The notes: generated from the sequence alone by a model not told the origin. Positions 1-44,148 are shown, counted from the first letter of the stretch. The stretch: 44,148 nt of DNA from Nitrospira sp. CG24A (GCA_002869925.2 NEWT02000033.1:96495-140642); one strand, 5' to 3'. Numbers and translations are program-made.

Positions 1-296
1 CTTCGATTGAAGCGCCCCTTCATGTTTACCACACCCCTCCCATCTCAGATTCACGTTATTCTAGCGAACAATTCTCTGTCTGTCGCAGCTCAGACCTAAT
101 ACACCGGCAGACCTCCTGAATTGTGTCATTGCCGCACTCGAACACTGTTACAACCACAGTGACACTAAAAAAATCCTGCCTCATCTGTGCCATACGGAGC
201 GCCACAGGCTGCATACAGGCTATGACCATAGACGAGAAATCTTGGAGGAATCGTCGAATCGTGTCACACTACTTTTTAATGACCGAGAGACCGCAC

Positions 297-875
297 ATGC
301 GATGCAACCAACGAGCACGCTTTCTGCACCTGATCATTATCCTCGGATTCACCACAGTGTTATGCACAACACCGGGCTTTGCAGGAGACATTACCCTCTT
401 GAGTATCGGCCCTCGCATTGGCTTCGGTGAGAAAATTCCCTTCATGGGGAAAGAGCAAAAATACTATTTTCACCTGTACGACGTCGCAGCGCTCATCAAA
501 CTCCCCTGGTCCTGGCCGCTCGGTGGAAACACATGGGATCTTGAGACGAGACTGATCGCAAGCGCGGGGCTACTAACAGGGGCCAATGAGAGCGGTCTGA
601 TGATGACGGCCGTGCCTGTTCTCGCGCTGAGCGGCTGGAAAGGACTGGTTACCTTCGACACTGGAGTGGGGGCAGGACTCTTCAGCAACCATACATTCGG
701 GGTGCAAGATTTCGGGGGGCCTGTTCAGATTGTCGCAACCTTGGGGGTTCAAGTCAGTCCATTTTCACACACCTATGCCGGCGTTCGTGTCCAACACTTC
801 TCTGATGCTGGGCTGAACGGACCTTCCAGCCTAGGCGTGGACATGTACATCGCAGAACTTGGATATCGATTCTAA
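297..875 (+). CDS. PagL-like lipid A 3-O-deacylase (outer-membrane acyl hydrolase)
   Basis: Probable outer-membrane beta-barrel enzyme of the PagL family, which removes the 3-O acyl chain of lipid A. From the ATG at 297 the protein has 192 residues. A GAGAGA ribosome site lies about 7 bp upstream of this ATG; the frame stays open back to a GTG at 123, but the earlier part does not look like protein. A basic N-terminus and hydrophobic stretch (residues 12-28) ending near GFAGD form a signal peptide. The C-terminal motif HFSDAGLNG supplies the His-x-Ser pair (His167, Ser169), and a Glu follows at 187 near a C-terminus ending in Phe, as in barrel proteins. In characterised PagL the Glu follows the Ser more closely (recalled), so activity is not certain. 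It stands alone on the plus strand. Confidence 0.72.
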   Translation: MRCNQRARFLHLIIILGFTTVLCTTPGFAGDITLLSIGPRIGFGEKIPFMGKEQKYYFHLYDVAALIKLPWSWPLGGNTWDLETRLIASAGLLTGANESGLMMTAVPVLALSGWKGLVTFDTGVGAGLFSNHTFGVQDFGGPVQIVATLGVQVSPFSHTYAGVRVQHFSDAGLNGPSSLGVDMYIAELGYRF

Positions 876-954
876 TCCGAACGTCGCCGGCCTGGCGGTC
901 CTTTCTGCAAAACAGTATGGCCTGCTCGTGCGACCTAATAGCAATGCGTTCCTG

Positions 955-1078
955 CAGGATGCTCAAAAAGGCATCCAACTAGGCCGCAGGTGAGTCAAAA
1001 CTGGATGCGTACCCTCTGGGGTACGTTGAGGATTTGGACGAACCGAGAACGACGTTGGAGGGCTTTTTCAGCATCCTG
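955..1078. repeat. 124-bp palindromic interspersed repeat (Nitrospira-type, MITE/REP-like)
   Basis: The left end, 955-972, and the right end, 1061-1078, are inverted copies matching at 16 of 18 positions (CAGGATGCTCAAAAAGGC against the complement of GGCTTTTTCAGCATCCTG). The centre carries a second hairpin, GTACCC-tctg-GGGTAC, at 1009-1024. The element begins directly behind the stop codon of the methyltransferase gene (TAA on the minus strand at 1081-1079). Very similar sequences are, from memory, scattered through Nitrospira genomes behind genes. It could act as a transcription terminator or mRNA end. Confidence 0.7.
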
Positions 1079-1879
1079 TTACAGCTTCCACCCTGACAGC
1101 ACACATCGCTGTGCTATGAGCGGCCTGAAGCTTTCGACATCTTCCGAGACCCTAGTCATCACTTCATCTGCCAAACGCTGATCCTCAAAACACTCATACG
1201 CATCGTCGAGAAAGCCTCCACGAAGCAAAGGATGGTGAAGGAACGTCTGACCGCTTTCCGTCGTCACCTCCAGCGGATACTCGGCTACAACAACACGGGA
1301 GAGATGAAGTCGATCCAGCCATCCTCGAGCGTCTGCGGCTGACGGACGTTCGGCAAGATAGGCTTCCAACCGACGGCGTTCCAGCAGGAGACCACGAACC
1401 GCCATCTCCTGATCGATTCGACGCCAAAGCGATTCGAATGTGCCGAGAGAAGGAAAGGTCAACACCAGTTGACCGCCTGGATTGAGATGATCCAGCAAAC
1501 CCTGAACAACTTCGAACCGATGGGGGCGGAAAAACATGACGGAGAGATTGCCGGTGATACGTTCGAAACAAGGCAGGTGCTGAGGCAGCGCTCGCATATC
1601 TAAGCATTCAAACCGCAGCCATGGAAGTTGTACGCCTTGGATTATGCGAGCACGCGCGATCTGCCCCTCACTATGATCGATAGCCAGAACCTGCCCTGTA
1701 GGCCCCACCTGCTCCGCCAGGTAGAAAGCGGGAATCCCGTGACCGGAGGCAATATCGAAGATGGACGCTCCAGGGCAAAGATCGAGATGCAGCAGCAACG
1801 ATTCGGCAAAAGGAGTAGACCAATAGTCGTGAATTGGGAGAGGCCAGCGACGCCGCACATCATTGAGGCATTCGGTCAC
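1079..1879 (-). CDS. class I SAM-dependent methyltransferase
   Basis: A Rossmann-fold methyltransferase of 266 residues from the preferred start. The SAM-binding motif I (IFDIASGHGIPAFYLAE) is clear, followed by an acidic strand end (LAIDHSEGQ) and a motif of the type FECLDMRALP. The product is cytosolic and its substrate cannot be told. The frame is open to a TTG at 1930, but the GTG at 1879 has an AGGGAG ribosome site seven bases upstream and is preferred. The gene ends exactly at the palindromic repeat. Aryl-polyene clusters elsewhere often contain a methyltransferase that modifies the aryl head group; this gene is 11 kb from the cluster and on the other strand, so a link is only a possibility. 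Confidence 0.75.
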   Translation of the reverse strand: MTECLNDVRRRWPLPIHDYWSTPFAESLLLHLDLCPGASIFDIASGHGIPAFYLAEQVGPTGQVLAIDHSEGQIARARIIQGVQLPWLRFECLDMRALPQHLPCFERITGNLSVMFFRPHRFEVVQGLLDHLNPGGQLVLTFPSLGTFESLWRRIDQEMAVRGLLLERRRLEAYLAERPSAADARGWLDRLHLSRVVVAEYPLEVTTESGQTFLHHPLLRGGFLDDAYECFEDQRLADEVMTRVSEDVESFRPLIAQRCVLSGWKL

Positions 1880-2087
1880 GCGGCTACTCCCTATTGCGGT
1901 CTCGACACAAACTATTCTGCCGCCAGCCAATACTCATCAGCCGTTTCCTAACGCCTCACTTATACGATGGTGGGACGCGAGCGAGGCATGAATGTTCCGC
2001 ACGCTTTTCCTAGAAGCGGCAGAAGAGGTGACGTCACCATACATTCGTCCGATCGGACAACACGAGGCCTTGCTTCACCCCGGAGCC

Positions 2088-2288
2088 TTACCGGGAAGAC
2101 TTCGGCTGACGTTTTACATGAAGGCCCTTGTCACTCTTGCTCATCGGCCTGCTGGACTCACCCTCAGAAAGAATGTCCTCAATCTGCGATTCGGTGCACG
2201 TCAGATCGCTCTCGGCTGGCTTCCGCGATGGAGCGCTAGCTGGCTTGGCTGCAGGATGAATCTTCTTATCTTCTCTATCGTCCGACAT
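2088..2288 (-). CDS. small hydrophilic hypothetical protein
   Basis: A 66-residue polar protein beginning MSDDREDKKIHPAAKP, rich in Lys, Ser and Pro, without hydrophobic segments or Cys. An AGGAAGA-type ribosome site lies somewhat far (about 14 bp) from the ATG. It is the last of three short minus-strand ORFs. No family is recognised; coding status rests on the ribosome site and amino-acid composition. Confidence 0.4.
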   Translation of the reverse strand: MSDDREDKKIHPAAKPASAPSRKPAESDLTCTESQIEDILSEGESSRPMSKSDKGLHVKRQPKSSR

Positions 2289-2336
2289 AATAGCGGTACT
2301 CTTTCTTCCTTGAGTGTATCGGGTTTGTAAGACGCA

Positions 2337-2555
2337 TTATCGACAGCGATTGATGGAATATGAACCGCCCGTTGCCAACTCGCTGATCGTGCGCTGTAAA
2401 TTGTCCAGATGCTGCTGCATCTCCGCGAGTGTACGATCAATCTTCTTGCTGGAACAGTGCCTCAACAAATGGCGGCTTGCTCCGGTCCAAAGTTGAACTG
2501 TTTTTCTTGACGGTACGTTTAGCCTTAGCGCAAAGACTAGTATCGCGTTCTTCAT
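2337..2555 (-). CDS. small coiled-coil-like hypothetical protein
   Basis: A 72-residue ORF starting MKNAILVFALRLNV, with GGGAAG upstream of the ATG at 2555. The C-terminal half (KKIDRTLAEMQQHLDNLQRT) has the heptad pattern of a short coiled coil. The N-terminus is mildly hydrophobic but is not a convincing signal peptide. The frame can extend to an ATG at 2570. No known family is recognised. Confidence 0.35.
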   Translation of the reverse strand: MKNAILVFALRLNVPSRKTVQLWTGASRHLLRHCSSKKIDRTLAEMQQHLDNLQRTISELATGGSYSINRCR

Positions 2556-2707
2556 ACGATCTTCCCTCATGCCGATGCCCTATGGCCTAGACAGCTCCTT
2601 GACACATACCCAACCGACTCGCCCTCATCCTCTCAGATTGCGCGAGAGCGAACGAGCCCCTTATTCAGGCAACATTATGATCGTATATTCAATCTGTACT
2701 GACGCCA

Positions 2708-2902
2708 CTACGCCCCCACCGTCGCGGGCACCGCGCTCTGAGAAGGCTGAATGGCTGCGACCGGTGCCGTCTGCATGGACGCCTTCAGCTCATCAATAGC
2801 CCTACCAACGTCTCCCTCCGTCGATCCAAACCGGTCGCTCATCACCTTAATGGCCTGAGTGATCGCTTTCTTCATCTTCGCAATCTGTTCTTCTGGTGTC
2901 AT
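2708..2902 (-). CDS. small helical hypothetical protein
   Basis: A 64-residue protein beginning MTPEEQIAKMKKAITQAIKV. A strong AAGGAGAG ribosome site sits five bases before the ATG at 2902, the best start signal of the three short ORFs here. The N-terminal 45 residues look amphipathic and helical (KMKKAITQAIKVMSDRF, then GRAIDELKASMQ); the tail is Ala/Pro/Val rich and looks disordered. There is no signal peptide. Function unknown; it may begin a small unit with the two ORFs behind it, 137 and 48 bp further on. Confidence 0.55.
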   Translation of the reverse strand: MTPEEQIAKMKKAITQAIKVMSDRFGSTEGDVGRAIDELKASMQTAPVAAIQPSQSAVPATVGA

Positions 2903-3273
2903 CGCATCTCTCCTTATAGTGTGGGGCCTGTACCGAGAAGTTCTCTACCTGTCCGCCGACTCATGCGTCCCTAAGGACCTAATCCGACTCAGTCCTGGTA
3001 GTCAGGGCCATTGATCGCAGCACGTCAGAAACGCTCTGGCAGAAGAACGGCGGAGACTGAAACATTCCACGCGCAGGAAAACGTTCGACGCGCGAGAGCA
3101 AGAACAGTCAGCTGAGGCTCAAATAACTCAGCGTTATGCTAGACGCCATGGAGGCTGCGGTCAAGGAGTATTACGCGCACCCGGGATCCTGCATGGAGTC
3201 TAGAGGTTTTCCCTCAAAAAGACACTCGATCTCAGTGCGCAACGCTTTCTGATTGCGGTCTACAGGGTCACGC
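2903..3273. other. 371-bp gap without a recognisable gene
   Basis: This lies behind the glucan synthase gene and in front of the small ORF starting at 2902. Nothing protein-like is seen on either strand. It should hold the promoter for 2902 and the end of the ndvB transcript, but no clear terminator hairpin or -35/-10 pair was found. Confidence 0.5.
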
Positions 3274-6200
3274 TCAATGAACCTCGGTAGCCGGTACGTG
3301 TACCTCAACCGAGTGCTCCCGACAATCGTCCACCAGAGGAATAGTCTTATTCTGTTGCTCGATGCCATCGACGCTCACCTTCGTATCACCATTCCCAGCA
3401 CGCGTCTGCAGAACGGTGATGTGGTACACCGTTTCCCGGTATCGATAGTGTAGCGTAAACCCTTTCCAGTGCGCAGGGAGGCACGGAACAACGTGTAGCT
3501 TGTCTACTTCAAGCCTCAACCCAAGGAGTGATTCCACGATCAGCCGGTACATCCAGCCTGCCGAACCGGTGTACCAGGTCCATCCACCGCGGCCATTATG
3601 GGGCGAGAGAGCGTAGACGTCGGCGGCGGCGACGTACGGTTCTACTTTATAGGTCGCAACGCCCTCCGGAGACCGCGCATGATTGATCGGGTTGATCATG
3701 GCCAACAATTCCCAGGCGCGCCGTCTGTCTCCCAACGCAGCAAATGCCATCGCCGCCCAGATGGCCGCATGCGTATACTGCCCGCCATTTTCTCGTACTC
3801 CTGGAACATACCCTTTAATATAACCAGGGTTCAAATGTGACTTGTCGAACGGCGGATCCAACAGTTGGATCAGTGCATGATCCCGGCGCACCAGGCGCCG
3901 ATCCACCGCGTCCATACCCATGCGGGAGCGAGTGGCGTTCCCTGCCCCTGAGAGAACCGACCAGCTTTGCGCAATCGAATCAATCTGGCATTCGGGATTA
4001 CTCGCCGACCCAAGGGGCGAGCCATCATCAAAGTAGGCACGGAGATACCACTCTCCATCCCAGCCATGCTGCTCGATATTCTGGCGCACGTCAGCGGCCT
4101 CACTCTGGCAACGTTGAGCGAAGGATAGATCTCCACGCAGTCGTGCAACCTTCGCGAACTGCATGAGGACGTCATAGAGGAAAAATCCCAGCCAGATACT
4201 CTCTCCTCTGCCCTGTTCGCCGACCATATTCATGCCGTCGTTCCAGTCGCCTGAACCGATAAATGGGAGGCCATGCTCACCACGCGCAAGACCTTTCAAA
4301 ATGGCCCGCACACAGTGTTCGTACAAACCGGCTACTTTTTCAGACCGTCCCGGCAAATCGTAATATGAGTCCTCCTCCTGATTGACCGGGCGGCCTTCAG
4401 CAAAGTGAATGGGCTCATCCAAGACCCCGCTATCCCCTGTACTCAGCACATAGCGGCAAGTCGCCAAGGGTAGCCAGAGGTAATCATCTGAACAGCGTGT
4501 ACGCACGCCTCGGCCTGAGGGAGGATGCCACCAGTGCTGGACATCGCCTTCCTGGAACTGTCGGGCGGCGCAAAGGAGGAGGTGTTTGCGCACCAGATGC
4601 GGCTCGGTATGGATGAGCGCCATCGAATCTTGAAGTTGATCGCGGAACCCGAAGGCGCCACCCGATTGATAATATCCGCTCCGCGCCCACAGACGGCACG
4701 CGAGCGTTTGGTACAGAAGCCAACCGTTGGTCAGCATGTTCAGTGATTCGTCCGGAGTCTCCACATGCACCGCGCCAAGTGTGTGCTTCCAGTACTGCCA
4801 GACCATTTCGAGCGCACTACGTGCGGCGGCAGGTCTCCGAAAGCGGCGAACCATGTTCCGAGCATCTTCGGCATCTCGCCCAACTCCCAGCCTGAAAATA
4901 ATCTCGCGCTCTTGCCCATTGGCCAACTCAAATGGAACCTGGATCGCACCACAGGGATCGAGCCCGGCCCCTACTTTTCCCGACAGCCGCAACCTGGTCA
5001 TTGCAACCGGACTACGAAGCGTGCCGTTCCGCCCAATAAACTCAGTCCGGTCGCCACTAATTGTCCGAGTCGTCTCGTTTACGTCAAAGAAGGCAGTGCG
5101 TCCGGCGAACTCCGTGTGATAGGGATTTCGCGCGAAGAGAGAGGCGCTCTTCGAGTCCAGTTCAGTCACGATATGCATTGCCGATTTTGGCCGTAGATCT
5201 CCCAGCACCCATTCTACGTAACCCGTCGCGGAGAGCTTACGCGATCGGCCTGACTCGTTCCTTACTTTTAAGACCATGAACTTTATCGGTGCATCCAAGG
5301 CAACGTACACCCACAACTCTGAGCGGATGCCGCGCTCCATATGCTCGAAGACGCTATAGCCGAAGCCGTGCCGGCTGACATACGGTGTCGCCCCGCGGCT
5401 AGGCAGCGGCGTGGGAGACCAGAAATGTCCCCTCTCTTCGTCACGGATGTACAACGCTTCTCCGCTCGGATCGCTTACCGGGTCGTTGTGCCACGGGGTG
5501 AGGCGGAACTCGTGAGCGTTCTCGCTCCAGGTGTAGGCCTGACCACTTTCAGAAATGACGGTGCCAAAGTGCGGATTCGCCAGTACGTTCACCCACGGCG
5601 CCGGCGTCACATCCCCCTGCGCGGTCGTGATGACATACTCGCGTCCATCGGGCGTGAATCCCCCCAGCCCGTTGAAGAATCTGAGATCGTGGCGTGGCAA
5701 CGCAGCGGATGGCACAGGCTCGGAGCGGTGGGTTCTGGTTGGTGCGAGGCGCGGCACAGTGATGTCCACATGGCCGCGACGAGTGATCTGATCTGCCAGC
5801 GATCCTCGACCGTCGGTGATGATGGCACGGGCGACCGATTGGAGCAGAATGCGGTCCTCGTTTGAGATCTGATCCGAAGGACGCACGAAAATGCCGCCCG
5901 GTCGATCCATCACATGTGCTTCAAGGCCTGCAGCAATCAGCCCCATGATTTGTTCGTGGAGTAGTTGCCGATACCCGGCACGATCTTCATTCCAGATCAC
6001 CAGGTCCACGGCCAACCCCTTGGAGCGCCAGTACGCGTGGGCCTGTACGAGCTGGCGCACCAGATCGATATTGGCCGGATCTCCGATCTGCAGCAGCACG
6101 ATCGGCAAATCGCCTGAAATGGCGTAGCCCCACAGCCCGGATTGCCCGCGGCGGTTTTTGATCAGATCGCTCGGATCAGCCCGGAGCGAGGAATTGGCAT

Positions 6201-9200
6201 AGAGGACAGAGCTGGCCAAGCGCCCATAGAGTTGCGCGTCGGCCTCGGTGGCATTCAACTGCCGCATGACCACCTGGCTATGGGTCCACGCCAGATCGAA
6301 GACCCGATCGGCGAGACGCCGATCCTGGTATTTCTCAACGAGAGCCAGGCAGACGTTGCGGGTATCGCCGATGCCGGACACCATATCAATCGTGGCCGAT
6401 TCTTCCGGACCGAGAGTGAGCCGACACCGGATGGCAACAATTGGATCGAGCACAGAGCCCTCGCTGCCCGAGAGTCCCCCAGCATCGTGTGTCCCTTGTC
6501 GCGCACTGGAGCCGCCCATGGCTTGTGGATCGGCGGCGGTACGACCACGACCGATGAACCGTGAGCGGTCCGTCTCGTAGGACATCGTTCCGATGTCCGC
6601 TCCATGGACGGTCATGAGATGACACATCCATGGCGAGTGCTCGGCGAGGGAGCGGGGTCGTCGCGTACACAGGATCGCTTGCCGCTCGCGAATGATCTCA
6701 GTTTGGACAAAAAGATTGCTGAATGCCGGATGCAGCGCGTCCGAGGCAGAGGATGCGAGCACAACTTCCGCATAACTCGTGATCTCGATCGTTCGGCTGG
6801 TCCTCGAGCCGTTGGTGATGCGGGTTCGACGCAGTTCGATGTCGTCTTCCGGCGACACCACGATCTCTGTATAGGTCTCGATATCGTGGTCACGCCGGCG
6901 AAACTCTGCCCGTCCCTCAGAAAAAATGACTTCGTAATTCTCCGGAGACTTACACGTTGGCTGATAGGCAGTAGACCAGAACTCTTTGCTCACCACGTCA
7001 CGGATGTAACAGAATGTGCCCCAGTTGTCGCAGGTACTGTCTTCGCGCCAGCGCGTGACGGCGAGGTCCTTCCAACGGCTGTACCCACCGCCCGCGTTCG
7101 TGATCATCACGTGGTATCGGCCGTTCGATAATAGTTGCACCTCCGGTATCGGCGTGTGAGGGCTGTTGAACCGGCGCACCGGCATCTCAGCATCACCAAA
7201 GGTGGTACGTAAGTCCGAGAGCTCCACGCTGTGCGAATAGGATGCCGTCGCCTTTGGAATCCGCTCCTGAAGCAACAGCATGGTCGCCTGGAACAATGGA
7301 TCCGATTCGAATCGCTTCTGCATCGGACGGTCCAGGAGCAGATAGGCCAACGCAAGCAAACTCATGCCCTGGTGATGGGCCATGTAGGACCGAATCACTA
7401 CACTCGATTGTCCGCGAGGAAGACGGGAAGGCGTATAGTCGATCGCTTCATATAAACCGAATGGACCTTCGAGACCCGCCGCAGCGAGTCGCTGCAGATT
7501 CAGGCACGCCTCCTCGGGCGCCACCATCAGTGCAAGCGCCGAGGCATAGGGCGCAATGACCACATCATCGGCAAGCCCACGTTTGAGTCCCAGACCTGGC
7601 ACACCAAATGCGCGGTATTGGTAATTCAGATGAACATCGATCGTGTTGTAGCCGGATTCAGAAATGCCCCACGCGACGCCGCGCTGCCCTCCATATTGGA
7701 TCTGTCTCTCCACCGCCGCTTTACAGGTCTGGTCAAGCAATGTGTGTTCGTATATCGGCATCACCAGCAGCGGCATGAGATACTCGAACATTGACCCGCT
7801 CCATGAGATAAGCACCGGCCCTCCGCCAGCGGTTGTAAGGAGACGCCCGAGAGCAAACCAGTGCTCCTGCTGCAGTTGTCCCTGTGCAATCGCCACGAAA
7901 CTGCACAATCTCGCTTCCGAAGCCAGCAGATCGTAGTAGCTGGAGTCCCTCCTGCGCTCGCCGACGTTGTAGCCGATCGCCAGCAGATGACAGCCTTTGT
8001 CGAACAAGAAATCATATTCTATGTTGGCGAACTGACTGGCTTGACCTGCCAGTCCTTCGACGGCCGCGATTCTTTCTCTGGCGCGCTGGCTGGCTTTCAC
8101 AATGAGCCGTTGAAGGCCATCAGCCCATGTGCGGTCCTCGTGCCTCGCCTCTGAATCCAACCGTTGTTCGATGGCCTGCCGACATACCTCGTCAAGGTGT
8201 GCCAATTCACGCAGCGTAGGGATCTCATCGATATGGTCATATTCGCTGAGTCTATCCTGTGAGGCCGACAGCAATGCCCACGGTGCGAGAAACATCAAGT
8301 CATCAAGGGCGTCCCGGCATTGCCGGGCGAGGGCACGCGCCCACCAGGTCGCTTGGCTCTCCGGAGCAGCCGTCACGCTCGCGAGCACCTCCTCGGCAGT
8401 CGTGGCCAGCCGGTCAAGGCAGAGCCGCGCTGCCGTGAGCGTAGTTGGCTGGGATGCGTAGGCAGATTCCAGATACTTCTGAAAATGAGCAAGTGGAGCC
8501 GGACTGGACTCCCCTGCAGCATCCTCGAGGACCCTCACTGTGTCGCTAAGTCCGTCAAAGAATCGCGGCACCAGGATCTTCTGATCCGGGAGTGCGAGCA
8601 AACCCGGCCGCAGTGTCAGCAGATGGCCCGCAAGATTTCCACTGTCCACCGTCGACACATAGGTCGGCAGCAGCGGTTTCAGAGATTGCGTGTCGTACCA
8701 GTTATAAAAGTGGTGTCGGTGACGTTCCAACTCTTCCATCGTGTGAAACGCTTTCGTCGTGCGTTCGATAAGTTGTCCGGCAGATAAGTAGCCGAAGTCG
8801 TAGGCGGACAAGTTTGCGAGCAGCGCAAGCCCCATATTGGTCGGCGACGTGCGATGCGCGACAACGGCAACGGGATGCTCCTGATAGTTATCAGGCGGCA
8901 GCCAATGATCGTCCGGGCCGACAAACTCCTCGAAGAACGCCCAGGTCTTTCTGGCAAGCTTCCGGAGAAAGATCGTCTGGTCGCCCGTCAGATGCACTTC
9001 CCGCCGAGTCATCGGTTGGCTGATCCACCACATGATCACGGGGGAGGAAAACCAGAGAGCCAGAATGGGCAGCGTCACATCCAACGCGCTCGGCTCCGAC
9101 AGCGTCAGATAGATCACTGAGGCCGTGGCAAGTACTGGCCCGATCCACATTGTCCGACAGTAGGCAACGACGCCTGTGCGGCGATCGCGATCCTGATTGC

Positions 9201-12024
9201 TTGACGGACTCCATTCCAACAGTCTTGTATGCGTGACCAACATTCGCCAGATCGTGCGCACAATCGCATCCAAACTGTAGAACGCCTCGTAGGGAAGGCA
9301 CACGACTGTCAATATCGTCTGAACGCTGTGCCGCCCGGCCAAGCGTAGCGCAGCGGCGACATGCTGCTCCGGCAACACATCCTCCGGCTTCTGAAACAGA
9401 TCCAGGATAGCGGCAAGCAACGGAGGAATCAGGATGATTCCGATCACCGCCAAGGTCCACAACCAGAACGGTGACAAGACTGTCCAACCGAGCAGCAACA
9501 TAAGGGTCAACGCAGCCGGGACAAGGCTGCGCCGAAGGTTGTCGAAAAGCTTCCATCGGGACAGTCCAGAGAGCGGGTTCTTCTGACGCTGTGCTCCTGG
9601 ACCGGGGACGCGCGGCAAGAGCCACCCAGCAAGCTGCCAATCCCCACGGATCCAGCGGTGCCGCCGGCTCACATCCACGCTGTAGCATGAGGGATTCTCC
9701 TCATACAACTGCACATCGCTCAGCAGCCCCGCCCGCACGTAGCACCCTTCAAGAAGATCGTGGCTGAGAATCCGGTTCTCGGGACAGCGACCCGCGAGTG
9801 TGCGTTCGAACACGTCCACCTCATAGATCCCCTTGCCGATGAACGAGCCTTCACTGAACAGGTCCTGGTATACATCGGAGACGGCGCGCGTATAGGGATC
9901 GATGCCGGGTTCACTCCCATTGAGTTGCGCATAACGCGACTGATTCGTGCCTGGGAGGCTTACGCCGACACGTGGCTGCAGAATGCCGTATCCTTCGCAG
10001 ACACGCTGTTTGTGCTCGTCGTACCGCGGACGATTCAGTGGATGCGCCATGGTTCCCACGAACTGACGCGCCGCATCACGCGGCAGTTGTGTATCCGTGT
10101 CGAGGGTGATCACGTATTGCACCTTCGACAGCACCTCAGTCTCGCCGACGATGAGGGAGAAGCAATCCCGTGAGCCGCCTCGCAGAAGTCCATTCAAATC
10201 CGCAAGCTTGCCTCGTTTGCGTTCGTGCCCCATCCAGATCCGTTCTCCAGTGTTCCATCGGCGCGGACGATGAAACAAAAAGAACGCATCGCCTGTCGTC
10301 TTTCGGTACTTTCCATTCAACTCTTCAACCCTTTTCTGGGCCAGCCGCAACAGGGGCTCGTCTTCCGGAAGGGTTTCCTCGTGTGCGTCTTGCAAATCGG
10401 TCAACAGGCCGAAATGCAGGTGGTTGTCCCTATTGGCCAGGAACCGGACTTCGAGCGCCTCGGTTAGCTCTTCGATGTTTTCAATGCTGCTCAGCATAGT
10501 CGGAACCACAACAAGTGTACGCGATTCCTGGGGAATGCCTTTGGAGAAGTCCATTCGCGGCAGCGCATGCGGCGTCACCAACACTGTCGCAAGCCAATTC
10601 ACCAGCGCGACCGCCAGTTGACTTGTACAGATGAGGGACAGGAGGCCGACCAGTGCGAGGAACCAACCCTCCTCATCATCGGCATAGGCCAGTGCCAGTA
10701 AGCCGCCGGTGAAGACCCCCGTCATCAAGACAATCGTGCCGACATAGAGGAGCAACGGAAACCGGCTGCTCGTTCGCTGAAGCGTGTTAGATGTGGAAAG
10801 GCGCACCTCCCCCGCTCGTTCGAGCTGTGGCACGCCCTTGTCGATCAGATAAAAACCAACATGGGCTTCTCGATCGCCGACACCTTTCCTACTCGCGCCT
10901 TGCTGCGCCAGATGAATCGCGTGCCGCGCGATTTCTCGTTCCGAGAGGCGGCTGCTTCTCGCCATCCTCTCCACCGCGTGGCGGTAGCGATCGCGAGTGG
11001 CAAAATCCATCTTGCCGTAGGCTGCAGCGGGATCCTCAGTCATCGTCCGCTCGACCACGCTCATCGTCTCAACGAACGTGCGCCAGTCCATCGCGCCCAG
11101 AAACCGAAGACTGCCGATGCTGTTGCTGATGGAGACCTGATCGACGGCCTGCTGTTGGTTTTCCGATTGCACCGACTGCTCAATGGTCAGGCCGGACTCG
11201 GAGAGCCGCTGTTCGATCCAGGTAAGCGGCAACGCCAAGTCGGGGCTCTGTCCCTGCAACCGCCGCGTGAACTCTGCCACGAACGCACTCGCCATCGGCG
11301 GGCTCGACCGCGCCATGTCCGCGATCACCAGAATCAGACTCTTCGGATCCTTCTCAGCGATGTCCATCATCTGATCCGCCCAGTAGTCGGCGCGATTGCG
11401 GTCGATCCTGTGGGCGGCGATCCGCGTGGCCGCGCGCCGGAGGTTCTCGATCAGCGCCAGACGGAGCATGATCGGGATGGCCCATAGTTCGCCTAACGTG
11501 AGATCGGTGATAGTCTGGTAGGCGGTCACAAAACTGCTAAGACTTCCCGGATCGACTCGTCCATCCCCATGCGAAATCGTTTCAAGCGCGATGTCGTATA
11601 CGCGGGGGAGCCCGATCGTCGAGCCATTCAGTAAGCGAGGAAGCTCCCGGCTATATCCCTTGGGCAAGTGTCTCTTGGCCGTGCGAATCTGCTCTTCGAT
11701 GAGATAGAAATTATCGAGCAGCCATTCCCCAGCCGGCGTAACCCGACGGTTCCCCTTCACCGCCTCTGCCAACAGATCGCGGACTCCGATCAGGACGCCT
11801 TCATTTTCAGCCAGTCTGCTCAGAAGCTGGTCCGGAGCCTGGCCCGGACTCAATTGGTGCAGACCAGCTAGGGTCCTGCCGTGTTGCTCCATTTGATCGG
11901 TGCTGAAGAGCTCCGAACGAAGCGGGGGCTCACCACCGGCGTACTGTTCCGCTAAGTCGTTTTCGGGGAAACTTGCCCTGAAATGGAGCAAGCTTCCGAG
12001 ATCGATCTTGCTACGTACCTTCAC
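3274..12024 (-). CDS. ndvB: cyclic beta-1,2-glucan synthase (GT84 + glycoamylase-like + GH94)
   Basis: A 2916-residue inner-membrane enzyme of the NdvB/Cgs family, which builds beta-1,2-glucan from UDP-glucose and closes it to a ring for the periplasm. Visible in order: a cytosolic N-terminal region; membrane segments near 420-470; a GT84 glycosyltransferase domain with LDTDTQLP near 645 and RRHRWIRGDWQ near 790; more membrane segments near 830-880 and 960-1000; a glycoamylase-like domain (FDKGCHLLAIGYNVGERR near 1335); two repeated carbohydrate-binding/GH94 N-terminal type segments near 1640 and 2130; and a GH94 phosphorylase domain with the catalytic-type motif GSGDWNDGMN near 2593. Length and order match the family, so the gene looks intact. 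The GTG start at 12024 overlaps the stop of a 79-codon ORF. A candidate Crp-type promoter lies at 12400-12442. Confidence 0.93.
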   Translation of the reverse strand: MKVRSKIDLGSLLHFRASFPENDLAEQYAGGEPPLRSELFSTDQMEQHGRTLAGLHQLSPGQAPDQLLSRLAENEGVLIGVRDLLAEAVKGNRRVTPAGEWLLDNFYLIEEQIRTAKRHLPKGYSRELPRLLNGSTIGLPRVYDIALETISHGDGRVDPGSLSSFVTAYQTITDLTLGELWAIPIMLRLALIENLRRAATRIAAHRIDRNRADYWADQMMDIAEKDPKSLILVIADMARSSPPMASAFVAEFTRRLQGQSPDLALPLTWIEQRLSESGLTIEQSVQSENQQQAVDQVSISNSIGSLRFLGAMDWRTFVETMSVVERTMTEDPAAAYGKMDFATRDRYRHAVERMARSSRLSEREIARHAIHLAQQGASRKGVGDREAHVGFYLIDKGVPQLERAGEVRLSTSNTLQRTSSRFPLLLYVGTIVLMTGVFTGGLLALAYADDEEGWFLALVGLLSLICTSQLAVALVNWLATVLVTPHALPRMDFSKGIPQESRTLVVVPTMLSSIENIEELTEALEVRFLANRDNHLHFGLLTDLQDAHEETLPEDEPLLRLAQKRVEELNGKYRKTTGDAFFLFHRPRRWNTGERIWMGHERKRGKLADLNGLLRGGSRDCFSLIVGETEVLSKVQYVITLDTDTQLPRDAARQFVGTMAHPLNRPRYDEHKQRVCEGYGILQPRVGVSLPGTNQSRYAQLNGSEPGIDPYTRAVSDVYQDLFSEGSFIGKGIYEVDVFERTLAGRCPENRILSHDLLEGCYVRAGLLSDVQLYEENPSCYSVDVSRRHRWIRGDWQLAGWLLPRVPGPGAQRQKNPLSGLSRWKLFDNLRRSLVPAALTLMLLLGWTVLSPFWLWTLAVIGIILIPPLLAAILDLFQKPEDVLPEQHVAAALRLAGRHSVQTILTVVCLPYEAFYSLDAIVRTIWRMLVTHTRLLEWSPSSNQDRDRRTGVVAYCRTMWIGPVLATASVIYLTLSEPSALDVTLPILALWFSSPVIMWWISQPMTRREVHLTGDQTIFLRKLARKTWAFFEEFVGPDDHWLPPDNYQEHPVAVVAHRTSPTNMGLALLANLSAYDFGYLSAGQLIERTTKAFHTMEELERHRHHFYNWYDTQSLKPLLPTYVSTVDSGNLAGHLLTLRPGLLALPDQKILVPRFFDGLSDTVRVLEDAAGESSPAPLAHFQKYLESAYASQPTTLTAARLCLDRLATTAEEVLASVTAAPESQATWWARALARQCRDALDDLMFLAPWALLSASQDRLSEYDHIDEIPTLRELAHLDEVCRQAIEQRLDSEARHEDRTWADGLQRLIVKASQRARERIAAVEGLAGQASQFANIEYDFLFDKGCHLLAIGYNVGERRRDSSYYDLLASEARLCSFVAIAQGQLQQEHWFALGRLLTTAGGGPVLISWSGSMFEYLMPLLVMPIYEHTLLDQTCKAAVERQIQYGGQRGVAWGISESGYNTIDVHLNYQYRAFGVPGLGLKRGLADDVVIAPYASALALMVAPEEACLNLQRLAAAGLEGPFGLYEAIDYTPSRLPRGQSSVVIRSYMAHHQGMSLLALAYLLLDRPMQKRFESDPLFQATMLLLQERIPKATASYSHSVELSDLRTTFGDAEMPVRRFNSPHTPIPEVQLLSNGRYHVMITNAGGGYSRWKDLAVTRWREDSTCDNWGTFCYIRDVVSKEFWSTAYQPTCKSPENYEVIFSEGRAEFRRRDHDIETYTEIVVSPEDDIELRRTRITNGSRTSRTIEITSYAEVVLASSASDALHPAFSNLFVQTEIIRERQAILCTRRPRSLAEHSPWMCHLMTVHGADIGTMSYETDRSRFIGRGRTAADPQAMGGSSARQGTHDAGGLSGSEGSVLDPIVAIRCRLTLGPEESATIDMVSGIGDTRNVCLALVEKYQDRRLADRVFDLAWTHSQVVMRQLNATEADAQLYGRLASSVLYANSSLRADPSDLIKNRRGQSGLWGYAISGDLPIVLLQIGDPANIDLVRQLVQAHAYWRSKGLAVDLVIWNEDRAGYRQLLHEQIMGLIAAGLEAHVMDRPGGIFVRPSDQISNEDRILLQSVARAIITDGRGSLADQITRRGHVDITVPRLAPTRTHRSEPVPSAALPRHDLRFFNGLGGFTPDGREYVITTAQGDVTPAPWVNVLANPHFGTVISESGQAYTWSENAHEFRLTPWHNDPVSDPSGEALYIRDEERGHFWSPTPLPSRGATPYVSRHGFGYSVFEHMERGIRSELWVYVALDAPIKFMVLKVRNESGRSRKLSATGYVEWVLGDLRPKSAMHIVTELDSKSASLFARNPYHTEFAGRTAFFDVNETTRTISGDRTEFIGRNGTLRSPVAMTRLRLSGKVGAGLDPCGAIQVPFELANGQEREIIFRLGVGRDAEDARNMVRRFRRPAAARSALEMVWQYWKHTLGAVHVETPDESLNMLTNGWLLYQTLACRLWARSGYYQSGGAFGFRDQLQDSMALIHTEPHLVRKHLLLCAARQFQEGDVQHWWHPPSGRGVRTRCSDDYLWLPLATCRYVLSTGDSGVLDEPIHFAEGRPVNQEEDSYYDLPGRSEKVAGLYEHCVRAILKGLARGEHGLPFIGSGDWNDGMNMVGEQGRGESIWLGFFLYDVLMQFAKVARLRGDLSFAQRCQSEAADVRQNIEQHGWDGEWYLRAYFDDGSPLGSASNPECQIDSIAQSWSVLSGAGNATRSRMGMDAVDRRLVRRDHALIQLLDPPFDKSHLNPGYIKGYVPGVRENGGQYTHAAIWAAMAFAALGDRRRAWELLAMINPINHARSPEGVATYKVEPYVAAADVYALSPHNGRGGWTWYTGSAGWMYRLIVESLLGLRLEVDKLHVVPCLPAHWKGFTLHYRYRETVYHITVLQTRAGNGDTKVSVDGIEQQNKTIPLVDDCREHSVEVHVPATEVH

Positions 12025-12260
12025 GTGTGAGGTCTCTTTCTTATAAGCAAGGTCTCGCGAACCAGTCTGCGCTCACGATGGCGTTTTGGGTTGCCCCTCT
12101 TCGGCGCTTCTTGCATAGAGCACCGCTCGATTCGATACGAATGTCGCAAGGCCAACGTGTGTATGTGTCGAAGTCCGATGCGGCACAGAAGATCGAGCGT
12201 CGGCGAGCAGACCGGAATGAGCAGTCGATCCTGGCTGAACCTACCCAGTGGGGGATTCAC
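12021..12260 (-). CDS. 79-residue leader ORF translationally coupled to ndvB (candidate)
   Basis: This ORF starts with GTG at 12260 and its TGA stop overlaps the GTG of ndvB in the sequence GTGA. The product begins MNPPLGRFSQDRLLIPV and is Arg-rich, with no known domain. Its own start again overlaps the stop of the short ORF upstream in a GTGA. Two successive start/stop overlaps suggest translational coupling, but the protein itself is not convincing, so this may be a control ORF or chance. Confidence 0.3.
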   Translation of the reverse strand: MNPPLGRFSQDRLLIPVCSPTLDLLCRIGLRHIHTLALRHSYRIERCSMQEAPKRGNPKRHRERRLVRETLLIRKRPHT

Positions 12261-12298
12261 GCCAAACCGTCAAAATCAAAAAATTCCTCGTTCATCAT
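12257..12298 (-). CDS. 13-residue mini-ORF in the ndvB leader (candidate)
   Basis: ATG ATG at 12298 opens the short peptide MMNEEFFDFDGLA. Its TGA overlaps the GTG of the 79-residue ORF (GTGA). The frame is open further upstream to a TAG, and the reading before it (VETPPSYRA) is also protein-like, so it may be the tail of a lost gene rather than a leader peptide. No clear ribosome site. Confidence 0.22.
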   Translation of the reverse strand: MMNEEFFDFDGLA

Positions 12299-12399
12299 GG
12301 CCCGGTATGAGGGGGGAGTCTCGACAGAGTACCTACCATATCGGAGGTGTGATACAGCTCGCGACTATATCGTCCATCTGCGCGAAATCTTCGATTAAA

Positions 12400-12442
12400 T
12401 CTATCCAATTAGATCGATGATTGTCTGGTCAAAATTGCTCAG
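12400..12442 (-). promoter_or_regulatory. candidate Crp-type promoter (site a) for ndvB
   Basis: Read on the minus strand, the dyad CTGAGCAATTTTGACCAGAC (12442-12423) is followed after 17 bp by GATAGA (12405-12400). This is the best match to the consensus of the eleven sites. The predicted transcript starts near 12393 and has a leader of about 370 bases before ndvB. Confidence 0.6.
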
Positions 12443-12718
12443 TTTTAATGGTCTAGTCGGCAGGCGACTTCACGTGTGCGCTGGTCAAAATACACCAAGC
12501 CTCATGAAGGGGGACCTAGAGGCAGCGGAAAACTATTGTGACGACCAACAATACAGCAGTTTCCTCGACGACTACAAACTGGTTTTTGGAAGAACTGATG
12601 CATGGTTGTCCCTTTGCAAGGCTCGTGTGCCTTTCCTTGACAAGGCAGAGAAGGAGTTGGTAGAAGGTCTTGGGGCAAGGGTAACAGCGGGCCCGGCCCG
12701 CACGGAAGGAACCGATCC
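12443..12718. other. divergent intergenic region with a doubtful plus-strand ORF
   Basis: This is the region between the divergent ndvB leader and the acyl carrier protein gene. It must contain the pigment-cluster promoter, but no good -35/-10 pair was recognised. An ORF from an ATG at 12504 to 12782 reads fairly protein-like (for example AENYCDDQQYSSFLDDYKLV) but has no ribosome site and runs 64 bp into the carrier protein gene in another frame. It may be a frameshifted relic or chance. A partial second dyad copy, TTTTGACCAG on the minus strand, lies at 12482-12491. Confidence 0.35.
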
Positions 12719-12985
12719 GTGTCTGATGTATCGCCTCTGGAAACAGAAGTTGCAAAACTCATCGTGCAGACACTCACACTAAAAGTTGATCCAGCACAAA
12801 TTCGACCAGAAGAGCCACTCTTCGGTGACGGCCTGGGTCTTGATTCGATTGACGCGCTCGAACTGTCTCTTGCGATCTTTCAATCCTATGGACATCAGAT
12901 ACGTTCAGATGATCCAGACTCTGTCGCCACCTTCGCCTCACTCCGGTCACTCTGTCAGTCGATCGAGAAACATCGCACGAAATAG
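12719..12985 (+). CDS. acyl carrier protein of the aryl polyene cluster
   Basis: An 88-residue acyl carrier protein that holds the growing polyene chain on a phosphopantetheine arm. The motif GLGLDSIDALEL carries the attachment Ser43. The start is a GTG at 12719 with AAGGA about nine bases upstream. It is first in the operon, 14 bp ahead of the ligase gene, as in xanthomonadin and aryl-polyene clusters, where a carrier protein gene is near the start. Those clusters often have two carrier proteins; only this one is visible here, so it presumably serves both starter loading and elongation. Confidence 0.88.
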   Translation: MSDVSPLETEVAKLIVQTLTLKVDPAQIRPEEPLFGDGLGLDSIDALELSLAIFQSYGHQIRSDDPDSVATFASLRSLCQSIEKHRTK

Positions 12986-12999
12986 CAGCAGGTGGCTCT

Positions 13000-14346
13000 A
13001 TGAACCGCGCCGCGTTGCTCGGCCTCTACCACACTGACCGAGTGTTGGCTTGGGAGAACGGCCGCTCGATGACCTATGGCCGATTTCTTTCCGATGTGGA
13101 AAACCTTGCTGACTTGCTTCCTGAGAAACCTACGGTCATTAACCTGGCTGATGACCGTTATCAATTTCTGGTCGGATTCGCCGCTGCCTTGGTCCGAGGA
13201 CAGACCACGCTGCTTCCTCCTAGTCGCGCACCTGGCGCCTTAGCCCAGATGGCTCGAGAATATGGCAACAGCTATTGCCTGGTAGATGGCACTCAACAAG
13301 TTGAACCACTCCCCTCCTTTCAAATCCCGAAAGGTACAGGGAGTCCAACCGGCACGGTGAAGGTTCCCCAAATCCCCATTGACCACCCGGCCATAGTGGC
13401 CTTTACGTCAGGCAGTACAGGAAATCCTCATCCACATGTCAAAACCTGGGGCTCCCTCGTCGCAATCGCTCGGAGCACTGGGACCCGGCTGGGGCTCAAG
13501 ACTTCCGATCAGATGACCGTCGTGGCGACAGTTCCTCATCAGCACATGTACGGGCTCGAAGTCTCTGTTATGCTTCCCATTCAACATGGGATGGCGTTCT
13601 ATACGGGGCGTCCGCTGTTTCCTGAAGATGTACGATTAGCATTGGCGGAGGTGCCGTCGCCGCGCATGCTTGTCACCACGCCTTTACATATCCGTGCTTG
13701 TGTCACCGCTCGCTCACGGCTGTCTCCAATGGAGTGCATTCTTTCTGCAACCGCGCCCCTTCCTAGCTCGTTGGCCAAACAAGCCGAGATTCTGTTCCAA
13801 ACCAGAGTCTATGAGGTGTATGGGTTTACGGAGGCTGGGAGTCTCGCCACAAGGCGAACTGTCGACGAGAACAGCTGGCACGTGTTGGATGGCATCACGC
13901 TGCATCAAGAATCGGCCGCGTGTTCCATGTATGCCTCATACTTGCGTGAGCCCGTCCCCTTTCCCGATCTTGTGTCGCTGCAAGGCCCGCATCGGTTCGT
14001 GTTGCATGGACGTGGCACGGATCTGGTGAACATTGGTGGGCACCGGGGTTCGTTAAGTGACCTGAGTCAAAAACTGAACGATATCGAGGGCGTGCAGGAT
14101 GGCGTGTTCTTCCTCCCGGATGAAATAGGAACCGCCGTCACACGTCTAACCGCCTTCGTTGTTGCGCCTGAAAAATCTGCTGAACACATTCTGTCGGCGC
14201 TTCGAACAGTCATTGATCCAGTGTTTCTCCCCAGACCACTTCACCTGGTTCCTGACCTGCCCCGTAACGAAACCGGCAAGCTCACGCGAGAGGCGTTGCT
14301 CGGACTGCTGCGTGAGCTTCATAAAAAGGAGCAGCATGGGTCCTGA
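13000..14346 (+). CDS. adenylate-forming aryl-acid:ACP ligase (ApeH/XanA2-like)
   Basis: A 448-residue member of the AMP-forming ligase superfamily. In aryl-polyene systems this enzyme activates hydroxybenzoate or hydroxycinnamate with ATP and loads it on the carrier protein. The P-loop FTSGSTGNPHPHVKTW begins at residue 135 and has the PH...K variant that I associate with pigment-cluster ligases. YGFTEAGS is the A5-like motif, and NETGKL near the C-terminus supplies the catalytic Lys427. Length is short but complete. It overlaps the next gene by 11 bp. The chorismatase gene at 25268 would deliver its substrate. The exact acid cannot be read from sequence. Confidence 0.85.
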   Translation: MNRAALLGLYHTDRVLAWENGRSMTYGRFLSDVENLADLLPEKPTVINLADDRYQFLVGFAAALVRGQTTLLPPSRAPGALAQMAREYGNSYCLVDGTQQVEPLPSFQIPKGTGSPTGTVKVPQIPIDHPAIVAFTSGSTGNPHPHVKTWGSLVAIARSTGTRLGLKTSDQMTVVATVPHQHMYGLEVSVMLPIQHGMAFYTGRPLFPEDVRLALAEVPSPRMLVTTPLHIRACVTARSRLSPMECILSATAPLPSSLAKQAEILFQTRVYEVYGFTEAGSLATRRTVDENSWHVLDGITLHQESAACSMYASYLREPVPFPDLVSLQGPHRFVLHGRGTDLVNIGGHRGSLSDLSQKLNDIEGVQDGVFFLPDEIGTAVTRLTAFVVAPEKSAEHILSALRTVIDPVFLPRPLHLVPDLPRNETGKLTREALLGLLRELHKKEQHGS

Positions 14347-14662
14347 GCGGATCGTCACAATCGGTGCGGACCATCCCTCGCTGGCTGGACATTTTCCCGG
14401 CCATCCCGTGGTCCCTGGCGTCGTGATACTGGGAGAAGTTATGAATGCCATCGGCGAGATGGCCGAACAGAACATCGAGTTTGTGGGTATGCCGTCGGCA
14501 AAATTCATGTCGCCCCTGAACCCAGGAGAGCCTCTTACGATCAGGTTGGATCAGCAGGGCAATAGCGCAATGGAGTTCACCTGCACCACCGGGACTCGAC
14601 TCATTGCGAGTGGCTGCATGCTATACCGCATTGTCGCCGATGATTCCACGGGTGATTTGTGA
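14336..14662 (+). CDS. hotdog-fold 3-hydroxyacyl-ACP dehydratase (ApeI/FabZ-like)
   Basis: A 108-residue single hotdog-domain protein. The motif GHFPGHPVVPGVV at residues 18-30 is the FabZ/FabA active-site helix, with His19 as the likely base. It would remove water from the 3-hydroxyacyl chain to make the conjugated double bonds. The ATG at 14336 follows AAAAAGGAG and lies inside the end of the ligase gene, so it is translationally coupled. A second dehydratase of different type is at 20769; two dehydratases are normal for this pathway, and I recall ApeI and ApeP as counterparts. Confidence 0.85.
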   Translation: MGPERIVTIGADHPSLAGHFPGHPVVPGVVILGEVMNAIGEMAEQNIEFVGMPSAKFMSPLNPGEPLTIRLDQQGNSAMEFTCTTGTRLIASGCMLYRIVADDSTGDL

Positions 14663-15555
14663 GTGCGGGGTGGTTGCGGCAACGCGAACGCGGCAGTCGA
14701 ATCGCGTCACGATTCATGATCTGGATGGCGTTATCCGTAGGCCGTCCCGCCGCGCGGGCCTTGCTCTATCCAATCTGCGTCTATTATTTGGTATGTTCGA
14801 GGCAGTCAAGTCGCGCTATCCGACCCTATTTGATTCGAGCGCTGGGACGTCCAATCGGCTGGCGTGACCTGTATCGGCAGTATCATCGTTTTGCGGAGAC
14901 GCTTCTCGATCGTGTCTATCTTCTTGCCGGGCAAGGCAACCGCTTTGACATCAAGATACGAGGACTCGACTTGCTCAAGGACCGCGTAGCTCGTGGCAAG
15001 GGATGTATTCTGCTCGGGTCACATCTGGGAAGTTTCGAGATCGTGCGTACCATCGGGCTGACTCAGCAGGATGTCGAAATCAAAGTCCTGATGTACGAGC
15101 AGCATACACCGATGATCCGAGACCTCTTCCGCGACCTGAATCCTGCGTTTGCCGATGCGATAATACAGACCGGCACGCCGAACACGATGCTGCAAGTCAA
15201 GGAATGTCTGGACCGCGGAGGAATGGTGGGCATTCTCACGGATCGTCTCGTGAAGCAGGATCAGACCACGCCCTGCACGTTCTTCGGCAAGCTCGCACGA
15301 TTCCCTGCAGGCACTATGTGGCTCGCGAGCATCTTGCAGGTGCCGGTCGTTCTCTTCTTCGGGATCTACCGAGGAGACAATCGCTACGAGATTCATTTCG
15401 AGTTGTTCGCCGAGGAGATCACGATCGACCGGCGGCATCGAGATCAGGAGGTTCAGCAATGGACCCAACGCTACGCCGACCGTCTCGAATACCACTGCCG
15501 CCTGGCGGCCGACAATTGGTTCAACTTTTATGACTTTTGGGAAGAGCAACTGTAA
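14659..15555 (+). CDS. LpxL/HtrB-like acyltransferase
   Basis: A 298-residue membrane-associated acyltransferase of the lipid A lauroyl-acyltransferase superfamily. The catalytic HX4E motif is HLGSFE (His122, Glu127). GMVGILTDR and FPAGTMWLA follow as in the family. The hydrophobic N-terminal part (residues 18-48) probably anchors it in the inner membrane. In aryl-polyene clusters this enzyme is thought to join the polyene to a lipid so that it can be placed in the outer membrane. The GTG start at 14659 overlaps the preceding stop by 4 bp, and the gene overlaps the next one by 26 bp. Confidence 0.85.
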   Translation: MSAGWLRQRERGSRIASRFMIWMALSVGRPAARALLYPICVYYLVCSRQSSRAIRPYLIRALGRPIGWRDLYRQYHRFAETLLDRVYLLAGQGNRFDIKIRGLDLLKDRVARGKGCILLGSHLGSFEIVRTIGLTQQDVEIKVLMYEQHTPMIRDLFRDLNPAFADAIIQTGTPNTMLQVKECLDRGGMVGILTDRLVKQDQTTPCTFFGKLARFPAGTMWLASILQVPVVLFFGIYRGDNRYEIHFELFAEEITIDRRHRDQEVQQWTQRYADRLEYHCRLAADNWFNFYDFWEEQL

Positions 15556-16180
15556 ATGGTCGTTGAGACTGCTTACCCTATTCCTCATCTGGTTGTTCTT
15601 GCCGGGTCCTACACCGGTGTCCTTGGGCCAGTCGTCGCCACAGTCTGAGCGTGAGGCAGGATCGACTGACTGGAATGTGGACCAGCTCATTGAGGACCTG
15701 GCCAAGCATCGGCAGTCGGAGGTACGGTTTGAAGAGACTGCTTTTTCGCACCTGCTCACCCAGCCTTTGAAGACCCAAGGCATCTTGCGTTTCACTCCTT
15801 CGACGGGACTCGAAAAACATATTACCGCTCCATATGACGAACGCTATCTCGTTGAAGGCGATACGGTCCTCTTCGAGAGCAGGACGAAGGGTACGAAGAG
15901 GAGCCTTTCACTGCACGACTACCCTGTGCTGCAAGCATTTATAGAAGCCTTTCGGTCAACTCTGGCCAATGATGTCGTGACCCTGAGGCGTTTCTATAGC
16001 GTGACATTGCAGCGTGGGCCAAGGAGATGGGTCTTGATACTGCATCCACTGGACAAAGCCATGCAGGAGCTGGTGGAGTCCATTCGGTTCTCCGGAGAAA
16101 GAGAAGACGTCGACAGCATTGAGATCCAAGCCCCAGACGGAGATCGGTCTGTCATGGTCATCACAGCGAGCGCACCGTGA
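15530..16180 (+). CDS. LolA-like outer-membrane lipoprotein carrier (XanG-like)
   Basis: A 216-residue exported protein with a hydrophobic signal segment at residues 11-33 (LRLLTLFLIWLFLPG). The rest fits the LolA-like fold found in pigment clusters: VRFEETAFSHLLTQPLKTQG followed by a strand-rich part ending in IEIQAPDGDRSVMVI. It probably carries the lipid-linked polyene across the periplasm together with the MMPL exporter encoded next, which it overlaps by 4 bp. The start overlaps the acyltransferase gene. Family assignment rests on the pattern and on position in the cluster; LolA-like proteins are weakly conserved. Confidence 0.8.
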   Translation: MTFGKSNCKWSLRLLTLFLIWLFLPGPTPVSLGQSSPQSEREAGSTDWNVDQLIEDLAKHRQSEVRFEETAFSHLLTQPLKTQGILRFTPSTGLEKHITAPYDERYLVEGDTVLFESRTKGTKRSLSLHDYPVLQAFIEAFRSTLANDVVTLRRFYSVTLQRGPRRWVLILHPLDKAMQELVESIRFSGEREDVDSIEIQAPDGDRSVMVITASAP

Positions 16181-18531
16181 ACAGACAGTCTTGGGTCACC
16201 CTACTGATCTGGTGCCTGGTACTGGGGTTCGGAGCATGGTTTGTGGCTGCGCGTGCTCAAGTGGAGACCGAACTCTCCCGTTTATTGCCGGACGGTGCCA
16301 CACCAACAGAACGCCTCCTACTTACTGAACTGCGAACAGGCGCGACCGGGCGGCTCATTCTTTTAGCTTTGGAGGGAGAGGGTGCCGATCGGGTGGCAGA
16401 GGCCAACAAACAGTTGGCGACCTGGATGCGTAACAGTGGTTCGTTCCACTATGTCGGCAATGGGGAGCAAGCCTGGACAAAGGAGGAGCGGGAACGCCTC
16501 TTTCAGAATCGGTATATGCTCAGTCCAGGCGTTCAGGAGTCGGCATTCAGTCGAGATCATCTCCGCAACTCCCTTGAGCTGCGGCTGAATGACCTCACCT
16601 CTCCCCTGTCACCAATGATCAAGGAAATGATCCCAGCCGATCCCTCTGGCGAGTTCATGAAAATTCTTCAAGCCTGGATGACCTCGACGGCTCCCGCACG
16701 ACACCAAGGAGTGTGGTTCTCGTCGGACCAGCGGCGCACATTGCTCGTGGCGGAAACGCACGCGGCCGGTTTTGACATGGAGGCCCAAGAACAACTCCAA
16801 GGGCAAATTAGAGAAGCCTTCAGAACAGTCTCCGGAACTTCCCCTGGTGCAGCTCCCATTCAGTTGGTGATGACGGGGCCCAGCGTCATTGCGGTCGAGA
16901 TGCGGCAGGCCATTCAAGACGATGTGTGGCGGTTGTCCTTGTATGCGACATTGCTGGTCACCACGTTTCTCTTCGTGAGCTATAGATCGGTCTCTGTTCT
17001 TGCTCTCAGCCTCCTCCCTTTGGCGAGCGCGATCCTGGCCGGAATTGTAGCCGTGAGTCTTGTGTTCGGATCCATTCACGGCATGACCTTGGCGTTTGGG
17101 ATTACGTTGTTAGGCGTGGTAGACGATTATCCCATCCATCTGTTCAGCCATCTCACGAAGGAGAGCCGGGCGCCGGCCGTGATGAAAGAGATCTGGCCGA
17201 CGATGCGCCTTGGAGTCGTGGCGACGGCTCTTGGCTTCTCGGCATTACTCCTAAGCGGGTTCCCTGGCCTATCGCAACTAGGGCTGTTCGCGATGGTCGG
17301 CTTGTTCACGGCCGCATGCGTGACCCGCTGGGTTCTTCCCCACATCGTTCCCATAGGATTTCACACGAGACGCGAAGGGCTGCATGTCGCACGGTGGGTC
17401 GATGCGCTGACAAGAGCACGACTCGTAGTCCCGCTGATGGTGGTCATAGCCATCGGCTCCTTCATCTGGTCAGATACGTCCCTATGGGAGCAGGACATTG
17501 CCAATCTGAGCCCGATTTCGACCGAGATGAAAGAGCGGGATCAAGATCTTCGCAATCAACTCGGGGTACCAGATGTCCGAGACCTCATCGTGGTGGAGGG
17601 CTCAAGCGAAGAGGACGCCCTCCAACGGAGTGAGGCGTTAGCGCTCGCGTTGGATCCGCTCGTGAGAAATGGAGAACTGGCAGGATACGATCTCGCTGCT
17701 CGCTATTTGCCCAGTCGCAAGACGCAGCAGGCGCGCCAAGCATTCTTGCCTGATCACGAAATCTTGGAACGGAATCTCACCTCGGCCATGAAGGGTCTGC
17801 CATTCAAGCCCAGTCTGTTTCAGCCCTTTCTGGACGCAGCAGAGAAAGCCAGGACGCAGGAGCCGGTCGACATGCAGGCGTTCAGCGGGACGGCGCTGGG
17901 CCTCAAACTGGACTCGCTGCTGTTTATGCATGAGGGACGCTGGGTTGCGGTCATGCCATTACGTGGCGTCTCTGACAGGCAGAAATTCCGGGATTTTCTG
18001 ACGCCCTGGAGTGAGGAGAAGATTACCTATTTGGATTTGAAGGAAGAATCAAACCGAATGATCAGTGTGTACCGAAATGAAACGCTCCGACTGTTGGGGT
18101 GGGGGGTCCTGTCCATCGGTCTCGTGCTGCTGGTCGGGCTCCAGGCTCCCATCACCGTGTTACGAGTGATGCTCCCAATCGGGAGCGCCATCGTGGTGGT
18201 AGCTGCTCTACTGCACCTGCTAGGTGAACGGTTCTCGCTGTTCCACCTTGCGTCTTTTCTGCTGGTTATCGGTCTCGGGTTGGACTACGCGCTGTTCTTT
18301 AACCGGAGACATGGGAGCCTGGCGGAACGAGGACGCACCGTCTATGGCCTGGTTGTGTGCAGCACGACTACAATCTTGGTATTCGGAGTTTTGGCCCTCT
18401 CGCAGATCCCCGTGCTCCGAGCCATCGGATTGACCACGGCCTTGGGATCGCTGGCCTGTCTGGTTTTTGCCGCGTTCCTAGCTGAGTCGCCCAAGAAACC
18501 ACCTCTTCTCGCCGCGACTTCCCCCGACTGA
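16177..18531 (+). CDS. MMPL/RND-family exporter (XanF-like)
   Basis: A 784-residue inner-membrane exporter. The layout is two copies of one membrane anchor, a periplasmic loop and about five membrane helices. The first helix group includes LYATLLVTTFLFVSYRSVSV near 260 and the motif GVVDDYPIHLFSHL near 315; the second lies near 640-780 and includes GLGLDYALFFNRRHG, the matching motif of the other half. Members in xanthomonadin and aryl-polyene clusters move the pigment lipid toward the outer membrane. It overlaps the LolA-like gene by 4 bp. Unlike the other junctions, its stop is followed by 82 bp or more before the ketosynthase gene, and a candidate promoter begins at its stop codon. Confidence 0.88.
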   Translation: MNRQSWVTLLIWCLVLGFGAWFVAARAQVETELSRLLPDGATPTERLLLTELRTGATGRLILLALEGEGADRVAEANKQLATWMRNSGSFHYVGNGEQAWTKEERERLFQNRYMLSPGVQESAFSRDHLRNSLELRLNDLTSPLSPMIKEMIPADPSGEFMKILQAWMTSTAPARHQGVWFSSDQRRTLLVAETHAAGFDMEAQEQLQGQIREAFRTVSGTSPGAAPIQLVMTGPSVIAVEMRQAIQDDVWRLSLYATLLVTTFLFVSYRSVSVLALSLLPLASAILAGIVAVSLVFGSIHGMTLAFGITLLGVVDDYPIHLFSHLTKESRAPAVMKEIWPTMRLGVVATALGFSALLLSGFPGLSQLGLFAMVGLFTAACVTRWVLPHIVPIGFHTRREGLHVARWVDALTRARLVVPLMVVIAIGSFIWSDTSLWEQDIANLSPISTEMKERDQDLRNQLGVPDVRDLIVVEGSSEEDALQRSEALALALDPLVRNGELAGYDLAARYLPSRKTQQARQAFLPDHEILERNLTSAMKGLPFKPSLFQPFLDAAEKARTQEPVDMQAFSGTALGLKLDSLLFMHEGRWVAVMPLRGVSDRQKFRDFLTPWSEEKITYLDLKEESNRMISVYRNETLRLLGWGVLSIGLVLLVGLQAPITVLRVMLPIGSAIVVVAALLHLLGERFSLFHLASFLLVIGLGLDYALFFNRRHGSLAERGRTVYGLVVCSTTTILVFGVLALSQIPVLRAIGLTTALGSLACLVFAAFLAESPKKPPLLAATSPD

Positions 18532-18569
18532 GCAGTTTTGCACAGTCGGTTTCCCCGTAATCTGATAAT
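18528..18569 (+). promoter_or_regulatory. candidate Crp-type internal promoter (site k) for the ketosynthase half of the operon
   Basis: CTGAGCAGTTTTGCACAGTC at 18528-18547 matches the consensus of the other sites at 15 of 19 defined positions and begins at the stop codon of the exporter gene. GATAAT follows after 16 bp (18564-18569). A good GGAGGA ribosome site and the ATG at 18614 come next. Orientation and distance fit the other ten sites. Confidence 0.5.
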
Positions 18570-18613
18570 TTTCTCCCTGGCGGGTTTGATCGCCATCGTG
18601 GAGGAATGCCTGC

Positions 18614-19978
18614 ATGCCACAAGGTTTGGTTCATGAACCCATAGCGAAAGACCTACCCCGTCTCGTTGAGAATCGCCGCTCAAATCAGGCCATCGATGAT
18701 GGCCCTCACGATCCTCAAGACTACCAACACACAGTTCCTCAACATCAGCAAGTTGGGGCACGATTGATGACGCCGCTCATTCTCACCCGCTACACCATCG
18801 TCTCTGCACTGGGGAAGGGTCTCACCGAGACCTATCAGGCCTTGCGGAATCGGCGTTCAGGGTTGCGGCCCTGCGACTTCGAGGATGTGGGAATCACCAC
18901 CTACATCGGCCGGGTCGATGATGTGGAAGACGTGTTCCTCGGCGGTGGTGCGACCTCAGCGGAATTGGAACGGTTCGACTGCAGGAATAATCGGCTCGCG
19001 CTCCTCGCACTCCAGCAAGATGGATTCATCCAAGCCGCCATAGAGGCCCGGGAGCGCTACGGCGCCCACCGCGTGGCGGTGATACTCGGTTCGAGCACCT
19101 CGGGTATCCTGGAAACGGAACATGCATATAACCGCCGTAACCCTGCTACCGGCGCCTTGCCGTCGGCGTACCTGACGTCCCATCGATATACCCATAACAT
19201 GTTTTCGTCCGCGCATTTCGTGCGCACATACCTGGGGCTGCGGGGACCAGCGATGGTCATCTCCACGGCCTGCTCGTCGAGCGCGAAGGCATTTGCAACG
19301 GCGGCACGATTCATCGAAGCCGGATTCTGCGATGCGGCGGTGGTCGGCGGCGTGGATAGCCTCTGTCTGACGATTCTATATGGATTCGCTTCCTTGGGAC
19401 TGACGTCGTGTGCTCCCTGCCGTCCATGCGATGTGAATCGCAACGGACTGACGTTGGGCGAATCGGCCGGCTTTGCGTTACTGGAAAAATCAGAGGAGGC
19501 AGGTCGGCCCGGGGCGGTGGCGTTATTGGGCTACGGGGAGAGTTGCGATGGGTATCATATGTCGCATCCCCATCCGGAAGGGACCGGAGCGATCAAAGCG
19601 ATGCACGCGGCTTTGCTGCGGAGTGCTCTCACCCCTGGAGACATCGACTACATTCATCTGCACGGCACCGCGACCAAGTCGAACGACAGCATTGAAGATA
19701 CAGCCATCCATTCAGTGTTTGGCCCCTCGACCCTCTGCAGTTCGACCAAAGGGTGGACGGGACATACATTGGGGGCAGCGGGAGTCACGGGAGCCGTGAT
19801 TGCCGCGATGTGCCTCACGCACAGTTTTGTTCCCGGGACACTGAACACGACTCGCATCGATCCCAGCTTGTGCAGTCACGTGATGATGGAAAATAGAGAG
19901 CAGCAGGTTCGGCGGGTGTTGAGTAATAGCTTTGGGTTTGGCGGCAATAACTGCAGCCTGATTTTCGGAACTGTCTGA
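18614..19978 (+). CDS. beta-ketoacyl-ACP synthase (ApeO/FabF-like)
   Basis: The condensing enzyme that extends the aryl starter by malonyl units. Numbered from the internal Met encoded at 18767, the triad is complete: Cys169 in STACSSSAK, His299 in HLHGTATKSND, His333 in WTGHTLGAAG; NSFGFGGNN closes the protein. The ATG at 18614 has a strong GGAGGA ribosome site but adds 51 polar residues (from MPQGLVHEP) not expected in the family. The ATG at 18767 (MTPLILTRYTIVSALGKG) matches the usual family start but has only a weak GGGG in front. Either the enzyme is N-terminally extended, or the 5' part is the remnant of a lost gene. It is followed with a 1-bp overlap by its partner subunit. Confidence 0.88.
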   Translation: MPQGLVHEPIAKDLPRLVENRRSNQAIDDGPHDPQDYQHTVPQHQQVGARLMTPLILTRYTIVSALGKGLTETYQALRNRRSGLRPCDFEDVGITTYIGRVDDVEDVFLGGGATSAELERFDCRNNRLALLALQQDGFIQAAIEARERYGAHRVAVILGSSTSGILETEHAYNRRNPATGALPSAYLTSHRYTHNMFSSAHFVRTYLGLRGPAMVISTACSSSAKAFATAARFIEAGFCDAAVVGGVDSLCLTILYGFASLGLTSCAPCRPCDVNRNGLTLGESAGFALLEKSEEAGRPGAVALLGYGESCDGYHMSHPHPEGTGAIKAMHAALLRSALTPGDIDYIHLHGTATKSNDSIEDTAIHSVFGPSTLCSSTKGWTGHTLGAAGVTGAVIAAMCLTHSFVPGTLNTTRIDPSLCSHVMMENREQQVRRVLSNSFGFGGNNCSLIFGTV

Positions 19979-20775
19979 TGGAATTGTATGTAAACGGGAT
20001 AGGCCTATTAGGGCCGGGGCTTGCAAATTGGACAGAAGGTCGAATACTGCTGGCAAGCGAAAGCCCTTCTTGTGAAGCGGCCATGCCGGAGCCGAGCGCA
20101 AGTATACTTCCGGCAAACGAACTGCGACGCAGCAGCGAAAGTGTGCGCTGGGCTCTCCATGTAGCCCAGGAGTCCATGCAGCAGGCAGAGACCGATCCGC
20201 GCGAGGTGACATCCGTCTTCGCAACCTCCGAGGGCGAGACCGGTGTCTTGGATCGTCTCTGCACGGCGCTGGCCGAGCCGCAACGGACGATTTCTCCCAC
20301 ACTGTTCCACCACTCCGTCCATAATGCCGCGTCCGGCTACTGGGGCATCGCCACGGGCTCACAGCAATCGTCAACCGTGCTGGCCTGTTATGATTCTTCC
20401 TTCTGTGCCGCCTTGCTGGAGGCAGCCGCCTATGCGCAGATCGAGGAACGGTCTGTACTCTTGGTGGCCTATGATCTTCCGCCACCCCCTCCTCTCTATG
20501 CTGCGAGACCCCTGGGAGGAGGATTTGCGGCCGCGCTCTTATTGACCCGAGCCCCTGGACCCCACAACCTCGCCCAACTCGATCTCACTCTTTCCAATGA
20601 CCTCTCTGAGGAAGCGACAATCATGGACGATGTGCGACTGGAAACCCTTCGGACCAGGAATCAAGCCGCTCAGTCATTACCGCTCCTGGCTGCCATCGCG
20701 AGGCAGTGCAATACGCTGGTCCGTCTTCAGTATCTAGAAGACCAACAGATATTGATCCGGGTAGCACCATGCTGA
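19978..20775 (+). CDS. ketosynthase-like chain-length factor (ApeC-like)
   Basis: A 265-residue protein of the short ketosynthase N-terminal-like family found beside ketosynthases in aryl-polyene clusters. The typical segment FHHSVHNAASGYWGIATG is present near residue 110-127, and there is no nucleophilic Cys in the place used by true ketosynthases, so it should be a non-catalytic partner. Heterodimers of this kind set chain length in characterised systems (ApeO-ApeC, recalled). The start overlaps the ketosynthase stop by 1 bp and the end overlaps the next gene by 7 bp, which supports equal production of the two subunits. Confidence 0.82.
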   Translation: MELYVNGIGLLGPGLANWTEGRILLASESPSCEAAMPEPSASILPANELRRSSESVRWALHVAQESMQQAETDPREVTSVFATSEGETGVLDRLCTALAEPQRTISPTLFHHSVHNAASGYWGIATGSQQSSTVLACYDSSFCAALLEAAAYAQIEERSVLLVAYDLPPPPPLYAARPLGGGFAAALLLTRAPGPHNLAQLDLTLSNDLSEEATIMDDVRLETLRTRNQAAQSLPLLAAIARQCNTLVRLQYLEDQQILIRVAPC

Positions 20776-21218
20776 GGATCGGCAAAGCCGCTATCTGCAG
20801 ATTGATTCCGCACCACGGCACGATGTGTTTGTTGAATGCGGTCGAGCAATGGAATGACACCAGCATTCTGTGTACGACCGCGTCGCATCGTGACGCGACG
20901 AATCCTCTCCGGCGGAACAACCGATTGGAAGCGATCTGCGGACTGGAGTATGCGGCACAGGCGATGGCGGTGCATGTCGGGCTTCTGCAGCCGAGGAAGG
21001 AGCATCGGCTCGCCGTAGGATACCTGGGCGCCGTCAAGAATCTAATGCTTCAGGCCACTCGTCTGGACAATGTGAAGGCAGACCTGACAGTTCATGCTAC
21101 CCGTCTAGTCGGTGAAGCGGGCTGTTTTATTTACACCTTTCGAGTGTCGGCTGAGCGACAAGAGTTGCTGGAAGGGCGGGCATCCATATTCCTCAAATAC
21201 CGCGACCACCAATTATGA
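20769..21218 (+). CDS. hotdog-fold dehydratase (ApeP-like)
   Basis: A 149-residue hotdog protein, the second dehydratase of the cluster. PHHGTMCLLNAVEQW at residues 14-28 is the characteristic segment of the ApeP-type 3-hydroxyacyl-ACP dehydratases, with a His pair instead of the HFPGH of the first enzyme. GLEYAAQAMAVHVGLL further on fits the central helix, and GYLGAVKNLMLQ the following strand. The ATG at 20769 lies inside the end of the chain-length factor gene, and the stop overlaps the ketoreductase start by 4 bp. Confidence 0.82.
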   Translation: MLRIGKAAICRLIPHHGTMCLLNAVEQWNDTSILCTTASHRDATNPLRRNNRLEAICGLEYAAQAMAVHVGLLQPRKEHRLAVGYLGAVKNLMLQATRLDNVKADLTVHATRLVGEAGCFIYTFRVSAERQELLEGRASIFLKYRDHQL

Positions 21219-21934
21219 AGCGAGCATTAGTCACAGGAGGCAGCGGTCAAATCGGCGCCGCGATCAGCCGGCAACTGGCGCAGGAGCGCCTGCACGTCAT
21301 TGTCCATGCGCATCGCAATCGTGCTGCGGCTGAAGCGGTGACCGAGCAGATCATCGAAGCAGGAGGATCGGCCAGCGTCGCCTGCTTCGATGCCAGCGAT
21401 ACCCAGGCCACCAATAGGGCCCTTGTGCAGATTCTGGAAGCCGGCCCAATCCAGGTGCTCGTGAACAATGCAGGTGTCTATGACGATGCCCCGATGGCAG
21501 GCATGCGGGCGGAACAATGGAACCACGTGATCGCGGTCTCGCTAGGCGGCTTTTTCAATGTGACTCAGCCGTTGCTCCTTCCGATGATCGGCACTCGGTG
21601 GGGACGGATCATCACGGTTTCGTCGGTCTCAGCCCTGCTCGGCAATCGAGGCCAGACGAATTATGCAGCGGCCAAAGCGGGGCTCCACGGCGCCTCGAAA
21701 TCGCTTGCACGGGAGGTCGCCTCTCGTGGCGTGACCGTCAATGTGGTGGCGCTGGGTTTTATTGAATCGCGGATGGTCGAGCAAAGTTGCAAACCCGAAA
21801 AGATCGAGGCCTTGGTACCGATGAAGCGAGCCGGGACGCCTCAAGAGGTTGCAGACCTGGTCGGATTCCTGGCCTCCGAGAAGGCCAACTATATCTCCGG
21901 CCAAGTGATCGGTCTCAATGGAGGAATGGTGTGA
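21215..21934 (+). CDS. 3-oxoacyl-ACP reductase (FabG/ApeQ-like)
   Basis: A 239-residue short-chain dehydrogenase that reduces the 3-keto group with NADPH after each condensation. The cofactor motif TGGSGQIG lies at residues 7-14, NNAG at 84-87, and the catalytic residues are Ser137, Tyr150 and Lys154 (YAAAK). The C-terminus (GQVIGLNGGMV) is typical of FabG. ATG at 21215 overlaps the dehydratase stop (ATGA), and GTGA links it to the next gene. Confidence 0.9.
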   Translation: MKRALVTGGSGQIGAAISRQLAQERLHVIVHAHRNRAAAEAVTEQIIEAGGSASVACFDASDTQATNRALVQILEAGPIQVLVNNAGVYDDAPMAGMRAEQWNHVIAVSLGGFFNVTQPLLLPMIGTRWGRIITVSSVSALLGNRGQTNYAAAKAGLHGASKSLAREVASRGVTVNVVALGFIESRMVEQSCKPEKIEALVPMKRAGTPQEVADLVGFLASEKANYISGQVIGLNGGMV

Positions 21935-22662
21935 ACGTCGATTCACAGTACTGGGTGGTGATCCCCGCCTATAATGAAATGGCAACGATCAGGGACGTGG
22001 TATTGCGGACGATCCGACAAACCAAGAACGTGATCATCGTGGACGATGGATCCACCGATGGCACGGCAGAAGTCTTAGTTGACTTGCCCGTGACGCTGCT
22101 GAGAAATCCTACGAATTGCGGAAAGGCCACCAGCCTATGGCGTGGCTTTCAACAGGCATTGACTGCAGGAGCCTCCGGCGTCGTGACACTGGACGGCGAT
22201 GGCCAACATGCACCAGAAGACATTCCACGATTGCTCGCTGAAGCTGCCTCCCATCCCGATCATGTCATCATCGGCGCCCGCCGAGGAGATCAGCGACGCG
22301 CGGCCTACTGGCGCTATGTCGCGAACCGTGTAGCTGATTTCTGGGTCTCCTGGGCTGCGGGCTGTTCATTTGCAGATAGTCAGTCGGGTTTTCGTGTCTA
22401 TCCCGCATCACTGTTGAGTCGCGTGAAGATCACACATGGAAAAGCCAGGAGCTTCGTCTTTGAAAGCGAAATTCTGATCGAGGCCACACGCTCAGGACAT
22501 CAAAGCCTGGCAGTTCCCATTGAAGCCCTGCGCCGTCCTGGAGCGCGACCGAGTTATTTTCGGCCGGTGTCCGACATCACCCGCATCACCTGTATGGTGG
22601 GGTGGAAACTTATGTCTAGGGGCATGTACCCGATCGGACTCTACCGCTCGTTCTTTAAATAG
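21931..22662 (+). CDS. family 2 glycosyltransferase
   Basis: A 243-residue GT-A enzyme resembling dolichyl-phosphate mannosyltransferase-type proteins. The nucleotide-sugar motifs are VIPAYNE (residues 10-16), IVDDGSTDGT (36-45) and TLDGDGQH, the DxD region. SFADSQSGFRVYP is also typical. The GTG start at 21931 overlaps the ketoreductase stop and follows GGAGGA. It ends the pigment operon. In related clusters a glycosyltransferase decorates the polyene or its lipid carrier; the sugar cannot be told. The short C-terminal region (MVGWKLMSRGMYPIGLY) may lie on the membrane. Confidence 0.82.
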   Translation: MNVDSQYWVVIPAYNEMATIRDVVLRTIRQTKNVIIVDDGSTDGTAEVLVDLPVTLLRNPTNCGKATSLWRGFQQALTAGASGVVTLDGDGQHAPEDIPRLLAEAASHPDHVIIGARRGDQRRAAYWRYVANRVADFWVSWAAGCSFADSQSGFRVYPASLLSRVKITHGKARSFVFESEILIEATRSGHQSLAVPIEALRRPGARPSYFRPVSDITRITCMVGWKLMSRGMYPIGLYRSFFK

Positions 22663-22709
22663 GCCTCCGGCGCGTCGAGCAGCCAATACCCTCCCCCGCT
22701 CGTCCTGGT

Positions 22710-22805
22710 GACTTCGTCTTGCTGAGCCCGGTCTGAGCCACCCTCGCACTAAGGATGTTCCACGATGCCGATGCAGAATTGTGCGCGAACCCCTTAGACG
22801 AAGTC
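22710..22805. repeat. interrupted inverted repeat between convergent genes
   Basis: GACTTCGTCT at 22710-22719 and AGACGAAGTC at 22796-22805 are perfect 10-bp inverted copies about 76 bp apart. The region separates the end of the pigment operon from the convergent DUF1207 gene and may help end transcription in both directions. There is no T-run. Confidence 0.35.
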
Positions 22806-22822
22806 GATGAAGCGGGGGTGGA

Positions 22823-23995
22823 TCAGTAATAGAGGTGAATGCCAAGTCCGAACCATTCGGTATTTTGAGTATAGAATTGTCCGTTGGGTGAGGGACCGCC
22901 GAAATACTCCGCCAATACCTGTAATCTGCGATCTCCGATTCTCGCGTTCTCGAACTGAAGTCCAGCCATCACGGAGCTGGCGACCTTCCAATTACTTCTC
23001 TCGTTGGCCTGGAAATCTGCATATGCCACTGGACGAACCTTGCCGTCCCACAAGGTCCAGGGGCTGGTGAGTTCTGCTCCCGCTTGGCTCGTGCCACGTT
23101 TCAGATTTTTCGGATCTCGCCCCACCAGCATACCTCCGCCACCATAAACCCTGAACCAGGAGGTCAGCTCATAGGACAATTTCAGATCGAGTTCTTCGAA
23201 GCTCAAATTGATTCGATCGATCGGCGCCCGACTATTGAGGATGAATTCATCGCCCAGGTGTGAACTCTGGTGATGAAGGCGAAAAAACCCTGAGAACGCG
23301 CCGGTCCGGTAGCTAGTGAGCAACCCCGCGATATAGTCAGCGTTGACGAGGTCCAGCGAACCGGACGGGGCACTCATATTGAATAGACTGAAGACTCCGG
23401 CTTGGACCGCGATTTCCCATTGGCCATCGAAAGGAGCGGCATTACGATAGAGGGCAAACGTTTCGCCAAAACTTGCCGAACCGCTATTCCTCGGCTCCTG
23501 ACCCAAAGAAACTTGACGGGACGCCATGGAGAAATGCGGCCAGTGCGGGTCGGCATGGAAAGGAGCCACGAGGAGATCGCGCGGAAGGAATTTTGACTCA
23601 GGCTTGGGAAGCTCTTGCTGGATCCCCTCCCGCGGCCGAACCCCCGGAACAGCGGGAGGCTCCGCGTCCTCTCGGACTTCCGTACGCACGACACCGGGGA
23701 TTTTTCCCAGCGCCGCAATAACTTTTTGTCGGTCGGCCTTGCCTAGCGAAGTGGCGATCAGCACTACCACTCCCTCGTGCACCTGTACAATTGCCCCTGG
23801 TACATTAAATTCGTGCTCGAGAACAGCGGCGGCATAGCCGGCGATGTAGGAGTCGTCAGCGGCGTTCGTTGCCGATGCAACCCCCAGTATGAGACAGAAC
23901 ACGAAGACCATGCCTCTCGTCGCAATCCTGACGGAGCTCAATATAGAGATCCGCCAGATAAGCATGGAATCATCTCTGACAAAAGTTCCCATCAT
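22823..23995 (-). CDS. DUF1207 outer-membrane protein with BON-like N-terminus
   Basis: A 390-residue exported protein. After a long basic leader comes the signal segment MVFVFCLILGVASATNAAD. Residues of about 48-105 look like a BON-type domain (FNVPGAIVQVHEGVVVLIATS, then KIPGVVRTEV). The remaining part is DUF1207: FHADPHWPHFS, NADYIAGLLTSYRTGAFSG, HHQSSHLGDEFIL, GGGGMLVGRDP, and a C-terminal FGGPSPNGQFYTQNTEWFGL that ends in Tyr, consistent with an outer-membrane barrel. The role of DUF1207 is not known to me. GGAGACGG precedes the ATG at 23995. It follows the deacetylase gene on the same strand after 278 bp and may share its transcript. Confidence 0.82.
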   Translation of the reverse strand: MMGTFVRDDSMLIWRISILSSVRIATRGMVFVFCLILGVASATNAADDSYIAGYAAAVLEHEFNVPGAIVQVHEGVVVLIATSLGKADRQKVIAALGKIPGVVRTEVREDAEPPAVPGVRPREGIQQELPKPESKFLPRDLLVAPFHADPHWPHFSMASRQVSLGQEPRNSGSASFGETFALYRNAAPFDGQWEIAVQAGVFSLFNMSAPSGSLDLVNADYIAGLLTSYRTGAFSGFFRLHHQSSHLGDEFILNSRAPIDRINLSFEELDLKLSYELTSWFRVYGGGGMLVGRDPKNLKRGTSQAGAELTSPWTLWDGKVRPVAYADFQANERSNWKVASSVMAGLQFENARIGDRRLQVLAEYFGGPSPNGQFYTQNTEWFGLGIHLYY

Positions 23996-24273
23996 TACAC
24001 CGTCTCCTTCACGTTACGGAGGCAGTGCCCCGCTGCAGGGTTGAGATACGGCTGAGAAGAGCGATGTCCATGCAAAGAGACGTTTTGGGGGAAGTCCCGA
24101 GCATCTGAACAGGCGCTAGTCTCGACTCCGAGTGTCGCGCCTCTCTCGCTCGGCTACCCTGTTGAAGGACACGTAATCCCGACGAGCAGACCCTCGACTT
24201 TCTGCTGTACGGAAATGATTCGCTCACTATCAGCGGATGTATTGATAATCTGAAGTGTGGCTTTATGACGATC

Positions 24274-25206
24274 TCACGGGCGACGGCCTGCTAGGGCAGT
24301 CGCGCACGCATGAACATCTTCTACTGCATCGGGCGGAGATGGCGTATTGCCGTTTGTTTCGCCATATGCAGCACACGCCTGACTCAACGAGTTCGCAAAC
24401 AAAGTAGGCGAATAGTCTTCCTGCAGCATGTGATCGACAAATCGGTCAAGGACAGAAAAATTATCCGGCGTCATGCCCTGCATATTCCATTTAGACATAT
24501 TGCGCGGGAAGGATTGCTGATGGGCATGCACGAATTCGTGAGGATGACAATAGAACACCAGCCGCGAAGTACACCGAGAGATCCTGCGTACCATCCACTT
24601 TATAATCGGCAGGCCGAGTACCCGGAGCGTCGCCATGTTGATGGGGAACAGGAATGCTGAGGGGGCCAGTTCGATGAGCGAGCTGTGTCCCGGCAGGCGC
24701 AAATGAGATGACGAGAGACGGTACGGCTCGCTCGGCGCACGAAAGTATTTCAGGTAATGCACTCGGCCGAAACCGCAATCAAATCGACGCGCCGGCACAG
24801 ATGAATCGTAACGGTACCCCTCGGCTTCGAGCGCTCGTAAGGTCGTTTCGCCGATCCACAAGCTCGGTGCACGAAAGACGACGGGGCGAACCCCTGCGGC
24901 TTTCTCTACAGCCTCCGTGGCTAAGCGGATCCACGTTCGCTGCTGATCATAACTGGCTGACCTGAAATCCTCGTCGGCCTCGAGACTACCGTGTTCCCAG
25001 CCATGTGTGCCAAGTTCGTGCCCTCGTCTCCGACAATCATCGATCAGATCCGGATACCTCTCTGCAAATCGCCCGGCAACAAAAATCGTCGCCTTCACCT
25101 TCCATCGATCACAAAAATCCAATAAGCCCTCCAGCCCGACTTCGGAGCCACGGACCCAATCCACATCGATGGTGAAGTGCCAGGGCTTGTAGATAGGTGG
25201 ACGCAT
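24274..25206 (-). CDS. polysaccharide deacetylase (NodB domain)
   Basis: A 310-residue member of carbohydrate esterase family 4. Metal and catalytic motifs are present: FTIDVDW near residue 12 (first Asp pair) and ELGTHGWEHGS (His pair) near 66. PVVFRAPSLW near 108 is motif 3. CHPHEF near 215 fits the later His-containing motif. No signal peptide is seen, so it may act in the cytosol. It could remove N-acetyl groups from a glycan or glycolipid precursor. The gene lies 61 bp behind the chorismatase gene, so the two are probably one transcript. A link to pigment glycosylation is possible but unproven. Confidence 0.82.
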   Translation of the reverse strand: MRPPIYKPWHFTIDVDWVRGSEVGLEGLLDFCDRWKVKATIFVAGRFAERYPDLIDDCRRRGHELGTHGWEHGSLEADEDFRSASYDQQRTWIRLATEAVEKAAGVRPVVFRAPSLWIGETTLRALEAEGYRYDSSVPARRFDCGFGRVHYLKYFRAPSEPYRLSSSHLRLPGHSSLIELAPSAFLFPINMATLRVLGLPIIKWMVRRISRCTSRLVFYCHPHEFVHAHQQSFPRNMSKWNMQGMTPDNFSVLDRFVDHMLQEDYSPTLFANSLSQACAAYGETNGNTPSPPDAVEDVHACATALAGRRP

Positions 25207-25267
25207 GTGATGACGGTGCTGAGGTTAACCCCGAGACTCAGAATGAAATTTGGATGCAATCCTATGA

Positions 25268-26494
25268 CTATACAGCTCTAAACTTATCTGGTTTTGCATG
25301 CTGGGATATCGCAGGCTCTTGGATGTGAACACGAGTGGACAACAGCGTATTGTTCACGTTGATGCTCTTTTCTTGACTAAGGATGCCCTCGATCTCCAAC
25401 AATAGCTCGCTTCGACACATCTCTCCTTGAAGGTACAGAACCTGAGTATGGGAAGGCAGCTGATCCCTAAGAATGTCGCGAACCGTCGCGAAATGTTCGG
25501 GGTGTCGAATATAAATCCTAAAGAGGGCATCTCCACACCACTGTCCGCGAGTGACTCCGTGGAGATGCTCGGTCTGTGCGATCAATGCATTCAAGTTGTG
25601 GATGATTTCCAGAGTCTGTTTACCCGGATCGTCGATGTGGGCGCTCACATGACCGACCACGCTCGCCGTGCCGGAAATGAGCAGGTGGGACCCGGAGATG
25701 GATTGCCTCAGGGTGGCCCTTGCAAAAGACGGGCTGCGCGGACCATAGACAGGAGGATACTCGTAGGCACACACCTGCCGAGGATTCTCAATATGCGTTC
25801 CAGACTGTTTAGCTGCCAAGAAATGGATCTTCAGCGGGCCAGACCTCGTCCCAACGGCAGTCCCCGCAGGCAGGGAACGGGGGAAACCTGAAAGGGACTC
25901 GGCCAGGGCCTGGTGCCGTCCAGCGCAAAACCGCTGATATCGTTCCAGTCCGCCGGATTCATTGTTGATACGGGGGAAGTAATTCCACACACGCAACAGA
26001 TGAGGGTAGCCTAGGGCGCGGGCCTGGATGAGCAGATGTCGATAGGCTTTATAGGTCACGCTATCCAACAGCATGCCCGGGACTTCATCCGCTTGAAACG
26101 ATCCAAAGAGCACTTCACCGTTCATGGCGCAGTGGATACCCTCGGTCAGGTGACAGGTGACAGGCAAGGTGCTCGTCCACAACTCGGTCAACGGAGCCCC
26201 GTTTAATTGCGGCAGATCGAGACAGACAACCGGACAGGCGCCTAAACCATTGGACCCCTCGGGACTCCGATCATGACGGACAACACCCAGGACGTTTGAT
26301 GGCAACGCTTCCAAAAGGGGTTCTAATTGAGCCGCCTCAACGTAGGCGATGCGGAATGCATGGATATTCGAGATTGGGTCGCGTTGAACAGACCTCACCT
26401 TCGTCCAGGTCCTCGGATCCACGACCCACCGCTTTGACTTGGCTTGACTCACTTTGTTGATCTCCATGTATACTCGCCGCCGAAACGAAGCCAC
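25268..26494 (-). CDS. chorismatase (FkbO/Hyg5/XanB2 family), hydroxybenzoate-forming candidate
   Basis: Enzymes of this family hydrolyse chorismate to pyruvate plus a hydroxybenzoate or a dihydrodiol. XanB2 of Xanthomonas gives 3- and 4-hydroxybenzoate, the former being the xanthomonadin starter. The 408-residue product shows family segments in order: RVWNYFPRIN then ERYQRFCAGRHQAL near 180-196, GTAVGTRSGPLKIHFLAAK near 212-230, LLISGTASVVGHVSAH near 268-283, and GEMCRSELLLEIEG near 357. It is longer than the usual 330-350 residues, with extra sequence at both ends. The start is a GTG with GGTGA in front; ATG at 26467 is an alternative. The subtype cannot be assigned by eye. Placement beside a pigment cluster strongly suggests starter supply. 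Confidence 0.85.
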   Translation of the reverse strand: MASFRRRVYMEINKVSQAKSKRWVVDPRTWTKVRSVQRDPISNIHAFRIAYVEAAQLEPLLEALPSNVLGVVRHDRSPEGSNGLGACPVVCLDLPQLNGAPLTELWTSTLPVTCHLTEGIHCAMNGEVLFGSFQADEVPGMLLDSVTYKAYRHLLIQARALGYPHLLRVWNYFPRINNESGGLERYQRFCAGRHQALAESLSGFPRSLPAGTAVGTRSGPLKIHFLAAKQSGTHIENPRQVCAYEYPPVYGPRSPSFARATLRQSISGSHLLISGTASVVGHVSAHIDDPGKQTLEIIHNLNALIAQTEHLHGVTRGQWCGDALFRIYIRHPEHFATVRDILRDQLPSHTQVLYLQGEMCRSELLLEIEGILSQEKSINVNNTLLSTRVHIQEPAISQHAKPDKFRAV

Positions 26495-26629
26495 CTGAAT
26501 TCACCGCGCTATTCACGAACCTCGATCACCTAACTTAGCATTGAGTTCACTGTATTCGCCCTGGCAGGCCACCTACGCCGCTTCTCCAGAGGTGTCCGTG
26601 AAACGAGGCCTGCTCACTGCATCCCCGCA

Positions 26630-26983
26630 TTAGGGGAGAAGCGCATCGCCCGCGACATTCGTAGCAACCGGGGTGAAAATGAACCCCAAGACTGGGATGA
26701 GATACCACATTGTGGCCTCATCAGACTGTACGATTCGCACCTTCGTTGCACCGTGTTTTTTGGCTTCATCGGCGAAATTCTGGACTGTCGTGTTCAGTGT
26801 GGCGTCTCCCCAGAGCGGTTTAGTCATAAATAGGTGGATCGCGTAATTTCTCGTGTTGATGTGCGTCAACTTGTCGCCGTCCATTCCTTTTATGCCGCGC
26901 AAATCGGAAGCTGTGCTGGATATTGAACAGCCAGCGGCAGCGCCCATGATCAATATGAACATCGCCATAGCGAAATATCTCAT
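26630..26983 (-). CDS. small hypothetical lipoprotein
   Basis: A 117-residue lipoprotein: a hydrophobic signal followed by the lipobox GAAAGC with Cys19. The mature part has a domain of about 65 residues (NTRNYAIHLFMTKPLWGD then VQNFADEAKKHGATKVRIVQ), and a hydrophobic segment near the end (MWYLIPVLGFIFTPVATNVAGD). This layout occurs in small periplasmic lipoproteins of unknown function. AGGAGGAAACT before the ATG is an excellent ribosome site. A Crp-type promoter lies at 27037-27079. Confidence 0.75.
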   Translation of the reverse strand: MRYFAMAMFILIMGAAAGCSISSTASDLRGIKGMDGDKLTHINTRNYAIHLFMTKPLWGDATLNTTVQNFADEAKKHGATKVRIVQSDEATMWYLIPVLGFIFTPVATNVAGDALLP

Positions 26984-27036
26984 AGTTTCCTCCTGTGGAT
27001 GGACACACGCCCATTCGTGTGTAAATTTAGGTTACA

Positions 27037-27079
27037 TCTATCCCAATAGCCTGACGGCAGTCTGTTCAAGATTGCTCAT
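27037..27079 (-). promoter_or_regulatory. candidate Crp-type promoter (site h) for the lipoprotein gene
   Basis: On the minus strand ATGAGCAATCTTGAACAGAC (27079-27060) is followed after 17 bp by GATAGA (27042-27037). The dyad lies 77 bp before the ATG at 26983. The spacer (TGCCGTCAGGCT...) resembles that of site g (TGCCGCCTGGCT...), which suggests a common origin. Confidence 0.6.
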
Positions 27080-27202
27080 ATTTGAAGAACTCATCCGACT
27101 GCCCTTCGCCCTCACCCGGCCAGAAATCAACGATGCTTCATTCTTTCTAAACTTAGCCATCAGCCCTTCCGGACGTCTTGTCCAGCCTCTATCCAATCTT
27201 GC

Positions 27203-28133
27203 CTACAGCGATTTGAGATATTCGACAAGCTCGCCCGCTTGCTTGTTGGTCAGCCCCAAGGAAAAGTGTTTGTTGTAATGGTTGACCACATCCTTGAGCG
27301 TCTCAAAGCGCCCATCATGGTAGAAGCCACCTTTCTGATGTGCAAAGAGCCCGTTGAGCGGCGTTGTCCGGTAATGCTTGTCCGGTGAACGATTGGCTTG
27401 AAAATCGTCGATTCCAATCTCGGCAGGCGTATGCATGTTCCAACCAGGATCCGTGAACAGCGGGGGGACATGACACGACGAGCACTTCCCTGGACCATCG
27501 AACACGAGCTGGCCGCGCGTCGCCGCCGCGCCGTCAAAACTTTCCTTGGGGGGAAACCGGCGTCGGGATCGCCAGTTGATAGAACTGGAGCGCGGCGAGT
27601 TTCGAGGTGATCAGGTCTTCGGAACCGCGCACCTCGCCGAATCCCGCCTTCGCCGCCACCGGGTACTTGGCCGCGTCCTTGAGTCGAGGATCGTAAAAGG
27701 TGCCTTTCCCATGCATGACCAGGTTGGTCACGAAGGCGTTCCAGTAGGTGACAGAGCCCCAGCCGGTGAACGGATGAAGGTTCGCCCCCGCAAGACCGAA
27801 TGCCGGCGGGATCAATGTCGCGCCCGAGCCGCCATCCGGCCGAATCGCTTTGCCATCCATAAATACTAGGGCATCGAACTTTCCCGCTTCCCATCCAGCG
27901 AGCACTTGTTTGAGCGCTTTCTCATCGACGCCGAGCAGTCCAGTCACGGGTGAGAGGTCCGGGGCCAGCGAGATGATAGTGCCCACGTTCAGATCCCGAT
28001 TCAGCCAACCGTCGAGACGTGCGCCGATTCCGGGCGAGAAGGAGTTTTCCACGGTCGAGTGACAAAGGGCGCAGGTGATCCCGACCGACTTCAAACTCCC
28101 ATCTTTGTTGGAGGTCCCCTTAAGCCCAACCAC
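27203..28133 (-). pseudogene. di-haem cytochrome c peroxidase (CcpA/MauG family), truncated and frameshifted
   Basis: Two pieces of one di-haem peroxidase in different frames. The N-terminal piece begins abruptly at VVGLKGTSNKDGSLKSVG and holds the first haem site CALCH; the signal peptide and the first part of a normal protein are missing, and an in-frame TGA lies just upstream. At about 27538 a TTTT run produces a stop (GGKF then TGA); with one T less the reading continues into the C-terminal piece, which contains the second haem site CSSCH, PGWNMHTPAEIGIDDF, FYHDGRF and ends in EYLKSL. The loss of the start shows a real rearrangement; the single-base shift alone could be a sequencing error. 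Such proteins reduce peroxide in the periplasm. Confidence 0.85.
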
Positions 28134-28238
28134 ATCTCAATCCCGCCGTTCAAGACCAACGTTACGGAGTTACGCAGCATCAGCGACTAGGCGAAAAGGT
28201 GTGACATTTGGAGGCGCAGCCAGAGAGAGGGTTACATA

Positions 28239-28505
28239 TTAGAAGTCCACTCCAATCATGAGAGACCATAAGTCGATGCCTGTCGCAGGACGCTGGCTCC
28301 CAGCACTCGGCATCCGCCACAAGTCGAGCGATACCTCATATCGTTCATGCTTCATATAGGCTCGGGTGTCTTGTTTAAACGCAATACTAAGCGGACGGAT
28401 CGGTGTGTCTCTGAACGCATATGGACGCTCCAGGCCTGTGCTGATCAATGACTCGCACGGTGCCAATAAATTTATGGCAAGTATAAAAGAAAGTAGACAG
28501 GTCAT
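28239..28505 (-). CDS. small exported hypothetical protein
   Basis: An 88-residue ORF with a possible signal peptide (MTCLLSFILAINLLAPCES). The mature part ends in GIDLWSLMIGVDF, a pattern typical of the last strand of an outer-membrane barrel with C-terminal Phe. GAGGCG lies about 10 bp before the ATG. The size is too small for a full barrel, so it may be the remnant of a larger outer-membrane protein gene. Confidence 0.4.
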   Translation of the reverse strand: MTCLLSFILAINLLAPCESLISTGLERPYAFRDTPIRPLSIAFKQDTRAYMKHERYEVSLDLWRMPSAGSQRPATGIDLWSLMIGVDF

Positions 28506-28622
28506 GGCGATTCGCCTCAGGAGGTGTCGCTGTGGGAGTGTCGAAAGTGAACCGCATGGACATCAGTTCATGTCGATTGCCGACGTGCAGGCCATACATC
28601 GAAGCCTGGCAGTCGGACTCAC

Positions 28623-29393
28623 TTATCGAGAGTCGGAGGTGTCCGTCGGCAACGACGCGAAGGCAGGAGCGGTCTTTTCAAACCATTTCACGGTGAGCGC
28701 CCTCTGCTTCATCCTCTCCACTAGTCCCAGGTAGGAGTTATCGCGGATAATTTGGCTAAACTGTGTCCGGTAGTTCCTTATGATGCTGGCGCCGTCAATA
28801 ACCACGTCATACACAAGCCAATCGTCGGACTGGTTCTCTAACCGGAAATCTAACGAGGTATCAATCTTCGGGCCAATCAAGTTGATTCTGACCTGGGCGA
28901 AGCGGCCCTCACGTTCTTCATTGAGATAGACAATCTGATCGTCGTAATATTGGTCAATCTTGTTGGCCACCGTGTCTCGTATCAACTCAACAAAAAGACT
29001 CACAAATTCCTGTCGTTCTGTGTCGTTGAGTCCCGCCCAAGGAGCCCCCAGTGAGCGTTGGGCCATTTGCCTCAAGTTGACGTGTTCTCTGATGACGTGC
29101 TCAATTTGTTGACGGCGTTCCTCACACCGTCCCGGCTGCCTCAATGTCTCATTCCCGAGGATAAAGAGTACCTCGGCGATCGTATTTTTTACGGATTCAG
29201 TGGGAGAGTGTGCGGTTGGCCTCACTCGTGTGGTGCTATCCGCGATCGCAATGATCCCCGACTGTTTCTTCAGCAAATATTGGTTCGAGGCATCCCCTGT
29301 CCTGGTCCATCTGGAGGATTCCAGCCAACTGCATCCAGTCACTGCGACTACCATCCCAAGAACAAGGATCCACGACACGAGACGTGGTTTCAT
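28623..29393 (-). CDS. MlaC/Ttg2D-like periplasmic lipid-transport lipoprotein
   Basis: A 256-residue protein of the MlaC (toluene-tolerance Ttg2) family, which carries phospholipids between the membranes. The ATG at 29393 gives a compact lipoprotein signal (MKPRLVSWILVLGMVVAVTGC, Cys21); an upstream ATG/TTG extension to 29477 is less likely. Family features: VKNTIAEVLFIL near 68, EHVNLRQMAQRSLGAPWAGL near 105, ERQEFVSLFVELIRDTVANKI, and YDVVIDGASIIRNYRTQFSQII near 205, which is the classical MlaC signature. No other mla genes are nearby. A Crp-type promoter lies at 29489-29531. Confidence 0.82.
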   Translation of the reverse strand: MKPRLVSWILVLGMVVAVTGCSWLESSRWTRTGDASNQYLLKKQSGIIAIADSTTRVRPTAHSPTESVKNTIAEVLFILGNETLRQPGRCEERRQQIEHVIREHVNLRQMAQRSLGAPWAGLNDTERQEFVSLFVELIRDTVANKIDQYYDDQIVYLNEEREGRFAQVRINLIGPKIDTSLDFRLENQSDDWLVYDVVIDGASIIRNYRTQFSQIIRDNSYLGLVERMKQRALTVKWFEKTAPAFASLPTDTSDSR

Positions 29394-29488
29394 GGCTACT
29401 CTGTGGTATGTGGCGATTGGCATCTTCGTGATATCGGCACTGTCAATACCGGGAGAGATCCGCGCGGCATAGTGCATTGATGTGTCAC

Positions 29489-29531
29489 GTTATGCCTCTG
29501 AGGGAATAGGAGTCTGGTCAAAACAGCTCAG
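29489..29531 (-). promoter_or_regulatory. candidate Crp-type promoter (site b) for the MlaC-like gene
   Basis: On the minus strand CTGAGCTGTTTTGACCAGAC (29531-29512) is followed after 17 bp by CATAAC (29494-29489). The dyad lies about 119 bp before the ATG at 29393. About 70 bp upstream is a weak crp 3' remnant. Confidence 0.55.
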
Positions 29532-29599
29532 GTTGAAAAATTATTAGTTGATGAATCGTGCAAGTGAAATCTATTACACAGATTACTGTTTCATCAAAA

Positions 29600-29655
29600 C
29601 TACAGTACGATATTCTGGAACAGACTGACCATCTCGTCGGGATGTCTATGCCGGA
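29600..29655 (-). pseudogene. weak remnant of a crp 3' end
   Basis: On the minus strand the sequence reads EMVSLFQNIVL followed by a stop, similar to the last residues EVHSSLLNIVL of the intact Crp protein encoded at 31546-32280. AATATCGTACTG is shared at DNA level with the remnant at 33535. It stands at the same distance (about 70-75 bp) in front of site b as the other crp ends from their dyads. Confidence 0.4.
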
Positions 29656-29884
29656 CGTATCTACGACAGGACCATCAGCGGTACCGTTCATGATGGGGCG
29701 AAAGAGGTGCGTCCAGCTGCGAGACCGCCTAGCTGAAAAACTGAGGCGGTATGCGCTGGGCGCTAGAGAAGGTTTTCCACGAAGAGCAGGAAGAGAATGA
29801 TGCAGATGGTGGCGAATCGATTTCCGCAGTAGAAGGAGAATGTCGGACAGACTCTTCGAATCGAACTCTCGCGCGTTAGGCGGT
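29656..29884. other. short gap behind the DUF3943 gene with no clear gene
   Basis: No convincing gene is seen. A minus-strand stretch near 29775-29850 can be read as a hydrophobic piece (FATICIILFLLFVENLL then stop), perhaps the remnant of a small membrane protein. No clear terminator was found for the DUF3943 gene. Confidence 0.3.
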
Positions 29885-31378
29885 CTAGCGCCATTCCACA
29901 GCGCCGAATCCACTCCCCCCGAGCAAGACATACATCAGGCTCACGCTGCTGATCGTCTGATCCCTAAAGGCGACTTCTGGATAATGCGCATCGCGATGGG
30001 ACACGGCATACCGGATGGCGATACCATGACGGTCGAAGATGCGCAGGGTGAAGGATCCATCCGCTCGCAAAATATTTTCCCTTCCTTGAGGATCCGCAGA
30101 GAGCAGCCCGGTGACATAATACTCGCGTCCCGTGACATCGAGCATCGCCCTGTCGCCAAGAATGAGACGGAGCGAGAGAAGAGCTTGTGGAGTGGCGCCA
30201 TAATGATAATCCCGTTCATCCGTACGTTGGACGCTGCCAGCTGCGCCATAACCTAAGCCACCAAGGGAAGTCCCCTGAAGCGCCACGTCTTGGGAGAGCC
30301 AGGTCTGCCAGGTGGTCCCGAGAGAGAGCGCGGTCGTTGAGACGCGAAATATTTGCGGGGCGATATAGTCGTAACTTCCGTAGAGACCCCAGATACCGCG
30401 CGTGGAATCGCCGGACGTATAGCTGGTGCCGATCAGAAGCCCACGCGCCTCAATACTCTGAATCGTGTTGGCTGTGGTACTGGTAAGATGGACGTCAAAG
30501 TAGTCGAACGGCCGTGTGTAGGTATAGCCTGGCTTTCCAGGAAGACCGTAGGTAAACGTAATGGCTCCGGTGGCTCCCTGCTCTTTAATGGAGGATGAGA
30601 CGTTCTGGCTACTGGAGGTCAGCGTTCCGCCGACTTGAAGTCGCAGGAAAGTCGCTGGATTATGACTCGGATAGACTTCGTCGAATCGGTTGCCGAACGC
30701 CAGGCGATTAAAGCCTGTGGGGGGAGAGATGACCGCGGCTGCCAGTTCTCGCCAGAATCCAGGTTTGCCGTTGTCGCCGCTCTCCAGCAGCAGGTTGGCC
30801 ATGCGGAAGAGCGGCTCGCCCAGGAATGTTCCGCCAAAGGTGGTGGTAATCTGGTCGTTGATGGAAGGTAGCGTCTTCTCGCCGGCGACTTCCCAGAGAA
30901 AACTGCCAGCGCCCGCATAGAGCCATGATTCCCAAAAATTGAGGCCGGCCGATCGAGCCAAGCCAAAATAGACTGTGCCACCGTAGGGGTGCAAGAACTG
31001 ATTGACGGAGAACTGGTCCTTGTCAAGCACCCACTTCGAGTCCGTCAAATGTGTGCGAATGGTGTTGCCGGTCGTACGGTATTCATCTTGTGGCTCGGTG
31101 TAATGCCGATCATACAGGTTGAGCAGAAAGCCATACGCGAGGATCTCAGTCGCCGGAATGAGATAGCTCCTGCCGGGCCTCACTTCCCAGGACAGAGACT
31201 GTTTTGCCCCCTCGGGATCCGGCGGGCCGATGGGGACGGCCTGAGGCGATGCTGGCGGCGTGGGCCCGACGATGGAAGTGGGATCCTGCGCGAGGCCCGT
31301 ACCAGGCGTCACAAAGGCAAAGATGAGGGCGCCGATGAGGAACAGCTTCACGCGCACATTCAAAATTGAGATGGACAT
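29885..31378 (-). CDS. DUF3943 outer-membrane protein
   Basis: A 497-residue exported protein. A signal peptide is seen at the start (VKLFLIGALIFAFVTPGTGLAQD). DUF3943 features follow near 100-200: FLHPYGGTVYFGLARSAGLN, FWESWLYAGAGSFLWEVAGE, DQITTTFGGTFLGEPLFRMA. The C-terminal 250 residues alternate polar and hydrophobic positions as in a barrel (for example ISSVSLMYVLLGG). The family is probably an outer-membrane barrel of unknown role. The gene lies directly behind crp (167 bp) but has its own Crp-type dyad at 31469-31488. Confidence 0.82.
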   Translation of the reverse strand: MSISILNVRVKLFLIGALIFAFVTPGTGLAQDPTSIVGPTPPASPQAVPIGPPDPEGAKQSLSWEVRPGRSYLIPATEILAYGFLLNLYDRHYTEPQDEYRTTGNTIRTHLTDSKWVLDKDQFSVNQFLHPYGGTVYFGLARSAGLNFWESWLYAGAGSFLWEVAGEKTLPSINDQITTTFGGTFLGEPLFRMANLLLESGDNGKPGFWRELAAAVISPPTGFNRLAFGNRFDEVYPSHNPATFLRLQVGGTLTSSSQNVSSSIKEQGATGAITFTYGLPGKPGYTYTRPFDYFDVHLTSTTANTIQSIEARGLLIGTSYTSGDSTRGIWGLYGSYDYIAPQIFRVSTTALSLGTTWQTWLSQDVALQGTSLGGLGYGAAGSVQRTDERDYHYGATPQALLSLRLILGDRAMLDVTGREYYVTGLLSADPQGRENILRADGSFTLRIFDRHGIAIRYAVSHRDAHYPEVAFRDQTISSVSLMYVLLGGSGFGAVEWR

Positions 31379-31468
31379 GTGGCACTCTTTTCACCAGATA
31401 ACGCGATCAAACTGTTAGGACTAGATAGCTCGCCAGGAGCTAGAGGTTAGGCCTTGGGATGAAGGATA

Positions 31469-31488
31469 TGCTGATCACCATAGCTCAC
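31469..31488 (-). promoter_or_regulatory. candidate Crp-type site (site j) for the DUF3943 gene
   Basis: On the minus strand GTGAGCTATGGTGATCAGCA keeps the invariant TGAGC, T9, G13 and CAG positions. A weak -10-like CCTAAC stands about 17 bp further on. It lies about 69 bp behind the crp 3' end and 91 bp before the ATG at 31378. Confidence 0.42.
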
Positions 31489-31545
31489 GTGTGATCAATT
31501 GCCATGGAAGGCCGAGTGACTCGGCACCGTCGGATATCAGCGATG

Positions 31546-32280
31546 CTAGTCGTGCAAGACGATATTGAGGAGAGAACTGTGCACTTCCATTCTGCCCTTG
31601 TAGTGAATGAAGCCCAACTTCCTGAACTTATTCAGAAAGAAACTCACGCGAGAGCGCGTGGTGCCGACCATGTTGGCGAGCGTGTCTTGGCTGATCTTCG
31701 GTATGACCGGCTCGGGCTTGCCTTCTTTCCCATAGTGGGCCAGCAACAGAAGGATCCTCGCCAGCCGCTTTTCTGAGGAATTGAAGAGATGATCAACTAA
31801 GTCCGCTTGGATACGCGCATTGCGAGACAGCAAATAGGCCATGAACAGTTCGGAGAAGCTGGACTCCTCGTGGAGCACACGGACCATGGCCGCCTTCTCA
31901 ATGCGCACGATTGTGGATGCGTCCAATGCGGTGGCCGTGGCCATACATGCCCGTTGCCCGACGAGACAGCCTTCACCAAAGAAACTGCCATCCTGCAGAA
32001 CTCCGACGACGGCTTCTTTGCCCTGGTGCGAGAGCACGGTGAGCTTCACCCGGCCTGCCTGGATATAGAACACGGCATCAGCCGAATCCCCTTGCGAAAA
32101 AATCAGCTGTTGTTTGCAGGTCTGCAGCGTCGTCTTGCCCCGACCAACTTTGGCAAGAAAGGTCTTGGGATTAAACGATATGCCTGCTGATCCGGCCCCG
32201 GGACTTCTCACTTTCTTGTCAGGAAGGAGCCCGACAACAGTGTCTGCTTTTGTTAGCGAAGTCGGTTGAATTCTTTTCAT
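31546..32280 (-). CDS. Crp/Fnr-family transcription regulator
   Basis: A 244-residue DNA-binding regulator and the likely reader of the eleven dyads. Residues of about 45-160 form the cyclic-nucleotide-type beta-roll (QLIFSQGDSADAVFYIQAGRVK; GVLQDGSFFGEGCLV). A long dimer helix follows, and the winged helix near 190-235 contains ISQDTLANMVGTTRSRVSFF, the recognition helix with TTRSRVS as in other Crp/Fnr proteins. No cluster of four Cys is seen, so an FNR-type iron-sulphur centre is unlikely; the ligand is unknown. The ATG at 32280 has GGAG five bases upstream. Site c lies upstream, suggesting autoregulation. Pieces of its 3' end occur at 29600, 33535 and 39209. Confidence 0.9.
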   Translation of the reverse strand: MKRIQPTSLTKADTVVGLLPDKKVRSPGAGSAGISFNPKTFLAKVGRGKTTLQTCKQQLIFSQGDSADAVFYIQAGRVKLTVLSHQGKEAVVGVLQDGSFFGEGCLVGQRACMATATALDASTIVRIEKAAMVRVLHEESSFSELFMAYLLSRNARIQADLVDHLFNSSEKRLARILLLLAHYGKEGKPEPVIPKISQDTLANMVGTTRSRVSFFLNKFRKLGFIHYKGRMEVHSSLLNIVLHD

Positions 32281-32425
32281 ACGCACTCCAAGTTCTCTAC
32301 GCAGTCTTTATTTCCATGGTCAGCAACGCTGTTCTGTCGGCTGCCAGTTGGTCCAGGATGGTTGAGAACTGGTCATAAGGTCCCGACAACCGCTCACAGC
32401 CTCTAGATGTTGATCCATAATCAGG

Positions 32426-32466
32426 ATAATGGTTCCATCATGTGCAGTCTGGTCACAATTGCTCAG
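32426..32466 (-). promoter_or_regulatory. candidate Crp-type promoter (site c) for crp itself
   Basis: On the minus strand CTGAGCAATTGTGACCAGAC (32466-32447) is followed by CATTAT after 15 bp (32431-32426). It lies 167 bp before the ATG of the regulator and suggests autoregulation. Confidence 0.55.
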
Positions 32467-32530
32467 TTCGGAAGAGAAGAAGCTGGCCGCGGAAGCTGAC
32501 TCTGCCCGAAGGTCCGTGAAATGAAGCTCC

Positions 32531-32546
32531 CCGTAGCAAGCTACGG
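32531..32546. repeat. small REP-like hairpin
   Basis: CCGTAGC-AA-GCTACGG is a perfect 7-bp stem with a 2-base loop. The flanks (GAAGCTCC before, GAGTATTCGG after) resemble short palindromic repeats I recall from environmental genomes. It lies between crp and the next minus-strand gene, in an otherwise empty 396-bp stretch (32287-32682) that also holds site c and the terminator-like hairpin. Confidence 0.35.
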
Positions 32547-32627
32547 AGTATTCGGCGAATGGGAATAAAGTAATCCTGCTGCCGTTCCAACCGGTGTACT
32601 CTTCACAAAAGACCCGCCACTACAAAT

Positions 32628-32657
32628 ACCCGGTGGAGAGGCGTCTCTCCACCGGGT
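32628..32657 (-). terminator. strong hairpin behind the CsbD/LEA-like gene
   Basis: ACCCGGTGGAGAG-GCGT-CTCTCCACCGGGT forms a perfect 13-bp stem with a 4-base loop, 25 bp behind the stop of the gene ending at 32683. There is no long T-run on the minus strand (ATTTG follows), so it is a terminator or mRNA-stabilising hairpin. Confidence 0.6.
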
Positions 32658-32682
32658 GTTCGCAGATCAGACTCTCAGTTGA

Positions 32683-32958
32683 TTACTCAGTCTTAGCTTT
32701 GAGTTCTTTGGCTTCGCCTTTGATTCGCTCTCCGGCTGCTTTTGTTTTTCCCTTTGCCCGTTCCATTGCACCTGTCATTTTATTTCCTTTGGCCTCTTCT
32801 ATCTGGGCTTTCGCTTCCCCCTTGGCCTTCTGAGTATTCGCGTTGACTTTTCCCTTCATGTCCTCAACAGCGGCTTTCATCTCATCGGCTTGAGCGGCAT
32901 GTTGAATCCCAACGAAGACAAACAATAATGCCATGGCCACAATCGTAAATTTTTGCAC
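32683..32958 (-). CDS. exported CsbD/LEA-like stress protein
   Basis: A 91-residue protein with a signal peptide (ending near QHAAQAD) and a Lys/Ala/Glu-rich helical mature part with repeated short blocks such as MKGKVNANTQKAKGEAKA and ERAKGKTKAAGERIKGEAKE. This looks like CsbD or late-embryogenesis-abundant proteins, which stay unfolded and protect against drying or osmotic stress. A GTG at 32958 with GGGAGG five bases upstream is the clear start; an upstream extension is not needed. It has its own dyad promoter (site d) and a strong 3' hairpin. Confidence 0.75.
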   Translation of the reverse strand: MQKFTIVAMALLFVFVGIQHAAQADEMKAAVEDMKGKVNANTQKAKGEAKAQIEEAKGNKMTGAMERAKGKTKAAGERIKGEAKELKAKTE

Positions 32959-33033
32959 GTGAACCTCCCTGGTATGAGTGTGAAACATTGTGATCTTGCG
33001 TGATGCGCTGTACCACCAACAGTTGATCCTCAC

Positions 33034-33077
33034 ACTATGCCTGACGATCCGGACAGAGGCTGGTCAATATTGCTCAG
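33034..33077 (-). promoter_or_regulatory. candidate Crp-type promoter (site d) for the CsbD/LEA-like gene
   Basis: On the minus strand CTGAGCAATATTGACCAGCC (33077-33058) is followed after 18 bp by CATAGT (33039-33034). It lies 100 bp before the GTG at 32958. Confidence 0.6.
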
Positions 33078-33103
33078 TACAGGGTGAATATGTCTCTGCA
33101 GTT

Positions 33104-33459
33104 TTAGTGTGCTGGAGTGTCTTCGATGAGGGATAGATTTGAAATAGCTGATCCATTGACCAGTTTCCCAGACTTGTCGAATCGCGATCCGTGACAAGGG
33201 CAATCCCTCGTTTTTCCTGAATGGTTCCACGCCACGATGCCTTTCAAATAAGGACACACTGCTGACTGTTCGTGCAGCTGTCCAGTATCATCGCAATAGA
33301 CAACGATCTTCTTCAAACCGCGGAGGACTACGGCGCCGGAACCGAGCGGGCCGTTGTCCGGTCGGTCTCACCGGACACAATCGGGCCATCGTCCCTGACA
33401 ATGACGGATTTTCCGGCATGCCCCAACAAATAGGCGGTAGTTAATCCTGCGATGATCAT
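33104..33459 (-). pseudogene. FAD-dependent oxidoreductase with Rieske domain, internally deleted
   Basis: The two ends of one long gene are joined. From 33459 the sequence reads IAGLTTAYLLGHAGKSVIV then DDGPIVSGETDRTTA, the N-terminal FAD-binding part with its GxG start damaged. Within the next few bases, in another frame, it reads LGSGAVVLRGLKKIVVYCDD and a Rieske domain: CPYLKGIVAWNHSGKTRDC then PCHGSRFDKSGKLVNG. About 300 or more residues of the middle are missing. In the first Rieske motif the expected His is Tyr (CPY), so the iron-sulphur site is also lost. Intact relatives join a D-amino-acid-oxidase-like domain to a C-terminal Rieske domain. The related gene at 41949 has no Rieske domain. 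Confidence 0.82.
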
Positions 33460-33534
33460 TGGGTAGTGCCTTTCCTCTGGTCGAAATAGATTCCTTATTC
33501 CATGACTCAGCGGAGCAACAAACCAACGACGTTG

Positions 33535-33585
33535 TGATTATTGCGAGATCACAGTTCCCTCCTCAATATCGTACTGCATGATTCT
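33535..33585 (+). pseudogene. remnant of a crp 3' end
   Basis: The plus strand reads HSSLLNIVLHDS, nearly the same as the C-terminus HSSLLNIVLHD of the intact regulator; at DNA level CACAGTTCCCTCCTCAATAT differs from the crp copy at one base. The rest of the gene is absent. Site e stands about 70 bp downstream, in the arrangement seen behind the intact gene. Confidence 0.75.
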
Positions 33586-33648
33586 CTTGCTCCTGCTGAT
33601 CTTCGCGCAGGGGACCCGTCATATTGCCTGGCTCATCAATTTCCGAAA

Positions 33649-33692
33649 CTGAGCAATTTGGATCAGCTTCCATTCAGCAAGAGGTGCAGGAT
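33649..33692 (+). promoter_or_regulatory. candidate Crp-type site (site e) for the DUF1328 gene
   Basis: CTGAGCAATTTGGATCAGCT at 33649-33668 keeps all invariant positions. A weak -10-like CAGGAT is 18 bp further on (33687-33692). The next gene on this strand starts at 33938, so the leader would be about 240 bases. Confidence 0.45.
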
Positions 33693-33937
33693 GGTTGTGT
33701 GGTTTAAGGGGGGCGCGATCGTTGCGGGCAGGTGAACAGTTAGCACGGCTCTCGAATAGAGCGAAGAGAAGGACTTATGGCGCGTGCACGATGCGGCAGG
33801 TTCCTGGTGAGCGAAGCCTGGAGAGGTTTCGTCGACAATGTCCGTGAGAAGGATCTCCAGAATATGCGATGTGTGAACTGTGAGTGCATTGACGATTCCA
33901 TGATTCTCGGAAATCGTCTTATTGAAAGGAGTTCGAT

Positions 33938-34105
33938 ATGTTGTACTACGCACTGATGTTTTTGGTGGTTGGAGTCATTGCCGGTGCCCTGAATCTGGCC
34001 GGGGTGGCCGCGGTGGCGGTCCAGATTTCCTGGATTCTGTTCTTGATCGGGATCGTGTTGCTTGCAATCCATCTATTTACAAATCGCTCCGTCCGGGTAC
34101 CCTAA
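33938..34105 (+). CDS. DUF1328 small membrane protein
   Basis: A 55-residue protein with two hydrophobic helices: LYYALMFLVVGVIAGALNLA and, after a short turn, ISWILFLIGIVLLAIHLF. This is the layout of the DUF1328 (YtjA-type) family, short inner-membrane proteins often induced by stress. AAGGAG lies about eight bases before the ATG. It is a complete gene, ending NRSVRVP. A Crp-type site and a crp remnant are upstream. Confidence 0.85.
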   Translation: MLYYALMFLVVGVIAGALNLAGVAAVAVQISWILFLIGIVLLAIHLFTNRSVRVP

Positions 34106-34323
34106 CCGGCAGGAGTTTCTTGAAATGGAGCGGCGCACTATCGAACGCAGGGGCAGATAGGTGCAGTGGGCACTCTCATAGTCTGCGTGCTGAATTGATT
34201 GTCCTTGCAGTAAGCCGTATGAGGCACGCGCGCATTGGTTTGGAACTGTATAGCCTGATCAGACGCGCAGACCAAGCCCTCGCGATCATCAAGACGAATG
34301 TCCCTAGTCCCTACTGCGCCTCG
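34106..34323. other. gap behind the DUF1328 gene, mini-ORF only
   Basis: AGGAG followed by an ATG at 34125 opens an 11-codon ORF (MERRTIERRGR), probably not a gene. No other coding sequence is recognised up to the terminator at 34324; the stretch could be a 3' untranslated region. Behind the terminator, 34363-34538 should hold the promoter of the next gene. Confidence 0.3.
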
Positions 34324-34362
34324 CACAGGCCGGCAAAAGATTGCCGGCCTGTGTCAGTTTTT
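34324..34362 (+). terminator. Rho-independent terminator
   Basis: CACAGGCCGGCAA-AAGA-TTGCCGGCCTGTG is a perfect 13-bp GC-rich stem with a 4-base loop, followed by TCAGTTTTT on the plus strand. It probably ends the transcript that starts at the DUF1328 promoter. Confidence 0.8.
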
Positions 34363-34538
34363 GAAAGTGAGCTCTTTTGATCAGATGTGTATTCCTTCCT
34401 AGGTGTAGCATTCGACATAATCCCGTATCATCACGCCTCGCCCATTCACCATGTCCTTGCGTGAATAATCTGACCGTCAGGAAAGAACCGATAGAATTTT
34501 CGTTGATGAGTTCTAAACTTTAACAAGGAGGTACTTCT

Positions 34539-35126
34539 ATGAACCCGATCCGATATCTAGGAGTTGCGTTAGTTTTTTTCGTGTTGGGCTGTCAGGGCAT
34601 GCCGACGGTGACGAGGAGTGGGGACGTCAAAGACATCATTATTGGAGATAATCTGGCGTTAACCGAAACTGCTGTCAATGCAGGTGATGAAGTTCGGTGG
34701 ATCAATAAAAGGAACGCGCCTGTCCGAGTCATCTTTCTCGACGCAGTGTTGGACAAGCAGTTGTCATGCAAGAATAATGTGGGTGGGTGGATGACTCCTA
34801 GCGACACAGCCCAATTGGCCACGAACCAAACCGCCAGCGTCTGTTTCCGGGATCCTGGCTACTTCCGGTATATCGTCAGGATGGAATCTGCCAAAACGAC
34901 TGGTGATATCAGCGTTCAGGGAGTGATCAAGGTTGGAGGACAGGGCGGCCAGGCCGTTGGTCAAACCAGCGATCAAAACCGTGGCCGAACCAGTGATCAA
35001 AAAACTGGACACACCAGTGACCAAACCGGTGATAACACAAGTACGCCAAGAAGCTCAACGTCGACCACTACCAGTACGACGACGACCACTGAGGGGACAA
35101 GTGGTCAGACCAAGTCTCCTCAGTAG
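34539..35126 (+). CDS. cupredoxin-like lipoprotein with repetitive tail
   Basis: A 195-residue lipoprotein (lipobox VLGC, Cys18). Residues of about 28-130 look like a cupredoxin fold: VNAGDEVRWINKRNAPVRVI resembles the start of plastocyanin-like domains, and SVCFRDPGYFRYIVRM the region that usually bears the second copper ligands. The expected His ligand is not seen where a blue-copper site would need it, so copper binding is doubtful. The last 60 residues are low-complexity (Thr, Ser, Gln, Asp) and carry an eight-residue repeat encoded by three 24-bp units. CAAGGAGG precedes the ATG. Confidence 0.7.
   Translation: MNPIRYLGVALVFFVLGCQGMPTVTRSGDVKDIIIGDNLALTETAVNAGDEVRWINKRNAPVRVIFLDAVLDKQLSCKNNVGGWMTPSDTAQLATNQTASVCFRDPGYFRYIVRMESAKTTGDISVQGVIKVGGQGGQAVGQTSDQNRGRTSDQKTGHTSDQTGDNTSTPRSSTSTTTSTTTTTEGTSGQTKSPQ
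34965..35036 (+). repeat. three tandem 24-bp units inside the lipoprotein gene
   Basis: Units start at 34965, 34989 and 35013 with ACCAGCGATCAA, ACCAGTGATCAA and ACCAGTGACCAA. They encode TSDQ followed by four variable residues each. The number of units could vary among strains. Confidence 0.75.
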
Positions 35127-35207
35127 GTAAATGAGCCATCGAGAGCAATTGGGGGCTTCCGATGAAACTGGCGGACAAAAAACAATGATAGCGCCGGAGA
35201 GTCCCCG

Positions 35208-35504
35208 TTGAAGGTCCTCCGCGCGCGAGAGTTATTAAAGGAGCTCGGCCAAGGCTGGACACTGAACGGGCGAGGGCATTTGAAGCGGCACTACACCTTC
35301 AAGAACTTCGCGCAGGCGCTGGCGTTTGCGAATAAGGTTGGCGCTGTCGCGGAGGCCGAGGGCCATCATCCTGATCTATATCTGGCCTGGGGAAAATGCA
35401 AGATCGAGATCTGGTCACACAAGATTAAGGGTCTCACTGAGAGTGACTTTGTCTTAGCGGCCCAAGCCGAACGGAAGTTCAAACCGTTTCGTGCGCCAGC
35501 ATAA
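35208..35504 (+). CDS. pterin-4a-carbinolamine dehydratase
   Basis: A 98-residue enzyme that dehydrates 4a-hydroxytetrahydrobiopterin and recycles the pterin cofactor. The family signature EGHHPDLYLAWGKCKIEIWS followed by HKIKGLTESDFVLAA contains the catalytic-type His pair. The start is an unusual TTG with GGAGAG about seven bases upstream; no ATG or GTG is available. The N-terminal region of many relatives (with a CxxC segment) is absent, which is common in short forms. No aromatic amino acid hydroxylase gene is seen in the window. Confidence 0.85.
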   Translation: MKVLRARELLKELGQGWTLNGRGHLKRHYTFKNFAQALAFANKVGAVAEAEGHHPDLYLAWGKCKIEIWSHKIKGLTESDFVLAAQAERKFKPFRAPA

Positions 35505-35601
35505 CCGACAGAAGTCCTGGCTCCTGGGTGAAGAGGGGGCGAAGATTTCACTACCGGACACTCCGGTCATAGCGTCTCGGCGAGAATCTTATCCTAGAGA
35601 C

Positions 35602-36471
35602 TCATTCCTGAAACGTTCTTGGCCCCTCGTATCGAAGGCGGAAGAATGCATGGTATGGCAGAGCATAGTGAAGGCTTATTAATCGGAACCACGGCGCAGT
35701 TCCTGGCGTATAGCTCATGTGACCGTACGACGTCGGTCGCTCGATCTCGGGCTTGGTGGACTCACCCAGTACTTGAAGCGACATCGTCCGAAAATCCTCA
35801 TCGATCAATTGGTTCTTGAGGAACTCTCCGTACAGATTCGGTCCGCCTTCACAGAGCAGAGTTCTGATGCCATGTTCTTGTCGGAGCAGTTGTGTGAAGG
35901 CGACAAGATCGACCCGCGTTCCTTCACCCACGGAGAGAATTTTAATCGTTCCCTCCCGGCCTAACATGTTGATCTGCGACTGGAGATTCCTTTGTCCTTC
36001 ACGAGCGGTGATGATCCACGCTTCAACTCTCGGAGAGCTGAAGAGGCGAAGAGTAAGATCGATGTTTCCGGAACCGCTGAGAACGAGGACTTTCTGCCGG
36101 TCGAGCTTGAGCGTGTCCTGTCGATATATCCGCAATTCCTCATCATTGATACCGTAGTCCCAACCCTGCCCCTCAGGGTTCAGCTCCTCACGGAGCGTGC
36201 TTGCGCCGATCAATTGCGCATCATGGTGCGCTCGAAGAAAATCCATGAGCCAGCGATCTTCTCTGCTCCTTGAAACGATATTGCCATCGGCGAGGTCCTC
36301 CAACTCTCTAAACGAAGCTCTGCCGTCAAGCCCCATCACAAAGTTGGAGGAGATATAAGGGCGACGAGCGTCAGCAGGTGCGGGAAATCCAAACGGGCCA
36401 TAGCGTGCCCTGAAGTGTTGAAGTAAGGGAAACGTATCCTCGCTGGCAGAATAACAACGCTGTAGATTCAT
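35602..36471 (-). CDS. RibD C-terminal-like pyrimidine/pteridine reductase
   Basis: A 289-residue cytosolic reductase of the dihydrofolate-reductase-like RibD C-terminal family. Segments: RPYISSNFVMGLDGRAS near 41 (the start of the reductase fold), DAQLIGASTLREE near 86, and IRTLLCEGGPNLYGEF near 205, the family signature with the NADPH-binding EGG. The ATG at 36471 follows GGAGGCGCCG; the frame is open to 36606 but the extra part is not protein-like. No deaminase domain is attached, so a role outside normal riboflavin synthesis is likely. Whether the pterin dehydratase ORF on the other strand is related in function is unknown. Confidence 0.8.
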   Translation of the reverse strand: MNLQRCYSASEDTFPLLQHFRARYGPFGFPAPADARRPYISSNFVMGLDGRASFRELEDLADGNIVSRSREDRWLMDFLRAHHDAQLIGASTLREELNPEGQGWDYGINDEELRIYRQDTLKLDRQKVLVLSGSGNIDLTLRLFSSPRVEAWIITAREGQRNLQSQINMLGREGTIKILSVGEGTRVDLVAFTQLLRQEHGIRTLLCEGGPNLYGEFLKNQLIDEDFRTMSLQVLGESTKPEIERPTSYGHMSYTPGTAPWFRLISLHYALPYHAFFRLRYEGPRTFQE

Positions 36472-36536
36472 CGGCGCCTCCAAAAATGACAGTATGCCTC
36501 CACCATCCGGTAATTGATCACAGGTCTGAACCGCGA

Positions 36537-36552
36537 TGCATGACGTCATGCA
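36537..36552. promoter_or_regulatory. perfect 16-bp palindrome in a divergent promoter region
   Basis: TGCATGACGTCATGCA is its own reverse complement over 16 bp. It lies 66 bp upstream of the RibD-like gene and 222 bp upstream of the divergent iron-permease-like gene. This could be the operator of a dimeric regulator; no candidate is next to it. Confidence 0.45.
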
Positions 36553-36773
36553 CAGATGCACTAGTGGATATCCTGGCCTCATGGCTTTAAAAGCTGGACA
36601 TACCACTGTCCCGGTTGCTGCCCTGATCTTTCACGAACATTATTCCAACTTGATCGTGCAGGCGTCTTCTCGATACATGCGACCCATGTGCGTATTCTAT
36701 TCCGAGTTCACCAATACATCTTTGACGGACCTTCATTGATTGAAGACCTTCACTTCTAGCAACGGAGCAAACT

Positions 36774-37163
36774 ATGTCCGTTAGCGCGTTTAATAACTTC
36801 GCGAAACACAGTGCTGCTGTCGTGGGATCCCCGTGGGCATTTGTTCTTGCTGTCATCATCGTCATGACGTGGGTAGTGACAGGACCTCACTTTGCGTATT
36901 CAGATACGTGGCAACTCGTGATCAATACCGGTACGACCATTGTGACCTTCCTGATGGTGTTTCTCATCCAAAATACTCAAAATCGTGATGCCAAGGCCGT
37001 CCACCTGAAACTTGATGAACTCATCTATGGGGTGCATGGTGCCCGCAATAGCCTGATCGATTTAGAGAATTTATCCGACCAGGAGTTGGAAGTTTTGCAG
37101 CAGCAATTTGAACGCCTGCGCAAAAAGGGTGATCCCCATACCCCGACACGACAAACTCCGTAG
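36774..37163 (+). CDS. low-affinity iron permease family membrane protein
   Basis: A 129-residue inner-membrane protein. Two hydrophobic helices, GSPWAFVLAVIIVMTWVVTG (18-37) and INTGTTIVTFLMVFLIQNTQ (50-69), are followed by NRDAKAVHLKLDELI, the signature of the bacterial low-affinity iron permease-like family. The C-terminal half is a charged helix (LENLSDQELEVLQQQFERLR). The name comes from yeast Fet4-like proteins; iron transport by the short bacterial forms is not established as far as I know. CGGAG lies before the ATG. Confidence 0.82.
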   Translation: MSVSAFNNFAKHSAAVVGSPWAFVLAVIIVMTWVVTGPHFAYSDTWQLVINTGTTIVTFLMVFLIQNTQNRDAKAVHLKLDELIYGVHGARNSLIDLENLSDQELEVLQQQFERLRKKGDPHTPTRQTP

Positions 37164-37548
37164 AAACATGGCTGTGGTCCGGATAGTGTGTTTAGGAAGT
37201 CATTGAAATATACGGCGTCTTACAATCTGCAGACGATGCCACACTGTATGGAGCGGTTCCTTCATTTTTTTAGTAATTCAGCCACGAGATGGAGCTCCTC
37301 TATGTGCAGGGAGACCACCTTCGCAATGCCAAGGGTGGGAATTGCGAACAGCGGACCCCGTACCCCCCGGAGCCACCCCAGAAGTGCAATGCGATACATA
37401 CTGACACTGCATTTACTTTTTCTATTTGGCCGGGCATCCAAGTGACGACGAATATGACAATTGTGCATGTGGCTGCGAGAATATATACAAAAGCTGTGGA
37501 CGGTATCCCGAATGTGGGGGGGGAGGACTGGCGAAGACTGCGGGGATG
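37164..37548. other. gap with one doubtful minus-strand ORF
   Basis: The minus strand from an ATG at 37399 to 37262 reads MYRIALLGWLRGVRGPLFAI then PTLGIAKVVSLHIEELHLVA and ends ELLKK. The last part is protein-like (amphipathic helix), but there is no ribosome site, so this may be the tail of a lost gene. Nothing else is recognised. Confidence 0.3.
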
Positions 37549-37965
37549 TTACCGTTTGTTGGTCCAGAAAGTGGGCAACAGAGTCTGGGCGAGACGATGC
37601 CCAATCACCGCCATATGTTGGAACGCGTCTTGGCCCTTCTCGTGTCCCGTGCCTTGGCCCCTCTGTTCGGCTCGCGTATCTTGCAGATCATAGGCCACCA
37701 TCCGTTCAGCTTGGGGCTCCTCCGACTCTGCAGGTTCCCAGAGATCCACTCTCGAGCCCGATATTTCAAAGCGCTGATGCTCATTGAAAACCCGCTCTAC
37801 GTCCTCGGAACAAGCCATGTGAATGATCCCGAGGCCCAGAGCATGGCCCCAGTCATCCCTGAGAACTTGGGCCAGCACCACCGTTCCAAACGGGGTGAAG
37901 GCCTGACGGAGCTTGTCATCGGTGCAAAAGTAGGATAGCCCGCTGATATGGATACGCGTACTCAT
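37549..37965 (-). CDS. RRM-domain RNA-binding protein
   Basis: A 138-residue protein with one RNA-recognition motif at residues 4-75: RIHISGLSYFCTDDKLRQAF (RNP2-type strand) and GLGIIHMACSEDVERVF (RNP1-type region). RNP1 aromatic residues are weaker than in cyanobacterial Rbp proteins, so RNA binding may be altered. The remaining 60 residues are polar and probably disordered. AGGAGAAG lies before the ATG at 37965; an in-frame upstream start at 37989 is less likely. Small RRM proteins often respond to cold or other stress. A Crp-type dyad is 69 bp before the ATG. Confidence 0.78.
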   Translation of the reverse strand: MSTRIHISGLSYFCTDDKLRQAFTPFGTVVLAQVLRDDWGHALGLGIIHMACSEDVERVFNEHQRFEISGSRVDLWEPAESEEPQAERMVAYDLQDTRAEQRGQGTGHEKGQDAFQHMAVIGHRLAQTLLPTFWTNKR

Positions 37966-38033
37966 GTTGAACTTCTCCTGGTGAGACACCGGTCATCGAG
38001 CACAACGGCAGTGTGCCTATAGGTTCACTACCC

Positions 38034-38053
38034 GTCTGATCAATACTGCTCAC
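38034..38053 (-). promoter_or_regulatory. candidate Crp-type site (site f) for the RRM gene
   Basis: On the minus strand GTGAGCAGTATTGATCAGAC keeps all invariant positions. A -10 element is not clear (TATAGG 12 bp on, or GCACAC 17 bp on). It lies 69 bp before the ATG at 37965. Confidence 0.5.
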
Positions 38054-38068
38054 TTTCGAGATATTCGT

Positions 38069-38311
38069 TCATCCGCCTCTCCATTTTGCTCGCATGGCGG
38101 CCAATTGCCCCTCACCAGTCCAAGATTTGCTCTCACGCTGAAGAAATTCGATCTGTGCCTGGATGTCTGTCAGAACGAGGTCGATCTTTTAAACCGTGAT
38201 CGCGAGCACACCAGCATTCGGTGAACGATCTGTTGACCTTCCCCACTGTTGATCATGCTCACCGGGGTTTGGGGTAAACCGGAGAGGTCGTTAATTTTTT
38301 GGTTCCATCAT
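38069..38311 (-). pseudogene. short gene with two in-frame stops
   Basis: GAGGAGGAATCA, an excellent ribosome site, precedes ATG ATG at 38311, but the reading MMEPKN meets TAA at once. The same frame continues for 81 codons with one more TAA and ends in a clearly protein-like helix: IDLVLTDIQAQIEFLQRES then KSWTGEGQLAAMRAKWRGG. This looks like a small helical protein gene that has been inactivated. The family is not known. Confidence 0.5.
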
Positions 38312-38557
38312 TGATTCCTCCTCAACTCCAGACTCGTTCTCGTTCCACGGGCAGTTTCTGAAAGAGATGCTTATCGATCCGTAGCTTAACAAATGGTTGC
38401 CATGATCCTCTCACATAGCGATGTGCCCCTGGCATTGTTATGTATGAGATGAGTACTCAATGTAGACTCTACCCATGCCTGAGCTACATGCCGAAACTGC
38501 ATGAGGGCGCAAGGTTAAATCGGTGGAAGAAACACCCTCCGCAAGTCCTTCCTCTCA

Positions 38558-38796
38558 TCAGATGGATGCATACCCTGCAGAGTGAGTTTTCATGAATAGG
38601 ACTTCCCCCTTCCTGGCTATCCGGCGAGGTACCAGTCGTTTTGCCGAAGGAGAGTGGAGACGATTCGCACGAACCACGGAGTCCCCGATATATCCACAAT
38701 TGATGCATCGAGTTGCCATACACAGATTGCCTGCTTCCGGACTCAGGCCATCGAAGGTTTCACGGACGAGCAGCCCCTGCAGCGCTGACAGACCAT
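38558..38796 (-). pseudogene. frameshifted small zinc-ribbon protein
   Basis: AAGGAGGTCCA precedes an ATG at 38796 that reads MVCQRC and then runs out of frame. After a one-base shift the reading is GLLVRETFDGLSPEAG, then MATRCINCGYIGDSVVRANR. This matches a short family I recall from Nitrospira with an N-terminal CxRCxGLLV and a second RCxNCGxxxDxVxxANR. The first Cys pair and the rest are therefore in different frames, consistent with one lost base near 38780. A longer ORF from 38827 covers the second frame but lacks a ribosome site. It is the second gene behind site g. Confidence 0.65.
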
Positions 38797-38861
38797 TGGA
38801 CCTCCTTCTGTTTTCTTTGTCGCTCATTGTGTGAGGTTCATCTTGGTGCCGTGGCGTCAGC

Positions 38862-39074
38862 TCAGGCGACAGGCTGCTCCCTCATCGGCGATCGTGTCTG
38901 GGGTTCCTTCCACGTTCCGCTCTTGACCATGGACTGAGCGCATGTCTGGCAGAGGTGCGGCCCCAGGGCTTTCGAGGTGTAGTACACCTCCAGATCCGGT
39001 GAACCACATTCAGAGCAGAAGGCCAAATCTATACGGAGAAGATCTTGGGACAATCGAGCCACTCGACAAGTCAC
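38862..39074 (-). CDS. small four-Cys zinc-ribbon protein
   Basis: A 70-residue protein starting at a GTG with GGAGGTGACATC directly in front, so the start is well supported. CSECGSPDLEVYY and CQTCAQ give four Cys in two CxxC pairs, the pattern of a zinc ribbon. The N-terminus VARLSQDLLRIDLAF is hydrophobic-polar without a signal peptide. Function unknown. Site g lies 68 bp before the start; a decayed zinc-ribbon gene follows 65 bp behind its stop. Confidence 0.68.
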   Translation of the reverse strand: MTCRVARLSQDLLRIDLAFCSECGSPDLEVYYTSKALGPHLCQTCAQSMVKSGTWKEPQTRSPMREQPVA

Positions 39075-39117
39075 GATGTCACCTCCTGGTCTCAGACAGA
39101 CTGCGGGTGTGAACGAC

Positions 39118-39161
39118 AGCATACCGAGAAGCCAGGCGGCAGTCTGTTCACAATTGCTCAT
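39118..39161 (-). promoter_or_regulatory. candidate Crp-type promoter (site g) for the zinc-ribbon gene
   Basis: On the minus strand ATGAGCAATTGTGAACAGAC (39161-39142) is followed after 18 bp by TATGCT (39123-39118). The spacer is similar to that of site h. Confidence 0.6.
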
Positions 39162-39208
39162 GCTGAAAAACTTGATGCGGGAAATGCACAGCAATGCTTG
39201 CGCACCGT

Positions 39209-39375
39209 TGAGCTGGTCATTCCAAAGATCAATCCAACACTCGCCTGCTGACATGATCGGCACCACGCGCTCCCCCGCCAGTTTCTTTCTGAAGAAATTC
39301 AGAAAACTGGACTTCATGGACGACAACCGTGAATTCCACGTGCACAGTTCCTTCCTCATCATCCTGCATGAAGAT
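39209..39375 (+). pseudogene. remnant of a crp 3' third
   Basis: In two frames the plus strand reads ELVIPKINPTLA and then MIGTTRSPASFFLKKFRKLD, FHVHSSFLIILHED. This lines up with EPVIPKISQDTLA, MVGTTRSRVSFFLNKFRKLG and EVHSSLLNIVLHD of the intact regulator. The effector domain is absent and there is a frameshift before the helix-turn-helix. It is the longest of the three remnants, and site i follows 66 bp later. Confidence 0.82.
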
Positions 39376-39441
39376 GGTCGTATTACCACTGATCGTGCTG
39401 CAGAGGCAGCGCCAAGTTGCTACCGAATTAATTCTGATCAC

Positions 39442-39485
39442 CTGAGCAATCTTGACCAGACCGCTGCCGATCTTCTCCCCATAAT
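39442..39485 (+). promoter_or_regulatory. candidate Crp-type promoter (site i) for the CsbD gene
   Basis: CTGAGCAATCTTGACCAGAC at 39442-39461 is followed after 18 bp by CATAAT (39480-39485), the best -10 match of all sites. It lies 101 bp before the ATG at 39563. Confidence 0.65.
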
Positions 39486-39562
39486 GGCCAGAAAGAGAGG
39501 AGATGACGGGGACAGATCTATACGGACGGAGACATCGACATCTTACACAGGAGGAAGACATC

Positions 39563-39787
39563 ATGAACGCAGATCAACTCAAGGGGAAATGGATGCAATT
39601 CAAAGGTGAGCTGAAAGAGAAATATGGCAAGTTTACGGATGACGACTTGAAGCAAATCGAGGGCAATTACGACAAGTTCGTCGGCAAAGCCCAGGAACGG
39701 TATGGCGATAAAAAGGATGACCTCATGAAATGGGCGGACCAGTGGCATGAGAAGCCGGAGTCGAAACCCGTGGGGAAGGGACAATAG
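39563..39787 (+). CDS. CsbD-family stress protein
   Basis: A 74-residue cytosolic protein. MNADQLKGKWMQFKGELKEK and KFTDDDLKQIEGNYDKFVGK follow the CsbD pattern (MN-x-D-x-x-KGKWxQ-x-KG...W/F...DDDL) closely. Members are general-stress proteins of unknown mechanism. CAGGAGGA lies before the ATG. It is the first of six plus-strand genes that reach to 43151, and has its own dyad promoter. Confidence 0.88.
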   Translation: MNADQLKGKWMQFKGELKEKYGKFTDDDLKQIEGNYDKFVGKAQERYGDKKDDLMKWADQWHEKPESKPVGKGQ

Positions 39788-39851
39788 CCTCACTGAATAG
39801 CAGCAATTCGCAAAAGACCTCTGACGACACACGTTTATATTACAGGAGAAT

Positions 39852-40412
39852 ATGATGAACACACGCTATGTCCTGACACTTTGTACAGCTCTGGTTGTCG
39901 GTGGGGCACTGATCGCTGGATCGGTGCACGCGCTTGACAAGGCCGATGAAAAGACCCCGATCAACGACACGTGGCTCACAGCAAAAACCAAGATCGCCCT
40001 CGCTGCCGATGGTCGAGTCAAAGGGCGGCAGATCGATGTCGAGACCACGAAAGGACAGGTGATGCTCCGCGGCAAGGTCGATTCCGACGCGGCCAAGCAG
40101 GCGGCGGAGAACATCACCAAACTGCTCGATGGCGTCAAGACTGTGAAAAACGACCTGGAGGTAGTTGCCCCGTCTACACGCGACGCGGTGGAAGACAAGG
40201 ATGAGGCCATCACAACACGCGTGAAGGAACACATCGCGATGGATTCGCAACTGAAAAAAGCCGTTATTGCTGTTCAGACTAACGCAGGGGTCGTCTCCCT
40301 GACCGGCGAGGTCAACGACATCATGACCAGCGCCAATGCGTCCTGGGCCACCAGACAGGTTCCAGGCGTAAAGTCCGTCAAGAACGATCTCACGGTGAAG
40401 GAAAAAGCCTAA
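39852..40412 (+). CDS. periplasmic protein with two BON domains (OsmY-like)
   Basis: A 186-residue exported protein: a signal peptide to about residue 26 (GGALIAGSVHALD), BON domain 1 at 36-101 (DTWLTAKTKIALAADGRVKG ... GVKTVKNDLEV) and BON domain 2 at 115-184 (AITTRVKEHIAMDSQLKKAV ... GVKSVKNDLTV), each with the central Gly of the fold. The BON pair is the arrangement of OsmY, a periplasmic protein induced by osmotic stress that helps outer-membrane protein folding. It lies 64 bp behind the CsbD gene. An inverted repeat (40430-40454) follows its stop. Confidence 0.88.
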   Translation: MMNTRYVLTLCTALVVGGALIAGSVHALDKADEKTPINDTWLTAKTKIALAADGRVKGRQIDVETTKGQVMLRGKVDSDAAKQAAENITKLLDGVKTVKNDLEVVAPSTRDAVEDKDEAITTRVKEHIAMDSQLKKAVIAVQTNAGVVSLTGEVNDIMTSANASWATRQVPGVKSVKNDLTVKEKA

Positions 40413-40429
40413 GACCTTGGGAAACGCCC

Positions 40430-40454
40430 CGCTCGTTTCAATTCGAAACGAGCG
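40430..40454 (+). terminator. hairpin behind the BON gene
   Basis: CGCTCGTTTC-AATTC-GAAACGAGCG is a perfect 10-bp stem with a 5-base loop. It lies 18 bp behind the stop codon. No T-run follows, so it may be an attenuator or mRNA-stabilising structure rather than a full terminator. Confidence 0.5.
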
Positions 40455-40499
40455 AGGCAACGCGATCGCATGCACAGCATCACTTAAGGAGGCTCCGTC

Positions 40500-40796
40500 A
40501 TGAAGAAGCTCATAGGTCTGTTCATATTCGCAGTGATCATCTGTGTCGGAATGGCATCCTACTCCTACGCGGCTGGTGACATGGCCGCGCCAAGCTCACA
40601 GACGGTTAAAGGGGACCTACTGAAAATCGATGGAGAGTTTTACGTGTTGAAGGAGATGTCCGGCAAGGAAATCCGCTTGCATGTAGACAAGACCAGTACC
40701 TTGGAAGGCTCCATCAATGTCGGCGAAAAAGTCGAGGCCCAGGCCACGGAAAAAAACCACGCAGTGTCCATTAGACACCTACAGCCAAAGCAGTAG
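40500..40796 (+). CDS. small exported hypothetical protein
   Basis: A 98-residue protein with a signal peptide ending at YSYAAGD and a mature domain of about 65 residues, strand-rich with the pattern VKGDLLKIDGEFYVLKEMSG, then EIRLHVDKTSTLEG and VEAQATEKNHAVSIRHL. This suggests a small OB-like barrel similar to periplasmic DUF-type proteins that contain a KGxLxxIDGxxYxVKD element. AAGGAGG lies before the ATG at 40500. Function unknown. Confidence 0.75.
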   Translation: MKKLIGLFIFAVIICVGMASYSYAAGDMAAPSSQTVKGDLLKIDGEFYVLKEMSGKEIRLHVDKTSTLEGSINVGEKVEAQATEKNHAVSIRHLQPKQ

Positions 40797-40898
40797 GTTC
40801 CTTATACGAAAGTAGAAGCTCAGGCATAGAGGGTGGGCCAGTCCTCAGGGTTAGCCCCCTTGAAATTAGTGGAGTTCCAACAACAGGAGGATTGTATC

Positions 40899-41300
40899 AT
40901 GCGTATCATCACGTTGAAGGGCCTCATCGGGGCATTGGTTCTGGCAAGTGTCGGGCTAGTTGTATCTGCCTGTAATACGTCCAAGGCCACGGTCGATACG
41001 TTCGCCAAATTCACATCGAGCACGAGTCCTGGGTCATGGATCGACGCCGACGGCGTCATACAGAAAACTCAAAAGGCGCGTCTGTTTGCCGCAGTTGCGT
41101 TCGAGAATCTGGAACAGGACATCGCACGTGGCAATGGAGAATATGTCAGGTCGTTGGCCGTCTTGATGAACATTCCTGCCGGTGAACAGGACGAGTTTAG
41201 GAGGCTCTCACAGGGACAATATTCTCAACTCTTTGCCTCTGACAGGCGAACGGCGGAAAGCTTGTTGGCCACATTGATCAGCAACAGGAAAGATCGATGA
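40899..41300 (+). CDS. DUF3015-like lipoprotein
   Basis: A 133-residue lipoprotein (lipobox VVSAC, Cys25). The mature part has the element AVAFENLEQDIARGNGEYVR followed by SLAVLMNIP, which matches the conserved FxxLxxDIARGxGEYLxSLAxLL segment of DUF3015 proteins. ACAGGAGG lies before the ATG at 40899; an earlier ATG/TTG in frame at 40833 is not needed. Role unknown; the family is found in the periplasm or outer membrane. Confidence 0.75.
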   Translation: MRIITLKGLIGALVLASVGLVVSACNTSKATVDTFAKFTSSTSPGSWIDADGVIQKTQKARLFAAVAFENLEQDIARGNGEYVRSLAVLMNIPAGEQDEFRRLSQGQYSQLFASDRRTAESLLATLISNRKDR

Positions 41301-41416
41301 GCTAATAGTTAATAGTAGGAGTGTGGCACGGGCGAGAGAGCATTCTCAATTACAAAGCTTGGCAAGGATGAGGTGTCTTCCACGTGCAATACGAATTCTC
41401 TTCAAAAGGAGACACT

Positions 41417-41800
41417 ATGGTGTTGTTCAAATTGTTCATCGTGTGTGGAATCATCGCCGTCGGAGCGCTGTCTGTCGAGGCTGCGGACATGGAGCTGCAG
41501 CTGGTCGATAAGAATTGTTGGATAGAGATTTTTGAAGACGATACCTATGATGCCGATGATCCTCATGTGAAAATTCAAGGGCCGAAGGAGTTTGCGACCA
41601 TGACGAATCTTGAGGGCAAGGATTGGGCCGATGATATCGAAAGCGTCATCGTCGGTTCCAACGCTTCAGTCCATGCCTATGAAGACAAGGACTTCAAAGG
41701 CACAGAGATTACGTTCGCGCCAGGCCAGCGTGTGCCGAATCTTGGCAAGCTCGACATGGCGAACGACATCGAATCGATGAAGATTAGCTGCCAGAAATAA
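41417..41800 (+). CDS. exported beta/gamma-crystallin-like protein
   Basis: A 127-residue exported protein. After a signal peptide (ending VEAAD) come two Greek-key-like motifs: NCWIEIFEDDTYDADDPHVK and, more clearly, ASVHAYEDKDFKGTEITFAP followed by VPNLGKLDMANDIESMKI, which is the Y/F-x-x-x-x-F-x-G pattern of beta/gamma crystallins. Bacterial members often bind calcium and can be stress-induced. The ATG at 41417 has AAAAGGAG seven bases upstream. Confidence 0.8.
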   Translation: MVLFKLFIVCGIIAVGALSVEAADMELQLVDKNCWIEIFEDDTYDADDPHVKIQGPKEFATMTNLEGKDWADDIESVIVGSNASVHAYEDKDFKGTEITFAPGQRVPNLGKLDMANDIESMKISCQK

Positions 41801-41948
41801 CCATTGGCGGAGAATCCTGGGGATGGGCATTGCATGTGCTCACTCCATTGTTCATTCATGGTCAACCTGGCCGGCAAGATGGCAGGGTTCAGAGCCACGA
41901 CGGGTGTCGTCAAGGCACACATTCCCTAAGAAGGAAAAAATAGACCGT

Positions 41949-43151
41949 ATGGATTTACGATCTGGACATCCGTTTTGGCGCTTGAAAAACGGCCTGCTTG
42001 CCGACTATCCCTCGCTTAAACACGATGAATCCTGTGAGGTGGCCGTCATTGGCGGCGGGATCACGGGAGCCCTAGTCGCGTATCATTTGGCGCAGGAAGG
42101 GGTGGAGACAGTCCTTGTGGACAAACGAGATATTGGCGCCGGCAGCACTGCCGCCAGCACTGCACTCCTACAGTATGAAATTGACACGGAACTCCATGAC
42201 TTAATTGACTCCGTAGGAGAGGCGCACGCGGTGCGTAGCTACAGACTTGGCCTGGAAGCCATCGATACGGTGAAGCGCCTCTGTGGTGAATTGAGCGACG
42301 ATTGCGGGTTTGAACGGAAGACCAGCCTCTATCTGGCCAGCAGAAAATCAGATGTGTCTAAACTTCGGAAGGAATATGACACGCGCAAGGCCTTTGGTTT
42401 CCGCGTAGAGTATTTGGAAGCGAAGGAAATAGAGTCCCGCGCGTCATTTACCGCTCCAGGAGCGATTCTGTCCTACGGAGATGCACAGGTCGACCCGTAT
42501 CGTTTGACGCATCAGCTGCTTGAAGCAGCGAAGAAGCACGGGCTACGTGTCTACGACCGCTCCGAGGTATCCAAGGTGGAGCCTTCCGATGACGGTGTCG
42601 TTCTCCACCTGGGGTCCGGCTCTCGAATCAACGGACAACGAGTCGTGTTTGCGACCGGCTACGAGTCCCAGCAATACCTGAAGCAGAACGTGGGCCTCCT
42701 CAAGAGTACGTTCGCGTTGATTAGTGAGCCGTGTGACAGTTTCGAGGGGTGGCCAGACCGCTCACTGATATGGGAATCGGCGCGGCCCTATTTTTATCTT
42801 CGGACCACATCAGATAACAGAGCAATCGTAGGCGGCGGAGATGTGCCCTTTGCTACGGCTCACAAGAGTGATCAGCTGATTGCCAAAAAGACCCGAACAC
42901 TACAGCGTCGCTTTTCCGATATGTTTCCACGAATTGGCTTGGAGGTCTCATACACATGGGCAGGCACATTCGGCGAAACCAAAGACGGCCTGGCGTACAT
43001 CGGCCAGACTCCAGAATTTCCGCATGCCTATTTTGCGCTCGGCTACGGCGGCAATGGCATCACGTTTAGCGTCATTGCGGCGAAGATCATCACTGACCTT
43101 CATCTATGTCGACCGAATCCTGACGCAGATATCTTTCGGTTCGATAGATAA
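41949..43151 (+). CDS. FAD-dependent oxidoreductase (DAO family)
   Basis: A 400-residue flavoprotein of the D-amino-acid-oxidase/glycine-oxidase superfamily. The dinucleotide motif is VAVIGGGITGALVAYHLAQE near residue 29, with the Glu/Asp (VDKRD) that binds the FAD ribose and the AGSTAAST segment after it. Near the C-terminus, GYGGNGITFSVIAA is the second FAD signature. Substrate is unknown. Start: AGAAGG lies before the ATG at 41949 (the frame is open to 41823). The intact gene has no Rieske domain, unlike the decayed relative at 33104-33459, so a broken paralog with Rieske existed nearby. Confidence 0.85.
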   Translation: MDLRSGHPFWRLKNGLLADYPSLKHDESCEVAVIGGGITGALVAYHLAQEGVETVLVDKRDIGAGSTAASTALLQYEIDTELHDLIDSVGEAHAVRSYRLGLEAIDTVKRLCGELSDDCGFERKTSLYLASRKSDVSKLRKEYDTRKAFGFRVEYLEAKEIESRASFTAPGAILSYGDAQVDPYRLTHQLLEAAKKHGLRVYDRSEVSKVEPSDDGVVLHLGSGSRINGQRVVFATGYESQQYLKQNVGLLKSTFALISEPCDSFEGWPDRSLIWESARPYFYLRTTSDNRAIVGGGDVPFATAHKSDQLIAKKTRTLQRRFSDMFPRIGLEVSYTWAGTFGETKDGLAYIGQTPEFPHAYFALGYGGNGITFSVIAAKIITDLHLCRPNPDADIFRFDR

Positions 43152-43249
43152 ACCGTCCGGCCACGGTAGAGTCGATAGGCGCATGTTGTCCGAGATCGCT
43201 GGAAAGGCCTTATGACGACGATGGCCCTCGTCTCTAACACTTCTGGACC

Positions 43250-43462
43250 GTGCTGGCACTGATCGGGTTGTTCGCGATGGCGGGATGCGGAGTAGCAAAG
43301 TCCGTTCATGTCATCCCACTACGAACTGTCCAAACTCTGGTGGACGACGTCACGTGGATGGCGGAGTGGGTGCGCACACGGTTGACGGCGATAGATATCT
43401 TGGCCTGCCGCAGTCTTCTGAATAAACCAAGAGTCCCTCTGCGATCCTCTTGCAGGTTTTGA
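43250..43462 (+). CDS. small lipoprotein, probably frameshifted at its start
   Basis: The reading from GTG 43250 (VLALIGLFAMAGCGVAKSVH) is a short lipoprotein signal with a lipobox MAGC. A better start, ATG at 43212 with GGAAAGG in front, opens MTTMALVS in another frame; with a one-base shift near 43236 it would join as HFWTVLALIGLFAMAGCG. The gene could therefore carry a single-base frameshift (real or a sequencing error). The stop is four bases before the next gene, which suggests an operon. The mature part (about 58 residues) is not recognised. Confidence 0.4.
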   Translation: MLALIGLFAMAGCGVAKSVHVIPLRTVQTLVDDVTWMAEWVRTRLTAIDILACRSLLNKPRVPLRSSCRF

Positions 43463-43466
43463 GCTG

Positions 43467-44148
43467 ATGACTAAACGACAACTATTTACCATGACCTTTC
43501 TGCTGGTGTTTCTTCTGCTCCTGTGGGAGCTGGGTCTCATTCTTCGTCCGTTCTTCTCGCCGATACTCTGGGCGGTGATCCTTGCGACCACGACATATCC
43601 TGTGTACCTACGATTATTGGCGCGCGTGGGCCATCGCGGAAATATTGCCGCCGGGATTATGACGGGGGGGTTGATCATCACGGCGGTAGTGCCTGCCGTG
43701 TACGGCATGATCCTCGCCGGCCAGCAAGGAATGGAGGCCTACGCACAGGCTTCAGCGTGGCTGCAGAGCGGCCATTTGCAAGACGTTGGTGGGATGCTGG
43801 CCACGGTACCCGGGGTAGGAGGGCTGAGCCAGGAACTGATAGGTCGTCTCATCGTGAATGGTAGCGGGCAGGTTGAGGCCTCCCTCCTGGAAGGCGGAAA
43901 GGTCGTCAGCACCTTTCTGCTTTCGCAAGGGGTGGACTTTGCCCGGAATGCGCTGCTCCTCGCGACAGACTTTCTCATTATGCTCTTCACCTTGTTCTTC
44001 GTGTTCCGCGACGGCTCTCAGACGTGCGACACAATCCTTCGAGCGATTCCCCTCGATGAGGAGCACAAGGCAAAGATCTTCGACCGGCTCACGACGACCA
44101 TGAAGGCTGTCGTGAGGGGCACGTTGTTGAGCGCCGTCGCCCAGGGTG
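43467..44148 (+). CDS. AI-2E family transporter (PerM-like), partial
   Basis: The gene runs past the window end; 227 codons are visible. Hydrophobic helices near residues 9-45 (FTMTFLLVFLLLLWELGLIL, FFSPILWAVILATTTYPVYL), 60-85 (AAGIMTGGLIITAVVPAVYG) and 160-180 (LLLATDFLIMLFTLFFVFRD) match the AI-2E transporter superfamily, including the FFxPxLWAxxxA segment and the FxFRDG element. Families of this type are described as transporters of AI-2 or ions; substrate unknown. ATG at 43467 lies four bases behind the lipoprotein ORF. Confidence 0.85.
   Translation, partial: MTKRQLFTMTFLLVFLLLLWELGLILRPFFSPILWAVILATTTYPVYLRLLARVGHRGNIAAGIMTGGLIITAVVPAVYGMILAGQQGMEAYAQASAWLQSGHLQDVGGMLATVPGVGGLSQELIGRLIVNGSGQVEASLLEGGKVVSTFLLSQGVDFARNALLLATDFLIMLFTLFFVFRDGSQTCDTILRAIPLDEEHKAKIFDRLTTTMKAVVRGTLLSAVAQG

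Follow-up and report, generated by a model that had tools for sequence, protein, structure and literature searches.

Why should an otherwise compact operon open up at a single point, ahead of a ketosynthase to which 51 codons seem to have been added? The question arises in a stretch of 44,148 nucleotides from Nitrospira sp. CG24A, referred to here as the window, in which genes for an ACP (12719-12985, the first of the operon genes listed), a ligase, a FabA-like dehydratase, an LpxL-like acyltransferase, LolA, an MMPL-family exporter (ORF 16177-18531, plus strand, with a Pfam MMPL match) and a ketosynthase (KS) follow one another, and are in turn followed by a second KS-like protein, a presumed dehydratase, a ketoreductase and a glycosyltransferase. 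The ACP stop at 12985 is followed by the ligase at 13000, and this junction, the next ones (14662/14659, 15555/15530, 16180/16177) and the later ones (19978/19978, 21218/21215) either overlap or leave about 15 nt at most. Only between exporter and KS is there more: the exporter stop TGA occupies 18529-18531, the next in-frame KS start is the ATG at 18614 (a gap of 82 nt), and the family-typical KS start is the ATG at 18767 (a gap of 235 nt). These coordinates confirm the original prediction, made from the sequence alone, that this junction is the sole gap of a tight operon. Our answer, to which we give a probability of about 0.74, is that the junction would be an internal class II CRP-type promoter, and the extension a tolerated by-product of a start codon that has moved.

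The dyad said to begin at the exporter stop is there: a 16-bp CRP-type box, TGAGCAGTTTTGCACA, a predicted activator site at 18529-18544 on the plus strand, overlaps the stop codon, which provides its first three bases. It is followed by TG-n-TAATTT (18563-18571, plus strand), a predicted extended -10 element with TG at 18563-18564 and its hexamer at 18566-18571, which agrees with TATAAT at three of six positions. The GATAAT that had been pointed out after the dyad is also present, at 18564-18569, but the -10 element at the spacing typical of the box family is TAATTT, two bases further right. From the position of the hexamer the predicted transcription start falls at 18578 (plus strand, give or take a few nt; PMC2859248), which puts the centre of the box, 18536.5, at -41.5, the class II position, where a CRP box overlaps the -35 element (PMC2859248). 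Further downstream the expected GGAGGA (18600-18605, plus strand; pairing energy -9.3 kcal/mol) was found 8 nt ahead of the ATG at 18614, and from that ATG the 51 added codons, MPQGLVHEPIAKDLPRLVENRRSNQAIDDGPHDPQDYQHTVPQHQQVGARL (18614-18766, plus strand), run in frame into the KS proper (18767-19978, plus strand).

The same junction occurs in seven lineages with KS identities of 78-88%, namely the window itself, G030, G007, G026, G031, L045 and L046. The half-sites TGAGCA and TTGnnCA are kept in all seven, the distance from box to TG is 18 nt in every one, and TG-n-TA(A/T)TT(T/C) follows without indels; the 42 nt from the -10 element to the ATG have undergone about four indel events. In six of the seven the exporter stop forms the first three bases of the box, while L046 has lost its exporter and LolA genes and retains box, -10 element and leader, a retention that counts as modest support because this cluster lost other genes too. 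The L046 cluster (8400-12200) is in fact decaying: ACP, acyltransferase, KS and KS-like genes are left, with the ligase as a fragment, and LolA, exporter, later dehydratase, ketoreductase and glycosyltransferase are missing. More distant orthologs have KS identities of 45-77% (L047 and L049 at 75-77%, plus a group at 68%); at the junctions of L047, L049 and the 68% group there is no gap, the KS gene either overlapping the end of the exporter gene or directly adjoining it, and a search of the distant orthologs' loci gave no box at up to two mismatches. Hence either this clade gained the element or the others have lost it.

How the 51 codons are to be understood depends on what has been conserved in them. 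They are open from the shared ATG in six of the seven lineages. Variable columns at the three codon positions number 33, 32 and 28 of 51 each in the extension versus 64, 39 and 195 of 399 each in the KS body, and pairwise dN/dS is 0.46-1.42 in the former versus 0.07-0.19 in the latter, so that neither codon-position variation nor dN/dS reveals purifying selection on the amino-acid sequence of the extension. In a neutral simulation the probability of all six frames staying open was 0.01-0.06, a test that is only moderately significant, and frame +1 also has few stops. The 153 nt of the extension have a single indel, versus the roughly four in the 42-nt leader. With an open frame, few indels and a freely varying sequence, it is the openness that seems to be kept, and not the sequence.

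The Shine-Dalgarno energies argue for entry at the upstream ATG: at 18614 they are -8.2 kcal/mol or stronger in every lineage but L046, which has -5.9 (5% quantile of the background, -6.4 kcal/mol), and at 18767 they are weak in most lineages, mostly -4.7 kcal/mol. The strongest competing explanation, in which the promoter is real, the KS is translated from 18767, and the 51 codons form a leader that is either untranslated or read separately, would have to accommodate these energies as well as the frame intact in six of seven lineages and its scarcity of indels. We consider it unlikely, though by no means negligible, as several observations agree with it: the absence of amino-acid constraint on the extension; the KS family model and the solved KS structures, which begin at the equivalent of 18767 (the NCBIfam NF006618 alignment begins at residue 1 of the form starting there); the distant orthologs, which have no extension; and G031, where a one-base deletion makes the leader frame end in TGATG at the KS ATG, an arrangement that, judging from the sequence, would allow stop-restart translation. 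Since G031 is a metagenome-assembled genome, its deletion is possibly a sequence error. The comparison of ortholog starts, put forward in the original prediction as a check, thus came out divided: the distant orthologs do start near the equivalent of 18767, but where the gap exists the upstream ATG is still in frame in six lineages out of seven.

We favour translation from 18614. A new mRNA would carry its own strong Shine-Dalgarno sequence and ATG there, so ribosomes would most likely enter at that codon and translate 51 unconstrained codons into the KS. The new promoter likely brought a new ribosome-binding site and start codon with it; the start having moved to this site, the extension is probably a tolerated by-product. 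That it could instead be a functional N-terminal domain of the KS, for docking, targeting or partner contact, we hold to be improbable: such a domain would account for exactly 51 in-frame codons in six lineages and for the few conserved residues (an NQxxD stretch), but it is contradicted by the lack of purifying selection, by the G031 frameshift and by its absence from the family models and the distant orthologs. The same three points tell against the suggestion that the extension is a meaningful addition to the enzyme. An AlphaFold model of the extended KS (mean pLDDT 46.5, from an 11-row alignment) was unusable, also as regards disorder of the extension. If our reading is true, a clade-specific promoter accompanies a moved start codon and lengthens a conserved enzyme, with no visible selection on the added residues, and the case is a caution for the annotation of N-terminal extensions.

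The junction box is one of a CRP-type, regulon-like family with the consensus TGAGCAATnTTGAHCA. Allowing up to three mismatches, the ortholog form TGAGCAATATTGCTCA, from G026, has 7 matches in the window versus 0.14 expected; allowing up to two, TGRKCAATATTGMYCA is found at 29 places in the genome versus none for a reversed-pattern control, these genome-wide counts being pattern searches. Many boxes lie a short distance 5' of genes, which in the window include those for a small protein with a lipoprotein-like N-terminus (26983, minus strand), an MlaC-like protein (29477, minus), a CRP-family regulator (32286, minus; box 164 bp upstream of the start), an RRM protein (37989, minus) and a CsbD-like protein (39563, plus). 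The window also has a box at the operon head (12426-12441), which by its sequence points leftward, away from the operon and toward a GH94-type gene. This gene (3274-12024, minus strand) encodes a 2916-aa protein with GH94 and glucoamylase-like domains, and is a possible further member of the regulon; a box and flank near-identical to that of the window occur in L042 (3818) and L043 (1683).

When boxes were oriented by their own sequence (TGAGC or TGATC on the left) and the positions of downstream xA...T hexamers tallied, leaving out the junction, the hexamer began at offset 22, counted in nt from the box, in 11 of the 22 genome boxes and at offset 23 in 6 of them; other offsets had 0-4 each, mostly about 1, against an expectation of about 1 per offset. 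Among the boxes of the relatives' loci, again without those of the junction, 13 of 19 had the hexamer at offset 22. For the fixed -10 offset the binomial p is about 2e-9 (taking p = 0.05). How boxes were oriented and which hexamer was tested had been decided with the sites already in view, but the boxes of the relatives repeat the result in part independently. At the junction TAATTT lies at exactly offset 22, with TG before it. Three good boxes elsewhere, at 3082 and 4223 in L055 and at 6024 in L056, have no -10 at this offset and share a different stretch beside them, AGACTC-like when read on the opposite strand; there the box may be used in another way. Elements of the sigma-54 type (-24/-12) near boxes gave only three matches in the window, none of them at the junction.

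This geometry bears on the notion that the gap is neutral leftover DNA and that box and -10 element are chance resemblances. A generic sigma-70 scan of 12000-24000 found no promoter, and the window box is the most degenerate among the seven lineages, with three mismatches to TGRKCAATATTGMYCA; still, that box, spacing and -10 element should be kept in seven lineages, and match a geometry set independently by other boxes, makes chance very improbable, and the null result of the scan is compatible with an activator-dependent promoter that has no -35 element. Looking elsewhere in the genome for a copy from which an insert at the junction could have come gave just short weak matches. Of even smaller probability is a terminator or attenuator between two transcription units, which CCGACTG/CAGTCGG, a possible 7-bp hairpin at the exporter end in the window, might suggest, but there is no T-run, no intrinsic terminator (G+C-rich hairpin plus T-run) is scored at the junction, the hairpin arms are not kept in orthologs, the covariation term for a conserved RNA structure in the leader is unfavourable, and no Rfam match reaches the curated score (one sub-threshold match lies inside the KS on the opposite strand). 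As a candidate conserved feature the hairpin was rejected: with mismatches allowed it occurs at chance frequency, and it is broken in orthologs.

The window itself contains a plausible regulator. The gene at 31546-32286 (minus strand) encodes a protein with cNMP_binding (PF00027, E=6.7e-19) and HTH_Crp_2 (PF13545, E=2.5e-11) domains, which place it in the CRP/FNR family, although its score reaches the curated cut-off of none of the NCBIfam CRP/FNR models; two intact paralogs and one remnant are found in the same genome. Among 61 genomes the exact box is present in 16, a close regulator homolog in 19 and both in 13 (Fisher p=1.6e-6, with shared ancestry not corrected for). The presence of the box thus tracks a regulator of this type, indirect evidence that makes it a plausible candidate binder. 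In several Nitrospirota the arrangement looks as if the regulator gene made up a unit with the promoter of the gene that follows it: boxes lie about 75-110 bp past the 3' ends of CRP-family genes in G028:C35, G033:C1, G057:C7 and G060:C7, and the window box at 31472 is likewise downstream of the 3' end of a CRP-family regulator gene (overall range about 60-110 bp). Fragments like the C-terminal part of the regulator (for example HSSLLNIVLHD), at 39235-39369 and near 33538, adjoin boxes (39443 and 33650) and may be what is left of decayed copies of the regulator gene.

With its class II box family, its conservation in seven lineages and a plausible regulator in the window, the internal promoter with a regulator site holds up in silico, and the junction is a real, well-conserved regulatory feature, although ordinary in kind. 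We infer regulator binding, activation and a transcription start at this site as follows. The box would be occupied by a CRP-family dimer, most likely of the 31546-32286 protein or of either of its two paralogs, RNA polymerase would use TG-n-TAATTT, and transcription would begin near 18578. The promoter would then add regulator-dependent expression of the elongation genes, comprising the KS and, at 19978-21934 (plus strand), the KS-like or chain-length-factor-like protein, the presumed dehydratase and the ketoreductase, to what read-through from the head of the operon probably supplies. Read-through is likely since the junction has no conserved terminator. The proposal that the regulator could control the chain-building genes separately from those for loading and export is accordingly sustained only in part: the junction promoter speaks for it, but read-through probably occurs, and G031, L045 and L046, unlike the window, have a further box directed into the head of the operon, so that separate control is plausible here and is not general.

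The identity of the cluster follows mainly from the KS. Its best PDB match is 6qsp_A, an aryl-polyene KS entry, and C220, H350 and H384 are invariant (alignment A2); from general knowledge of ketosynthases we take these to be the Cys-His-His triad, and the protein has the elongating-KS fold that goes with it. On the basis of this match the cluster is called aryl-polyene-like, that is of polyene-pigment type, and, going by its gene content, the product may be an aryl polyene. The presumed dehydratase downstream of the second KS-like gene has no Pfam match, its role being inferred from position. Near the cluster, an FkbO/Hyg5-like chorismatase gene (25271-26494, minus strand) could provide a hydroxybenzoate-type aromatic starter, and hints at such a starter for the cluster. 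A related cluster in a gammaproteobacterial metagenome-assembled genome (L048, Chromatiales USCg_Taylor, 515-6242; KS identity 66-69%) has no exporter or LolA gene between those for the acyltransferase and the KS, and reflects either horizontal transfer or a binning error.

It is tempting, but somewhat doubtful, to go further and propose that a new CRP-family regulon of Nitrospirota, of class II type, took over the elongation half of an aryl-polyene-like cluster by way of an internal promoter, the KS leader frame serving only to deliver ribosomes, mostly by in-frame fusion and once by TGATG stop-restart. By a brief literature search the box TGAGCAATnTTGAHCA has apparently not been described before. 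If true, the hard-to-manipulate Nitrospira would have a CRP-family regulon whose DNA motif and geometry can be tested, and polyene-type chain building would be tied to that regulon along with nearby genes of envelope and stress type.

These results can be set beside three known systems. The NnrR homolog of the Nitrospira MAG NSP_46 (PMC8510549) shares the CRP/FNR superfamily and the genus with the 31546-32286 regulator; in the NnrR part of that paper sites are assigned by matrices from other bacteria, and the present box is not described there. The E. coli class II CRP promoters (PMC2859248) have in common with the junction a 16-bp box of the TGnnC-N6-GnnCA type at -41.5, a -10-like element and no -35, but the Nitrospira box is TGAGCAATnTTGAHCA and not TGTGA-N6-TCACA, and start and regulator are predicted in silico here. 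As to the enzymes, the Nitrospira KS, annotated as ApeO-like, best matches the KS of the ApeO/ApeC pair of aryl polyene synthesis (6qsp; PMC8358021, PMC8253772), and the ACP, ligase, dehydratase, LpxL-like acyltransferase, LolA, MMPL exporter, KS, second KS-like protein and ketoreductase of the cluster count among the likenesses. The KS-like partner gene comes directly after the KS in Nitrospira, whereas E. coli apeC sits near the cluster start (PMC8253772), and the Nitrospira KS differs further in having a 51-codon extension upstream.
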